From Portulaca oleracea (taxonomy: Eukaryota; Streptophyta; Magnoliopsida; Caryophyllales; Portulacaceae), in contig CM055871.1 of assembly GCA_029582165.1 (NCBI GenBank), positions 26,308,802 to 26,372,801 of the forward strand: a stretch of 64,000 nt of DNA. Direction: 5' to 3'. Numbering within the stretch: the stretch's first letter is position 1; each line of letters opens with the position of its first letter. Position numbers and translations under genes: made by a program. Under the pieces are notes generated by a model, which was not told the DNA's origin, made no database searches, and worked only from the letters and a program-made list of their open reading frames with translations. This document shows positions 1 to 64,000 of the stretch, one piece after another.

Positions 1-1000
1 TGGAAAAAATTGCACAAGGGGGACGAGTTCAAGATGTCATTTTGGAAAGCAGCTAAAGCATACAATGAGGCAGATCTAAAAGAAGTCGTAAATGAGCTGA
101 AACTTGTTTTTTCTCAAGCTTTTCAAGACTTCATCAACAAAGATCTCAAATTATTGTATAGATCTTACATGAATCTTGACAGCAAATGTGAGACAATTGT
201 CAGCAGCGTGGCAGAGACATTCAATGCCTATATTGTTAAGGCAAAGCACAAATCTTTGATAGACATGCTGGAAGACATAAGGAGTGCTCTAATGATGACA
301 AACTCACATGATGATATATGCCCAAGGGTGAGGAAAAGGCTTGAGAAGGAAAAAAGGAGGTTAGTAAATGCACGCATCACCCATCTGAAAGCAACACCTT
401 CCAAGTAGATGTTGAGAAAAATAGGTAAGCAGTGGAACTCAACTCTGCTAGATGTACATGTAGAAAATGGGATATCGCTGGAATACCCTGCTCCCATGCA
501 ATTTCATGTACAACTTGGCTAAAATTGGAAGTTGACCAGTTTGTCAATCCAATGTTCAAAAAACAAGAGTACTTGAAAGCATATAAGTTCTCCATCTCAC
601 CATGTGTTAGAGAAAGGCATTGGCCTTTGAAAGAACTTCCACTATCGCCACCTCTTGTCATCCCTACATCTAGAATCTAGAAGACTAAAAAAGAACGAAA
701 GGAAAGACCCCCGTGAAAATCCCAAGAGGGCATGTAAATTAACTATGCATGAACTTGTTATTTACTGTAATATATGCAAGAAAACAGGTTACAATAAAAG
801 CGGTCGCCTCGACAAAGATAAAACAGCACCACCCCAGCCAGAACTGCATCCAAAACAACCAGCTCATAGGCAACGAGGAATGCATAGGAAACAACCCTCA
901 AATTCTGATACTGCTAGGGGGCTACGAATGTTAATTTTACTTTTGACTTACCCTTTTATAAAAACAGATTTTATTAAATCAGGTTATTTTATTGATCTAT
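1..1000 (+). pseudogene. Mutator-like (MuDR/MULE) transposase, 3' fragment
   Basis: This is the C-terminal part of a plant MULE transposase and it is no longer translatable. The frame from about 10 to 408 gives the region before the zinc finger, including an S-x-x-A-E-T-F-N-A-Y-I stretch followed by a K-S-L-I-D-M-L-E-D-I-R helix, typical of this family. The frame then shifts near 390 and a stop follows near 423. The next frame (432-680) carries a SWIM/PMZ zinc finger, C-T-C-R-K-W-x5-I-P-C-S-H-A, the CxCx(n)CxH signature. After a second break, 690-830 encodes a basic segment and a decayed zinc knuckle (C-N-I-C-K-K-T-G-Y-N-K). The order SWIM finger, basic linker, knuckle is that of MULE transposases and not of FAR1/FHY3 host genes, though the two are related. 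The 5' part lies outside the window. No TIR was found at the 3' side. Confidence 0.85.
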
Positions 1001-1261
1001 GTGAGGCTACGAAAGAGTCGGAATGATAAATTATATTGTTAGGATCACTAATCATCCATTCACAAACCAACAAACTCACATACAACTCATATAAAATCAC
1101 AACTATGCTTGATGATTTTGGAAATATAAATAACAACAAAGAAATAAACCAAGATATGATCAATCTATAAAGATCAAGCTCACCAAGATTGATCTATGGA
1201 GTACAAATGAAGGCCTAAAGGAAATAACAACCAACACCCACTCGAAACACCAAGGAAACGC

Positions 1262-1535
1262 AAATTCTAGTATACGATCGTCTCACATAAACTTATCATA
1301 AGACGAAATCCTCATAGGATGACCTTTTTAATATTTTACTATGATTAATAAGTGATATTGATGACTTTTAAATATGAAGGTGACTAATAGTTTACGAAGG
1401 AGTGATTTTTATTAGAGTAAGCCCAAATAAATTATTAGTCACTCCTACATTTATAAATAGTCACCACAACATTATACGTTTTACGATAAATTTATGGTAG
1501 ACGGTTCTACATAAAAGTTACTGCCAAAGAAATCC
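1262..1535. repeat. MITE-like element, 'gagacggtct' family
   Basis: The right half (about 1425-1530) closely matches two other places, 27185-27300 and 29445-29551, with the shared order aaataaattattagtcac, tcaccacaa, ttacgataaatttatgg, then a degenerate gagacggtct block. The left half (about 1309-1400) resembles the 144 bp unit repeated at 28854-29428. It is non-coding. I infer a non-autonomous DNA element with several copies in this window. Confidence 0.55.
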
Positions 1536-2215
1536 TCACCAAGTTTGATGGAAATATTGCCTAGTAATTAAACACTAAAAGTTGAATGTCCATTCTTTCT
1601 CTTTTTGCTCCTCAACTCTCTCTCCTCTAGAAGCTCTTCTTCTACCTCGTGCACCATCTCTTCTTCCTCAACAACCCCTAAACCCTCCAGTTCATCAATC
1701 TCCTCCAAATCAATAACTTCTTGAGGCTCTAACTAGTCAATCCAATAAAAAAACACATCTTCTGAGCATGTCTCTTCATCCGCCTTAGGTGGGTAAGGTG
1801 GAAGCAACCCTTTGTCAACAAACTATCGACCTTTACCTGTTTTGTTGCTGAAAGTTCAAACACACACTCTATTTTAGCTAGTTTGACTCCATCAACAAAT
1901 AAACTACAACCCACAACTCTTTTTTTTTTTTTACTCAAAAGCCTACCTAGATCATCCACACTCAAGCTACCCTTTTTAACCATCTTCATCCATCGGATTT
2001 CCTCTAATTTAGCCCCTAAAAGCTCGCTTTGCTACTTGTCCGAAGGAGAATATGCAAGTACAACTTCAACAACATGTGCGTAATGTTAAAGTATTAAAGT
2101 ACTTTGAAACCACCCCCTCCCTAATTTTCCCATACTCTGATTGAGGTTTGTTTTGCTTGCTTTTGTATTCCAAATAAGTTTCCTGTTATATACTCTCTCT
2201 TGTATTTTAGAGTTT
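1536..2215. other. Non-coding stretch, no gene recognised
   Basis: The minus strand of 1590-1720 encodes an acidic Glu-rich run, and a short minus-strand open frame covers 1729-1989, but neither resembles a family I know. The acidic run could be the eroded N-terminal region of a MULE transposase. I would not call a gene here. Confidence 0.3.
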
Positions 2216-2600
2216 TTGTTTGATTTTTTGTAAGAACCACACTTTTTTATTTTTTTTTGGCAACAAGAGTCGTCGTATTAGGATTCGGCTAATGTTCTTT
2301 TTAATGTCCATAATGTAATCAAGGTCTGCCTCGAGTCTTATCCGAGCCATAAACATCTGGAGTGATTATCACCATCCAGGAAAGGCAAATCAAGCCTGGC
2401 TCGCCCGGGGTAATAGGCGCTCCTTTCCTATTCGACCTCTCCGAGACCGCGGCTCCCATAGATAATCCCTCGAATAATTATTCGGGTTTTCTAAAATGGG
2501 CCAAGATTCGAACTCGGGGTCGTAGGGGCGTCTTCCCTTTTCTATTATCCTAACCCGGTTCCCAAGAACAAGATTTCGAGCGGTACCAGGTTATGTGTAC
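2216..2600 (-). repeat. Possible tRNA-derived repeat (weak)
   Basis: This block is more GC-rich than its surroundings. Read on the minus strand it contains gagttcgaatcttgg near 2502-2517, which resembles a pol III B box. I found no convincing A box and no flanking target duplication, so a SINE is only one option. Confidence 0.2.
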
Positions 2601-3298
2601 TTTGTTGTGCGGGGAGACAACCATATTTATTACTAACTGTTATTATTACATATACATTGGTCTTGTTCGGGATAAAAGGAAATCCATGATTATTCTTAGT
2701 ACAACATTATGATTTATTTGCTATAGCCTGTATCCACTCGCGATCACTTATTCTGCCATGTCTCCACTTCCAGCTCCAACTCGGTCTTGGGACGTATTGG
2801 TACCTATCATGAACAACGAGGAGTTAGTGACAACTAAGTAATGGAGAAACACTATGAAAATAAGTGCAGGGTATCCTAAGTATCGGATCAAGGATGAAGT
2901 GTTGTGCAATTGTTCATAACATTGTCCATATCTTATTTCTTGTGGGATTCATTAAATTTCTAATACAAGCATCGATCCTTCTTTAAACGTTAGTGGTGCA
3001 CCGTTCTTAGCTAATGCATGGCCAGAGCATTAACTTTTGATTACTTTCTTTACCCATGGGTCCTCATTTATTTGTTCGAACCATTGCTTCTCATTTGGGC
3101 TTTAATTAACGACGTAGGTCGCTAACGTCCCTATGCATGCATTCATTGTATTAGTGACATTGTTGTGACTTTGTTTATTGAGTTTCTAATAACAAAAGAG
3201 GCGTAGTGATCTCTATATCTTGTTGAGCTTATCCTTCCTACATGGAACAATATTCTTTAGTTAATTTTTCATCCTACAATTAGGGTTTTTATTTAAGA
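2601..3298. other. Non-coding intergenic sequence
   Basis: No open frame, repeat or motif that I could support. Confidence 0.4.
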
Positions 3299-4040
3299 AT
3301 TCAGGTTTGGTGATACTTAAAGAAAATTACACCATAATTTCATTTCTTAACCTTTTGATCTGATTCCACTTGAAAAAGTTCCTAAAATTCATCTAGTTAA
3401 TGACAAAATTATTAGAAAATTAATAACATGCATGCATTTTTACTAAAAATTGCAAATGTGGACTGATGTCAATATTGTTCATGTCCAGAATTTCAGGTTT
3501 GAAGTTCTGGAAAGAAAATAGCACCATAATTTCATTTCTTAACCTTTTGATTTGATTTCACTTGGAAAAGTTCCTAAAATCCATCTAATTTATGAAAAAA
3601 TTATCATAAAAATAAGACTATGCATGCATTTTTACGAAAAATTACAAATGTGGACTGATGTCAACACTGTTCATGTCCAGAATTTCAGATTTGAAGTTCT
3701 TAAAAGAAAATAGCACCATAATTTCATTTCTTAACCTTTTGATTTGATTCAACTTGGAAAAGTTCCTAAAATTCATCTAGTTTATGGAAAATTTATTAGA
3801 AAAATAATAACATGCATGAATTTGTACGAAAAATTGCAAACGTAGACTAATGTCAACACTGTTCATGTTCAGAATTTCAGGTTTGAAGTTATGAAAAGAA
3901 AATAGCACCATAATTTCATTTCTTAACCTTTTGATTTGATTCCACTTGGAAAAGTTCCTAAAATCCATCCAGTTTATGGAAAAATTATTAGAAAAATAAG
4001 ACCATGCATGCATTTTCACGAAAATTAGAAAATGTGGACT
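3299..4040. repeat. Tandem repeat, four units of 192 bp
   Basis: The phrase accataatttcatttcttaa starts at 3331, 3523, 3715 and 3907, an exact 192 bp spacing each time. The first unit is the most diverged and lacks part of its left edge; the last runs to about 4040. Every unit carries catgcatgcattttt-like text and a tgtcaacactgttcatgtcc stretch near its end. The small minus-strand frames inside are by-products. Four units is short for a satellite, so it may be a local expansion or the edge of a dispersed satellite. Confidence 0.9.
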
Positions 4041-5396
4041 GCTATTATTACCCTAACCGAGTTTTAGGGTTTTACCCTTCTAAATCTTATGTTAATGGAA
4101 GTTTTTGCTCTAATGAAGGTTGTTTACCTTGCTTGAGGTGATGTGGTAATGCTAGAGAAAGTCTTGATTTGATGGAAGTGAATTAGGCATGTGCTAAAGC
4201 TTGTACAAATTGACCTCTACTCTTGGATATCTCTAAATTAAACTTGAAAGTGTTGAGTGTCTAGTTCCTCTTCTTGTATGTGTCTTCTATTGGACTCATG
4301 TTATTTTATGAAGAAAGGGTTTAATAATGCTAGAGAGAGATGAAAGGAGAATACGGTGAGAGAGAAAGAAAAGGGGTGAAGTGGGAAGGTGTGGGGTTCT
4401 CTTATATTTATAAGGTTGAGTCAAGTCCTTCAAAGAATAATATGCATTTTGTAGGCAATTAATTCAACATTGCGATGATGGGGAATAAGACTAATATTCT
4501 TTTCTCCATGCATCGGAATAATGTTGGTGAAAGATAGGTCAATTATGAGTATTGACCTTGTCCCTACCAATGCTATTTTAATGTCTAGAGAGGGGTGGTG
4601 AAGGTTAGGGGTTCGATTCCCCTAACTCTTCTTTGATTTCCATGTATGTGCTCCTCCTTTTTCTTTTGGGTAGATACAGTTTAAATTTCTTTCTAAGGTG
4701 GTATTGAAATCATATATTTAGGAAATAAAAAAAAAGTGGTTATTACATTTTTATTATGGGTTTTGCGTGTGTTCATGTCCTGCATTGTGGTTGTTAGTGG
4801 TTTCTTGGAGACAGTCGAGCATATGAGCTTGCCTACAAGTCAATACTTAGTGTTGGATACTGAGAGGATAGAGAGGGTGGATGATAATACATTTAGAAGT
4901 TGAGAGTGAGAGAGTAGAGAGCGTGGATGGTAGTGTTGAGGAAAGTCAACATTAATTTAGTATTTAGGAGAATGGTTGAAAAAGTGTGAGGGATGGAGAA
5001 ACAAATGGAGTAATTGCAATGGTGTTTAGATGTGGCAAGAAAGAAGAAAAACTTCCATACAAAAGAGAGCTGATAGACAAAGACAGAAAAAATGGATATT
5101 TAAGAGAAAACTCAATGGAAAAATAAGGGCAATTTCATCTTTTTCACAAATTTTTGGCCGAAAATCAACGAAAGTCGTGGGAACACTACCCACGAATCAA
5201 TAAACTAAAAACATATGAGACATTCAAGTACATTTTGAAAACTCTTGGCCAAATTGTCACTTAAACAAAATCTATGTCATATTAATTGTCACTTAAACTG
5301 TCACTTAAACATATGAGACATTCGAGTACATTCTGATAATTTTTTTTGAAATTAGGATATCCTACAAAAGGGGAGCAAATAACTAGTTAAAAATTA
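4041..5396. other. Non-coding intergenic sequence
   Basis: AT-rich with no gene. A ggggttcgattcccc stem-loop at about 4608-4622 resembles a tRNA T-arm, but no acceptor stem or other arms go with it. A short phrase (cacttaaac.atatgagacattc.agtacatt) is duplicated near 5205-5240 and 5290-5330. Confidence 0.4.
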
Positions 5397-5676
5397 CTTC
5401 CTCCGTTTCATATTAATTGTCATAATTTTGACTTTCACGGTCTCCGATATCACTATTTGATTGATAATTTCTTACATAGCATGTTATTAACAATTGCAAT
5501 ATTATAATTTTATGATAGTATTTTTCATTACCAATTAAATGATGGTAATTTTATATAGCAACTCATTATATATATTGAGAAATTTATGATCAAATTTTTT
5601 GAAATTTATGATCAAAATTTTTGAAATTTGACTGCATGATTTTCAAATATGACAATTAATATGGAACAAAGGGTAG
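5397..5676. mobile_element. Stowaway-type MITE, old copy
   Basis: The left end cttcctccgtttc and the right end gaacaaagggtag are diverged versions of the Stowaway terminal repeat ctccctccgttc. The interior closely follows the element at 5693-6185 and keeps the uninterrupted phrase gattgataatttctta where that copy carries an insertion. Confidence 0.75.
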
Positions 5677-5692
5677 AATGCGTTGTGTGTTA

Positions 5693-6185
5693 CTCCCTCC
5701 GTTCCATATTAATTGTCATAATTTTGACTTTTACAGTCACCAATTTCACTCTTTGATTGATACTCCCTCTGTTTTTTTTATCTGCCATTTACGATTTTCA
5801 GTGTCAATCTTTAATAAATAATTTTTAATATAGAATTTTTATAAAAAAATATAATATTATACTTTTTTAATACTATCTTTTATCATGAATTTATTGATAT
5901 CAATTTTGTATGATGAATCATTATACAAATTAAGACATTAACAGTTAAAGTTTTGAACGCAATTTCCTAGGCGACAGATAAGTAAAAACGGAGGGAGTAA
6001 TTTCTTATACAATATGTTATTAACAATTATAATATTATATTTTTATCATGATAGTTTTTGTTATGAACTAATAGTAATAATTTTATATAACAACTCATTG
6101 TATAAATTGAAAAATTTATAGTCAAAATTTTTGATTTCTGACTTTATAATTTCTAAAGACAATAATTATTGGGAGACGGAGTGAG
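5693..6185. mobile_element. Stowaway-type MITE, outer copy of a nested pair
   Basis: It starts with ctccctccgttcc after a TA and ends with gacggagtgag before a TA, so it has the Stowaway TIR and target duplication. Its interior matches the 5397-5676 copy on both sides of 5763-5997, which is a second element. Confidence 0.8.
5763..5997. mobile_element. Stowaway-type MITE nested in another
   Basis: A 235 bp element with TIRs ctccctctgttt and acggagggag, flanked by TA on both sides. The same family recurs at 15308-15543. The neighbouring empty copy (5397-5676) reads gattgaTAatttctta at this point, so the insertion and the TA duplication can be read directly. Confidence 0.9.
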
Positions 6186-6187
6186 TA

Positions 6188-6709
6188 TTTTTTTTTCTTT
6201 CATTTTGCCCCTTATCCACTCACAGCCTGGGTCGCTACCTAGTAGTAGTAGTCTTTTCCAGTCCACCCTTTGTCCCTTTGCATTGTCTGATTTAATAATA
6301 ATGGAATCCCAAAAGTCTGAACCAACGACCAGACCAACTTCTCCCCTATTCCTCATTCCCTCACATTTTTCTCACTTTTTAAATTCTCAATTTCTCCCTC
6401 ATTTCTTCCTTTCCTTTCCTTCCCTGAATTCCGAAGAATTCACATTTGTCAGTCAACCAACACCCTCTCCCTTCTTTCTTCACCTTCTTTTCCCCTTGAA
6501 GAAGCACACACTGCTCCAAAAATGGCGGACTCTCTTTCTCTCTCCTCCTCCAAATGTCCGTCCTCTCTCTCTATACTGTCGTCGTGTTTCTCTCTCCTCG
6601 CTGACGTCAGCTGGAAGAATGCGTCTTTTTTTCATGCTCAATTGTTTTGCTTGTGCAGATTGATCGCGGTTGATTGCGAGGGTTTCGGAGGTGTTCTTGG
6701 CGAGCGACT
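6188..6709 (+). promoter_or_regulatory. Promoter and 5' leader of the STY-like kinase gene
   Basis: A pyrimidine-rich tract (about 6340-6560), of the Y-patch kind found near plant transcription starts, leads into the coding region. A perfect palindrome ctgacgtcag at 6601-6610 contains TGACGTCA, the core bound by bZIP/TGA factors. A pyrimidine-rich acceptor-like site ending in gtgcag at 6653-6658 would fit a 5'UTR intron, but I cannot place the matching donor. I see no TATA box I would trust. Confidence 0.5.
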
Positions 6710-6719
6710 ATGGAGTTGA
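6522..6719 (+). other. Upstream ORF overlapping the kinase start
   Basis: An ATG in a strong context (aaaaatggcg) opens a 65-codon Ser-rich frame that ends at 6717-6719, overlapping the kinase ATG at 6710 in another frame. If it stays in the mRNA it should repress translation of the main frame. If a 5'UTR intron ending near 6658 is removed, part of it disappears. It could also belong to an alternative first exon. Confidence 0.5.
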
Positions 6720-9700
6720 TAGAGGGAGTTGGAGAGAGTTCGTCGCCACCACGGAGCTTTGGCGCTGGTGGTGCTGCTGTAGGAGGAGTAGGATTTGATA
6801 TTAAGACGGATGTTTATAATCGTTTGATCGAGAATGGGAATGAAGAAGCGCTTTCCAATCCGGAATTTCGGGAGCTCTTGGATGCTCACTTCAATCGCTT
6901 GCCTGCTAGGTATGGAATTCAAGTAACTAACCGTCATTTTAGATGCAATTTATTAAGTGCACCTGGAGCATGTACTCTAGATTCTACAATTGTTCACTCA
7001 CATGATTAATATGATTGTCCACACTATCTAAAGCACATGCTCCAGGTGCATGTAATATATATATTCGAATGTGAAATTTGATTTCTTGTTGAGAATTACT
7101 TTGGACTGTTCTCGATCCTTATACGTGTCAAGAGTTTCCATTTTTGGTATTGAATCTTTATAATAAGTGTGTTTTGACTGAAGCTGTATCCAGCAAGTAC
7201 TTAATGGGGCCTTTGAACTTTCCAGAAGAGTTCCACATGGAGAATTTTAATCTTTAATGTTGGATTAGGACGGATTTCCAGATATATCTTCTTGCTTTAT
7301 TTGAGCTATAATCTCATGTTAAAAAGCAACTTCTGGGATTATCTTGTTTTTTTTTTTGGTTGTAAAATGTACTTCGTTGCTTACATTGAGAGGGTTTTGG
7401 TTTGATCCGCTGGCTTCTATGGGAATGGATGTTTGATTTTTTTCCTGATTTGTATTTACTTCCTAAAACCACAGTTATTGTTTGGATGTAAATATAGATA
7501 GAGCAAAAGATGTTTGGTTACACTGAAAGCTTATTTGTTTCTAAAGTGTACTTCGTTGCCTTACATTGAGAGAGTTTTAGTTTAATATGTTGGCTTCATG
7601 ATGTGTATGGGAATGGATGCTTGATTTTTTCCCTGATTTGTATTTACTTCCTTTTTGCCACAGTTATGGTTTGGATGTAAATATAGATAGAGCAGAAGAT
7701 GTTTTGTTACACCGAAAGCTTCTTGCACTGGCAAAGGACCCGGCGAAAAGACCTGTTTTCCACGTCCGGTGTTTAGAGGTATCAGATTGTGTACAGTATT
7801 GGCATTGTCTAGCATTCTCTGAAATGGGAAAAGGAAGCAGATGTTATGTGATGATTGTCTTAATGGATTTTCCAAGTTACTATCTTGGTATCCCAAGGGA
7901 TGTTTTTTCTCCAAATCGAGGAACTTGTCTCTCATTAAATTAATAGGCCGATCATGAATATGCACTTCTTCTGAAATGTCTCTTGGCACTTTGTTCTTTT
8001 ATAGTTTGGAATGCTTCTGTAGGTTGGAAACGTGGAGGACTCAAGGAAATGCCAAAATCTGACTTTATGAGTTTTGGGCTACCATCGTCGAGTTGTGACA
8101 AGCCGTTGCCCTGGCATTGGAAAATTGCCTGAAGACTACTAACTATTAGAATTTAGAATAATATTATAGAATGGCCAGTGAGGCGTAAGCATCAAAGGAA
8201 GAAGAATTTTGTTAGATGTGGAAGCCAACTGCTCTTTGGGAGCGTAGCCATAGGTGACGAAAATATAAAGTAAAATAGGAAAAGGAAGTGGGCTTAAATG
8301 GGAATCTTTTATTGCTTTGAAACAAAGTGGACATTGATAGCTTGTGTAGGTGAGGGTTTGAGCCTTTAATTAGCTACAAAACTGCACTTACTATGACTAA
8401 TATGGTTTGAAGCTCATGACATAAAACAAGAGAGATGGTACTAGATGCTGTTTATCTTACGAATGGTTAGTGTGTGATTTATGCATGTAGGTAACTTTGA
8501 AGTACAGTGACAGTAAAATAATGGAGTCAAATCATTCAATTTAATAATGATTTCATAGACAACTTGTTGCTTTTTCAAGGAACTTTGGGAGCTTGCATTC
8601 AGTTGCATGGCATTTCTTGGGTCGCTTCTAATCCCATTAGAAACCATCTTTTGACTTGGGAGGTTTTCCTGGGTAGGAAAGTGAAAGAAGGTAGTCTTGG
8701 TTTGACCTTGCAATTTTTGTAGCATTTGGAGAGAGAGAAACTGAAGAGTCTTCAAGGGTGCCAAACTTCCTTTGAAAGCTTAAAAGCTAGTTTTATCAAG
8801 ACAGTTTATTTTTTGGGATAACATTTACTTTTGCTCTTCCTCTTTCAAGTGGCTCACTATGTGGCTAGCTTGTATTTTTGATGCATTGTCATCTTTTATT
8901 GGATTCAAGCTTTGCATGCTTTCCTTTGACTGTTGTATATAAATATGTGTTAATTTCCTTACCCTTCAGGAAAAAAAAAGGAAAAGTCGTGCGTGTGGTT
9001 GCATCCATTCCTCCTTTGATATTGTATTTTGTTAATGATCTCCTTTTTGGGGTTGTAATTAGCATTCCGTTACTATAGAATGCATATTATTGCATCTGTG
9101 CTCTGCTTGTATTCCTTTTCTTTGTTAATATATGTAGATATCTCTTCCTCATAAGAAGAAAAAATAAAGAAGAAAGCATTGGCAGAAAACTTCTGTTCTT
9201 TCTTTGGATAATTGCCAGGCAAATAGAGTCTGAGTACATTTTAACAGCCTTATGTGAATGAAACTGAGGACATAGTTCTTGTTACTTCGCTTGTTGTTCC
9301 CTGTGTTAATTTATGCTTGATAACCTCTAATGAATTCCCTTGTGTTGATAAATTCATTTATGTCTGTTACTCTTCTTGACGAGTGTTGAAAAAGTATATC
9401 GATGGAGCAGTAGGTGTCACCCCAGTTTGACTGAAACTGTACAAACTCTCAAAAAAATCTCTTGAAAGGGCACGGCTTCTTTGCCTTTAAAATTCTATTG
9501 ACGGCTTATTCAATTACACCCATTTTAGAACTGTTTATATGAGAACTATTAAAAGGGCCTTTAATGTCCATTTATGTCTAGTTTACATGAAAAATGTTTA
9601 AAAGAAATGTCGTAAAACATTATTTTGTTCTTAATTTTTTTTAACGTGTACAGTTCTGTCTTTTTTGTTATTCAATCACATTTCTTGTGGTCTCCTTGGT

Positions 9701-10152
9701 TTTTGCATCTCCAGGAAATAGGAGATATTTTTGTGATTTTTCTGTAATATTTTTTGATCTTCAGCTTATTTTATCTTATTTAAATACTTCTTGTGACTTT
9801 GTTCTTTGTAGACCAAACCAGAGGATAATGAAGAGCACCTGGCTCAAGGTGTGTTATCTGTTTCAAAGCTATCTTCAGATGCCAATCATGAAGGACCTGT
9901 ACATGAAAGGTCATCTATTTCTTAGGTCTATTTAAGAGAACGAAAATTTTAATCGTACTGGCTTTACTTTACCATTTTCTCCTTCTCTCAATGTGTTTGC
10001 TGTATTACCTTTTGGCTCTTTTGTAATTATAGTTTCCTTTATTCACTTATGGTCTTTTGGAACAGGAATGATGAAAGGGAGTTCGAACCCTGTTCCAAGC
10101 TTGAAGATCTTAATTTGGAGGTTCAACAGGGCGCTGGTGAGAACGAAAAAAG
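6710..10152 (+). CDS. STY-like kinase, exons 1-4: N-terminal region and linker
   Basis: Exon 1 (66 codons plus 2 nt) has a Ser/Gly-rich start, then a conserved block with N-E-E-A-L and A-H-F-N-R-L-P-A. Exon 2 continues [14 protein letters not shown] and K-R-P-V-F-H-V-R-C, a block shared by STY8, STY17 and STY46 and placed here before the ACT domain. The split codon at the exon 1/2 joint reads AG+T, giving Ser where homologues have Arg. Exons 3 and 4 are an acidic, poorly conserved linker. A strong-looking donor at 9849 (caag/gtgtgt) was rejected because it breaks the phase with exon 4; the weaker donor at 9910 keeps it. Confidence 0.88.
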
Positions 10153-13100
10153 GTAACTAAGAAAATTGAAAGGATAAATATTGATAATTGTGGTAGATGC
10201 AGCCTGATTATTGTACTGTTCTCGGTTGTGCATCTGTGAAGTTGTTACCCTTGCCCCTAACTGTAGATATTTTATTAGCAAATTAAACACACTTTACAAG
10301 CATAATAGAATAAATGTTAAAAAGTTGAACTGCTCCACCTTGGTAGTATACCATTTACTTTTATGATGAAGCAGAAGCTATGGGGTGAGTTTTGCGGTTA
10401 CTGCTGAAACCTCATCAGGTTATTGTCATATTTGCAAGGTGATTGATAATACTGCTGAAACTTGTAATGTACTTGTGGTCTTGAATTAATAGTAAACTTG
10501 TAATGTACAGGTTACTATAGAAATTTCCTCCCACAATCCATAAAAGATACTGATTGTTCTCGGTGTTGAGTGTTGATCATGTTGATTAAAGTAGGAGTAC
10601 AAAAAGAATGCTATAACGAAGAAACTCGGCTACTTTTGAATCTTGGTAGGAAATCTCTAAATCGAGCAGCCTTGTGTCTCAAAGGACGTTGAATGCTCAA
10701 CCTGGTTCCTGAGATAGTCCACTGGAATGGTTCATCCCTTGAAAGTAGTTGTGTTCCTCTCCAAGAGAATGTACCTACTACCTAACTAGCATCAACAGGC
10801 ATCCAAAACTGGATAGCCGCATTTTCTGTTTACGGATTTTGTAAACCTAAACCTAAACCACATTATGTGGTTAGCCGGTTTGTGGTTAACTGCATTTAGA
10901 AACTGGAAACCAAAACTGCTTCCAAGGCCCTGGAAAGGTTGTTTTGACTGGACCCAGTGCTTCATCGTTAGCAGTTTAGGGTAAAAGTATGGTGTCATAT
11001 AATTGAATCCCCAGCTTCCAAGGCCATGGAGGGGGCGAATTCTCAAAACTTTTAGCTAATTTAGGAAGTTCAACAAAACTTCAAGATAGTTACCATTTTT
11101 GATACGGAGCAGCTACACAGCGCTCTCATATCGTGGGTACCTTGTATGACAGGCAAAATTGACTGTTCATCAGTGAGTTGGCACAATTTCATTATCTGAA
11201 TGAGGTATTTGTTACTTGTGAGATATGAAGTTGTTGCACTTGCCTAAATGAAAATTTAAAGTTAAATGTCAGATTTTCATTCAATTTTAGAGAGCAGCAT
11301 TCTTGATGCAGCGACTTGGGGTTTAAGTATAATGCTGAATGTCCAAAATATGGCCTTGAAATCGGTTTCTTTAATTGCTATAATTTATGCTCCACACATT
11401 ATAACTATTCCGCTTCTTCTGCTCTTATTGCTGTGCATTCAGCAGTGTGAAGGGGCACGTTATAGCTTTTTGGAAAAGTAACTGGTAAATACAACACTGC
11501 AGGCAGGAAGATGGTCATGCACCAGTTCATGAAGTGATATTTTCTACACCAGATAAGCCCAAGCTCCTCAGTCAGGTGCAATAGCTAATAACTGGAGACT
11601 TTGTGGTCTGCATCTTATTTGCACAAACTTTATTATATCATCATGTGTCTTGGCAGCTTGTGATCCACTAACTTATCGCCATTATGTGGTTATTAAAGAT
11701 TGGTAGTGCTACTTATCAAAAAAAGGGAAAAATTTTGGTAGTGCTTTTTCTTCTTTTGGACTGTTCAAGCCTTTATTCAACTAAATTTAAATGAAAGTGC
11801 CAGTGTCCCACTTATGGTCATTTACTTGTATAATGATAGTGCTCAATGTTGTTTTCATACAAGTACCCTATTCCCACAAATGTGCTCTGTGCATAAGCAT
11901 ATTTAGTCAATATGTTATTGACGCATGTTCGATGTTTTACTTTGTGTTACACACTTACACTAGCATGTTTAATTTACTCTAATGGGCATAGTATCGTTAG
12001 CTGGAGGAGATTTCCTCCGTTCTCTGAACTTTTGTTTCACTGCCCTTGTGCATCTTGAGATTTATGGTATTTCGTGTGCCTTGGAGGTAAGAGAAGTGAA
12101 CTGAAGATCAATTGGCTTAATGATGCAGCGTCTTACATAAGTTAATCTCTGAAATAGTTTATTATATCATCATGTGTAATTTCCTGCTGAGGTGGGAATC
12201 CTGCCGGGCCAGTTGGTGGCTTGAGTTGCTCCGAGAGTGTGTTGTTGCTCGTCCATTTTCCCCCTACAAACTTGCCATTCTTTTTGACTTCTGATATCAT
12301 TGACTTTCAAATTTATCCATTTCCTACCAATTTTTGGCAGTCAGAGCTAAAAGAAGTTCATGATGGTAACCTGTTTTTCAGATGTAAAATCTATGTTAAG
12401 GAATGCATTTTTCTAAAAGCCTTCCTGTTATTCTGATATGATACTTGTTATACAGATTGTTTTGGTCGTTCATATCATGTCAAGTGTTACATATTATTTT
12501 GAAGAGGATATTGCTTTCCCAGTTTTCTCTACTTTCACCCATCCTGTTTTTTCTTATATATCGGATCAATGAAGGCTTCTTAGAGACTCTAATTAAATGC
12601 TCCTGTTTTGTGATCTTTCTACAGCTTTCTGCTTTGCTTTCTGACATAGGACTTAACATTCGTGAAGCACATGTATTCTCCACAACTGATGGCTACTCAT
12701 TGGATGTCTTCGTGGTAGATGGATGGCATGTTGAGGTACTCTCGCCCATTTACAATGATGTTAAAACATCCAGCATTTCATTATATCTGAAAACCAACTT
12801 TGTACTTGGCTTTTCCTGTAAAAAACCGATAAACATTTCTTAATTGCTCCTGGAGAGCTAGCCATAAGATACACCAAGTACACAACCCTACCTAAATCTA
12901 CAATTTTGTACGGGAGTTAGGCCTGAAGGTTTCATTAGACTATCATTTCATTCTAACTAGGTGCAGAGGAGCCACAATGTGCTGTGATCAAGGTTGTTAG
13001 AATCGGGATCCTAACTCGGATCCATGGGGTGGTTAGGATTGGAATTAACCCATGTAGAATCGTGGATTGGAATGTAGATAGTAGAATCGCATCGAGAATT

Positions 13101-16100
13101 TCGGATTATAAAATCATAGGATCATAGATTAGAATCGAGATTTTTATAACTTGTAGTCGGCTCCTTTTTTTTGTTTTTTTTTTTGTTTTTTTTTGGATAA
13201 AGATAAGTAATCTGCTTCTCTATTCTCTACATGGTAGTCTTTCTCCTCATTGTGCAAGTAATACTTGGAAACAATATGTTACAGATGGTGGGGAATTATT
13301 GTATCGAGGAGAAGAAACAATATGTTACAGGGAAATCTCCATTGCCCATTTACAATGATGTTAAAACATCCGGCATTTCATTATATCTGAAAACCAACTT
13401 TGCACTGGGCTTTTCCTGTCAATAACCGATAAACATTTCTTGATTGCTCCTGGAGAGCTAGCCATAAGATACACCAAGTACACAACCCTACCTAAATCTA
13501 CAGTTTTGTATGGGAGTTATGCCTGAAGGTTTTATTAGACTATCATTTCATTCTAACTAGGTGCAGAGTAGCCACAATGTGCTGTGAGTTTGTGACAAGG
13601 TTGTTAGAATCGGGATCCTAACTCGGATCCATGGGGTAGTTAGGATCAGAATTAACCCACGTAGAATCGTGGATCGGAATGTAGATAGTAGAATCACATT
13701 GAGAATTTTGGATTATAAAATCGTAGGATTGTAGATTAGGATCGAGATTTTAATAACTTGTAGTCTGCTCCTTTTTCTTTTTGTTTTTTTGTTATTATTT
13801 TTTTTTTGATAAAGATAAGTAATCTGCTTCTCTATTCTCTACTTGGTAGTCTTTCTCCTAACTGTGCACAAGTAATACTTGGAAACAATATGTTACAGAT
13901 GGTGAGGAGAAGAAACAATATGTTACAGGGAAATCTCCATTGCATCCCGGAGAAATATTCACTCTAGTTTCTCTTATCAGAATCTATAGTGAGAGTTATC
14001 TAGTGTATGGATTTTTATGTCCTGTAGTGGAGGTTTCATGCAGCAAAATTGGAAGTGAAAGGAAATTGACTAGGTAGTCTCTTATGTGTCCACCATTTTC
14101 GGAGTTTTCTATACTGGTTAACCAATGCATGACTTGCGATGCTTTTACTGTAGATGTTTAGTAGTTGTTTTATGTTGCCCTGTCATCTGTGTTTCTTCCC
14201 TTTCAGTAGTTGGACTTGCACTGGATTGTATTTGAGTTCAGGTCCATCAATTGAACGATCAGTTCTCTTATCAATTTGGAAAAGTAATGGAACATATGGT
14301 CTAGCATTTTTGTGAGGATTAAGGAATCTGAAAGCATATTAAGAGGTCAATGGGGCTTCTTTTTTCTTTCTGCTTGTTGGTCTGTCATTTTCTGTAACCA
14401 TTGACTTATAACAGAATATTGTCATTATACTTCTATGTAGCAAGGATATGTGCTGAGTGAATTTGTTGCTGACTTTTCAATATTGTGGCCAGGATGCTGA
14501 TAGCTTGTACAAAGCTATGGAAGAAGCAATTTTCAGAAGTGAGGTAAATATTATTTTAAACTTTCTTTTAGGCAATTGTTTTAAAGTATGTTAGAGGGTT
14601 GATGCTATGCATATCATCACTAAATATTATTTTTGGGTATGTTTACCTGGAACTCTGAATAAATTGCCACGCAATCCTAGACTTTGCGAGTAAACAGTTA
14701 ATGGTAATGGTACGCAACCAAAAGCAATAACTTTATTGTGAACCCTAGCATTCTAAATTTATTGTGAAGATGGAAAACATCAAAACAGAAAGTTAGGTAT
14801 CAGCAGTTGATATGTGTCATCTGAAATGTTTGAGGTACTATTTTTTGTGACTGCAAATAGCGGAACAAATGTTTCATGGGTAGTTTCAACTGTTGAGCAC
14901 ACATTTGCCTAATACAGTGGGCTGCTCACTACACAAGAACTGATGATCAGCTCCATTGTTTGGCCAATAACTTCTCATCAATAAATCTGATGCTTTTCAA
15001 TTTGGCTGACAACTACGTTGATAGCAGTTATAATCCACTCCAAAGCTATTGGAAATTATGGTCTCGTTTATGAAGGTCGTAGCTAAAAACATGGAACGCA
15101 GAAAGAGGATTGTATGCAGAATTCTTCTATGTGGATAACTGCTACAAATTAATGTAATTTTGCATAGCTTCCTTGGCATGAAACACCTTAGTGAGTTTGA
15201 GTTGGTGCTGTACTTTTATTAAAATGAGTGTAGGTAATGCACAGTTCAGCTTATGGAAGGTGTACCTGCCTCCTACATTGTAAAGTACCTTAGTGGATTA
15301 AACGATACTCCCTCCGTTCTTTTTTATCTGTCATTTACGATTTTCAGTGCCAATCTTTAATCAATAATTTCTAATATAAAATTTTTATAAAAAGTTATAT
15401 TAATATACTTTTTTAATAGTAATTTTTATTATGAATCTATTGACATCAATTTTGTATGATGAATCATTATACAAATTAAGATATTAACGATCAAAGTTTT
15501 TAACACAATTTCCTAGGCAACAGATAAATAAAAACGGAGGTAGTAAAACATAAGGAAAAGGAAACTGAGGTTCTTGGTTTGCAAGTCTCCATACAGTGAT
15601 GAAATTCTGGGGCTGTGTGTTTGTAAAGAGCTATTGGTAATGTGTCCGAGGTCAGATAGGGATCACGCATCATTACACCATTTTTACTCATATTTCAAAG
15701 TTTAAGCTATGATAGTTTCCGCTTTATTATACATACATGGTAACATATTATTGTACACCACTATGCTTGGTCATACTTTAGGCTATGATACTTTGTGACT
15801 TTATCATTCATAGTAACATATCATCTTTCTCCTGCTAATTATGTGTTTCTCAATATGGTATGTTATGAATTGATATAAAAGGGACTTATCCGCATAAATA
15901 CTGATGTAACCATATGCTCTAAATGAATACTAACCTACCTTTTCAAACTGAGCAATTCGAGGCGTGTCCTTCTATTAGGCCACTGTTGAATATAAGGGCT
16001 TAAAGTCAACTTGTCAAAAACTGCACTCAACCACATTAATAACTTACTGTTTTTTTGTTTTTTTTGGTTGGTGGTGGTTGTTTGGGGGGGGGGGGGGGTG

Positions 16101-19100
16101 GTTTGGTTGACCTTATTGAAAAGTATGGAACGGAGTTTGCCTGTCTTTGCCTCTGTTTATCATCCTCACTGTCACTAGTAATAGTTTACAGAAGATCACG
16201 GGTGACTGTCTTTGATCTAACCATGGTATTCATTGGATCAATGTATTTCACCTTGAAAAGAAGGGATCTAGAAATGAAGAGAAATGAAGGGGAAGATGCT
16301 TGGTGAAATGTGGTCACTGTTAAATATGGGTTTGATAATCTTTTTGATAGGAATATGAGTTTGATAATTTAGGGTGGTGGAGCAAGAAGAGTCTGTCTGC
16401 TCATAGGTGAAGTTGATAGGAATATGAGCTGTTGAAATCCTTGTGCACTTTGAGGTGAAGAATGATTCAATGGTATTCTTTTGGTTTTTGGCATGACGTT
16501 TGGTGTACCTCTTAAGGTGTAATTTTTGAACATCATGATGGATCATTCAAACAGGCTAGTATGCTACTGGGTTTGAAGTGGTGCCGTGGAATTGGGACAA
16601 GTCATTGCTGGGCACCACTTATCTTTGTGGAGAAACCCTGATGACTGCAAAGAGGAAAGTGTGATATTTTATTTGTATTTTTCGATAGGAATGTGATGTA
16701 TTAAACAAAAATGATATTACTTGGCCTTATGGCTCTAAGGAGTGCTTTACTTTTAAGAATTTTGCCAATGCTCTTCATGAAGGGTATTTGCTGATCTTCT
16801 TGAGGCATTAAGCGGGTCAAAAATCTCCTATTCGAGTCTTCGTTGCCTAGGTGGCCACCAAAAGAGAGATCCCCATGGAGAGATGCTTAAAAGACGATTT
16901 TTTGTGGATCAAGTAGGTGTCTATGTGTCTCGAGGATTGAAATTGGCCAGACCACATTTTTCATTACCATTCTCCATCTGTTTGATATTTGGCTCTCTCC
17001 TTGATAGTGTGGGTCTTGGGTTGAACTGTTGAAGCTCAAGCATTTGTTGTGTTGGTGGCTTGGGAAAGGATGAAGAAAAGTTGGGTTTTGGGAGTTTGAT
17101 AGATATCCTTTTTGCTTTTTGGCGGACTACTTGAAAGAAAGGAAATCTTTTTAGATATTGCAAATAACAACTGAAGTCTGTTCAATTTTGTGAGTGCTTA
17201 GGGGCATGACCTTTTTTTTTTTTCTTTTTCATGTGATTGCTTCTTTCTGCATGTGTGGCATCCCCTTGTATTTTTAACAATAAGTCTCATGTGAGATTGT
17301 CTAACCCAAAGTTTATTGTGAAACATACATTTTTTCTGTGACTTTTTAATCAAATATAGGAGTAACTATTAATTTATTTGGAGGGACTCTAATGGTTTAA
17401 TCCATGAATCTTTATGACAATGCAGGACTCATGGTCTGGCTCATCACATTCTCGACATTCTGTGGAGAAAGAATTAGCTGCGCCTGCTCAAGTAAAACCT
17501 GAAAATTGGGAAATAGATAAAAACCTGCTGAAGGTTGGAGAAAAAATTGCATCTGGATCTTGTGGTGATCTGTAAGTGAAACTGCTTCTAATGTTCTTTC
17601 TCCCCCCACCACCAACCCCCCCCCCCCCCCCCCTGTTTCTAAGCTGCGGCTCTCATATTTTTATTGTCTTTGGGAAAGGTATCGGGGAGTGTACCTGGGT
17701 CGGGATGTGGCTATCAAGTTTCTGAAATCAGAGCAACTAACTGAAGCATTGGAAGATGAATTTGCGCACGAAGTTGCAATTTTAAGGTAAGATATATTGT
17801 TGTATTGGTAAAGCATTTTTTCATGCGCCATCTAAGATTTAAAAGATGCAAAAAAGGGGGGGGGGGGAATGAGGTGGACAGTTGTCTTGTAGCTATTAAT
17901 GTTGCATGTGTGCTCAGTTGCCCCCTTTTGCATGCAATTTGCCATTTCTAAATTGGACATAATGTGATCGAGCAGCAGTAAATAGTAATGGTAGGGATAA
18001 GGGACCTTGTTTGGATTATTTTCTAAAGGACTGCAGGAGAACAATTTTGAGATGGAGGTAGTTCATTTTGGATGCTTGCATGCAAGGTAAGAAGTTTAGA
18101 TGGCTCTTTGAAGTTACAAACGTTCACTGACAAAAAGGAGTCGGAAGCCATTGTAGGCTAATAGTTTTTTGTTGATGTGGCATCTCTTTGATGCCATTTA
18201 TACTTTGAGCTTACTGAAAAGGGCTTTTGTCTTGGTCACTTGTTGGGCTGCCTGACTTCTTAGTGGCTTAGCTCTATTTTAAGCGGTTAGCCATTCTCAA
18301 ATGCTAACCCCAAGTCTAGCAACAAGATATGCAAGTGAGAAAGAGGAATCTTGAGTACATTAACGTGTGTTGGGCACTTAGCAAAAGCTTAATTTGGCTT
18401 TTGTGCAGGGAGGTCCGACATGAAAATGTTGTTCGCTTTATTGGTGCTTGTACAAAGTCTCCCGATTTATGCATTGTTACAGGTAACATATTTCTCCACA
18501 TTTTAGGAGCTATAAAGGAAACATGTTCAGCTTATGCCACATTTTCACTTTCATATACGGTTTTCTGTGATCCATGTAGTTTAACCTGGGTGTTTAGTAT
18601 ATATGGTTTGTTAACTTTGATACTGATGATGAGAACTTTTGGAGTTCAACTAGGTATTCTATGAAGAGCATCCCCATTAATATCTTATGTCATTATAAGG
18701 CTTGATGCCTTGTGCTTCTGGGGTTTTAAGTAATTTGAAGATTGCGATTTTTGAGACAGGATGTGAATACACATACTTTAATGGGATTGAGGAATTCTCA
18801 ATACCAGGAGTACTGCTCTATATCACAATAAGCTTGTGTGTAATATTTAATGAACTTTTAAAAGTAGTCTTCGAGGGAATGTAGGAGATGCAAGGTTTAA
18901 ATAATGCTTAGATTAAGGTTGCAAGAATTAAACAGTGCATATAATGCTTAGATTAAGGTTGCAAGAATTAAACAGTGCATATATAGCAACATTCATGTGT
19001 ACAGTCTACCTACTATATTTTGATAAATTGAACTTGGATTGAAACCCAATTACACAAGAGATGCAGTTCATATATGAAGCATGAAACACCAGGAAATGAC

Positions 19101-22100
19101 AGATAATTTGTAATCCATGTCCCTTGAACTTACTGGTTCCACCGAATGTTCCAAAGGGCCGCTTTGGTCATTTAGACCTCAGTAGTACGGAGAGAATCTG
19201 AGGCTTAGCCCATGTCAGAGCAAGAGATGTATACCACTTAGTTTAGTATTATTGTTTCTGTGACCGGTGAAGGCCTTATGCATGAGTACAACACAACAAC
19301 GCCCAGTGGGTCCCATATATGTGGGGTCTAGTGAGATTCAAAGCACACATAGCTAGCTGAGAGACTGAATCCAAGTAACCCACAAATTTTTTTTTGAGAA
19401 AGCCTTATGGATGAAAATTCCTTGAAATTACAATGCATTACAAGACAATATTCAACTATTTTTTAGTTTCTTTTTATATTTTTAGAGCACAATGAAGCTG
19501 AAGCATGGCTTTAGGGTTCTGTCCACTCTTTCAAGTGGCAGATCTCATTTTAAAGCACTGTTTTCTTCTCTTTTGATGATTGAACAAAAAGATAATTTTC
19601 ATCATGGATTGTGCTTCTCATTCGCTTCGGGGGGGCTGCAATTTTGATTTCAGAGTACATGACTGGAGGGAGTTTGTTTAACTACCTGCATAAATATAGA
19701 AGAACTCTGAAACTTTCTGAGGTGCTGAAGTTTGCATTTGATGTCGCCAAGGGAATGGAATACTTGCATGAGAGTAATATCATTCATAGAGATTTGAAAA
19801 CAGCTAATTTGCTCATGGACAGTCACCAAGTAAGTATTCTCTATTTTGTGTCTTACATGTTATAAGATTTTTATTGGCAAGTTCTCAGTCAGTGTTGCAC
19901 CAAGTTTTGAAGTTTATTTTAATGGAACTGGAGCGGTCAGTTTTACATCAAAGATCCAAAATCTTGAGCTTTAGGATACTTATTTGTGTGTTTAAATTTA
20001 TGAAGAAAATTAAAATACTGCACAGATAACCATTCTTGCACGGATAGATTTTTGTGAATTCAAAACCAAAACCAATAGTCCGAAATCCCGCCCAGGTGGA
20101 GCATGGAGGGGTTGGTTATAGCAGTCTTACCCCTAAAATTTTGCAAAATTTAGAGAGACTGGATCCAATTGAGCTAACTAAGATTTAGAAATCGTTTGTT
20201 ACCTACTGTTCCATGGAAAGAAAGCAGAGGAGGTTTAATGAGGCATTTTTGTGAATTCTCACACACAGTCTTGTTAACAATGTGTGGAAGTTTGGTGTCT
20301 CGTTATTATCAGCCATGCCATACCAACTATAAGGAGTGGCAGTAGTATTGTCAGAAGACTGGATATGTCATTATGATAGTATTCCTTTGTCCATTGCGTC
20401 TAATCAAAAGTCAATTAAGAAGCAGTTGATTATCCCGTTTCCACAAGAATCTGTTTGTTGTAGCCTACCTTTGATGACACCTTTGTGCTATTTTGATGCA
20501 AGCCTTGTTGAAATTCCAATGATTTCTTGACTATCATTGACTTTTGATAGTGGAAGTCAGTAGTTGGCATATCCCTTGTGACAAGGCATTCTTGTTTGCA
20601 TGATCTTTTAATTGTGTGATACTGTACTTTATGGCACGGAAGCATACAATAATTTTCTGCGTGAAATTTCCATTCAGCACCCAAGTATTTAGTTTGAAAT
20701 CAAATTGCATTTGATTGGAACACCGTCCCGTTGTGAAAACATTTCTTTCCTTCCAAAAGAATCATAATACAATCTTGATTAAAGTATCACTGATAGTATT
20801 CCCCCTATACTGAAAGTTGGCTATGGTGAAGATTATGTTATTGTTTGTATGCAGCTGTTTAGATGTGCTACTGTCCACCATCTTAATTATATGTTCAAAC
20901 ATGAAGGTCCCACATTAAAACCATTTATAAAGGGCACATGTGGAGCCAGTACTTGCAAAAAGATTGCTGCAAAAATGGAGATTTAGGCACCAACTCCCAT
21001 TCTTTGATGTGTATGCTATCGTGGACATCAGTATTGTCATGCTGTCCAACTAAAAGCATGGACACTGATGCGAGATGCAGACTAGATATGACGCTGACCC
21101 AAAAACAATTTTTTGAAGAGAAATAAGATATGTATAATTTACACATAATCGATGACAAATATTTGTTTTGGCTTTTGTGTCTATTGTTGGCTTTCTGTTT
21201 TACGCGTTAAATAAGCTTACATTTGGATGCGGACAATAATTAGAAATTGCTTAGTGTATGTGCCTTACACAACCCTCAATGTATCTCATGAAGCCCTTCC
21301 CTTTTCTCAGCTCTGTGTTTGGGATGCATTTGGGGGAGGCTCAATCCTCCACATATGCTGAAGTAGAGACTAGCTACTTAGTTTACTCATTAAAGTTGTA
21401 ATTCAATCATATGAAAATTTGCACGTTTTAGGGGGATAATTAATTTTGATCTGTACTCCTACTTCATCATATCAACATCAACATCAAACTCAAGAAAATC
21501 CTATGCGATGTCTCGATTTTGTATTCCCTGGGTTCCTTACATATGCATACGGGCAAGGGCAAATCTAGGATTTCATGCTAGATTACATTATTCTGTAATT
21601 CAGTCAAAACTGCTGGGTTCTTGCCAGTAGTTACTACTAACTACCATGCTGAATTTTCCCCCTTTTCTAACTGCTAAGATATTCTGGGAGGGCTTGCATT
21701 AAATGTACAGGGCTGGCTGACCCCCTTTCAAGACATAGGAATGCTTTGGTCATGGGAGTTGTAATGTCACAAAAATGGTTTACTGTTGGCTAGAAATAAT
21801 GTGTTTCCCTTTCTTGACTGGCACAGATGCCCATGTTTTGGGGAGAAGTTTTGGTGGTAGTAGGTTTTGTACGTTTTGTAGGAGGAAGAATGCATGGATC
21901 ATCTCCTTAAGCATTGTTCACGGGCCTCTTGGTTTGGCTTGTTACCATTTTGTTGATGGGGATTATGTTAGGATTCTCAGGGCGTAGTTAGCAGACAAAC
22001 AATAATAAAGGGCGAAAAATAAATAAAGATTCGACACAGAGAATTAACGTGGAAAAACCCAAACCGGAAAAAAACCACGAACGATGCACTATCAGAGGAT

Positions 22101-25100
22101 TACAACGGTGTTTCAGAGATTCCCAGACCTCCACAATCTCTCACAGCCTTCCTAGAGTTACAACCTGAGAACTTAATACTCACAGTTGAGCCTCACACAA
22201 CTCCCTCAAGAACACAGAAATTACAGGTCAATCTCTTGTGGTATAAGATGAAGCACTCTCAATTGCTGTTTTCATAAGGAGGACCTGACCTCAATATATA
22301 CTAGAAGGTACAGAAGGAAACCCTATGGTACAACCTAGAAAAATAGCCGTCGCAAGGAAAAAACACAATCTTGGGCCATCAATCACAGCCCATAAAAAAA
22401 AAAATAACGCGCGGAAGCCCTTAGGCGCTGGTAGCGCCCAGAGGCGCTCGCAATGGAAAAACGCCGTGCAAAAGCAAAAACGCGCAATGAGCGCTGGCGA
22501 TTTCGACAAAACAAAGCGTAGCGAGTCTCGCGCGCGCGGCGTTTCCTTCGATCATCTTCCTTCTTCCGCTCCTTCTTCATATTTGGCCTCTACTCCCAAC
22601 AAATTGGTCTTCACACCCAACAATCTCCCACTTGAAGACCAATTGCAGACGCAGTCTTCTACCACTTCAACACCTTCTCGAATACTCTAGTACACCCATC
22701 TCGATCTTATTCAGCAAAAATCAACAGAGGTCTCAGTTGACCTCCCATCAACTCTTCTTTTTGCAACAGGCTCCCACTTGAACTGATCACATCCCTGCAA
22801 CTTCGACATACGCATCATCGTCAACAACTTAGGGAATTTTGGATTGGGATTTTACCTCGTGTTGAACTTGTCGAATTCCGGTGCAGGTTAGATGCGTTCC
22901 TCGGCTTACCATCCGTTCCCGTAGCTTCGACCTGAAACCTCCTTGTTTCTGGTACCCTTCTCTCATCAGAGAAGCTAACACACCTTTGACGAGCATGAAC
23001 CGTCATGTTAGAGTTATCAATGACAGAATATAGCTTCCCCTCTTTCCTGCCATTTGCAATTATCAGAGATCCTTTCGTTACCCTCCAATGACCATCTTCA
23101 AATCTCGTCGTGAACCCCTCCTCATCCAGTTGACTCACAGATACAAGGCTCTTGGTCAAACTCGGGATATACCGAACGTTTTTCAACCTCCAAGTTCCAC
23201 CATTAGAAGTTTTAATGTTCACATCACCTCTTCCTAGCAGCTTTAGGTTGTGACCATTTGCAAGCCTAACCCTGCCAAACCTCCCACTCACAAAATTGCT
23301 AAAGGCCTCCCTGCTAGACGAAGAGTGAAACGAAGCACCCGAATCTATCACCCAATTCCTTTCTGACTTGTCAACACTAACAGTTAAGGCATCACCAATA
23401 TACTCAGTAGAATATACAGAGTCATGGTCATTATGATTGCTCTTCCTGGGTTTGGGACAATCCCTACGAAAATGACCTCTATCACCGCAGTTCCAACACA
23501 ATACTTGCTCCCTGTTTCGACCTCTTGATTTTGATTGACCCCGACCCGAACTCCCACTATTCCTCCTACCCCTAACAGTCAAAGCATTCCCCGAAGACTC
23601 AGACAAATCGGAATCTTTCCTACAAATACTTTCATTCAGGACAAAGTCTCTAATTTCCCCAAACTTCAGTTTCTCACCCTTCTTAATTGAAGAAGTTACA
23701 GAAGTCACAAAATTTTCCCAAGACTTAGGTAGGGTGGCCAATAGTATGTTAGCATTCATCTCATCGTCGAAATTAAATCCCACAGAGGTTAACTTTGATA
23801 GTATTATATTCAACTCATTCATACTATCATGCATATCACCAGACTCTTGCATCTTAAATTCAAACAAACGACGTAACACATATACCTTGTTCACCGCCGA
23901 AGGTTTCTCATATGTGTTTTGCAAGGCCTCGAGCAGATCTTTCGTCGTTTTCTGATCTTTGACGTTGAAAGTCACGTTTCGAGCTAGCGTCAGACCGTAC
24001 TGAATGCCTGCCCATCAAGCTCTTCCCAATCCTTCTGTTCCTTTTTTTCTGGCTTATCACCCATCGCAAGATGCAACCTTTGCTGGCGGAGCACATCCTC
24101 AACGCGCATCCTCCACCATGCGTAGTCTTTCCCATCGAATTCCGGAATCTTCACAATAGCGCCCGCCATTGCTTCTCAGTCTGCAGATCAACCACGCTCC
24201 AACCAAAGCTCTGATACCAGTTGTTAGGATTCTCAGGGCGTAGTTAGCAGACAAACAATAATAAATGGCGGAAAATAAATAAAGATTCGACATAGAGAAT
24301 TAACGTGGAAAAACCCAAACTGGGAAAAAACCACGAACGATGCACTATCAGAGGATTACAGCGGTGTTTCAGAGATTCCCAGACCTTCACAATCTCTCAC
24401 AGCATTCCTAGAGTTACAACCTGAAAACTCAACACTCACAGTTGAGCCTCACACAACTCCCTCAGGAATACAGAGATTACAGGTCAATCTCTTGTGGTAT
24501 AAGATGAAACACTCTCAATTGCTGTTTTCATAAGGAGGACCTGACCTCAATATATACTAGAAGGTACAGAAGGAAACCCTAGGGTACAACCTAGAAAAAT
24601 AGCCGTCGCAAGGAAAAAACACAATCGTGGGCCATCAATCACGGCCCATAAAAAAAAAAAACGTGCGGAAGCCCTCAGGCGCTGGTAGCGCCCATAGGCG
24701 CTGGCAGCGGGCAAAAAACGTTGGCAGCGGGCGCCGAATTTCCAGCCCTGGACAGAACGCTGGCAGCGGGTCTCGGGCGCTGGCAGCGTTTCTTTCCTTC
24801 GATCATTTTCCTTCTTCCGCTCCTTCATATTTGGCCTCTACTCCCAACAAATTGGTCTTCACACCCAACAGTTTATTGGGTCCAAGTGTTTAATGTGAAG
24901 GATATTTTGGTGGCTTGGAGAAGAATGAAGAAATTTTGGATCTGTGGAGTTTAGAATTTGGTTCCTTCAGCTATTTGGTGGGCCATTTGGAAGGAGAGAA
25001 ATTGGTGGATATGTGAGGACAAAGCTTTGTCCCTTAATGATTACAAGCTATACTTTTTGACGATTTTGTACAGTAGGAATGTGGTACTTAGGGTTATAGA

Positions 25101-27382
25101 AAGTTTAAATTTTACGATTTTGTTGATCCTTTTAGTAAATGAATGTCATCCCCTGGGTGTACTTTCTATACATCTTTTGATTACTTGCAAAAGGAAGCTC
25201 TTTTAATGGCATTGAAAGTCATTCTAGACTGATTGCAATTTCTGTCATGAGGCTGCCACTCACTGACCTTTCATCATAAAATAGTTTACAGCTTCTAAAG
25301 CTCCAGAAAGAAGAAAATTTTATTTCATAATAGTCTTAACTCTTTGTTTCTCGGTGTAACCGGTGCCTGGGCTCCTTTTAACTGGGTTCATTGTTTTTCA
25401 AGGTTGTTAAAGTGGCAGACTTTGGTGTTGCTCGATTTCTACATTTAGAGGGAGTTATGACTGCAGAAACTGGAACATACAGATGGATGGCACCAGAGGT
25501 ATTTTCCCCTTCTCTATTGCCTACGTCGTGGTTACAAAGCTGATTTAACACATCTCTTACTGTGTTACACTATCCTAATTCTTGTATTCTGTTCATGTTG
25601 ACTAATACATGGCTGCTCTGCCCGAGTCATCATCTAATTCTTTTGGCTTTTCTTTTCCTTTTCCTTTTGTTTTTGGAGGGGAAAGGGTGAGGGATGGTGG
25701 GGAGGAATCATCCACAATCCAGATCAAGCTGGAGCAGTATTTTGGATGAAGTTGCCCTTTTTCATTTGAGTGGAATCAGTAGATGTAGATATTTTGGACT
25801 GACCATCAGGATTTGCCTAGATGGGGTTATCATCTATGAAAACCGTTTGACTTCTTATACTTACAGAACACGTGGTTTGCTCCTTGACTGCGTTTTTATT
25901 TGTCATAAAAATGAAGAGGAAGGTTATTATCAGAAAAACATAAAATGAAGAGGAAGAGTTCCATGGGGAACTCCCCAAAATAAATTTAGGTTTCACCATT
26001 AGAGATGGCAAGTCTTTCAACATCACAAACTAAGAAACTAAAATCAAGAAAAGAAAGGCAAAGCTAATTTGAGCTAATACTGAATGTTTGTCTATTCCAA
26101 AAGATCTTAGTGAGCTGTGATGATGAGTCGATACCATATCTGTGCTTTTACCTTTGTCTCTTCTTTTTGTGAAGATTGTGCTTCTCACCTTTTTCCTTAT
26201 TTTTTGTTGGAATGTTTGATAAGGTTATAAATCATCAACCATATGATCAGAAAGCAGATGTATTTAGTTTTGCTATTGTACTATGGGAGCTTTTGACAGC
26301 CAAGGTATATTATCACCTTGCTTCATGTCTGGATTCCCATTGTTTTTAGTAGAGTTGAGCAAATTATGTGGTTCACGGGATACCTTTAAAAATGCCAGCA
26401 TATCTGATGTGCAGGTTCCTTATGATACCATGACTCCACTACAAGCTGCATTGGGTGTGAGAAAGGTATGTGCAAGATCATTTTAGTATATTTTGTTTAG
26501 ACTTGTGCAAAAGTCTTATTATAAATTAAACATACTCTTTTGAGTATTTGTTCGGGAGTTAATTGCATGTAGATGTTGATTTGTTTTATGGCATGAGCTT
26601 GTGCAAATGAAAAAAGTCGATGTTTAAAAAACTTGAAATTCTAAACTGCGATTGATATAGTAATATATGGGTAGCATTTAAAAGTTTTTCGCATTTTCTG
26701 GAATAAAACCATTTTTGTGTTGATACACCATGGTCCATGGATGAGCAGAATTGATCTTCATCCTGCTTTGCTATCCTAGAGTTGTTGAAACATGCGTGTT
26801 TTACACCGTAGTGATTGCCACCATTAGGTTAGCTCTTACATTAATCTAATCCTGAATGGTTCTCAACTGGTTATACTCGATGAGCAACATTTTCAGAAAT
26901 CCAAGTTCTCGTTTCTCGTTCTATATGCTTGAATGATCTCTTGGTAGGGTACAAGTAAGAGTTCTTAGAGATTTCTAAGCTGATCCCAACTCTGTTAGTG
27001 TCTGTAGTTTCAGTTTTGATGTTTTCTTACATCCCAGGGACTCCGACCAGAGGTTCCAGAGAACACCCACCCAAAGCTGTTGGATTTGATGCAAAGGTGT
27101 TGGGAGGCAGATCCTAGCAAGAGACCTCCCTTTTCTGTTATAAGAGTAGAACTTCAAGATCTGATAAAGGAAGTTAAGGTAAACACCCTATAAGCCAAAT
27201 AAATTATTAGTCATCCGTGTATTCATATATAGTCATCACAAATGTTTTACGATAAATTTTTGGTGAGACGGTCTTACATAAGGATTACTGTTTTCGTCTG
27301 CTCCCTTTGAGTTTCTCCTTATTTCACAAATTAGACTCCCAAAATCCTGCAGGAGACTTCGACCTCAACAAGCAGCGACTAA
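6710..27382 (+). CDS. ACT-domain Raf-like Ser/Thr/Tyr protein kinase, STY8/STY17/STY46 family, 16 exons
   Basis: Members of this plant family are cytosolic dual-specificity kinases; in Arabidopsis they phosphorylate transit peptides of chloroplast precursor proteins, and the ACT domain regulates them. Exons read from the sequence: 6710-6909, 7664-7778, 9812-9909, 10066-10152, 11503-11575, 12625-12735, 14493-14543, 17426-17571, 17679-17786, 18409-18482, 19654-19829, 25403-25498, 26224-26304, 26415-26465, 27038-27178, 27353-27382. All junctions are GT-AG, phases agree throughout, and the total of 1638 nt gives 545 residues plus stop, the normal family length. Domains: conserved N-terminal region (about 30-105), ACT domain (about 174-250), kinase domain (about 279-535). 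6710 is the first ATG in frame. All catalytic residues are present, so I judge the gene functional. Family assignment is firm; which member it is orthologous to cannot be told from the sequence alone. Confidence 0.93.
6946..7066. mobile_element. Small palindromic MITE in intron 1
   Basis: The left arm gtgcacctggagcatgt and the right arm gcacatgctccaggtgcatg are inverted repeats bordered by AT-rich ends. The arms resemble the terminal repeats of the large element at 30620-32532 (tgtgctcctggagcacatg), and the interior contains attgttcact, that element's signature motif. I infer a deletion derivative of the same family. Confidence 0.65.
7365..7730 (+). repeat. Tandem duplication including exon 2
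   Basis: Copy 1 (7365-7543) and copy 2 (7544-7730) align over their length, starting at a(a)tgtacttcgttg and running through the acceptor into exon 2. Copy 2 carries the working exon 2; the unit is about 180-190 bp with small indels. Confidence 0.85.
7471..7542 (+). pseudogene. Decayed extra copy of kinase exon 2
   Basis: An acceptor-like ccacag is followed by a reading that matches the start of exon 2 ([10 protein letters not shown]) but meets a TGA where exon 2 has the CGA of H-R-K-L, and the similarity then ends before any donor. It looks like a dead by-product of the tandem duplication. Mis-splicing into it would truncate the protein. Confidence 0.7.
7779..12624. other. Introns 2-5 of the kinase gene
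   Basis: Apart from exons 3-5 this stretch holds no gene. Intron 2 (7779-9811) is low-complexity AT/T-rich text. Intron 4 (10153-11502) has a short aaacctaaacctaaacc run near 10843. No transposon ends were recognised. Confidence 0.5.
11503..14543 (+). CDS. STY-like kinase, exons 5-7: ACT domain
   Basis: Exon 5 ends with [16 protein letters not shown] and exon 6 gives [34 protein letters not shown], split here by hyphens; together these form an ACT small-molecule-binding fold (residues about 174-230). The G-L-N-I-x-E-A-H turn is a family hallmark. Exon 7 adds the last helix ([12 protein letters not shown]). The ligand is not evident. Intron 6 is swollen by a 600 bp tandem duplication and intron 7 by a Stowaway MITE. 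Confidence 0.9.
12989..13153. mobile_element. 165 bp MITE-like element, copy 1
   Basis: It starts caaggttgttagaatcggga and ends with a diverged inverted version, agaatcgagatttttataacttg. The imperfect TIR is about 25 bp. Two other copies lie at 13596-13760 and 53705-53870. Confidence 0.65.
13596..13760. mobile_element. 165 bp MITE-like element, copy 2
   Basis: Same ends as copy 1 (caaggttgtta and taataacttg). It arose with the 600 bp duplication and not by independent insertion, because the flanks match as well. Confidence 0.65.
13945..17425. other. Rest of intron 6, and intron 7
   Basis: No gene apart from exon 7 (14493-14543). It holds a Stowaway MITE (15308-15543) and a homopolymer of 16 G at about 16083-16098. 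The small open frames here lack family features. Confidence 0.5.
15308..15543. mobile_element. Stowaway MITE in intron 7
   Basis: A 236 bp element with TIRs ctccctccgttc and acggaggtag, flanked by TA. It is the same family as the nested element at 5763-5997, with similar internal text (tcatttacgattttcagtg and tttcctaggcaacag). Confidence 0.9.
17426..27178 (+). CDS. STY-like kinase, exons 8-15: catalytic domain
   Basis: Exon 8 opens with a Ser/His-rich linker, then W-E-I-D (273-276) and the Gly-rich loop S-G-S-C-G (288-292). Exon 9 has V-A-I-K with the ATP-binding Lys307 and the alpha-C Glu325. Exon 11 has the catalytic loop H-R-D-L-K-T-A-N (399-406); exon 12 has D-F-G (419-421) and the activation segment ending G-T-Y-R-W-M-A-P-E (437-445). 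Exons 13-15 supply the C-lobe ([13 protein letters not shown] and [11 protein letters not shown]). The Gly-rich loop lacks the first Gly of GxGxxG, which is also usual in this subfamily. Intron 11 (19830-25402) contains an antisense copia derivative. Confidence 0.93.
17787..19653. other. Introns 9 and 10
   Basis: Non-coding except exon 10. A perfect 40 bp tandem pair lies at 18901-18940 and 18941-18980. A G tract lies near 17857-17868, and a C tract in intron 8 near 17605-17632. Confidence 0.6.
19284..19345 (-). repeat. Possible SINE 3' fragment
   Basis: The text caacaacgcccagtgggtcc followed by atatgtggggtct resembles the 3' part of common plant SINEs that end in TTG repeats, read here in reverse. 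There is no pol III box or target duplication, so the call is tentative. Confidence 0.35.
19830..21965. other. Intron 11, part before the copia insertion
   Basis: Unique AT-rich intron sequence. No gene or element recognised. Confidence 0.5.
21966..22622 (-). repeat. 3' LTR of the intronic copia element
   Basis: It pairs with 24222-24870. The two agree closely except in a GC-rich segment at 22405-22545, where this copy has sequence such as gcgctcgcaatggaaaaacg and the other has repeats of ggcgctggcagcg. Confidence 0.9.
22821..24169 (-). pseudogene. Copia gag-protease fragment, frameshifted
   Basis: Gag starts at the ATG complementary to 24167-24169, near the PBS. A one-base frame break near 24005 separates the N-terminal gag part from the rest. 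The long second frame carries the UBN2-type gag domain, an Arg/Ser-rich segment, a CCHC knuckle ([14 protein letters not shown]) and the protease motif W-V-I-D-S-G-A-S, followed by the start of the region before integrase (S-L-V-S-V-S-Q-L). The coding region then ends in unrelated residues with no integrase core. It is a plant copia derivative and not a host gene. Confidence 0.9.
24208..24219 (-). other. Primer-binding site of the copia element
   Basis: On the minus strand it reads tggtatcagagc, complementary to the 3' end of initiator tRNA-Met, the usual copia primer. It sits two bases from the LTR. Confidence 0.9.
24222..24870 (-). repeat. 5' LTR of the intronic copia element
   Basis: It contains several near-copies of ggcgctggcagcg between 24675 and 24800. 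A related motif (gggcgctgccagcg) also occurs in the unrelated-looking LTR at 45211-45830. Confidence 0.9.
24871..25402. other. Intron 11, part after the copia insertion
   Basis: No gene recognised. It leads into the acceptor of exon 12 at 25401-25402. Confidence 0.5.
27185..27300. repeat. MITE fragment filling intron 15
   Basis: It matches the right half of the elements at 1425-1530 and 29445-29551 in the same order, ending with gagacggtcttacataagga. It begins only a few bases after the exon 15 donor and takes up about two thirds of this 174 bp intron. Confidence 0.7.
27353..27382 (+). CDS. STY-like kinase, exon 16: short C-terminal tail
   Basis: After the donor at 27179 an acceptor at 27351-27352 (cctgcag) gives nine residues (E-T-S-T-S-T-S-S-D) and a TAA. 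If intron 15 is retained instead, the frame stops after four residues (V-N-T-L). The tail is much shorter and less basic than the Lys-rich tails of the Arabidopsis proteins. The intron in between is largely a MITE fragment, so this ending may be recent. Confidence 0.6.
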   Translation, partial: ETSTSTSSD

Positions 27383-28853
27383 CTATTGTGCATTGTCTGC
27401 CTACGTTATGTGCAATTTGGATTGTAGAGACAGCCATTTCAACGCATTATGACAGAGGCTTTCCCCCCTCTTTTTTTGGGTTTTTCTCTTCACGGAGAAG
27501 AGAAGAGAGTGGCTTGACACGTTTTGAAACGACGTACAGATACAGTCTTACACGGTTGATGACAGAATAGGAAATTAAAATTTGAATGTAAAAATGGCTA
27601 CCACAGTAAAACGACTTTTTTGAGTTTTTGTTGTAAAGAATACCCTTCATCCCACGAAAGAATGTGAGCCCTTCTCAGAATTATGTGATGATATCCAAGT
27701 GTTTCTTTGCTTGTGCAAGGGTGGTTTTGAACTGAACATGGATAAGTTGAAACTATATGGCTGAAAAGACATTGAATTTGCAGGAACATGTTAAGGCCTC
27801 AGTCAGAGATGTTAAAGTACACAATGCAACTATACTGTATATTCTTCCATTGGATTGACCTTTGGATGTCCACTTGAGAAGTTGGCAATCTACATTTTAG
27901 TTCTGCAGTTATGCTCTTGTATATCCAAAACTATTAATGGCTCAAGTACATATAAGGAACAACTATACAACTACTTGCACTTGTATACCGGCACTAGCTT
28001 TCATATGTGGGTATAACCGGTGTTATTTGGGTATAGTAAAAGTTTAAATTATGACCTATTTCATATACATATGCAAATTAACAGGTTATATTCGAGTATT
28101 TTAGCTACTATTTTGGGTACTGATGTGTGGGCAGCAAACTTGAATTATACAAACAGGGTATACATTAGGAGAATAAGAGGAAAGAACATACAAACACGAA
28201 TTCACACACCCAACGTGAAGTCATGCACGAAACTAGAAAAAAAATCATCACGGTCATACTATGGTATTCCATTACCGAGATAAGATGGAAGAACACCTAA
28301 CATATACACTTGAATTCAACAAACAAAAATATTAATCACATATAAATATGAATTTAGCAAAAATACAAATCGTATCGCACAGATGTAATTGAAATTGCTA
28401 GAACAAGTAAAAATAGAGATTCTGCACTGACCTGACACATACCTGTTTCCCCTAATACCTGACCCTTGCCCATTTTTTTGTTTCAAAATTTTAACTACCC
28501 AAGCCCTCTTTTTTGAGTCGGATAGAGAAAGATACCCGCGAGTTCGGATTTTATCGCCATCCCTAAGCTCTCGTCGTTTGAACAATTATAAAACCATCCT
28601 TTTGAGCTAAGGCATACCCACGCACAGGCAAAGGAAAGATGATGGTTTGGCGAAGATCCTCCCCCTCCACTCAATTCAATTGAATACAGGATTTGAACTA
28701 GGTACAATAAATCCGGTTATTTTGTCCAAATTTTCACTTTGACCCATTTGAACAAAATTCAAACTCAATATTTCTCTTATATCTTACAAACATAAATAAA
28801 TAAATAAATTAATTAATAAATAACCTTGTAGTTTATCTCAAAGGCATATTTAC
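27383..28853. other. 3' UTR and downstream of the kinase gene, then intergenic
   Basis: The 3' UTR presumably starts at 27383; I cannot place a poly(A) site with confidence. The rest is AT-rich with no recognised gene. Confidence 0.45.
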
Positions 28854-29551
28854 ATCGTGAATTCTAATATGAGACCGTTCATTCAACTTTCCATGAGATA
28901 GATTACTTACGGATTAACCTTTTTTTTTAATATTTTACCATGTCTAATGAGTGATATTAAAATGATTTTTTAATATGAATGTGACTAATAACTTATCATC
29001 GTGAATTCTAATATGAGACCGTTCATTCAACTTTCCATGAGATAGATTACTTACGGATTAACCTTTTTTTTAATATTTTACCATGCCTAATGAGTGATAT
29101 TAAAATGATTTTTTAATATGAATGTGACTAATAACTTATCATCGTGAATTCTAATATGAGACCGTTCATTCAACTTTCCATGAGATAGATTACTTACGGA
29201 TTAACCTTTTTTTTAATATTTTACCATGCCTAATGAGTGATATTAAAATGATTTTTTTAATATGAATGTGACTAATAACTTATCATCGTGAATTCTAGTA
29301 TGAGACTGTTCATTCAACTTTCCATGAGATAGATTACTTACAAATTAACCTTTTTTTTAATATTTTACCATGCCTAATGAGTGATATTCAAATAATTTTT
29401 TTAATATGAATATGACTAATAATTTATCAAGGAATCACTTTTATCAGTCACCCAAAATAAATTTTTAATCACCCTATATTCATAAAAAAATCATCACAAA
29501 GTTACGTATTTTACAATAAATTTATGGTAAGATGTCTCACATAATACTTAT
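28854..29551. repeat. MITE-like element with an internal 4 x 144 bp tandem array
   Basis: The phrase atcgtgaattcta starts at 28854, 28998, 29141 and 29285, a spacing of 143-144 bp. The last unit runs to about 29428 and is followed by the conserved right half of the family seen at 1425-1530 and 27185-27300. The first three units are nearly identical; the fourth has more changes. Confidence 0.88.
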
Positions 29552-30619
29552 AGTGTATTTACGCAAGATTTTCTTTAAATTTCAAAGTGAGATGAAATCA
29601 AGTAAGAATATCATTTTAAAGACTTAGTTTGATCATTGATGGTATGGCAGCCACATTACTACCACAGTTTGGATAAACAGGCAAATAAAGCTTTGTGAGT
29701 TTGTCTCCATTGTTGTGGTGGCCATTCGTGGAAGCAGACACGATGCTCAAACACAACATGAGCAACTGCCGCTTTTGGGAAGTTCCTTGTGTATCAATTA
29801 ACAAAGAGTTGGTACAATTATGGGTTACCTTGTTTATTTGCAAAGGTCTGTCATGGGGGATGTTCCTCTATGAATGCTCCCGGTTCTTTTTCCAATTTTA
29901 GGTAGGAGAGTTCGTACAGTCACTATTTTTGGTTAGATTAATTTAAGGTGAAAGAACCCTTGAAGAAGGTTGATTGAGGTGGTTGGCTAAAATTAAGTCA
30001 ATGCTACAAAACTTAACATACAAGTCAGTCAACGTTCTTGACAATTAGCATAGCTAAGGATAAGGTATAAAAACGAAATATAAATGACGAAAATAAAAGA
30101 AGATAATACGAGAATTTAACCAATGTTCACTCTTCTAAATAGGATTATGTCACCGGACCTAAACTTCTCTTCGCTTAGGCTTTCGAACCACTTCACTTCT
30201 TGTTCACTTAAGAAGTACAACTAGACCCTCAATCTCGGCTCCCTTGATTACCTTTAAGGCAAGCTTACAAAAAAAACTTATATACTGAAACTTACAGAAC
30301 AAGCTTACAGAACAAGCCCATTAGCCCCTTGAAGTTGCTACACCTCTTGTTGACATAGGTAGACTGAAACTTATATACTCCTATAATCAAGCAACCATCC
30401 CTTAATGAGTCTATTATAGAAGTTAAAGCACAATACTCACCATTGGGATGATTTAAAGTTTGTGCATAGAAGACACAATACTTACCATTAGGATGATTTA
30501 AAGTTTGTGCTATCGTAACTAGAACTGAAAAAACTAACCCGGGACTTGAGTCGAAAAACTGAACCCGAACTTGACACTCGTATGGATGACTCGATCTTGA
30601 TCCGAACCAGAAGAAACCT
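29552..30619. other. Intergenic sequence
   Basis: No gene supported. Open frames on both strands at 29616-29901 do not resemble a family I know. A 50 bp phrase with gatgatttaaagtttgtgc is duplicated at about 30419-30468 and 30469-30515. Confidence 0.4.
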
Positions 30620-32532
30620 AATATATATTATGTGCTCCTGGAGCACATGCTCCAAGAGCTGACATGGCGTTTCATTTTCCAGGATGGCTTAGGGTTTTAT
30701 ATTTTTCAACAAAAATTAAAAAACAAAACCGTCTAATCCACGTCTCAGGCTCTCAGCCCCAGCTGCATAAGTAAAACCCTCCATTCTAAATGTCTTCTCT
30801 CTTCTCCTCCTCTTAACCACCTACTGGTAACATGACCGCCGACAAGTCTACCGCCCCCCAAACTCAGTCGTTCTATCGCTTGTTCTTCTTCTCAGGGAAT
30901 CACTTGTTCTTCTTCTCAGATCTGTAACCATTATGATCTTTTCCAAACTCAGTCGTTCTATCATTCGTTCTTCTTGTTCTAGGGTAAACATTTTTATTTG
31001 CCTAATCTCTCTATTTGTTGCTCCACAAATCCTTTTACGCTTAATTTGATGGTATTTTTGATGCCGGAATATCATCAATGGTTGTTACAATGGGAGGTCA
31101 GCGACTGTGGTAGATGAAGCGTTAATGATTGTTTCATCTGCTAATCATGCTGTTACTCACTCAAATGTTTATTTAGGGTTTCTGAGAAGGTATTTGGCTT
31201 CAATTGGGCCTCTTAGGAAGGATGTTTTATCCGACTTGAATTATGTGCTCAACCCCATACAACAGTTTTCTTCAGGAAGATGTGAAGCTTCCACCATGGA
31301 AGAATTCTGTGGTCTATGATGTGCTTCATCGATCGGAGTTCTATCCTTAATTGGGTCTTTGGCATATTGATGTTGTGGAGATTGTTGGCATCCTTTGAAT
31401 CATCATCATGATGAAGAAAAAGTTGAGACACAAAAGCCAGATCATCATCGTCATCATCATCATCACCATCGTGATCGTGATCGTCATCATATCATGATAC
31501 AAATGAGATCAAAGCTACTGAATTCGGGTTTGACAGGAGCTTTCTCAAGTGAAATGTCATTGTTCACTAATAGATTTAGATTGTTCACTAGATGTGTTTT
31601 GATTGTTCATCAGATAATTAATGATTGTTCACTAGAAATTTTTCCTCGCAATTGAAGGCAGTCATCTATTCCCTCAAACTTGAATTGAAACTGCCATATA
31701 TTTTGATTTTTGATTTTTTTTAATTTTTTGTGAAAGCAAAATTTAAAGAAATCTATAGTATATTAGTATGTCGTTCTTTTTTGTTCAATACTTGTAATGA
31801 CATGAACAAACATATCACTCCATTGTAATAGTACGAAGTTTATTTGATCATTCAAATGTGTCTCCCTTGTTATTTTAGTAATGCATAATTGGTTCACATT
31901 GTGTCAACATTGTTTACAATGTATGTGTCAACATTGTTTACTAAGTAATGCATAATTGGTTCACAAGATTGGTCATCATTGTTCATTGCATTAGGCATCA
32001 TTGTTCACCGCATTTCTTAGCGCTGTCCACTACAATACTCAACATTATTCACTGCATTAGACATCATTGTTCACTATAACACTCAACATTGTGCACTTAA
32101 GTATTGTTATTGTTCACTGTATTACTCATAATTATTCACTAACTTGAAAACTATTGTACACTATTGCGAAGTTATCTCAACTCATAACTTAAGTATGGTT
32201 ATTGTTCACTGCATCTGACATCATTGTTCACTGCATCAGATATCATTGTTCACTATAGCACTGTATACTTAAATATGGTTATTGTTCACAGTATTACTCA
32301 TAATTATTCACTAATTTGAAAACTATTGTGCGATATTACTCAGTAGTGATTTTGAATGGTGAATAATGATGTTACAATCAATGAACAATTGAATTTCTGG
32401 AAATCATGCGATGGAATTCTGTAATGTAACCGCCATCTCAACTACTGTATTTACAAATAAAATAAAATAAAAATGACCTGGCTGCCATGTCACCTCGTGG
32501 AGCACATGCTCCGGGAGCATACAATAATTTGC
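30620..32532. mobile_element. Mutator-like TIR element, 1.9 kb, with motif array
   Basis: The ends are inverted repeats: left atatattatgtgctcctgga and onward to agctgacatgg, right (reverse strand) attgtatgctcccggagcat and onward to aggtgacatgg. It is flanked by a perfect direct repeat cagaagaaacct at 30608-30619 and 32533-32544; a 12 bp match is close to the 9-11 bp expected for Mutator elements. The interior has no transposase. It holds short open frames of unknown origin (31107-31319 and a His-rich one at 31395-31655), which may be captured gene pieces, and an array of attgttcact motifs from 31555 to 32340. Confidence 0.8.
31107..31655 (+). pseudogene. Possible captured gene fragments inside the Mutator-like element
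   Basis: The first frame (31107-31319) reads like ordinary protein (V-Y-L-G-F-L-R-R-Y-L-A-S-I-G-P-L). A second frame gives a His/Asp/Arg-rich stretch encoded by catcat-type repeats at about 31440-31490. I recognise neither. Pack-MULE style capture is an inference from position only. Confidence 0.3.
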
Positions 32533-32544
32533 AGAAGAAACCTG

Positions 32545-33250
32545 AAACCAAAATGATTTGAACCGTAACCTAAAAAGTGACCCGATTAAGATCCACACCC
32601 AAATGACCCCAAATCAAACCAAAGCCCCAATGGGAAGAACTTCACTCGAAGTCAGCTCGAACCCAAAATCGTACCTCAACCAAATTGAAATTGGGTGACA
32701 TGACATTATCGGGAACCGATCTTGAACCGAACTGATTCACCCAATTTCCAGGTCTAAATTCACAACCACTAACATGGAGTCACCAATCTAGAGCTTGACA
32801 AGTTGTAAGATCGAGCACCATTACTAGTGTTTATCAAAATTGGGCTAATACCCATCCCCCTTGATGATTTAGTCACTAAGTCCCTATTCAATTTCTTAGT
32901 CAAGGAATTAGTGGGGTTCTCACTTGAAGACACATAACCAATGGTAACTACCCCATCCTTAATGATTGAGGTGTGTATGCAAATCTAAGTCCAATGTGCC
33001 TTGACTTACTATTGTAGATGTGATCATACACCTTAGCTAGAGTACACTTGCTATCAAAATGTGTTCAAATTGGTGCCGTAGGCTCATGCCAAATGGGTAA
33101 CTCCAACATCAAATCCCGAAGCAATTGCGCTTCCTTACAAGTAGTGACTAATGCCACTAAATCAAATGCCATGGTGGAATATGCAATATTGTAACTTTAT
33201 TTCTTGGAAGCCCAAGACACAAGACCACCACAAGCATGAGAAGTCAACCC
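32545..33250. other. Intergenic sequence and eroded copia 3' region
   Basis: No gene. The right part probably includes the 3' end of the minus-strand copia element, but I could not find its 3' LTR. Confidence 0.35.
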
Positions 33251-33318
33251 ATGGTTGAGGAATAGTCCTTCTTATTATCGGTCCAATGAGCACCCGAGTA
33301 CCCCTCCGAAATCGAGGG

Positions 33319-34260
33319 TTATCCTGAATAGTGTAAGACACAGGGTAGGATTTTCTGAAGGTATCTCAATACCGTTTGAATAACAGGCCAGTGGTACTTA
33401 TTAGGATTACTAGTGTACCTACTTAACTTGCCTATTGTAAAAGTAGCATCATACCTTGTACATGTCATGGTATACATCAAAATACCAATGACCGTGGCAT
33501 AATCTTTTTGTGAAACCACCCTTCCTTCATTCTTAAACAAATGAAAGCTAGAATTGAAAAGTTATAAAATCGGAGTAAGATCCTTACATTTGAACTTCTC
33601 CAACATCTTTTCGATATGATGGAAATATGAAAGACTATTACCGTCATTATCTCTAATGATATTAAATCACATCCCCCACCTCATCAATGTCTTTCATAGC
33701 AAACTCTGATCAGAGAAATTCTTAGTTTTCTCAACTTGTTTTATGTCAGTCCCAAAGATCAACATAAAATTATGACTCCCTTTCCATTTTCAAACTTATG
33801 GTACCAACACTTATCAATTCATTGATGACAAAACCAAAGAAAGCACTACTTCATCAAACTTTTGATGCCATGGCTTAGAAGCTTGTTTTAAACCACACAA
33901 AAACCTAACCAATTTGCATACTTCTTTTCTTGACCCTTGACAACAAAACTTTCAGTTGACTTATATACATCTCTTCCTCTAATTCACTATTTATAAAAAC
34001 AATCTTAACATCCATTTGGTGAATTACAAGCTTGAAAATAGAGGCTAACGTTATTAGAACTCTTATAGCAGTTACCCTAGCTACACGTGCATAGGTATCA
34101 AAGTAATCTATACCATGTCTTTGTTTAAAGCTTCTAACAACAAATTGGGCTTTATACCTCTTTATGATACCATCTATATTCCTTTTCCTTTGGAAGATCC
34201 ATTTAAAAGTAATGGGTTTACTACTCGATGGAGGATCCTCAAGGATCTAAGTATTCTTTT
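33319..34260 (-). pseudogene. Copia reverse transcriptase and RNase H remnant
   Basis: The frame at 33319-33540 contains the copia RNase H-linker signature (G-I-L-M-Y-T-M-T-C-T-R-Y-D and later H-W-P-V-I). The minus strand near 34000-34260 keeps eroded RT text such as K-W-I-F and D-V-K. Frames are broken throughout. Confidence 0.75.
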
Positions 34261-34894
34261 CTATAATTAAATCTATATCTTCTTTTATGTCCCCTTCCAA
34301 AAGGTGGCATCTTATGATTCCATTGCCTCACTAAAGTCCTAGGATCACAATCTATACAATGGAAAAAAGAGATTTTCCTGCAAATCTTATCCCTAGTCCC
34401 CTATACTAAGTAGAGATGAAAATCATCTCCAAATTATTTCTCTTTTCTAAGACTTCTTCTAGGTTAACATTTTCATGATGATCACTTGTTGACTTGGAAC
34501 CATGTCATGAGAGACATATTTGGGTCCTGCTATTGAATGGAACCATTGCTCATCAAAGAGGTATCAATAACTTCTATAACAGTATTCACCGTCACAAAGT
34601 CATTAGGTTCAATCACCATGAGCCTATATGCCTTACTATCTTGAACATAATCAAGTAATATACATTCAACCCCCTTTTTACCCAACTTTCTTTTCTTAGG
34701 TTCGGGCACCTTAAAAATTGCCTTACACTCGCAAATCCTTAAGTGACTTTAATTTGGTTTGTGTTTATTCCGATTCATAAGGGGTTTTAGAGTTTATTTT
34801 AGAAGGAATTCTATTTTGGATATAGCAAGCAATGAGTATTACTTCTCCCCAAAACCCCTAACCTAAACTCGAATTAGAAAGCATAACATGAACC

Positions 34895-35730
34895 ATTTTG
34901 GGGTACCCCAACTTTTCAAAACTCATTTCGGTGTACCCTTACTTTTTGGGTTAGAAATTATTAGGTTCTTTTCCGGCCAAATTGTTGAAGTTTCCGATAG
35001 ATTTTAAGCAGGAAGTGGATTGTGGACTTGAGTTTACTGAAATATCCATTGGTTGTTACAAAATCTAAATTTTATTCATTTGCTCTTATAAAGAAGAAGC
35101 CCCCCCTCCCTCGCTAAATGTTTTTTCTCTGTGTTCTTATCTGTACTTCTTCTCTCTCCCTCACAAGCAATAGCAGTGGAAGCCATTGAAATGAAGTTTG
35201 AGAAAATGTTAGTGAAAGTTTGCGTTTGACTAACTAACATAGAATTTCAACAAAATTAACACTCCCTAACCTTTGTCGACTGCAGTGGGTGCTCGACAAT
35301 GGTGTTTTGCTTTTCTTCATGGTCAGGAATAATTCGACATCACAAAAAAAAAAGAACTTTCTTTCCCGATTTGATTGTCCGCTACGAAATACTATTTGGG
35401 GTAGCAGCAGAAGCGCAACATAGAGATTGAAAGGGAAATGGAAAGGGAAAGGGAATTGGGTCTCGATGAAATAAAAAGCATCACAGAGGTGACTCTAGTT
35501 TGGTAGAAGCATTTTAAATAGATAGTAAACGCGAGCTTTCAGAAGGGCAATAACATCTTTCTCTTTCAACAAGTAAGGGTATTTCGGTCAGTTAACAAAA
35601 TTGATCAGACTTTAGTCGGAAAAGCACCTTGTAATTACTAATCCAAAAAGGGTACCCCCGAAATGAGTTTTGAAAAGTTAGAGTACCAAAAAAAATATTT
35701 CCTCAAATTTTGGGGTACCTCGAAGTAATT
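34895..35730. mobile_element. TIR element inserted in the copia integrase region
   Basis: Left ggtaccccaacttttcaaaa and onward to ctcatttcggtgtacc matches, inverted, right ggtacccccgaaatgagttt and onward to tgaaaagttagagtacc, with about 33 of 37 bases equal. The TIRs extend further with lower identity. The copia integrase frame stops on one side and resumes on the other. No transposase is present, and the superfamily and target duplication are unclear. Confidence 0.75.
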
Positions 35731-36400
35731 TTTTGATTTCTTTTAAAAATCTATTTTTCCTTTCAATCACCCCATTTTCTTGAGGAGTATAGGAGGCTGT
35801 AACTTGATGAACAATACAGGTGTCTTGGAAATATTTAAGCTCATAATATTTCCCACCTCTATCCTATCAGATGATTTAATGAAACACTCACAATGCTATT
35901 CAGTTTTGTCCTTGTATGTTTTAAACTTATCAAATGTTTTATCTTTTGATCCTAAAAGATATACGTCACATGCAATATCTTGAATGCATATGTTGTAATT
36001 CTTATCTCCAAAGGTAGGATTAGTGTAAAATATCTCAAGTTATTATGAATAATCGAGCAACTTAATTTCCTTCTTAACTCATGGAAACGGTACCAGTGCT
36101 TTAGTGATCTTGCTTATCATGCATGTCTTACACTTCCCAACATTATCATCTAGACGAGGAATTAAATCAAGGTAGCTTAAACGTGACTTACATTTTCTTA
36201 AAGTTCACATGCCCAAGACGTTAATTCCATAAAGGAGTAGAAGACGAGGGATGCACACATATAGAACCAGAAGTCACTTCATTAACATTAGCAATAAGGT
36301 CATTATACACAATATTAAGCTTAAACATAGCCCCACTAACATAACATTTGCCTACAAATACCCCACCTTTAGAAAGTACATAGTTGTCTCCATCGTAAAT

Positions 36401-37452
36401 TTAGAGAAACCCATGCTTACTTAACAAGAACCCAGAAACAAGGTTTTCATTCACTTCCAGAGCACAACACATGTCTTTAAAAGTGAGTGTCTTACCGAAG
36501 ATGAACTTGAGATCCACTTGGACAACTCCTTCAGTCGGTACTGAAGCATTGCTCCCCATATAGAGGCACTTACCCTTCTCGGCCGATGTGAAACTTGTGA
36601 AGAAAGAACAGTTGTTGCAAACATGTATAGTGACACCCGAATCAACAAACCAAGCGTAATTATCATACATGCTATGTTGATATGATTGTTGTTTAGTGCA
36701 ACGAACTCATTTGACACTTTCTCTTAGCCTTTGTCACCCTTGTCGAGTAGGCCATGTTTCTTCTCCCGAACATAACACTCCCGTTTCTTGTGAGTGAGAC
36801 TCCCACACTCCCAACACAAGGACTTCTTGTTTTCGTTGTTAGCCTTCTTGTTCTTATTGTCAATGGAGCTTTTCTTCTTACCTTATGGCTATGGCTAGAA
36901 TTGCCATCTTGTACAACATGAACCTTAGAAGGTGTGTTTAGGATCATCTTACAAACACAATTCCTCTTCTGTTCGAAGATGGTTAGCAAGTTCTTCTATA
37001 GGAATAACCTTTTTTATATGTTTGAGCGTTTTCTTAGTGTATTTGTATACGTTGGGGGGGGGGGGGAAGGGGGAACTTATCAACTAAGGCAGAAGCTATA
37101 ATGGATTTATCCATATGTAAATTATGTTTCTTAAACGATGAACTGCATGAAATTGGCTAAAGTAGGACACCCTTCAACGATGTCGTAATTCATAAACTGA
37201 CTTTCCAAATGTTCTTACTCAAAGAGTCCTCTATCATGTATTTGTTTTCTAAGGCTTCCCATAACTCTTTGGTAAACTCGATGTTTTCGTAAACATCGAA
37301 CAAGGTATCCATCGTACCATTGAGAATGAACTCATGACAAAAGTAATAATCATTCTCGAAATTTGATGCCTCCTCGTCTTTGCGAATGTCTCATCGTCAG
37401 ACTCTTCAAGGAAGGGCATGCTAATCACATATGCCATCTTCAACTTGGCCAT
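36401..37452 (-). pseudogene. Copia gag, zinc knuckle and protease remnant
   Basis: 36401-36670 has W-F-V-D-S-G-V-T-I-H, the retroviral-type protease motif of copia, followed by the N-E-N-L-V-S-G-F-L-L segment. The minus strand at about 36755-36815 has a C-W-E-C-G-S-L-T-H-K-K-R-E-C knuckle. 37249-37452 is the middle of gag. Frames are separate, so none of it is expressed as one protein. Confidence 0.8.
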
Positions 37453-38208
37453 GATAAATTACATATTCTTTTGCCGTCTTCTTAAATTCACTCCATCAAA
37501 CTTATCTAACTTCTTGAAATTCGAAGTGAAATCCTTCAACAAAGATACCATCTCTCCTAAATAAGTCAAATATTGTAAGAAAAATTAAAGGTGTAGGATA
37601 GATATTCTTGGATAAACAAGAGACTCGCAGACGCACCTACTCGCCATTGATTTATATATCAACCGTATATAGTCGCAGGATAAAACTCTTACCTCTAAGG
37701 GAGGAGTCTTATCAAACTCTCTTTCTAAATTTAAGGAGTATTATAGACACAACCTAAGAGGTAGAAGATATTTAGGATGGAATGAATTGAATGATTAAGG
37801 TAAATGACATTCCTCTTTTTAATGCTAGAAAAGCACCTCTTGGATAGGATGGATAGGATCAAGACACCTTTTGGACGTGCCTTAACATCAAAGATTAAAC
37901 AGTTAGGAAACCGCAACCGAAATTATTTAGATATTGTAATGTATATGAAGACTTGAACAAGATGAACATGCATGAAAGTCTGAAGAAATGGTTTGGTTTG
38001 ACTTGACACAGATTGTGTAATGCACATAAGTCCCAATTTTATATTATTTTGCCTAACACGGTTTGTGTCAAACACAATATGACCCGTATCAAACCAAACA
38101 CATTCAAAAACTTAGTCTTTGACTCCCAACCCTAACTGTGTCACAATCTACATGGTCTGTGTTTCCCTTAATTGGGCCTTTTGGGCCGGAAAGGTTATTC
38201 GGTGACTT

Positions 38209-38226
38209 TCAAAGCTCTCTTATACC
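38209..38226 (-). other. Decayed primer-binding site of the second copia
   Basis: The minus strand reads tggtataagagagc, a diverged form of the tRNA-Met site tggtatcagagc. It is followed on the + strand by tgttgagc, which may be the LTR edge. The same arrangement recurs near 51925-51940. Confidence 0.55.
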
Positions 38227-38227
38227 A

Positions 38228-39830
38228 TTGTTGAGCTTGATTTTTAGATATTCATGTCCCTTAGCTCATCATACACACAAAGACTTGGAATATGGCAACA
38301 CTTATTTGAATGGTTAACTTGCTTAACTATTTTAGTTGCCTTGAAGGAGTTGTAGTGGTTTACAAGACTTCTTTTGTTACTGATGTTAGTGTATCATTTG
38401 TTTGTGCTATAATAGGTTGTAGATGTATTTTCCATTGTTTTAAGTAAAATTAGATTGTAATGCTCCTTACTTTAGGTTTATGGATTATGGTAAGCCTAAC
38501 TTTAAAATTATATTACTGTAAACCAGATTGTGAAACTATTGGACTACCATGCACCACCACTCAGTTGGGCGAAACCAACTCGGTAAATTGTTATGGTTTG
38601 GTATACCACAATATAATGGTTGAAATGTTTGGATTATTACAATCAAATATGTCATATTATGATGTACTAAATTCCTAGTCATGGAATGTTACGCATATTG
38701 GAGGTCAATCTGTCAAACTTTGGTTTCACTTAACTTGATGGCAATACACTGTAGTTTAACACTTTCAAAATTTGGCTTATTGTGATGCAAGACTTACCAC
38801 AATCCCCAGGCCTAATGTATAGTGAACTACAATCCAATTTTCCTTGTTTTAATGACCTTGTTAAAGTTTTGTCCAACCGCAGTAAAAAATTTCATGTCTT
38901 AACTTTGAGTTTCAATAATCAATGATGAGTGAATTTAAGCGTAGTTGAGTTTAGGATTAATAATATGGATTCCAAACTACAGTGGATCAGATAATTAGAA
39001 AAAGATTAGAAAATTGATTTTGGGTTTAGATATTTTTAACAAAAAATCCATTACCTAGAAATTAAGAAGTCGAACACTTAGACTCGTGCATGGAAAAAAG
39101 ATCCATATTCGGTCACATTCATAAGTTTCGTCATATTTTGATAAAGACTTGACTCAAGTTGAGTCATGATGTCAGGGACGAAGCCACCTAGAGTCAAGGT
39201 CGGGAAAACTAACCCCAACAGAAACTTGATAATTGTGATTGAATGGATCGAGGACCAGACCATTTACCACTTGATCCAGTTGGGGTTAAGTTTCAGGTCT
39301 AATTTTTTTATGTTTTTGGTCTAGATTAGAATATGGATAGCCCTAATAGAAGCTAAAGCACTTCATTTGGAGAGCCTCATGGGGCATCGTAGGTGTTCTG
39401 GTATCAATGCCGAGCTACAAACGAGATATATTAAGGTAGAGGATACATGTCTGTGTTACCATTTGGAGAAGGAGTCGTCTATTCATGTTCAGTTGGACTG
39501 TGTGGCATTAACACAGTGCTGGAGGGAGTCAAGTTGCTAGATGTGATCTTTGAAGCATTGAGGAGCTCTTTTAAGGATCACCTCTTCAACATTATTAAGT
39601 GTTTCATCTTTCAATAGCCTACCAGCGATGCCTAGCTGTTGTGCTGCTCCCATAATCCTCCACCCTTGCAAGCGGCCCACCTCTTTCACCAGCCGCTGCC
39701 ATCAACCGCTAGCTTCAAATACTTTGTCTACTTCACAATTCACCAAATTTTTTAAATTTAAGTAATATTTCAATTGAGGCATATTATTTAAGTTATTATG
39801 TTTAATATATTAATTTTGGTTATGTTTGTA
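38228..39830. repeat. Duplicated flank of small-gene unit A
   Basis: No gene. Two blocks recur in the other units: 38335-38460 matches 52050-52210, and 38820-39110 matches 52620-52920 and, split by an insertion, 44640-44776 plus 46520-46640. Shared phrases include aaggagttgtagtggtt and tttgagttccaataat-like text. Confidence 0.7.
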
Positions 39831-39832
39831 TT

Positions 39833-40043
39833 TTTTTACATAGGTAAATAGTCCAACCAACTGGGCCCCCATCGCAGGGAACACTAACCCAACATGCCAT
39901 TAGCGGACAGGGGATAGGGGATGTCAACATTTAAACTAGACCCACTCCCACTTGTAGCACTCCCAAACTGGGTAAACAAACATGCTTCCCCTAAGATTCA
40001 AACCCAGTCTATGCCACTAAGGCAAGGGCTAGTCAACGGTTAA
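39833..40043 (-). mobile_element. SINE-like element
   Basis: Flanked by the 9 bp direct repeat gtttgtatt (39824-39832 and 40044-40052). On the minus strand it has a B-box-like gggtttgaatctt and a preceding ttagtggca, and it ends in an A-rich tail. The A-to-B spacing is shorter than usual, so the family stays open. Confidence 0.5.
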
Positions 40044-40440
40044 GTTTGTATTGAATAATTAGTAATTTAAATCATAATTTATAAATAAAACTATTAGGGT
40101 TCTTGGTTTTATTTTGTTCAAATATTTATAATTCAAATTATCTATATATTAGTTGTTTCATTGATTGGTTATAAATGAATATATTATTGTGAGATGAACA
40201 TTATGTTCTTGTTAATTGTTTCTAATAATCAAATATGAATATGCTTTACCGAAAAGTTTGAATTTATAAAGTTAATTCATTTTATTAGTTGTTTGCCAAT
40301 TTTAAATAGAGAAATTTTTGAAAATGATCTTTTGATAAGGCAATGAATAAGGAAATTATATTTTACTATCAAGATATGACTACTCATCCATGATACCTTC
40401 AAGTTTAAGGTATGTTGCTAAACTTTTTGTTATGTGAATA

Positions 40441-40627
40441 AAAGGGTAGGGTGCATAAAGCATCCCCACAAGTAGGGGCCCGCGGAAGGATCTCACCACA
40501 AAGGTGTAGTTAATGTAGGCAAATCTTACCTTTCATTTCTGCAAGAGGCTATTTCCAGGATGCGAACCCGTTGCCTCACAATCACACGACGAATAACTCA
40601 ACCGTTGCATCAAGGCTCCCATCTTTG
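40441..40627 (-). mobile_element. Au-type SINE
   Basis: The minus strand starts tgggagccttgatgcaacgg, has a B-box-like gggttcgcatcctgg, then cctcttgcagaaatg and gtggtgagatccttccgcgg, the order of the widespread plant Au SINE. It is flanked by a perfect 13 bp target duplication tgttatgtgaata at 40428-40440 and 40628-40640. Confidence 0.88.
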
Positions 40628-40987
40628 TGTTATGTGAATATGATAAAGTTTTTAGAATCCATTCCAATATAATGTGTCTTTTTTTTAAATTAAATTTCAT
40701 CTTGACACCCCTAAATTTGAATCCCAACTTTGCCGTTGCACGATGTCATGGTGATTTACATTATAATGGTTTGTTTGTAGAATCTTTATCTAAATGTCCG
40801 AATAGTCTATACATCTGAATTCATCTAAAGTCGAAATTTTTACATTCATTAATTTTTAATAGTATACTTTGCTTTGTCCTTTCACATTTCTACCTAGAAA
40901 ATGAGGCCTATTAATATGCCTTTAATAATTATGAATTAATTCCTCATTGTTATTATATTTTGTAACTACCAAGCATATAAAGATCTA

Positions 40988-42110
40988 TTTCAAGCAAAAC
41001 CATTACTGATCTAGTTGTCTCTTTAGCTCATAAGGCTTTGATTACGTCGCCGTATAAAGCTGTGCTCTTTTGAGGGGTGCTCAATCTATTGGTGAGGGTC
41101 CTAATAAAGTGGTTGTTTATGATAGTGAGAGTACTTTTAGTGCTCTGTCTGGCAAAGTGGTAGATGCGGTGGTTTCTTTTTCGCTTTAGGTTCTTGAGCA
41201 CTCCTTTCATAGGGTCTAGAAAGTTAGGTGTAGGCAGAAAAGAAATCTGATATTAGTGTGAAATTCTAAGTGGCAGTTGGTCACAAAGCTTCATGTAGGG
41301 CCGTTTCGAGCTATTATGGTCATATTAAAGGAAAGAAGAAGCTATATATATCTCTAAGTCGTAAATTCAGTAGTGAAGATGAGGTTGAGAATAATGTAGA
41401 AAGTTTGAAGGATGTTGTAGATATCTCCCTAGATAAATTGGATGAGGAGACGCATAAAGCGATGAAGGTTACAAGTGTATTAAAATTGACTCGCGATGAT
41501 CAAGAGGCTGTGACAAAGGTTTTCGAGGAATCCGTTTCAAGCAAATCCATCACTGATCCAGTTGTCATTTTGGATGTTCGTAAGATTTCGATTACGTTAC
41601 GGTATGAAGATGTGCTCTTTTGAGCTAGGGGTCCTCAATCTAATGGTGAAGGTCCTAATAAGGTGGTTGTTTCTGATTCATACTTTTAGTGCTCCGTTTG
41701 GCAAAGTGGTAGATGAGGTGATTTCTTTTTCACCCCAGGTTCTTGAAGACTCTTTTCATAGGGTCCAGAAAGTTAGGGATATAGACAAAAAAGAAATATG
41801 AAATTAGTGTGGAATTCTTAGTGGCAGTTGGTCAATAGAGCTTCATGTAGGGTCGTCTCCAGCATTTTTGGTCATATTAAAGGAAAGAAGAAGCTAATCT
41901 TTAATTCGTAAATCCAACATTGAAGATCGGGGTTGAGAATGATGTAGAAAGTTTGAATGATATTGTGGATATCGCTCTGGATAGATTGGATGAGCAGGTG
42001 CGTAGAGCGATGAAGGTTGCAGCAAGTGTATTAAGATTGATTCATAATGATCAAGAGATTGCCTAAGACTTTCAGGGAAGATTGGCTAGAATAAAAGAAG
42101 AAACTTGTTA
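40988..42110 (+). repeat. Two tandem copies of an unrecognised coding-like sequence
   Basis: Copy 1 (from 40988) and copy 2 (from 41535) are about 547 bp apart. Shared landmarks are tttcaagcaaa, ctaataaagtggttg/ctaataaggtggttg, ggcaaagtggtagatg and ttaaaggaaagaagaagct. The best open frame is 41270-41623 (117 codons); copy 2 has stops at the same place. It might be a LINE or a captured exon, and I cannot tell which. Confidence 0.6.
41270..41623 (+). pseudogene. Open frame of unknown origin in the tandem copy
   Basis: A 117-codon frame, acidic in the middle (S-S-E-D-E-V-E-N-N-V-E-S-L) with Asp/Lys-rich helices after it. It has no domain I recognise. The duplicate at 41820-42070 is interrupted by stops and frame changes, so selection on the protein seems unlikely here. 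Confidence 0.3.
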
Positions 42111-42299
42111 GTTAGACGTTTTTTTTAATTATTTTTTTTGTGATCATTGTGCTGTATTTGTATTGTAAAACTGTTGTACATTTTTTATTGTTTTATCAAC
42201 TTTGTTGCAATACTCTATGACATTTTTTCGGCCTTTAACCATTGAAAAACAGAACTAGCTACCAAACATATATAACATCACAACTCTTTCATCAAAATT

Positions 42300-42560
42300 T
42301 ACACATATAAGTACGTACATTTATTTATTAATTTTTTCGTATGATCGATAACTAAATAAACATAGAAACAACTATAGCTATGTTTTATTGCTCAAATTCA
42401 TACACCAACTAATTTTCTCCAACAAAACCTGTGTCTTGATAATTTCTATATCTTAATTTCCTTGAATCTTCCCTATGTTTGTCTCTCTTAAACCTGCAAA
42501 ACATGCAACCGACCAACAGTCATTATTCCCCTTTTTACATGAAATATTGGGATCATGCAA
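42300..42560. repeat. Duplicated block downstream of gene A
   Basis: It contains cgtatgatcgataactaaa, ctatgttttattgctcaaa and ttttctccaacaaaacctgt, which recur in the same order at 47660-47870 (unit B) and 53500-53705 (unit C). It is non-coding and marks the tandem segmental duplication. Confidence 0.85.
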
Positions 42561-42601
42561 CATATATAGCTTCACCATTGTTAACCAATATGTTCTTTTT
42601 T

Positions 42602-42868
42602 ATACGGCTGATTGCGGTATGGCGCGGTGCGGTGTGGTGGAATTGTGGTGGATTGTGGTAGGTTTTGGTAAGTTGTGGTGGGTTTTGTCTTTAATAATTG
42701 TAAATTGCGTTGGTAAATATAAAATGGTAATTAGAAAAAGTGAGATGAAAGTTGCGGTTGATTGTGGTAGTTTGTGGTAAATTGTGGTGAATTAGTATGT
42801 TGTGGTGGGTTGTGGCAAGGTCTGGTGTGTTATGACACCGTAGCCAGCCAGCCGCATAAAAAAAGAGT
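42602..42868. mobile_element. G/T-rich insertion specific to unit A
   Basis: Repeats of ttgtggtgg/gattgtggtagg fill the element, whose ends (tacggctgattgcggtatgg and, inverted, tatgcggctggctggctacgg) are similar. Units B and C lack it at the same point. It is probably a hAT-like MITE; no target duplication is certain. Confidence 0.5.
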
Positions 42869-43369
42869 ACTACCTTTCACTAGCGAATTAGAACTAATTA
42901 GGCCGAGTTGAGTTAACTAGACTGAAAATGAATTTTCATATATTTAATGAGTTTCTTTTTGGGTTTAGTAAATTATATTGGAGTTTTAGTTGGACTAATT
43001 ATTTTTTGACGACATTTAGTTGGGCTAGTTTTTGATTATATTGATATTCAATTTCCAAGTGTAATACTTTGTTTTTTTAATAACATGTGAGGGTATATAA
43101 TACATTTCAAAGAATAGTACTCACCCTACTTTTAAACAGAAAAATTTATTTTGCTGCATAATACCTAGCATTTTACAGAGTCGTTTCAATGTAATATTAA
43201 AAGCTCTTTCACCATATTTAGTGTTTACCCGTATTTTTTTATCCTTCCTAACAAAATTATCTAATCAAAGTAGGGGATAAATATTTATCATCGTCTACAT
43301 TAACCTTCATTTTTTTTAACATTGAGTAACTGAGGGCAGTAATAGTACAATGAGTCTACAACATTAACA

Positions 43370-43647
43370 CTCCCTCTTTAGTCCTTGTCATATTGTCTTG
43401 TCACCCGTACATTGATTGTTCTAAGGCCATCTTCAATATTTGCCTTTAATTAATAATTTCTTGCATAGTATTTATTAAAAAAATTATAATATTATATTCT
43501 CACAATAGTATTTTTCATTAATTACGAATCCAATTATAGTAGTTTTGCATGATAAAGATTATAGATATTGAAAAATTAATGGTCAAAATTTTCAAAGTTT
43601 AACTAACAGATAGTTCTAGGTGACGGATAAAAAGGAGATGAGCGAGT
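43370..43647. mobile_element. Stowaway-like MITE next to gene A
   Basis: It starts ctccctctttagtcc and ends ggagatgagcgag before TA. The interior resembles the 5397-6185 elements (caatagtatttttcatta, gaaaaattaatggtcaaa). A remnant occupies the same place beside gene C (54440-54671). Confidence 0.65.
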
Positions 43648-43707
43648 ATTGCTTAATTACGGACCTTGAAGTAGATATTATTATTATTCCGAAGCTGAAA
43701 TAATAAA

Positions 43708-44175
43708 CTATGGGCGGGAAGTACAACGAGGAAGTGGAGCATCATCAAAGTCATCCTCTTCTCGAGGTGGCGGCGGTGGTGGAGGGGGCGGCGGTGGTGG
43801 CGGAGGAGGAGGAGGAGGTGGTGGCGGCGGTGGTGGTGGAGGTGGAGAGCCAAAGACAGTGTCGATGAAACCCTTAGTTCCATCGGCGACACTACCAATC
43901 AATCCTGTGGTTCCATTAGCTAAAGCATCCACACCTTTATTAAGAGCACCCCCTAGGAACAATGACTGGTTGTAAGAAGTTACGGGAGGAGGTAGTAATT
44001 TTCGAGGGGCAGAATTGGAATAAAGAGTGTTGTTGGTATTATTATCATTATCTGGGACTGAGAATGCCAAGTAGGGCATAATACAAAGGGAGAGAAAGAT
44101 CACCACAATCACAGAAGACATTGTCAACTCTTTTTGCCTTCTTCTCATCTTCTTCATGCATATGCATTCATGCAT
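43708..44175 (-). CDS. Small secreted proline-rich protein, copy A
   Basis: I do not recognise this protein; I describe what is visible. The 155-codon frame starts at 44175, with alternative ATGs at 44157 and 44148 closer to the start shared by the copies (M-R-R-R-Q-K-E-L). A basic N-terminus is followed by a hydrophobic signal peptide (about residues 19-38, cleavage expected after A-F-S). Then come an Asn-rich segment with the glycosylation sequon N-N-T, the conserved blocks S-N-S-A-P-R-K-L-L and S-Y-N-Q-S-L-F-L, a Gly/Ala-rich stretch, a run of more than 25 prolines, the acidic E-E-D-D-F-D-D and the tail L-P-R-C-T-S-R-P. It is intact, single-exon and has a TATA box. Extensin-like or peptide-precursor roles are both possible; the function is unknown. 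Confidence 0.75.
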   Translation of the reverse strand: MHECICMKKMRRRQKELTMSSVIVVIFLSLCIMPYLAFSVPDNDNNTNNTLYSNSAPRKLLPPPVTSYNQSLFLGGALNKGVDALANGTTGLIGSVADGTKGFIDTVFGSPPPPPPPPPPPPPPPPPPPPPPPPPPPREEDDFDDAPLPRCTSRP

Positions 44176-44330
44176 GCATACAATTAGTTTTTATGTAGCT
44201 ATAAGTAGCTAGTTTGTGTTTGGTTATGTATGTCTCTATCTAGCCAATGTCTTTTCCCTTTTATAGAGTGATTGCATGTACCTAGTCGCCTAACATGTAT
44301 ACTGCAAAATACTAGGGTACGTTGTTATTG
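44176..44330 (-). promoter_or_regulatory. Promoter of gene A, shared block
   Basis: On the minus strand a CATGCAATCAC is followed by CTCTATAAAAGGG (44256-44268) and then ACATTGGCTAG. The TATA box is about 80-110 bp from the start codons. The same block precedes B and C and, decayed, D. Confidence 0.8.
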
Positions 44331-45210
44331 GGAATTTTGTGGGTTTTGAAATTAATCGTTTTGCCCTTTTTTCAAATTAAATGTTACCATCCATGAAGTT
44401 TTTTTGGGTCCATGATCTAGATAGTTAAAAAATGTTTATTTTTCCGACTTAGATTGTATTGGACTAAAGTAAACTGCTTTATTTAATCTCCTTAATTTGT
44501 TTTTTTTTTTGATGTTTTGGTTTATTCATGTGCTTTTCAAGATGTATCATTTCCCATTGTTTTCTTGTGAGATACTATATATCGTGACAATATTTCCCTT
44601 TGTATTAATTTTTGCTATAATAGGTACGTGATAGATATATTTCCCTTTGTTTTAATGGTGTTGTTAAACCCATCCAAAAAAAAAAAATGGTGTTGCTAAA
44701 AATTCATCCCAGTGCAATTAGAAATTTCATGTTTTAGCTTTGAATTCCAATAATGGTTGAGCACTTAATATTGGATTCCGGGTTATTGACTTTAATGGAT
44801 GAAACAAGAAGCAAATTGACCATAAAGGATTAGGATGACAATGAGATCCCAAATTGTAAATACGTGGGGAGCACCAACGCTGACGTGGTATATAATTTGT
44901 TTAATTTTTTACTTGAAATATCTTGGAAATTTTACATCAAAAAAATTGTCATGGATTATTCAAGTTGTAACCATGATTTGACACTAAATAAAACTATGGA
45001 TTATTAAAGTTGTAACTATGGTTTGACACTGAGTGCATAGAGGAAGATAGAGGGCCCAGATCGAAGGAGAATGTGAGGAGTTTGAAATTAGCGAGCCACG
45101 TAATGAAGAAGAAGGAGTTTACATCACCAAATTCAAGTGACACATTTACATAAGCAATTCATCAATTTCTCCCCAATTTTCATAATCAAAACAGTGGAAA
45201 CAAACATTAA

Positions 45211-45830
45211 TGTTGAGTTTTGTGGCCCATTGGATCCTCGGTGGGGTCCAGATCGAGAGAAGAATCGGGAATAGTGAAGAAAGGAACAATGTTGCGGAGC
45301 CGAAGAACCCAGGCGCTACCCTTCACCATTGGGCGCTGCCAGCGAGTAACACAACGAAGGAAGTCTTGAAGACGCTGCTAGCCCCCCCTTTGGCCGACTG
45401 TTGGCTGCGACGGTTCCCTTCTTTTCTCACCATTTAATATTATACTTGTATCTCCACCTAAACTACACCAGAGCAAGAGAGAAAATATTGAGAGGGAAAA
45501 ATGTCTCACCAATATTTTCCCGAGTGAATCCTGAGAGAGAAAGATTGAGAGTTATGAAGGAGAGACATTTGTGTTGTAATCTCCTTTGTGGATCGCATCA
45601 CATCCTGTGATGGTGATCTGGTTGTACTCTTTCTTTCTCATAGTGGATTGTTTTCTGGCTGTTGCCGTTCGTGAGTTTTTCTCCGAGTTCTTCGGTTTCC
45701 CACGTAAACCTTGTGGTTGTGTTCTCTTATCGCTCTTATTATTTTGTTCCTGAATTTTTTCGTAATTTCCGTCATCTCAATTCGATTTATTTCGCTTCCG
45801 CTGTTACCTTGCTACTTATTTTCTCTAACA
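45211..45830 (+). repeat. Copia-type LTR nested in the long-TIR element
   Basis: It begins tgttgagttttgtgg and ends ctctaaca, and is followed directly by agtagtatcagagcc, a diverged tRNA-Met primer-binding site. It is therefore a 5' LTR in + orientation with the rest of the element missing. No 5 bp target duplication is seen. It contains a gggcgctgccagcg motif like that in the LTRs at 22-25 kb. Confidence 0.75.
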
Positions 45831-45918
45831 AGTAGTATCAGAGCCTCACAAGGGGTATCTAAAGCCTAACAATTAACCAAACCAGGAAAACCGGAGCAGA
45901 TAAAGCATATCAAAAATA

Positions 45919-46161
45919 ATGGTTACTGCAAATACTAGACCAATGACATTTTGTTTCCACATGGCTTCACCTTCCCCTCCAAAACCTAAAGTCCATCTTA
46001 AACTTTTAGTCATTTTCTGCAATACCCCCAAAATTTTCTTCCCCCATGAACTCGTCAAATTCGCCGAATTTCATCCAAAAATCCATTACGTATCAAAAGA
46101 AGACAAACCCATTTTAAAAGAGCCAAATTCAAAATTAAATGAGCTTGTCGAAGAGTATTGA
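45919..46161 (+). pseudogene. Open frame, possible captured fragment
   Basis: An 80-codon frame, P-K-P-K-V-H-L-K-L-L-V-I-F-C-N-T-P-K-I-F-F in its middle, ends at 46161 just inside the right TIR. It reads like real protein but I do not recognise it. Being inside a TIR element, it may be a captured host exon. Confidence 0.3.
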
Positions 46162-46511
46162 TCCGATAGAGAAGATTGGAGGGGAAATTTGCAGTCCTGA
46201 ACACTGGAATTTACGAGTACTTGTCATGATGGGTGCATTCAGTGTCAAATCATGGTTACAATTTTAATAATACATGATTTTACACAGTGGTAAATCATGG
46301 TTATAACTTGAATAAATCATGGGAATTTTTTTTTGGCGTAAAATTTCAGGACAACTCAGGAACAAAATAAAAAAATTAAATTTAAAAAAGTCATGCCATG
46401 TCAGCCTTGATCATCCCCGCATATTTTACAACTCGAATCTTATTGTCTTCCTAATCCTCCATGGAGGATCAATTTGCTTCTTAAGCCATCAATTAAGATC
46501 AATAACCTTTC

Positions 46512-47874
46512 ACGATTTTGTAACTAAAATGGTTAGGTGATCGGAAAAAAGTTAGAAAATTGATTCAATTGGGTTTAGATAGTTTCAAACTAAAATCAGT
46601 ATTAGAAATTAAAAATTTCAAAGAACTATGCTCGCACATAGGAAAGTGATATCCATTTCAGTGACTTTCTAATTTTCTAATGGCGCGCGGAGTTGTAAGT
46701 TTGGTTGTAGTTCTGGCTTCATTCGTGGGGATCCATGAACTGTTAAGAAGCGGCTTAAAGAGAAATGAAGAAATGAAAGAAAATGTTAAATTTTAGTGTT
46801 TTAATTTTGCTGTTTTTGTCTTGCTGTTTAGCTATGTTGCTTCTTTGTCGTTTATTGTTTATTCGCCGTACTTGTCTTTATAGTTTTCTCAGCGTTGGTG
46901 TTGTCTCTTTAGTATGTTTTGACTTTCAATAATAAAAAAAATAAAGATTTGATTTAAGTCGAGTTAAGATGTCCTAGTGAACTACATAATGAGGGTTTGC
47001 TTGCAGTACCATTGTCTAAATGTCTCAACAGTCCACATATCTAAATTCATTTTAACTAGGGTTGTCAAAGTTTGGTTCAGGTCATTTCTGATACAGATGA
47101 ATAGGACATTGGATAAAAGTTGATGTCCGATTTTATTCGGGTATTTTTCGAGTCGAACAATTTGGATAAGTCTAAATTTTCATCAAAATTGGGCTCGGTT
47201 AATAGGAAAATGGAAAACACTACCGTGTCCGAATTTTTAATCAAATTGGTGTAAGTCAAAATTCGGACGAGAGATCTATGACTATACCTAGTTATCTTCA
47301 AATCATACTAAATCGAATATTTGAATCAGATACTTTTGTTACAGCCTATCAATTCAAAATTTTAATAGGATACTTTGCTTTATTATTTCACAGTTCTACC
47401 AAGCTAGATCTCTACTACTATGCCCTTTTTTTTTTTTTATCACTACTACTACTAACTATGCCTCTAAGAAGTATGAGTTCCCCATTGTTATCGTAACTAC
47501 CAACCCATATAATCACACAACTCTGTCGTCAAAAGTTATATTTTTTTTTAACAATAGATAATAGTTCAACATGTAGGGGATGGAAGGGTGGGGAATTTAT
47601 CACTAAGGCAAACCATAATCAACTCTCGACAAAAAGATACATATATATAATAACTACATGTATTTATTTATTTTCATCGTATGATCGATAGCTAAACAAA
47701 CATGGAACAAAACGAGCTATGTTATATTGCTCAACCTTATACACTAACTAATTTTCTCCAGAAAAACCTGTGTTTGATAATTGCTCTATTTTAATTTCGC
47801 TGAACCTTCCCTGTATACATTAATTCGGCTCTCTTAAACCTGCAAAACATGCAACCTACAGTCATTATCCCCTT
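46512..47874. repeat. Duplicated flank of unit B
   Basis: No gene. It includes blocks shared with the other units: 46520-46640 (gtttagatagtttcaaac), 47000-47060 (tttgcttgcagtaccattgt) and 47660-47870. The block near 46790-46930, rich in tttgctgtttttgtc, may be the 3' tail of a LINE also seen near 42100 and 53000. Confidence 0.6.
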
Positions 47875-48355
47875 TGTTAGGAAAGTGTCCCAAACTCACC
47901 CAGTCTCTTGATCCCACAATTATTTGTTTCCTAATTATATTAGGATATTATTTAGGTTTCCTTATTATGTTAGGTTTCCCAATTGTATTAGATTCTAAAT
48001 CTAATTGGAGTGGGAGTCAAGGTAGGTTTATAGAGAGTTTCCCTATAAATAGTGGGTCTAGTTCACCTTGTTTGGTGTGACCAAGTTTGGGGTACCTCCT
48101 GTAGGAGGAGGTGTATTCTGATATTCAGAAATTTCGTATTCCCAATGGTGAGAGAGGTTTTGTTGAGAGTTTTGTTGACTACCAATAGTGGATTCGTTTG
48201 TGCTTGTGCCACTCGTAGTTTTTTTCCCGATTTTGGTTTCCACGTTAAATTCTTATACCCTTTATTCTTGCATTTAGTTTTTTCTCGATATCCAGTAGTC
48301 ATCTTATTTTTCGCTTCCACTGATCAATTCTGCTCTTATAATTAAAACCCTAACA
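47875..48355 (+). mobile_element. Solo LTR, copia-like
   Basis: A 481 bp sequence starting tgttaggaaagtgtccc and ending aaaccctaaca, flanked by ccctt and ccttt. Unit A has the empty site (attattcccctttttacat), so the boundaries are well supported. A TATA-like ccctataaatagtgggtc at 48043-48060 would be its promoter. Confidence 0.85.
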
Positions 48356-49106
48356 CCTTTTTTCTTTTACATCAAATACGTACTGGGATCATGTAACATG
48401 GCATGGCTTCAATTACCATTTACTAACCAATTAAAGCAAAATAGGCCGAATCTGGTTAATTAGATTGAAAATGAATTTTCATACGTTTAATGAATTTCTT
48501 TTTTGGTTTAGTGAGTTAGATGTCAAAGAATAGTACGTGCTCCCTCTACTTTTCAACCAGCTTTTTATTCTTCATATATAATATCGATCTATCACTTTAA
48601 TGAATTTATTTCTCATACATTTTAATTAATTTCTATTCTTCATCATCTATCACTGTATAGTTTCAATATAATATTCGGACAAAAAATTATGATCGTACCT
48701 AGTTATTTGACTTATTTCTAAACCAAACTAGACCGGATATTCAGATCAGACATGTTTCTTATAGCCTCTGAATTTAGAATTTTAATAGGATATTTTGCTT
48801 TATCATTTCATAGTTGAAAAGTACAAGTACCATTTATTTTATCATAAAATATCAAAATCAATGTATGTTGAGCAAATTAACTTGTTACAACCTATGACAG
48901 TTGATTGCATTAGTGAGACATAAAATTTTTTGACGGATATGATTCAATTTTGATAAATTAATTGTATGAAATTTTCAAAAAATATTCAACTATGATATAA
49001 TTTTCATTTTTTTTTCATATTTCTTTCTCCAAATTAAACTTTAAAAATCACAAATATTGTGTAATTGAGGCCGGTGGTAGTAAAATGAGCATAATATATA
49101 TTTACT
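48356..49106. other. Non-coding part of unit B
   Basis: It contains ggccgaatctggttaattag (about 48443), shared with 42901 and 54141. Otherwise AT-rich without a gene. Confidence 0.5.
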
Positions 49107-49457
49107 TAAGATGGTTCTTAACCATCTTACATTAGTCATATTTCACATTTTTATAACTTTTATTAATAGTTTCTTTAATAATTATATATATTTATCAATT
49201 ATAATAATATAATACTTATTAGCTAGGTCAAAAAATATAATAATAGCCTAATTTTATCAATCATAGTAGAAAATGCACATTTTAGACATAGTTTTATATT
49301 TATGAAATAAATATAAACAAATAATTATTTTTAAATTATTTATAAGTTGTAGTAACCCTAAAAATAATGAAACATATATTTAGAATGATTTAAATACACT
49401 TACATTTAACTTTATTGGTGATTTTGAAAAAATGCAAGATGGTTAAGAACCATCTTA
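49107..49457. mobile_element. MITE with self-complementary ends, unit B only
   Basis: The left end taagatggttcttaaccatc and the right end gatggttaagaaccatctta are inverted copies of each other, and each is nearly palindromic alone. The 350 bp between is AT-rich without coding potential. Not present beside genes A or C. Confidence 0.75.
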
Positions 49458-49535
49458 CGTCAAGATGTTTATCATTTTTCGATTTACTTAATTACCTTGA
49501 AGTAGAGATTATTATTATAAAACAGAAATAACAAA

Positions 49536-50027
49536 CTATGGGCGCGAAGCGCAAGGAGGAAGTTGAGCATCACTAGGAGGAGGCGGCGGCGGCGGCGGCC
49601 AGAGGCTCTTGTGGGGTGGTGGTGGTGGTGGTGGTGGTTGTAGTATTGGTCGTAGTAGTGGTGGCAGTTGTGGTGGACGAAGAGGACGAAGTAGTGATGG
49701 TGGTGGTAGTAGTAGTGGCGGCAGTCGCGGCAGTAGAATAGGCGGTGGAGGAGATGGACCACCAAGGACAGTGTTGATCAAATCCCTGGCTTCATCCCAA
49801 CCTTTAGATAAAGCATCCACACCTTTATTAAGAATGCCCCTCATGTATAAGGACTGGTTGTAAGAAGATATGGAAGGTAGCAATTTCCGAGGGGTAGAAT
49901 TGGAATAATGAGTGTTGTCTGTATCATCATCTGGAGCTGAGAATACCAAGTAGGGCATAATACAAAGGGAGAGAAAGGCCACCACAATCACAGAAGACAT
50001 TGTCAACTCTTTTTGCCTTCTTCTCAT
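49536..50027 (-). CDS. Small secreted proline-rich protein, copy B
   Basis: A 163-codon single-exon frame. It must start at M-R-R-R-Q (50027): the ATG upstream that other copies could use is out of frame here because of extra bases. The signal peptide is nearly identical to copy A. It shares Y-S-N-S-T-P-R-K-L-L, S-S-Y-N-Q-S-L and L-N-K-G-V-D-A-L-S-K-G-W-D. The proline-rich part is longer and mixed with Leu and Arg, then S-D-A-Q-L-P-P-C-A-S-R-P. The acidic E-E-D-D-F-D-D of A and C is missing. The promoter block is intact. Function unknown. Confidence 0.72.
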   Translation of the reverse strand: MRRRQKELTMSSVIVVAFLSLCIMPYLVFSAPDDDTDNTHYSNSTPRKLLPSISSYNQSLYMRGILNKGVDALSKGWDEARDLINTVLGGPSPPPPILLPRLPPLLLPPPSLLRPLRPPQLPPLLRPILQPPPPPPPPHKSLWPPPPPPPPSDAQLPPCASRP

Positions 50028-50195
50028 CTTGTATCTTCATGCATATGGATGCATGCAATTAGTTTTTATGTAGCTATAAGTAGCTAGTTTGTGTTTGGTT
50101 ATGTATGTCTCTACCTAGCCAATGTCTTTTCCCTTTTATAGAGTGATTGCATGCACCTTGTCACCTAACATGTATAGTGCAAAATACTAGGGTAT
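50028..50195 (-). promoter_or_regulatory. Promoter of gene B, shared block
   Basis: Minus-strand TGCATGCAATCACTC leads into TATAAAAGGG (about 50131-50140). It is almost the same as in gene A, including the upstream ACATGTTAGGTGACAAGG. Confidence 0.8.
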
Positions 50196-50640
50196 GTTTT
50201 TTTTAAATTTTTTTTTTAATTTGGATTTTTGCATTTACCAACTCTTGGTTTTTGACATTAACTTTTTTGCTATATATTTTCAAATTCATTTTTATCAATC
50301 TTAAGGTTTTTAATGTGTATTATTTTCCTTTGTTTCTGGATGAGGTATGCGTGACAATATGTTTCATTGATTTTTGATCAAAAATATCCCTGACATATCC
50401 TTTTCTCGCTCCTCCTCTAATACATCAAGCAAGTTTATCCTTTTTTTCTAATTAATTATCAAATTAATTGTCTTTTTTTTTTTTATAGGACCCATTCAAT
50501 AAAATAGGTTGTCAAACAATCATCCTCCTTTTTAGATAAAATTGGTTTATCAATTAGAGAGGGTTGACTTGATGTTTTGGTAGAATGCACTCCCGATTAA
50601 AATCGTCATTGTCGAACTTTTGACGCCTCCATGTCTCCGC
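50196..50640. repeat. Upstream DNA shared by genes B and C
   Basis: 50380-50570 matches 55500-55690, with aggacccattcaataaaata and aaaattggtttatcaa in the same order. No gene. Confidence 0.7.
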
Positions 50641-51940
50641 CAAGGTTTCCTTGTCCTATTCTTCTAGTAGGGCTAGCAAAATTTTGGCTGACTTGATAAT
50701 CCGGTTTTGTCCGACCCAGAAAAAATTGAGTATGGTCATCAATCCATCCAAATTTTAAAATCGGGCAAGGTCGGGTCCAAGTATGATCGGGATCAGGTTG
50801 TCCAAATTCTGAGGGGTAAATCTGAGTTCGTTCATTTCCGGCAATCGGACAATGCTAGCACGTGATTTGTCAACAAACTTGGGTCAACTTCTAAATTAAC
50901 TTTATGTATAATTGGGATCGGACAATGTTCAGTCATTTCAACACCAAATATATATATGAACTTGCCTTTATATATAATTAGAATTTGGACATTCGGGTTC
51001 GAACATCAGACACCCGGGTTCCGGTCTGGGTTTGAGTATGTCCTCAGTGTCCGAATTACTTATTGAACAGGGTCCGGGTAATAGGTTTTTGATCGAATGA
51101 TCGATTTGACCGAACACAAAATTACCTGGACCCGAATATTTGCTAGTCCTATCTTCAAGCAAGGGCTTGGTAATCACATACACAACCCCCAACGTGGTCG
51201 ATGATGATCGATAAAGTGCACCTTCTTCTACCATCTTCTGAAATTCAATCTGTCTAACTTATCTAACTTTTGGATATTCGAAGTGAAATCCTTCAAAAAT
51301 GTCATCTCTCCTATAAGTTAAAGATTGTTGGAAAAACAAAGAGTGTAGGATGGGTATTACCTGGATAATGAGAGAGTCAGAAGCACGCCTACTCTCTTTT
51401 GATTTATATATCAACCGTATATAGTCACATAAAGGATACAACCTAAGAGAAGGCGTTTAAGATGGAATGAATTGAATGAATGAGACAAATAGAATCCCTA
51501 TTTAATTATAGTGCTATAAAGACACCTTTTGGATAGGACAGATAGGATCAAGGCAACCCTTTGATTGGATTGTGCCTTATCATTATAGACAGAGCACTTA
51601 AGAAATCCGAACCAATATTATCTAGATATACATATATGAAGACTTGAAGAAGATGAACATTCATGAAAATTTAAAGAAATTGTACCATTTGGCCTGACAC
51701 GGACTGTATTGCCAAAGACATGGTCTGTGTCATGCACAAAAGTCTCAATTTCGTATTACATTATTTGACACGGTCCGTGTCAAACATGACACAACCCCGG
51801 CTAGATCAAATACTCAAATACTGGGTCTCCGACTACCCACATGGCCCGTGTCATAACTTGCACAGTCCATGCTACCTTAATTAGGCCTTTTATGCTCGGA
51901 AAGTCATCCGATGACTTTCGAGGCTCTCTTATACCATGTT
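50641..51940 (-). mobile_element. Copia gag-to-PBS remnant in unit C
   Basis: 51240-51430 matches 37490-37680 (tatctaacttttggatattc, tttatatatcaaccgtat) and 51640-51940 matches 37940-38230, including the decayed primer site. It is the same copia end as beside unit A, carried along by the duplication. The coding part is unreadable. Confidence 0.7.
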
Positions 51941-52053
51941 GGAACTTGGTATGTATTATAATTTTTTATGTCCCTTAGCTCAATACACACACGTACACTT
52001 GAAATATCCCAACAAATATTTGAACGATTAACTTGCTTAATTATTCTTGTTGC

Positions 52054-52153
52054 CTTTAAGGAGTTGTAGTGGTTCATAAGACTTCCCTTTGTACTGATGT
52101 TAGCTTTAAGGAGTTGTAGTGGTTCATAAGACTTCCCTTTGTACTGATGTTAG
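52054..52153. repeat. Tandem pair of 50 bp
   Basis: ctttaaggagttgtagtggt and the following 30 bases occur at 52054-52103 and 52104-52153 without a visible difference. Unit A has one copy (about 38340), so this doubling is recent. Confidence 0.9.
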
Positions 52154-53704
52154 TATATCATTGTTTGTGCTATAATAAGTTGTAGATATATTTTCCTTTG
52201 TTTTGAGGAAAATTGGATAGTGGTGCATCGTACTTCAGCTCTTAGGATTGTACTAAAACGAACTTTAAAATTGTATCAATTATAATAAATCAAATCGTGA
52301 AACTATTGGACTAAAATGCTCTGCCACCAAGTTGGGTGAAAACTAAGTCGGAGGATTGTCACAGTTCTGTGTACTACAATCTAATGATTGAAATATTTCA
52401 ACCATTATTATACTCAAATATGTTATACTATGATATACTAAACTTCAACTCATTGAATGTTAGACCTACCGGAGTCACCAATATGCATGTCATACTTTGG
52501 TTTCATATATCCAACTTGATGGTGTTGTCTTAGAATCCAATAATTTCATAATTTGGCGTACTGTCATATAATTTTAATGGTCAGTTATCACAATTCCAAA
52601 GCTTAAAATACAATGCATTACAATTCAATTTTTCATGTTTCAGTGGTCTTGTTAAAAAATTTGTCCCATTGCAATTACAAATTTCATATCTTAACTTTGA
52701 GTTCCAATAATTGATAATGAACAAATTGAAGTTTTTGTTGAGTTTGTGTTTAATAATATTGATTGAAGACTAACATGGGTCGAATAATGGGAAAAAAGTT
52801 AGGGAATTGATTCCTTAATTTGGGTTTAGATATTTTTAACAATAATATCAATAAGTTAGAAATTAAAATTTGAACGATCAAACTCCTCATTCGAGGAAAA
52901 GTAAGATCTATATTCAGTCACATTCATAATTTTGTAGTTAAGGCTTTCAGAGATGATATGTTAGAATAAAAGAAGAATCTTGTTAGATAGCTGCTTTGGT
53001 TATTATTTTTTTGTGATCATGTTGTCGCGAGTTGTGCTATTTTTTTTTTTGTTTTGCCGGACTATTGTTGTTCTGCGCTATTTTACGGATTGTGTAGCAT
53101 CTTTGATGTCTTTTTAGTCTTTTTGATTTGCAAATCATGAAAAGAAAGGAAAGTCAAGATGTCATATATATATATATATATATTATGAGCGTTTGCTTGC
53201 AGTATTTTTGTCTAAATGTCCGAATTGTTCACACATCAAAATTCATCTCAAATTAAAATTTTTACATGCTTTAATTTTTAACAGGATATTTTGGTTTGTG
53301 CTTTCACAGTTCTACCAAGAAAACGAGGTCTACTAATACACCTTTAAGAATCGGGAGATTTCACCATAGTTGAAATTTTTTTCAACTATGGTAGAATTTT
53401 TATTAAGAATTATGAATTAATTCTCATTCTCAGTGTAATTTGTATCATATAACTGCGCAATTCTCTGTCGTCAAAAGTTACATAACTACATTTATTTATT
53501 TTGATCGTACGATCGATAGCTAAGCAAACATAGAAACAACTGTAGCTATGTTTTATTGCTCAAATTCATACACAAACTAATTTTCTCCAACAAAACCTGT
53601 GTTTGATAATTTCTCTATCTTAATTTCCTTGAACCTTCCTTATGTTCAGCTATCATAAACCTGTGAAACATGCAACCGACAGTACATTAAACCCCTTTTT
53701 TTAC
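52154..53704. repeat. Duplicated flank of unit C
   Basis: No gene. It matches unit A at 38400-39110, 40770-40920 and 42340-42520. An (AT)n run lies at about 53164-53183. Confidence 0.7.
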
Positions 53705-53870
53705 CAAGGTTGTTAATATCGGGATTCTAACCTGGATCTATAGGGTAGTTAGAATTGGAATTAACCCACGTAAGTTCATGGATCGAAGTGTAGATACTAG
53801 AATCGCATTGAAGATTTTTTGGATCATAAAATTGTAATATTATAAATCAGGATCGGGATTTTAATAACTA
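53705..53870. mobile_element. 165 bp MITE-like element, copy 3
   Basis: It has the same ends and interior as the intron 6 copies (caaggttgtta to ttaataacta), with about a fifth of positions changed. It sits in the same C/T tract where unit B has the solo LTR. Confidence 0.65.
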
Positions 53871-54439
53871 ACTTAAAATCCCCTATTTTTATTTATTTAT
53901 TTGTCCACTTAACTATCTTTTTTCGTTCTTAATTATTTTTCATTTTATATTTAATATAATTTTTATCAATTTATATCTATATTCTTAATTCTACATATAA
54001 ATATTTACCAATTTAAGTAATTTTCTAAATTTTTTTTCCTAAATTTGATGGTTATCTAGGTTTCTCCTAAATCTCCTAAAGAAAAAATAAAAAGGCATGG
54101 AGGTAGTAATACCTTTTACTAAGTAATTAGAACAAAACAGGCCGAATTTGGTTAATTAATTAGATTGAAAATGAAATTTTTTCCCTAATTTTGATGGCTA
54201 TCTAGGTTTCTTCTATTTGATTGTGATGTGTACAAGTGTGTTTTAGCTCTAATTTCTCAAAGATATGGCACACATGTATGCATTTCCATACTACGGCAAG
54301 CTTTTCTTAGTTTCTTAATTTTTCGAATTGATTTTCAGAGGTTTCCCTTTTGGATTTTTAATCTCTAAACCGGTTTTCAAGAAGTTTTTACACATCCGCA
54401 TATCTTTGACTAACAATTGATTCAATGTTTTTAATTGAT
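53871..54439. other. Non-coding part of unit C
   Basis: AT-rich; contains ggccgaatttggttaattaa near 54141, shared with units A and B. No gene. Confidence 0.5.
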
Positions 54440-54671
54440 TCATGGTTTTTAATTAACGCTTATATCTTTGACAATTTGTCGCATTATATTTTATCAAAAA
54501 TTTATAATGTGATATTCCTACAATAGTATTTTTCATTATGAATCTAATGCTAGTATTTATATATAATAAAAAAATTATCTATATTTAAGAAATAAATGGT
54601 CAAATTTTCAAAGTTTTGATTAACCGGTCCATAAATCTAGAATGTGATAGATAAAATAGGAAGAAGGGTGT
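54440..54671. mobile_element. Stowaway-like MITE remnant next to gene C
   Basis: It shares caatagtatttttcattatg and aaatggtcaaattttcaaag with the MITE at 43370-43647 and has the same position relative to the gene. The left TIR is no longer visible. Confidence 0.55.
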
Positions 54672-54745
54672 ATTTTTGATCAATTACCTTGAAGTAGATA
54701 TTATTATTCAATTCCAAAGTGGAAATGATAATCAATGGGCTGGAA

Positions 54746-55226
54746 TTAAGTGCAAGGAGGAAGTTGAGCATCATCAAAGTCATCCTCTTCTCGAGGTGGC
54801 GGCCGCCTACGACGGGGCGGTGGTGGTGGCAGTGGAGGTGGTGGTGGAGGAGGCCGGAGGAGGTGGTGGTGGAGGTGGCGGAGGCGGTGGTGGTGGAAAC
54901 TGAACAACGGGTGCAGGTGGTGGTGGTGGTGGTGGTGGAGGGCCTCCAAGGACACTCCCTAACAAGCCTCCTGCTACTCCTCTACCAAGAACACTCAGGA
55001 ATAAGGACTGGTTGTAAGAAGATAAGGGAGGAGGTATTAATTTTCGAGGGGCAGAATTGGAATAAAGAGTGTTGTTGGTATCATTATTATTATCTGGGAC
55101 TGAGAATGTTAAGTAGGGCATAACACAAAGGGAGAAAAAGGCCACCACTAGTAGGGTGGCATTATTCACAGAAAACATTGCCAACACTTTTTGCCTTCTT
55201 CTCATCTTCTTCATGCATGTATGCAC
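54746..55226 (-). pseudogene. Small secreted proline-rich protein, copy C (frameshifted)
   Basis: The frame from 55226 keeps the family start, signal peptide (with three to four extra residues, N-N-A-T), the N-N-T sequon, S-N-S-A-P-R-K-L-I and S-S-Y-N-Q-S-L-F-L. It then runs through prolines into a Ser/Thr-rich end and stops at 54807 (139 codons). The family acidic segment and tail (E-E-D-D-F-D-D-A-Q-L-P-P-C-T) are still encoded just downstream in another frame, down to 54746, so the proline codons carry a frameshift. Even in that frame a stop after C-T removes the final S-R-P. The promoter is intact, so a protein with a changed tail could be made. A sequencing slip in the GGT/GGC repeats is the main alternative. 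Confidence 0.7.
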
Positions 55227-55370
55227 TTAATTTCTGTAGCTATAATTAATTACTAGCTAGCTGTGTTTGGTTATGTCTCTACCTAGCCAATGTCTTTTCC
55301 CTTTTATAGAGGGATTGCATGCATGTACCTTGTGCCTAACATGTATGGTGCAAAATACCAGGGTATGTTC
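55227..55370 (-). promoter_or_regulatory. Promoter of gene C, shared block
   Basis: Minus-strand TACATGCATGCAATCCCTC leads into TATAAAAGGG (about 55299-55308). This copy has the full RY repeat CATGCATG. Confidence 0.8.
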
Positions 55371-57479
55371 CTTTGGATGTTAGACATTAATCTTTTGCCC
55401 TTCTACATAATTTTTTTACTAGCCTTAGGTTTTTAATATGTATTATTTTGCTTTGTCTTTTGACAATGTGTTATTTGTGACAATATTTTTTCGATAATTT
55501 TCGGCCAGAAATACCCCTTGCATATCTTTTTCTCACTCGCCCTCTAATTCATAAAGCAAATCTATCTCTTTTCTAATTAATTAATTATCAAATTTAATTG
55601 TCTTTTTCTATAGGACCCCATTCGATAAAATAGGTTGTCAAATAACTATCCTCCTTTTCAGATAAAATTGGTTTATCAAGTAGAGATGGGGGAGAAAAGG
55701 AAAACAAGGGGTATTTTTGACCAGAAACCAATAAAACTTATAAAAGTATTGTCATGTTAACCCCTTAGCAGAAATGGAGAAAAAATAATACAATAAATAC
55801 ATGTTATAAACTTTAGGGACGGTAAAAATTAAGCCATCTCTTTTAGTTTGGTAGGTTTAACTTTACCTAACCTAACCTCATATAATCTTACGTTACGTTA
55901 CCTTACCTTACCATAGAATAGAATTTAGTACAATTAGATAATTTATATTAAATTTTTTTTATTCAACTCATAAAATTTATTTAAAATAAAAAGAAACAGG
56001 TGATGTCACGTTTAGTTATATTTACTACTTTCCTTACTTTACTTTTCTTTCATTTCCTTACTTTACCTTACTTTATCTAATTTAATCGTACACCCTTAAA
56101 AACAAGGCCTTAACTCATCACATGGGTAGTAAATACATAAATCCCCATATTCTTATTTGTGATTTTGTTTGGCTGAAATTAGACTATGAAGGAGAAATAT
56201 CATCATATTTGGCGCCTCCAACCCAATTCTACAAATTATACGTCCATAAATAACTTAAATAGATTAATTTATTAACTGATAGATTCAATAACAAATTGAT
56301 AAATTTTCCCATATGGATGAATTTTGATAAATTATTTATGATTTATTTTTTTTAAAAAACTTAACTTATTGAGATAGATATTTCATGATGTATCATATAA
56401 TTAACTAAATTCACCTATCAATTAAATTTAATTTGTCACCCAAATCATCATTAGTTAAGTTTAGGACTATGGTACTTTACGATCCTGAGGTCGGGGTCCA
56501 ACTTCTGAAAATTTAGATAAATATATAAATTCCAACTTATGCATATTTACGTAAATTAATTTAAAGTTATTCAAATAATACTCTTTTCATTGTAAAATGA
56601 TATTTGAAATGAACAAAGGCTTATATGATTTTTTGAGAAATAAAAGTTTATGATTACAAAAAAGAAAAATAGTTTAATTTTTCAGTATGTTGGAGGAGAG
56701 GAAGTAAGGCATAGGGAAAACAATAGTAATCTCATTTGGATATGGCTAAGGATCATGGACAAACTCATTTTCCTATTTACTATACTATATATAACTGTTT
56801 AAATGTATAAAACGTTGAATTTGCTTAGACACACAAGAAAGCTTGTTTCTCACCTTATACACTCAAATATAGATGTAGTCTAGACCAAGAATGAGTGTAT
56901 ATGAACTTTGATGACACGAACTTGGATTCTCACTTATGGGTTAACACCCCTTCGATTTGGAATAATCTTAAACTTGTGATCATCCGAGAAACGTACAAAG
57001 TATATGCCTATTGAAAGTAAGTTATCCTCTGAATTTTCAATTAATTAGTGTATATGAACTTTGATGACCCGAACTTCTTTGAACTTTGTATTCATATTGA
57101 TCAACTATGCACATTACAAACATATATCTTTTAACTTAAGTGTTAATACTGATATTATTATCTAACCTTGTGTCCTTATCCTTGGTAAGTGTTTCAGAAC
57201 TCTAAGCCCTAAGTTCCTTTCTGCGGCCACACTCATGCTTACATAGGTAGTCTTTGAATTTTGCTACATTTGTAATTAGGCTCCCATAAAGTCTATTAAG
57301 AGTTTTACCGCTCAAACTCACACCATTACAGATATCAAGCATCACTCACCTTCGAATGAATAAAAATCGATGCTTCCTACTATTAGAGAACTCCGTACGC
57401 CTTTGACCTTTAGAGATTGACATTATACTAATAGTAAAATTGAGTCATTGTTGTGAGTTGTAGAGGTTTGGGCTTTACC
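55371..57479. other. Intergenic sequence between genes C and D
   Basis: The first 300 bp match the DNA upstream of gene B. The rest is AT-rich with no gene. 55890-56100 has repeated ttaccttac/ctttac phrases. Confidence 0.5.
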
Positions 57480-58880
57480 AAATCCTCTCCCCTTTGAAGT
57501 AGTACTTGTCACCAAGTCTTTAGATAACTCTTTGGTAAAAGGACCTACTAAATTTTACTTTAACTTGACAAAACTCAAAGCCACTACTCCATCCTTAACC
57601 AACTGATGTATATATATAGGCATACCTTAAAGCAATGTGCTTTGGCTTGCCATTGTAAATATAACTATATATAATGTGGCTAAGTAGTATTACTATCATA
57701 ATGAATTGTAATAGATGCATGGTCAATAATTGACCTATACCCTAGAGGTATTTCCAATAATAAGTTCCTAAGTCATTCCCTTTCCTTGCATATAAGTAAC
57801 AATGCTACTAATTCTGAAGCCATGGTGGAATCCATATACAAGCTTGTTTCTTAGAACAATAGAACCCCATGAAACCCTCCACCACCTAATAGGAACACCC
57901 ATCCCCATTGTAGCAGAGTATTCTTCCCTTTCACTTATCCAACTTGCATTTGAGTATCCTATTAAAATCGAAGATTCTCCTTTGTAAGTTAGTTGGTAAT
58001 CCTTAGTCTTAGCTAGATATAATACCCTACGAATAGTGAACCAATGTGATTTGTCTGGGATACTTGTGTATCTAATTAGCTTACCAATCGCGTAAGCATT
58101 GTTTGGCGTTGTACTTATCATAGCATACATGCATGAAACTTCCAATCATCTTAGCATACTTAAGTTGACCAATTGATAAACTCATATTATTTCCCAATTT
58201 CATATTTGGACTATACCAGAGCAGTATTCTTGCATCCAAAGTTGTCTCAAATTATAATGATTTAGAAATAAAATTATTCCATCATTAATTCTAATGATCA
58301 TAATACTAGAATCGCATCCGCTTGCTCCATGTATATATTTCATAGAAAAATTAGCCGATAGAAACTCTTTGATCTTATTAACTTGTTCCACGCCGGTCTC
58401 AATGATCAAAATGTCATCAAAGTAAAGGCATATGATAACCCCTTTGCTATTCTCAAACTTAGAGTATATGCACTTATCCAACTCGTTGATCTTACAACCA
58501 CTTGAAAGCACTACCTCATAAAACTTTTGATGTCATTGCTTAGGTGCTTGTTTAAGTCCTTACAAGGACCTTAATTTACAAACTTTTCTTTTCTTGACCT
58601 TCAACAACAAACCTTTCAGGTTAATCCATATACACCTTTTTTTCTACTTCAGTACCATTTAAGAATGTCGTCTTGACATCCATTTGATAGATTACTAGTT
58701 TATGGATGGTTGATAAAACCAACAATACTTGTATTGAAGTTATCCTAGCTACTGGTTTATGTATGTTATACCATACTTTTAAGTAAAACCCCCTTCCAAC
58801 TATTCGGGTTTTACCTCTCATCAATACCACCTAGCTTCTTTTTCTTCTTAAAGATCCATTTAGAAGTGATTGGCTTACTT
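57480..58880 (-). pseudogene. Copia reverse transcriptase and RNase H fragment
   Basis: Right to left: K-W-I-F-K-K-K (58840), M-D-V-K-T-T-F-L-N-G (58650-58690), the polymerase motif Y-F-D-D-I-L-I (58420), then the RNase H part with N-A-S-W and V-S-W-G-S-I-V (57790-58000). Several stops and shifts. No LTR, gag or integrase. It is not the same copy as 33-38 kb, since both contain these regions. Confidence 0.85.
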
Positions 58881-58904
58881 TTAAGTAAAACCCCCTTCCA
58901 ACTA

Positions 58905-59381
58905 ATCGGGTTGGGTTTCAAATGAGTTGCGAAAAGGTTTGACTTGTTCCTCTCCCCTAAATGGTTTGAAATGAACTTTGAACTGTTTTGACAGTTAGGG
59001 GTAGACATTATTGAGGTTTTCCCCCTCATGTTGTGAATGTTTTGTTTTCAGGTGAAGATAAATTATGTGATGGGGACGGGCAATAGAAGTGAGGACGTTG
59101 GAGTTAGCCGTTTGAGAATAAAGTTTAGTTTATGTTTAGACTTGAAGTTTAGTAATGTTGAGTTTATGTTGTTATAGAATTCGAAGTTCTTTTCGTTATT
59201 AAATTAAAGTAAATAGTTATCGCTTGTTGTTAGTTTCCCTTCCTTGTATCTCTTCGGAGGTACGGCAATAACGCCCAAGTAAATAAAATGAGAAAGAAAA
59301 AAAAATGAGACTTCCGCTGTTAATGTTAGTCAACGTTTGATTTTGACCGTCAAGTTTAGATCTGAAATTCCGGGGCGTTAC
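58905..59381 (-). repeat. Possible LTR of a Ty3/gypsy element
   Basis: On the minus strand it begins tgtaacgccccggaatttc, a start seen in many plant gypsy LTRs. I could not fix the other end or find a partner. Confidence 0.35.
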
Positions 59382-60035
59382 AAAATAATTAAATCGTTTT
59401 TAAAATTCCTAAAAACCATCCTAAAATATAACATATTTTTACTCAACCGAAACACATTATAGCTTCCCACAAATTTAGGACATACAAAACATACAAAATT
59501 CATATATATTACATATTAATATTTATCATAATGCTCAAGTTAAACAAATTTTACATGCATTAATATATATATATATTTTTTGCACAATAAATATAATAAT
59601 TCATATTTAAATTTAATTCAAAACATATAAAATTCAACATTATGCTCAACCTAAACATATTTATATATACTTCTCAATATTATAAATTAAAACTAAAACT
59701 AAAACTAAAACTAAAACTAAAACTTAAACATACACACAATTAATTAAACTCAAACTAAAACATACCAACAATACATTACGAACCCTATTTGCACAAATTA
59801 AATTGGAACTCAACATCCAAAATATATTACAATTCATACAAATTAACTAAACTACTCAATTTTTCAACTTATATGCACTCAACTAAACTAGATCTAAAAT
59901 TAAACTCAACAAAAACGAAACAAGAATACAAATATTCAAATTATTCGTTTTTCATCATATTTAATTTATAAATTAATCACTTTTCATAATATTAATCAAA
60001 TTATAACAGATCTGAAACAAAAACAACTGATAAAA
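59382..60035. other. AT-rich sequence, part of the CACTA element to its right
   Basis: No gene. A short (aaacta)n run of about six units lies at 59689-59724. Confidence 0.4.
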
Positions 60036-60566
60036 TTACCTGATTTTTTGTTGAACTGGCGGCGTGGACGGACCTTCTTCTTTAATCTCTCTCGCGTGCT
60101 CTTCTCTTTTTCGACAAAAATGGCTGTCGAAAATGATACAACCCCAATTTTTTTCAGTTTTAGTCAAATATGACGTCTGTTTTAGGGTATAACAGACACC
60201 TATGCCAGTAATAAATACGCGCACAGCAGTCGAGATCTGCAGAAAACCAGACGAGATTTTTTTTATTTATTTTAAAAACTGGCGTCTGTTTCACACTAAA
60301 ACATACGCCTTTTTGGTAATTGGCGTCTGTTATAGTTTGAAACAGACGCCATTTTTGACAATAAATTAAAAAAAATTGAAATTTGCATACGTTGAATATA
60401 AAAAAGGTATAATTATTTTACTGACAGATTGGCGTTTGTTATAAACAAACAGACGCCCATCTGTAATTTATCTTGTTTTTTAAATTCGATTTCTTTGATT
60501 TAGTGTCTGTTCCTTAAACAGACGCCAATTTTCAGATGCTAAACCACCCAAATTTTACTAGTGATT
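60036..60566 (-). mobile_element. CACTA (En/Spm-type) transposon end with hairpin array
   Basis: The minus strand begins cactagtaaaatttgggtgg at 60566. Behind it, five inverted pairs of ggcgtctgtt and aacagacgcc, each forming a small hairpin, lie between about 60170 and 60530. Subterminal arrays of inverted short motifs are typical of CACTA elements, where the transposase-associated protein binds. The other end was not found in the window. Confidence 0.8.
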
Positions 60567-60895
60567 ATTTCTATGGCTCACACTTTGGCTTGTAACCTTT
60601 TGAGGGTATGGTGGGTTCCTTATAGCCCAAATCACACCCTTTACATAGATTTAGTCTCTACTCTCTAATGCTCTTTTCCATATTGCTCCATTAATTACCT
60701 TGAAATAGATATTAATTACTCTGTAGCTAAAAATATGGCAGATTTAAATTTTTAAATTAGGGATGTTTAATATATTATTATATTCATTAAATAAATATAT
60801 AATGCATAATCTTACACATAATCATATTAAAATTAAACATTTTCTTTTTGGGCATAGCCAACCTTACACCATACGGTAATACGGGTAATAATAAA
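60567..60895. other. Region downstream of gene D
   Basis: It has the family's 3' sequence (attaccttgaaatagatatt, about 60692), separated from the D stop by roughly 150 bp of AT-rich DNA absent from A-C. Confidence 0.5.
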
Positions 60896-61331
60896 CTACG
60901 GGCAGGAACTGCAAGGAGCAAATAATTGATCGTCACCAGAGTCATTGTTAGGTGTGTCGTCCCCTGTTGGAGGTGGTGCTGGTGGTAGTGTTGGCGACAG
61001 CGAAGATGGTGGTGGTGAAGGAGGGGGTGGTGGTGGAGGTGGTGAAGGGCCGAAGACATTGTTGAAGAAGGCCTTGGCTTTATCCCAACCTTTAGATAAA
61101 AACATCCTTTCCTTTATTAAGAATATCCTCTAAGAATAAAGATTGATTTGAAGAAGAAAAGGGTGCTAGTAATTTGGGAGAGGGAGAATTGGAGAAAGTG
61201 TTGTTGGTATGATCATCTAGGATTGAGAATGCCAAGCAAGGCATACAAAGGGAGAAAAAGGCCACCAGTAGAGTTAGGGTGGCAATCACATAAGACTTTG
61301 CCAACTCCTTTTGCCTTCTCATCTTTTTCAT
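60896..61331 (-). pseudogene. Small secreted proline-rich protein, copy D (frameshifted)
   Basis: The frame from 61331 has the family start (M-K-K-M-R-R-Q-K-E-L), a signal peptide, N-N-T-F-S-N-S, Q-S-L-F-L and L-N-K-G-K-D, then stops at 61092. A second frame from about 61105 continues the homology (L-S-K-G-W-D-K-A, a shorter proline tract, G-D-D-Q-L-F-A-P-C-S-S-C-P) down to the stop at 60896. Compared with copy B there is one extra T in a run of five near 61100. It is the most diverged copy; its TATA box is also changed. Probably dead, unless the T run is an assembly error. Confidence 0.75.
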
Positions 61332-61500
61332 GCACTTGATTTTATGAAATTTTGTTGCTATGGCCTATGACTAGCTAGCTAGCTTGTGTTTGGTGGGGCC
61401 GGTAAATGCCTATGCCCAATGTGGTTTCCCTTTACATAGCTATTGCATGTAATTAACTTTCTTGTTGCCTAGCTAACATATATTGAGCAAAAAATACTAT
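61332..61500 (-). promoter_or_regulatory. Decayed promoter of gene D
   Basis: The block is recognisable (TACATGCAATAG, then CTATGTAAAGGGAAACC at about 61424-61440) but TATAAAAG has become TATGTAAAG and the spacing differs. Confidence 0.6.
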
Positions 61501-62952
61501 GGTATTGGTCATCATATATAAGATATATGTTTTTTTATGTTTACCCTGCAAGATTTTAGTTTTTTATTTGATAATTTCACCCAAAATTATAAAACAAAAA
61601 TTGATAAAAAAAATATAATATTTTATTAGTTAGTAATACTATTATTTGATTTTTTTAAATTCCTTGAGGTAATAATACATTTTTTCAAAAAATAAATGAA
61701 ACTTTTGATTTTTCTCATTGGAAATTTGGAATATATAATTTTTTTGTCTTAATACTATAATTGTTTATCAAGCTATGTTATAGATAAAAAAAATTTGAAA
61801 AAACTAACGACCACATTTTATTTTCCTCATTTAAATATCATATTTTGTTAGTTAATATTATTAATATTATTATTATTATTTCACTGTTTAAATTCCTTGA
61901 ATTTACAATATAAATTTTATTAAAAATAAGAAAAACTTTGATTTTCCATATTATAATAAAATGCTTTATTAGTCATACAATAACTATTTATGAAGTTATT
62001 TTTTTTTCTAAAAATTATATTGAAGGAGATTTTAATATAATATTTTATTAGTGAATATGAACTTTATTTTTTCAAAAAAATGAAGGAGATATTTCATTTT
62101 CCTTATTTAATATAATATTTTATTAGACAATACAATAATGATCTTGCATATAAAAAAGGGGAAATATAATATTTTATTCATTATTACCCTTGGCTGATTT
62201 TTTAAAATATATTTACTAGTTTGATCCTTAAAATCCAGTGTCCGACATCAATTTCTTGATCAAAATTTGACACTAACTGATTTGAACAACAAAAATTTGA
62301 CCCGAATATGAAGTTTCACGAGTGCTACCTATGAAGCACCAAAAATTGAACCCTAAAAAACACTAGGCAACAAGGACGAAGCAATATGTGGATGGATTTG
62401 GCCACAACTCCCGGTCAACTTTTCATGTATGATACATTTTTCAAGCATATATTGTTATAAAGTATCAAAGATTGATTATATTTTTAATTTTATTATTATC
62501 CCTTATAATTACTAAATCTACTCTATGGTCATCCATGAATATATATAAATTTTAGTTGCGTCTCTATTGAGGCTAACAATGGAGAGGAAACACGGGCTGT
62601 GTCAGTGTCGCATCAACTTCCCCATGGGCCGTGTTTCCCAAATTCAAAGTTTTTCTTAAAAAATTTTCTTCTTGTTCATGCAGTCGGTGTTTCATACCAT
62701 ACAGTTTTTGTTACCTTTCTTTGGTCTATTTCTGGTATAATTCATCTATGGATCATCCTTGTACATATCTGGTCAAGCCTTCTCATGCTATGTACGTTCT
62801 AGCCATTTGAACCTTATACTCTTTCCAGATACTCGGGTTCAAATACCTACGGATTGACTATTTGCTTACTGGCTTCATATGATTTAGAAAACACTAATTT
62901 TCTCGATGCCTCTTATTCATATCTCTTATCAAAAGGTGCTATTCAATAATGT
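61501..62952. other. AT-rich intergenic sequence
   Basis: Very AT-rich text with many aatataatattttatta phrases between 61600 and 62180. An open frame at 62599-62802 has no recognisable features. No gene supported. Confidence 0.45.
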
Positions 62953-64000
62953 TACTACAAAAAAAGTGGCTTTTACCAACAGATTGCCAGCGACAGATAT
63001 TCTATCTGTTGGTAAAAGTGTATATTTACCAACAGATTAGTTATATGTTGGTATTATTAATAATTTACCAACACTAATATTATCTGTTGGTAAAATAGTT
63101 TTAATACCGACAGATAAAAATTTAACTGTTGGTATTATGTTAACAGTACCAACATTTATAGTATATGTTGGTGAAATAATTTTAGTACCAACAGATAAAA
63201 TTTTACTGTGGGTATTAGTATTGTGCACGTTTAAGCACGGTAGTTTACAATATAAAAAAAAACGCGGCTCAAAATTACAGAATCACGCCGTCCAAACACG
63301 ACCACCTTCCCCACTCCAACTGCAAATTTGAACCCATGGCTAAAAATTTGAACGCAACCTCCTTCTCTACCACAGAATCAGGCACATCAAACAAACTCCC
63401 TGAAAATTGGAACTGTTGTTTGCTTCGCTGGCTAAAACTCACAAAATCCTCTCTCAAACCCTAATCTATCGTTCATGCTATGTTTCTCTGCTGTTGGTGT
63501 CGTTCTTCGCGCCTGTTCATGCCAAGGGTCGATTCTCCCCATACTTTCATTACACGGTAATTCTGTTGCTGTGATTCTTTTGAAATTTGTGTTTATTGTG
63601 TAATTCAGTTGAATTTGCATGATCTAGATGGACTAGGAAGGGGTGATTGATGATGCTAAATTAAGGTACAATTTTGCTATCTCTGTTGACTAATTTTCCA
63701 GTGCAATCAAAACAATTACACATGAACCTCTAGTCCCATTCTGTAAAGCCTGTAATCGAGGAATGTACCACCAACTTTTATTGCTTGTCAAACTCGAAAC
63801 CACCCTATGTAAGGCATCCACTGTGCGAAAGGAAAAAGAGAAGAAAGTAGAATCAGAAGTAATTAAATATAAACTGCAACTCTATCCCTATCTCCAATGA
63901 AAAAGAGAAGAAATTAGAATCAGAAGTATTACATTTTCCCCTATGATGAATGCAAAACTGATAGGTTCTGCAGGAATACATAATGGATTTTCCAATAAAG
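62953..64000 (+). mobile_element. Left end of a second CACTA element
   Basis: It starts tactacaaaaaaagtggctt, one base off the usual cactacaa. From 62976 to 63215 about twelve copies of taccaacagat alternate with their inverse atctgttggta. Beyond 63240 sequence of a leader type follows, with no transposase recognised before the window ends. Motif and TIR differ from the 60 kb element, so it is another family. Confidence 0.8.

Follow-up and report, generated by a model that had tools for sequence, protein, structure and literature searches.

Prolines that are hydroxylated and O-glycosylated mark the hydroxyproline-rich glycoprotein superfamily; in extensins, hydroxylation and arabinosylation affect contiguous prolines after a serine. 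The part of a poplar survey that sets out the extensin rule asks for at least two SPPP repeats, and reports an N-terminal signal peptide in 46 of 60 EXTs and a YXY cross-linking motif, hence not obligatory, in 45% (PMC5073881). Four short Populus extensins, PtEXT16/17/18/33 (Potri.019G015800-016000 and T139000), are described there as proteins of 107-116 amino acids with a signal peptide, contiguous prolines and one or two SPPPP repeats; their consecutive gene numbers suggest a tandem group, male-catkin expression is listed for PtEXT17, and the entries for these four list no Arabidopsis BLAST match (PMC5073881). Two further clustered proline-rich families, PEHK in grape and PELPK/LPPLP in poplar, are defined in their published descriptions by short repeated amino-acid motifs (PMC3149072, PMC5073881).

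Here we describe a family of small proline-rich genes in Portulaca, four copies of which (A, B, C and D) lie on contig C4 in the window, the whole 64-kb stretch of DNA analysed. The cluster is bigger than first noted: a fifth C4 copy (E), diverged and open, lies about 10 kb outside the window (matched part C4:26383218-26383550), and four further copies (A5, B5, D2_5 and D5) are found on C5, another chromosome-sized contig. Like classical extensins, the proteins have contiguous prolines after serine (A and B) and a probable signal peptide; they differ in having a single tract rather than repeats, and a conserved, predicted helical block ahead of it. SPPP occurs once in A, B and B5 and never in D5 or in C up to its shift, which is below the extensin rule, and twice in E, which is at the rule; E has one YNY, and no YXY was found in A, B, B5, D5 or C. 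In the five proteins counted (A, B, B5, D5 and E), Pro+Ala+Ser+Thr makes up 37-44%, against at least 50% for arabinogalactan proteins, and PVKCYT makes up 36-42% with no PPVX[KT] and, by eye, no KKPCPP, against at least 45%, or two PPVX[KT]/KKPCPP motifs, for PRPs. Since most members fail these published rules, we say that the family works like, rather than is, extensin. The short Populus extensins, compared by their description and not by sequence, are similar in length, (probable) signal peptide, contiguous prolines and tandem grouping but differ in their SPPPP repeats, and protein searches of a database that includes Populus proteins returned no homologue. PEHK and PELPK/LPPLP are, as described, likewise (probably) secreted, proline-rich, narrowly distributed and expanded by tandem duplication, whereas the Portulaca copies have one variable proline tract.

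Results

With copy A as translated query, the window yielded B (62% identity, E-value 1e-36), C (72%, 1e-27) and D (56%, 2e-17), matches that far exceed chance, and the four duplicated minus-strand copies of the original prediction are thus all present where it had placed them (Table 1). Its reading of two intact and two frameshifted genes was confirmed by the frames. Copy A encodes 155 amino acids from the most upstream ATG (44175), 149 from the ATG at 44157 and 146 from the family-wide ATG at 44148. Copy C retains a 135-amino-acid ORF, with its tail REEDDFDDAQLPPCT still readable in a different frame, and in D, where the lesion is just ahead of the tract, the tract and cysteine tail are also readable in a different frame.

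Table 1. Features of the C4 cluster, in window positions.
Feature	Position	Strand	Remarks
Copy A, open frame	43708..44175	-	Hydrophobic N-terminus, SNSAPRKL/YNQSLFL, predicted helical block, 27 prolines (43765-43845), tail REEDDFDDAPLPRCTSRP
Copy B, open frame	49536..50027	-	163 aa; Pro/Leu/Arg tract, tail SDAQLPPCASRP
Copy C, frameshift within proline tract	54746..55214	-	Lower end hand-counted from tail match
Copy D, frame lost near 61098	60896..61331	-	TATA box altered; lower end hand-counted from translation
Putative core promoter, copy A	44258..44278	-	CATGCA then TATAAAAG
Putative core promoter, copy B	50133..50153	-	CATGCA then TATAAAAG
Spacer block downstream of A	42270..42536	.	80-83% identity among A/B/C blocks
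Spacer block downstream of B	47632..47875	.	80-83% identity among A/B/C blocks
Spacer block downstream of C	53447..53700	.	80-83% identity among A/B/C blocks

Features common to the copies are a TATA-box leader, a hydrophobic N-terminus, a predicted helical block and a proline tract. The N-terminus has a basic start, a hydrophobic run and, by eye, a plausible cleavage site, with a helix at 5-32 in a low-confidence model; the proteins are probably secreted. Of the two blocks that had been called conserved, SNSAPRKL and YNQSLFL, both are exact in A and C and variant in B (SNSTPRKL, YNQSLYM) and D (SNSPSPKL, SNQSLFL). The tract does differ from copy to copy in length and make-up, as had been claimed: it is uninterrupted in A and pure in A5 as well, includes two Pro8 runs in B, has 9 and 14 prolines ahead of the shift in C, and is interrupted by Ser, Leu, Thr and Ala in D. 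The short cysteine tail ascribed to the family is present in A to D, A5 and B5 and absent from E, D2_5 and D5. An AlphaFold model, poor overall (mean pLDDT 55, pTM 0.21), places a helix at 62-102 with low confidence. Together with the hydrophobic moment, which over the whole helical segment exceeded that of 1000 shuffles at P 0.012 or less in five of the six copies examined (C fails) and in an 18-residue window of copy A was not significant (P 0.10), it suggests an amphipathic helix in those five.

A related leader lies upstream of all nine starts, with a TATA box in eight (altered in D) and CATGCA directly ahead of it in six. CATGCA has a role in seed expression; we set this hint aside as the motif is too common. 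Leader identity between homeologs is about that of the coding part and, for D, not above the flank upstream of the leader, so that leader likeness is not in itself proof of promoter function; the B5 start was set one base off in the leader and indel analyses, so that its leader is displaced by as much, and in the flank comparison, where the end of D lay some 30 bases off, the downstream identities of D were left out.

Selection on the protein was assessed with a codon model of all nine copies, D being included as far as its lesion. It gave a dN/dS of 0.63 against 1 fixed (2 delta lnL 10.3), with 0.50 in the mature part (13.6) and 0.80, not significant, in the signal part (1.3); kappa, too, was set to 2.5 in the null model, and with two degrees of freedom the hand-worked P is about 0.006 for the whole and 0.001 for the mature part. 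Three homeolog pairs pooled showed 23 synonymous differences on 184 sites and 32 non-synonymous on 566 (one-sided P 0.0025). Among 17 pairs chosen from 36 possible, dN fell short of dS in nine (one-sided P below 0.05), and the other eight had dN/dS of 0.59-1.31, including A/A5 (0.86) and A/D2_5 (1.31). Indels were multiples of three in 26/33 cases in the N-block vs 6/32 in the leader, counted in eight chosen pairs among eight copies (E excluded) that share copies and hence are not independent, and with some non-triplet indels being one event split by the aligner. From the N-block indel phase and the codon-model dN/dS it follows that the copies are constrained protein genes, six of the nine now carrying a lesion. 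In the proline tract of A/A5, all 8 differences in 26 aligned codons fall on third positions, a pattern that could also arise by slippage among CCN units.

Whole-genome searches gave nine copies, a lower bound, in two homeologous places, embedded in colinear DNA that is mostly 77-95% identical between C4 and C5; no convincing tenth copy was found in these searches. On C4, C and D carry lesions; on C5 they are found in A5, B5 (first ATG out of frame), the truncated D2_5 and D5 (tail stop). Of the C5 counterpart of E only the last 15 codons and flank remain, and none was found for C. A first DNA pattern search returned, beyond the cluster, only three matches, each with three mismatches. Weak matches rejected as family copies were two to E on C2 and C23, which we take to be cytochrome P450 starts, one at C2:49826163 within a Harbinger-type gene, one at C12:13196511 in an unrelated frame and one on C9 (E-value 6.1) with no long frame; the remaining own-genome matches had E-values of 3.3-9.4.

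The family had been called unrecognised, and the outside searches agree. In a plant-containing database of 5.8 billion proteins, residues 8-110 of copy A gave 10 candidates, none with an E-value up to 1, and a seven-row profile gave 3461, none up to 10. The control query, a gene of the Portulaca genome derived from Harbinger (ALP1-like), matched 1070 proteins at E-values up to 0.001 among 7995 scored, with many named plants among the 120 matches listed; several of the best named ones are Malpighiales, others are not. The best identity there was only 80%; apparently neither the source species nor a near one is represented, and absence from this database therefore leaves room for congeneric or confamilial relatives. 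Against Pfam, A and C produced sub-threshold matches only and B and E none; NCBIfam gave only sub-threshold matches for five proteins, and PDB no match for the N-block of A. In a library of open-licence papers, searches turned up nothing recognisable as a description of this family, and a possible link to Medicago 'leguminosin proline-rich' peptides found no support there.

Discussion

We consider it probable, at roughly 0.6, that these genes form a lineage-restricted, extensin-like small secreted family of the hydroxyproline-rich kind in birth-and-death evolution, its function being predicted. The original prediction of a fast-evolving secreted wall or signalling family in birth-and-death evolution stands in so far as the genes are duplicated, coding, probably secreted and fast-evolving but constrained, with lesions in both clusters and gains or losses between them.

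Judging from sequence, the N-terminal signal would be cleaved off, leaving a mature protein whose first stretch is short, rich in Asn and possibly N-glycosylated and is followed by an amphipathic helix. By established biology, hydroxylation and arabinosylation would turn the proline tract into a stiff polyproline-II rod, and the tail cysteine of most copies could pair proteins via a disulfide. The helix end may bind a partner or membrane and the tail end may cross-link or bind, with the rod as spacer, its length and make-up shifting through repeat slippage. Tandem and segment-scale duplication are both evident; on this reading a unit of about 5.5 kb first multiplied in tandem, and a duplication of the genome (or of a large segment) came later, with uneven decay in both clusters since. 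A bolder version, which we regard as doubtful, is a class of rod proteins born in the lineage (amphipathic helix, glycosylated polyproline rod, disulfide tail), in which slippage resets rod length while selection holds the ends, giving an evolvable ruler, set in the pollen wall or at the cell surface, whose genes are killed by frame slips in or beside the tract.

With lesions in six of its nine copies, the family may be disappearing. Taken further, it would be a once-functional family now dying, in which constraint is left over from the past and A, B and E simply have not been hit yet, which fits the six lesions, the reduced or missing C5 counterparts of E and C and the A/A5 ratio. Yet broken copies have one or two lesions each, with the remainder still readable in most, eight of nine retain the TATA box, E, whose Ks to A, B, C and D5 is 0.9-1.4, is open across 193 codons, and dN/dS since the cluster split is 0.36 for B/B5 and 0.10 for D/D5, constraint that postdates the split; we judge this reading unlikely, though not far-fetched.

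Small tandem families are usual for signalling-peptide precursors. Such a precursor, its C-terminal tail excised and the proline tract a mere spacer, would agree with the short, probably secreted proteins and with the similar C-terminus of A, B, C, A5 and B5 (e.g., REEDDFDDAQLPPCT, DAPLPRCTSRP), but the N-block, which exceeds the tail in length, can be recognised in each of the nine copies, the tail of E is acidic, different and without cysteine, and D5 stops before reaching a tail. We know of no peptide motif that the tail matches, and hold a precursor to be quite improbable. Chance open frames, GC-rich CCN microsatellites beside duplicated non-coding DNA, would account for a microsatellite-like tract whose other frames are also open over long stretches, but are already disfavoured, and very improbable, given the indel phase, the codon-model test, the frame conservation in the non-repetitive N-block and the common TATA leader.

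As an extensin-like family, these genes leave known principles standing and make up a plant gene family of ordinary type that lacks recognised relatives; families like it are easily missed because the tract is of low complexity and the rest evolves fast. The single large duplication that separates the two homeologous clusters provides a built-in time mark for the birth, tract diversification and death of small secreted proline-rich genes. If expressed, the family would add another lineage-restricted wall or surface protein.

Copies of the family and their history

Copies A, E and D5, each used to query the whole genome (1.13 Gb), returned an identical set of nine places, five on C4, the contig that holds the window (C4:26308802-26372801), and four on C5, another chromosome-sized contig (A5, B5, D2_5 and D5). 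No convincing tenth copy was found among the genome-wide matches examined, which took in all E-values up to 3 and some above. The original prediction had described four copies in the window, two intact and two frameshifted, and this account was accurate, with slightly different motif letters in B and D.

Family copies and other features in and near the window
Feature	Location	Strand	State or description
Copy A	window 43.7-44.2 kb	minus	open
Copy B	window 49.5-50.0 kb	minus	open
Copy C	window 54.7-55.2 kb	minus	frame lost inside proline tract
Copy D	window 60.9-61.3 kb	minus	frame lost just before proline tract
Copy E	C4, ~10 kb past window end		open, 193 aa
Colinear homeologous segment	window 11669-62952 vs C5:39385001-39447998		mostly 77-95% identical
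Tandem repeat	window 40988-42563		unit ~540 bases
ORF	window 41270-41623	plus	overlaps the tandem repeat
Direct repeats	C4:26373285-26373706 and 26378423-26378844		422 bases, 99.3% identical
copia-type fragment	window 22821-24014	minus	open, 397 aa
ORF pieces	window 6674-18664	plus	

The lesions of C and D look young, because on translation the rest of the tract and the tail are still readable in another frame. On C5, A5 has an in-frame stop at the NQS codon, D5 a stop within the tail, and D2_5 is truncated; in B5 the first ATG is out of frame and a second, in-frame Met precedes the hydrophobic stretch. Copies A, B and E showed no such damage. The pattern over the copies is one of birth-and-death evolution; that the family is dying, as the broken copies could suggest, seems unlikely.

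C4 and C5 are colinear around both clusters, which points to a whole-genome or large segmental duplication, and the long homeologous segment marks a large and rather recent event. Close matches, in the form of gene starts resembling P450s, occur on C2 and C23 as well. In a DNA tree B paired with B5 (support 99/97) and D with D5 (100/99); A and A5 correspond by position and flank and were not resolved as a pair in the DNA or codon tree. Since C4 copies pair with C5 counterparts, the tandem array predates the C4/C5 duplication. D2_5 clusters with D/D5 (DNA tree, 100/100), and the C4/C5 comparison gave no C4 counterpart for it; no C5 counterpart of C was found, and E is represented on C5 by its last 15 codons and flank only. 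A repeated block common to A, B and C ends 1.0-1.7 kb beyond each stop and recurs at computed intervals of 5.4-5.8 kb, as expected for unequal crossing-over with a unit of ~5.5 kb.

Among other features, the ~540-base repeat has further copies in the homeologous C5 region, and the overlapping ORF has a sub-threshold uteroglobin-like Pfam match. The direct repeats, ~5.1 kb apart between D and E just past the window end, resemble LTRs of a very young retrotransposon; the copia-type fragment is gag/pol (Retrotran_gag_2, zinc knuckle, Pol_BBD). The ORF pieces resemble an ACT-domain Raf-like kinase of plants (STY46 type), although the only match returned was a sub-threshold kinase one, for one of the two pieces.

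Protein anatomy

The N-terminus has a basic start and then a hydrophobic run, judged by eye to be a probable signal peptide. An Asn-rich stretch with NxS/T sites (five of five proteins counted) is followed by SNSAPRKL-type and YNQSL-type motifs and a block that was helical in a structure model of low confidence (mean pLDDT 55). Taken as a helix over its full length, the block is amphipathic in five copies (A, B, D5, D2_5, E; P at most 0.012, 1000 shuffles), A reaching only P 0.10 in an 18-residue window; the block of C was not amphipathic against 1000 shuffles. The proline tract is pure in A (27 prolines) and A5 (26), of a common Pro/Leu type in B and B5, and broken into runs in E. A short Cys tail, acidic in most of these copies but hardly in B, ends A, B, A5 and B5, and C and D via other frames; D5 stops before it, D2_5 has lost it, and the tail of E is long, acidic and free of Cys. 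A probably secreted protein with such an end might also be a peptide precursor, which we consider doubtful.

Evidence for coding function

A related leader, the DNA just upstream of each start, was present at all nine starts (weakest in E), with a TATAAAAGG-type box ~66-123 bases upstream in eight copies and altered in D. Between homeologs, the matching C4 and C5 copies, leaders are 87-95% alike and N-blocks, the coding parts before the proline tract, 91-94%; the leader is generally no more alike, and that of D no more so than the flank above it (90%). The common leader is thus shared structure and only a putative promoter. Indels were multiples of three in 26 of 33 cases in the N-block vs 6 of 32 in the leader (eight chosen pairs; Fisher P 1.4e-6, optimistic because pairs share copies). 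One-ratio codon models, compared with dN/dS fixed at 1, gave dN/dS 0.63 for the N-block (2 delta lnL 10.3), 0.50 for its mature part (13.6) and 0.80 for its signal part (1.3). For homeolog pairs dN/dS was 0.86 (A/A5), 0.36 (B/B5) and 0.10 (D/D5), with a pooled one-sided P of 0.0025; nine of the 17 pairs computed had one-sided P < 0.05, the remaining eight lying at ratios of 0.59-1.31. All eight differences over 26 aligned codons of the A/A5 proline tract are third-position, which is supporting evidence only, because slippage between CCN units can mimic it. That these are not genes at all is, beside this constraint, very improbable.

Relation to known cell-wall proteins

In a protein-database control the best identity was 80%, with no close relative apparent. 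Under the sequence rules as printed in PMC5073881, where an extensin needs two SPPP, A, B, B5 and D5 fall short, E alone has the SPPP count, and all five proteins counted fall outside the rules for AGPs and PRPs. Even so, uninterrupted prolines in the secreted proteins of plants are a known substrate for hydroxylation and arabinosylation (PMC5073881, PMC11015965), so the family is extensin-like in design without being assigned to the extensins. Among open-licence papers the nearest look-alike, by description only, is a set of short extensins from poplar whose gene numbers are consecutive and for which no match in Arabidopsis is listed (PMC5073881). Beyond the sequence features and selective constraint observed here, we propose, with a probability of about 0.6, a secreted glycoprotein of the wall or cell surface, in which a stiff, glycosylated proline rod would link a terminal helix to a cysteine tail at the opposite end.
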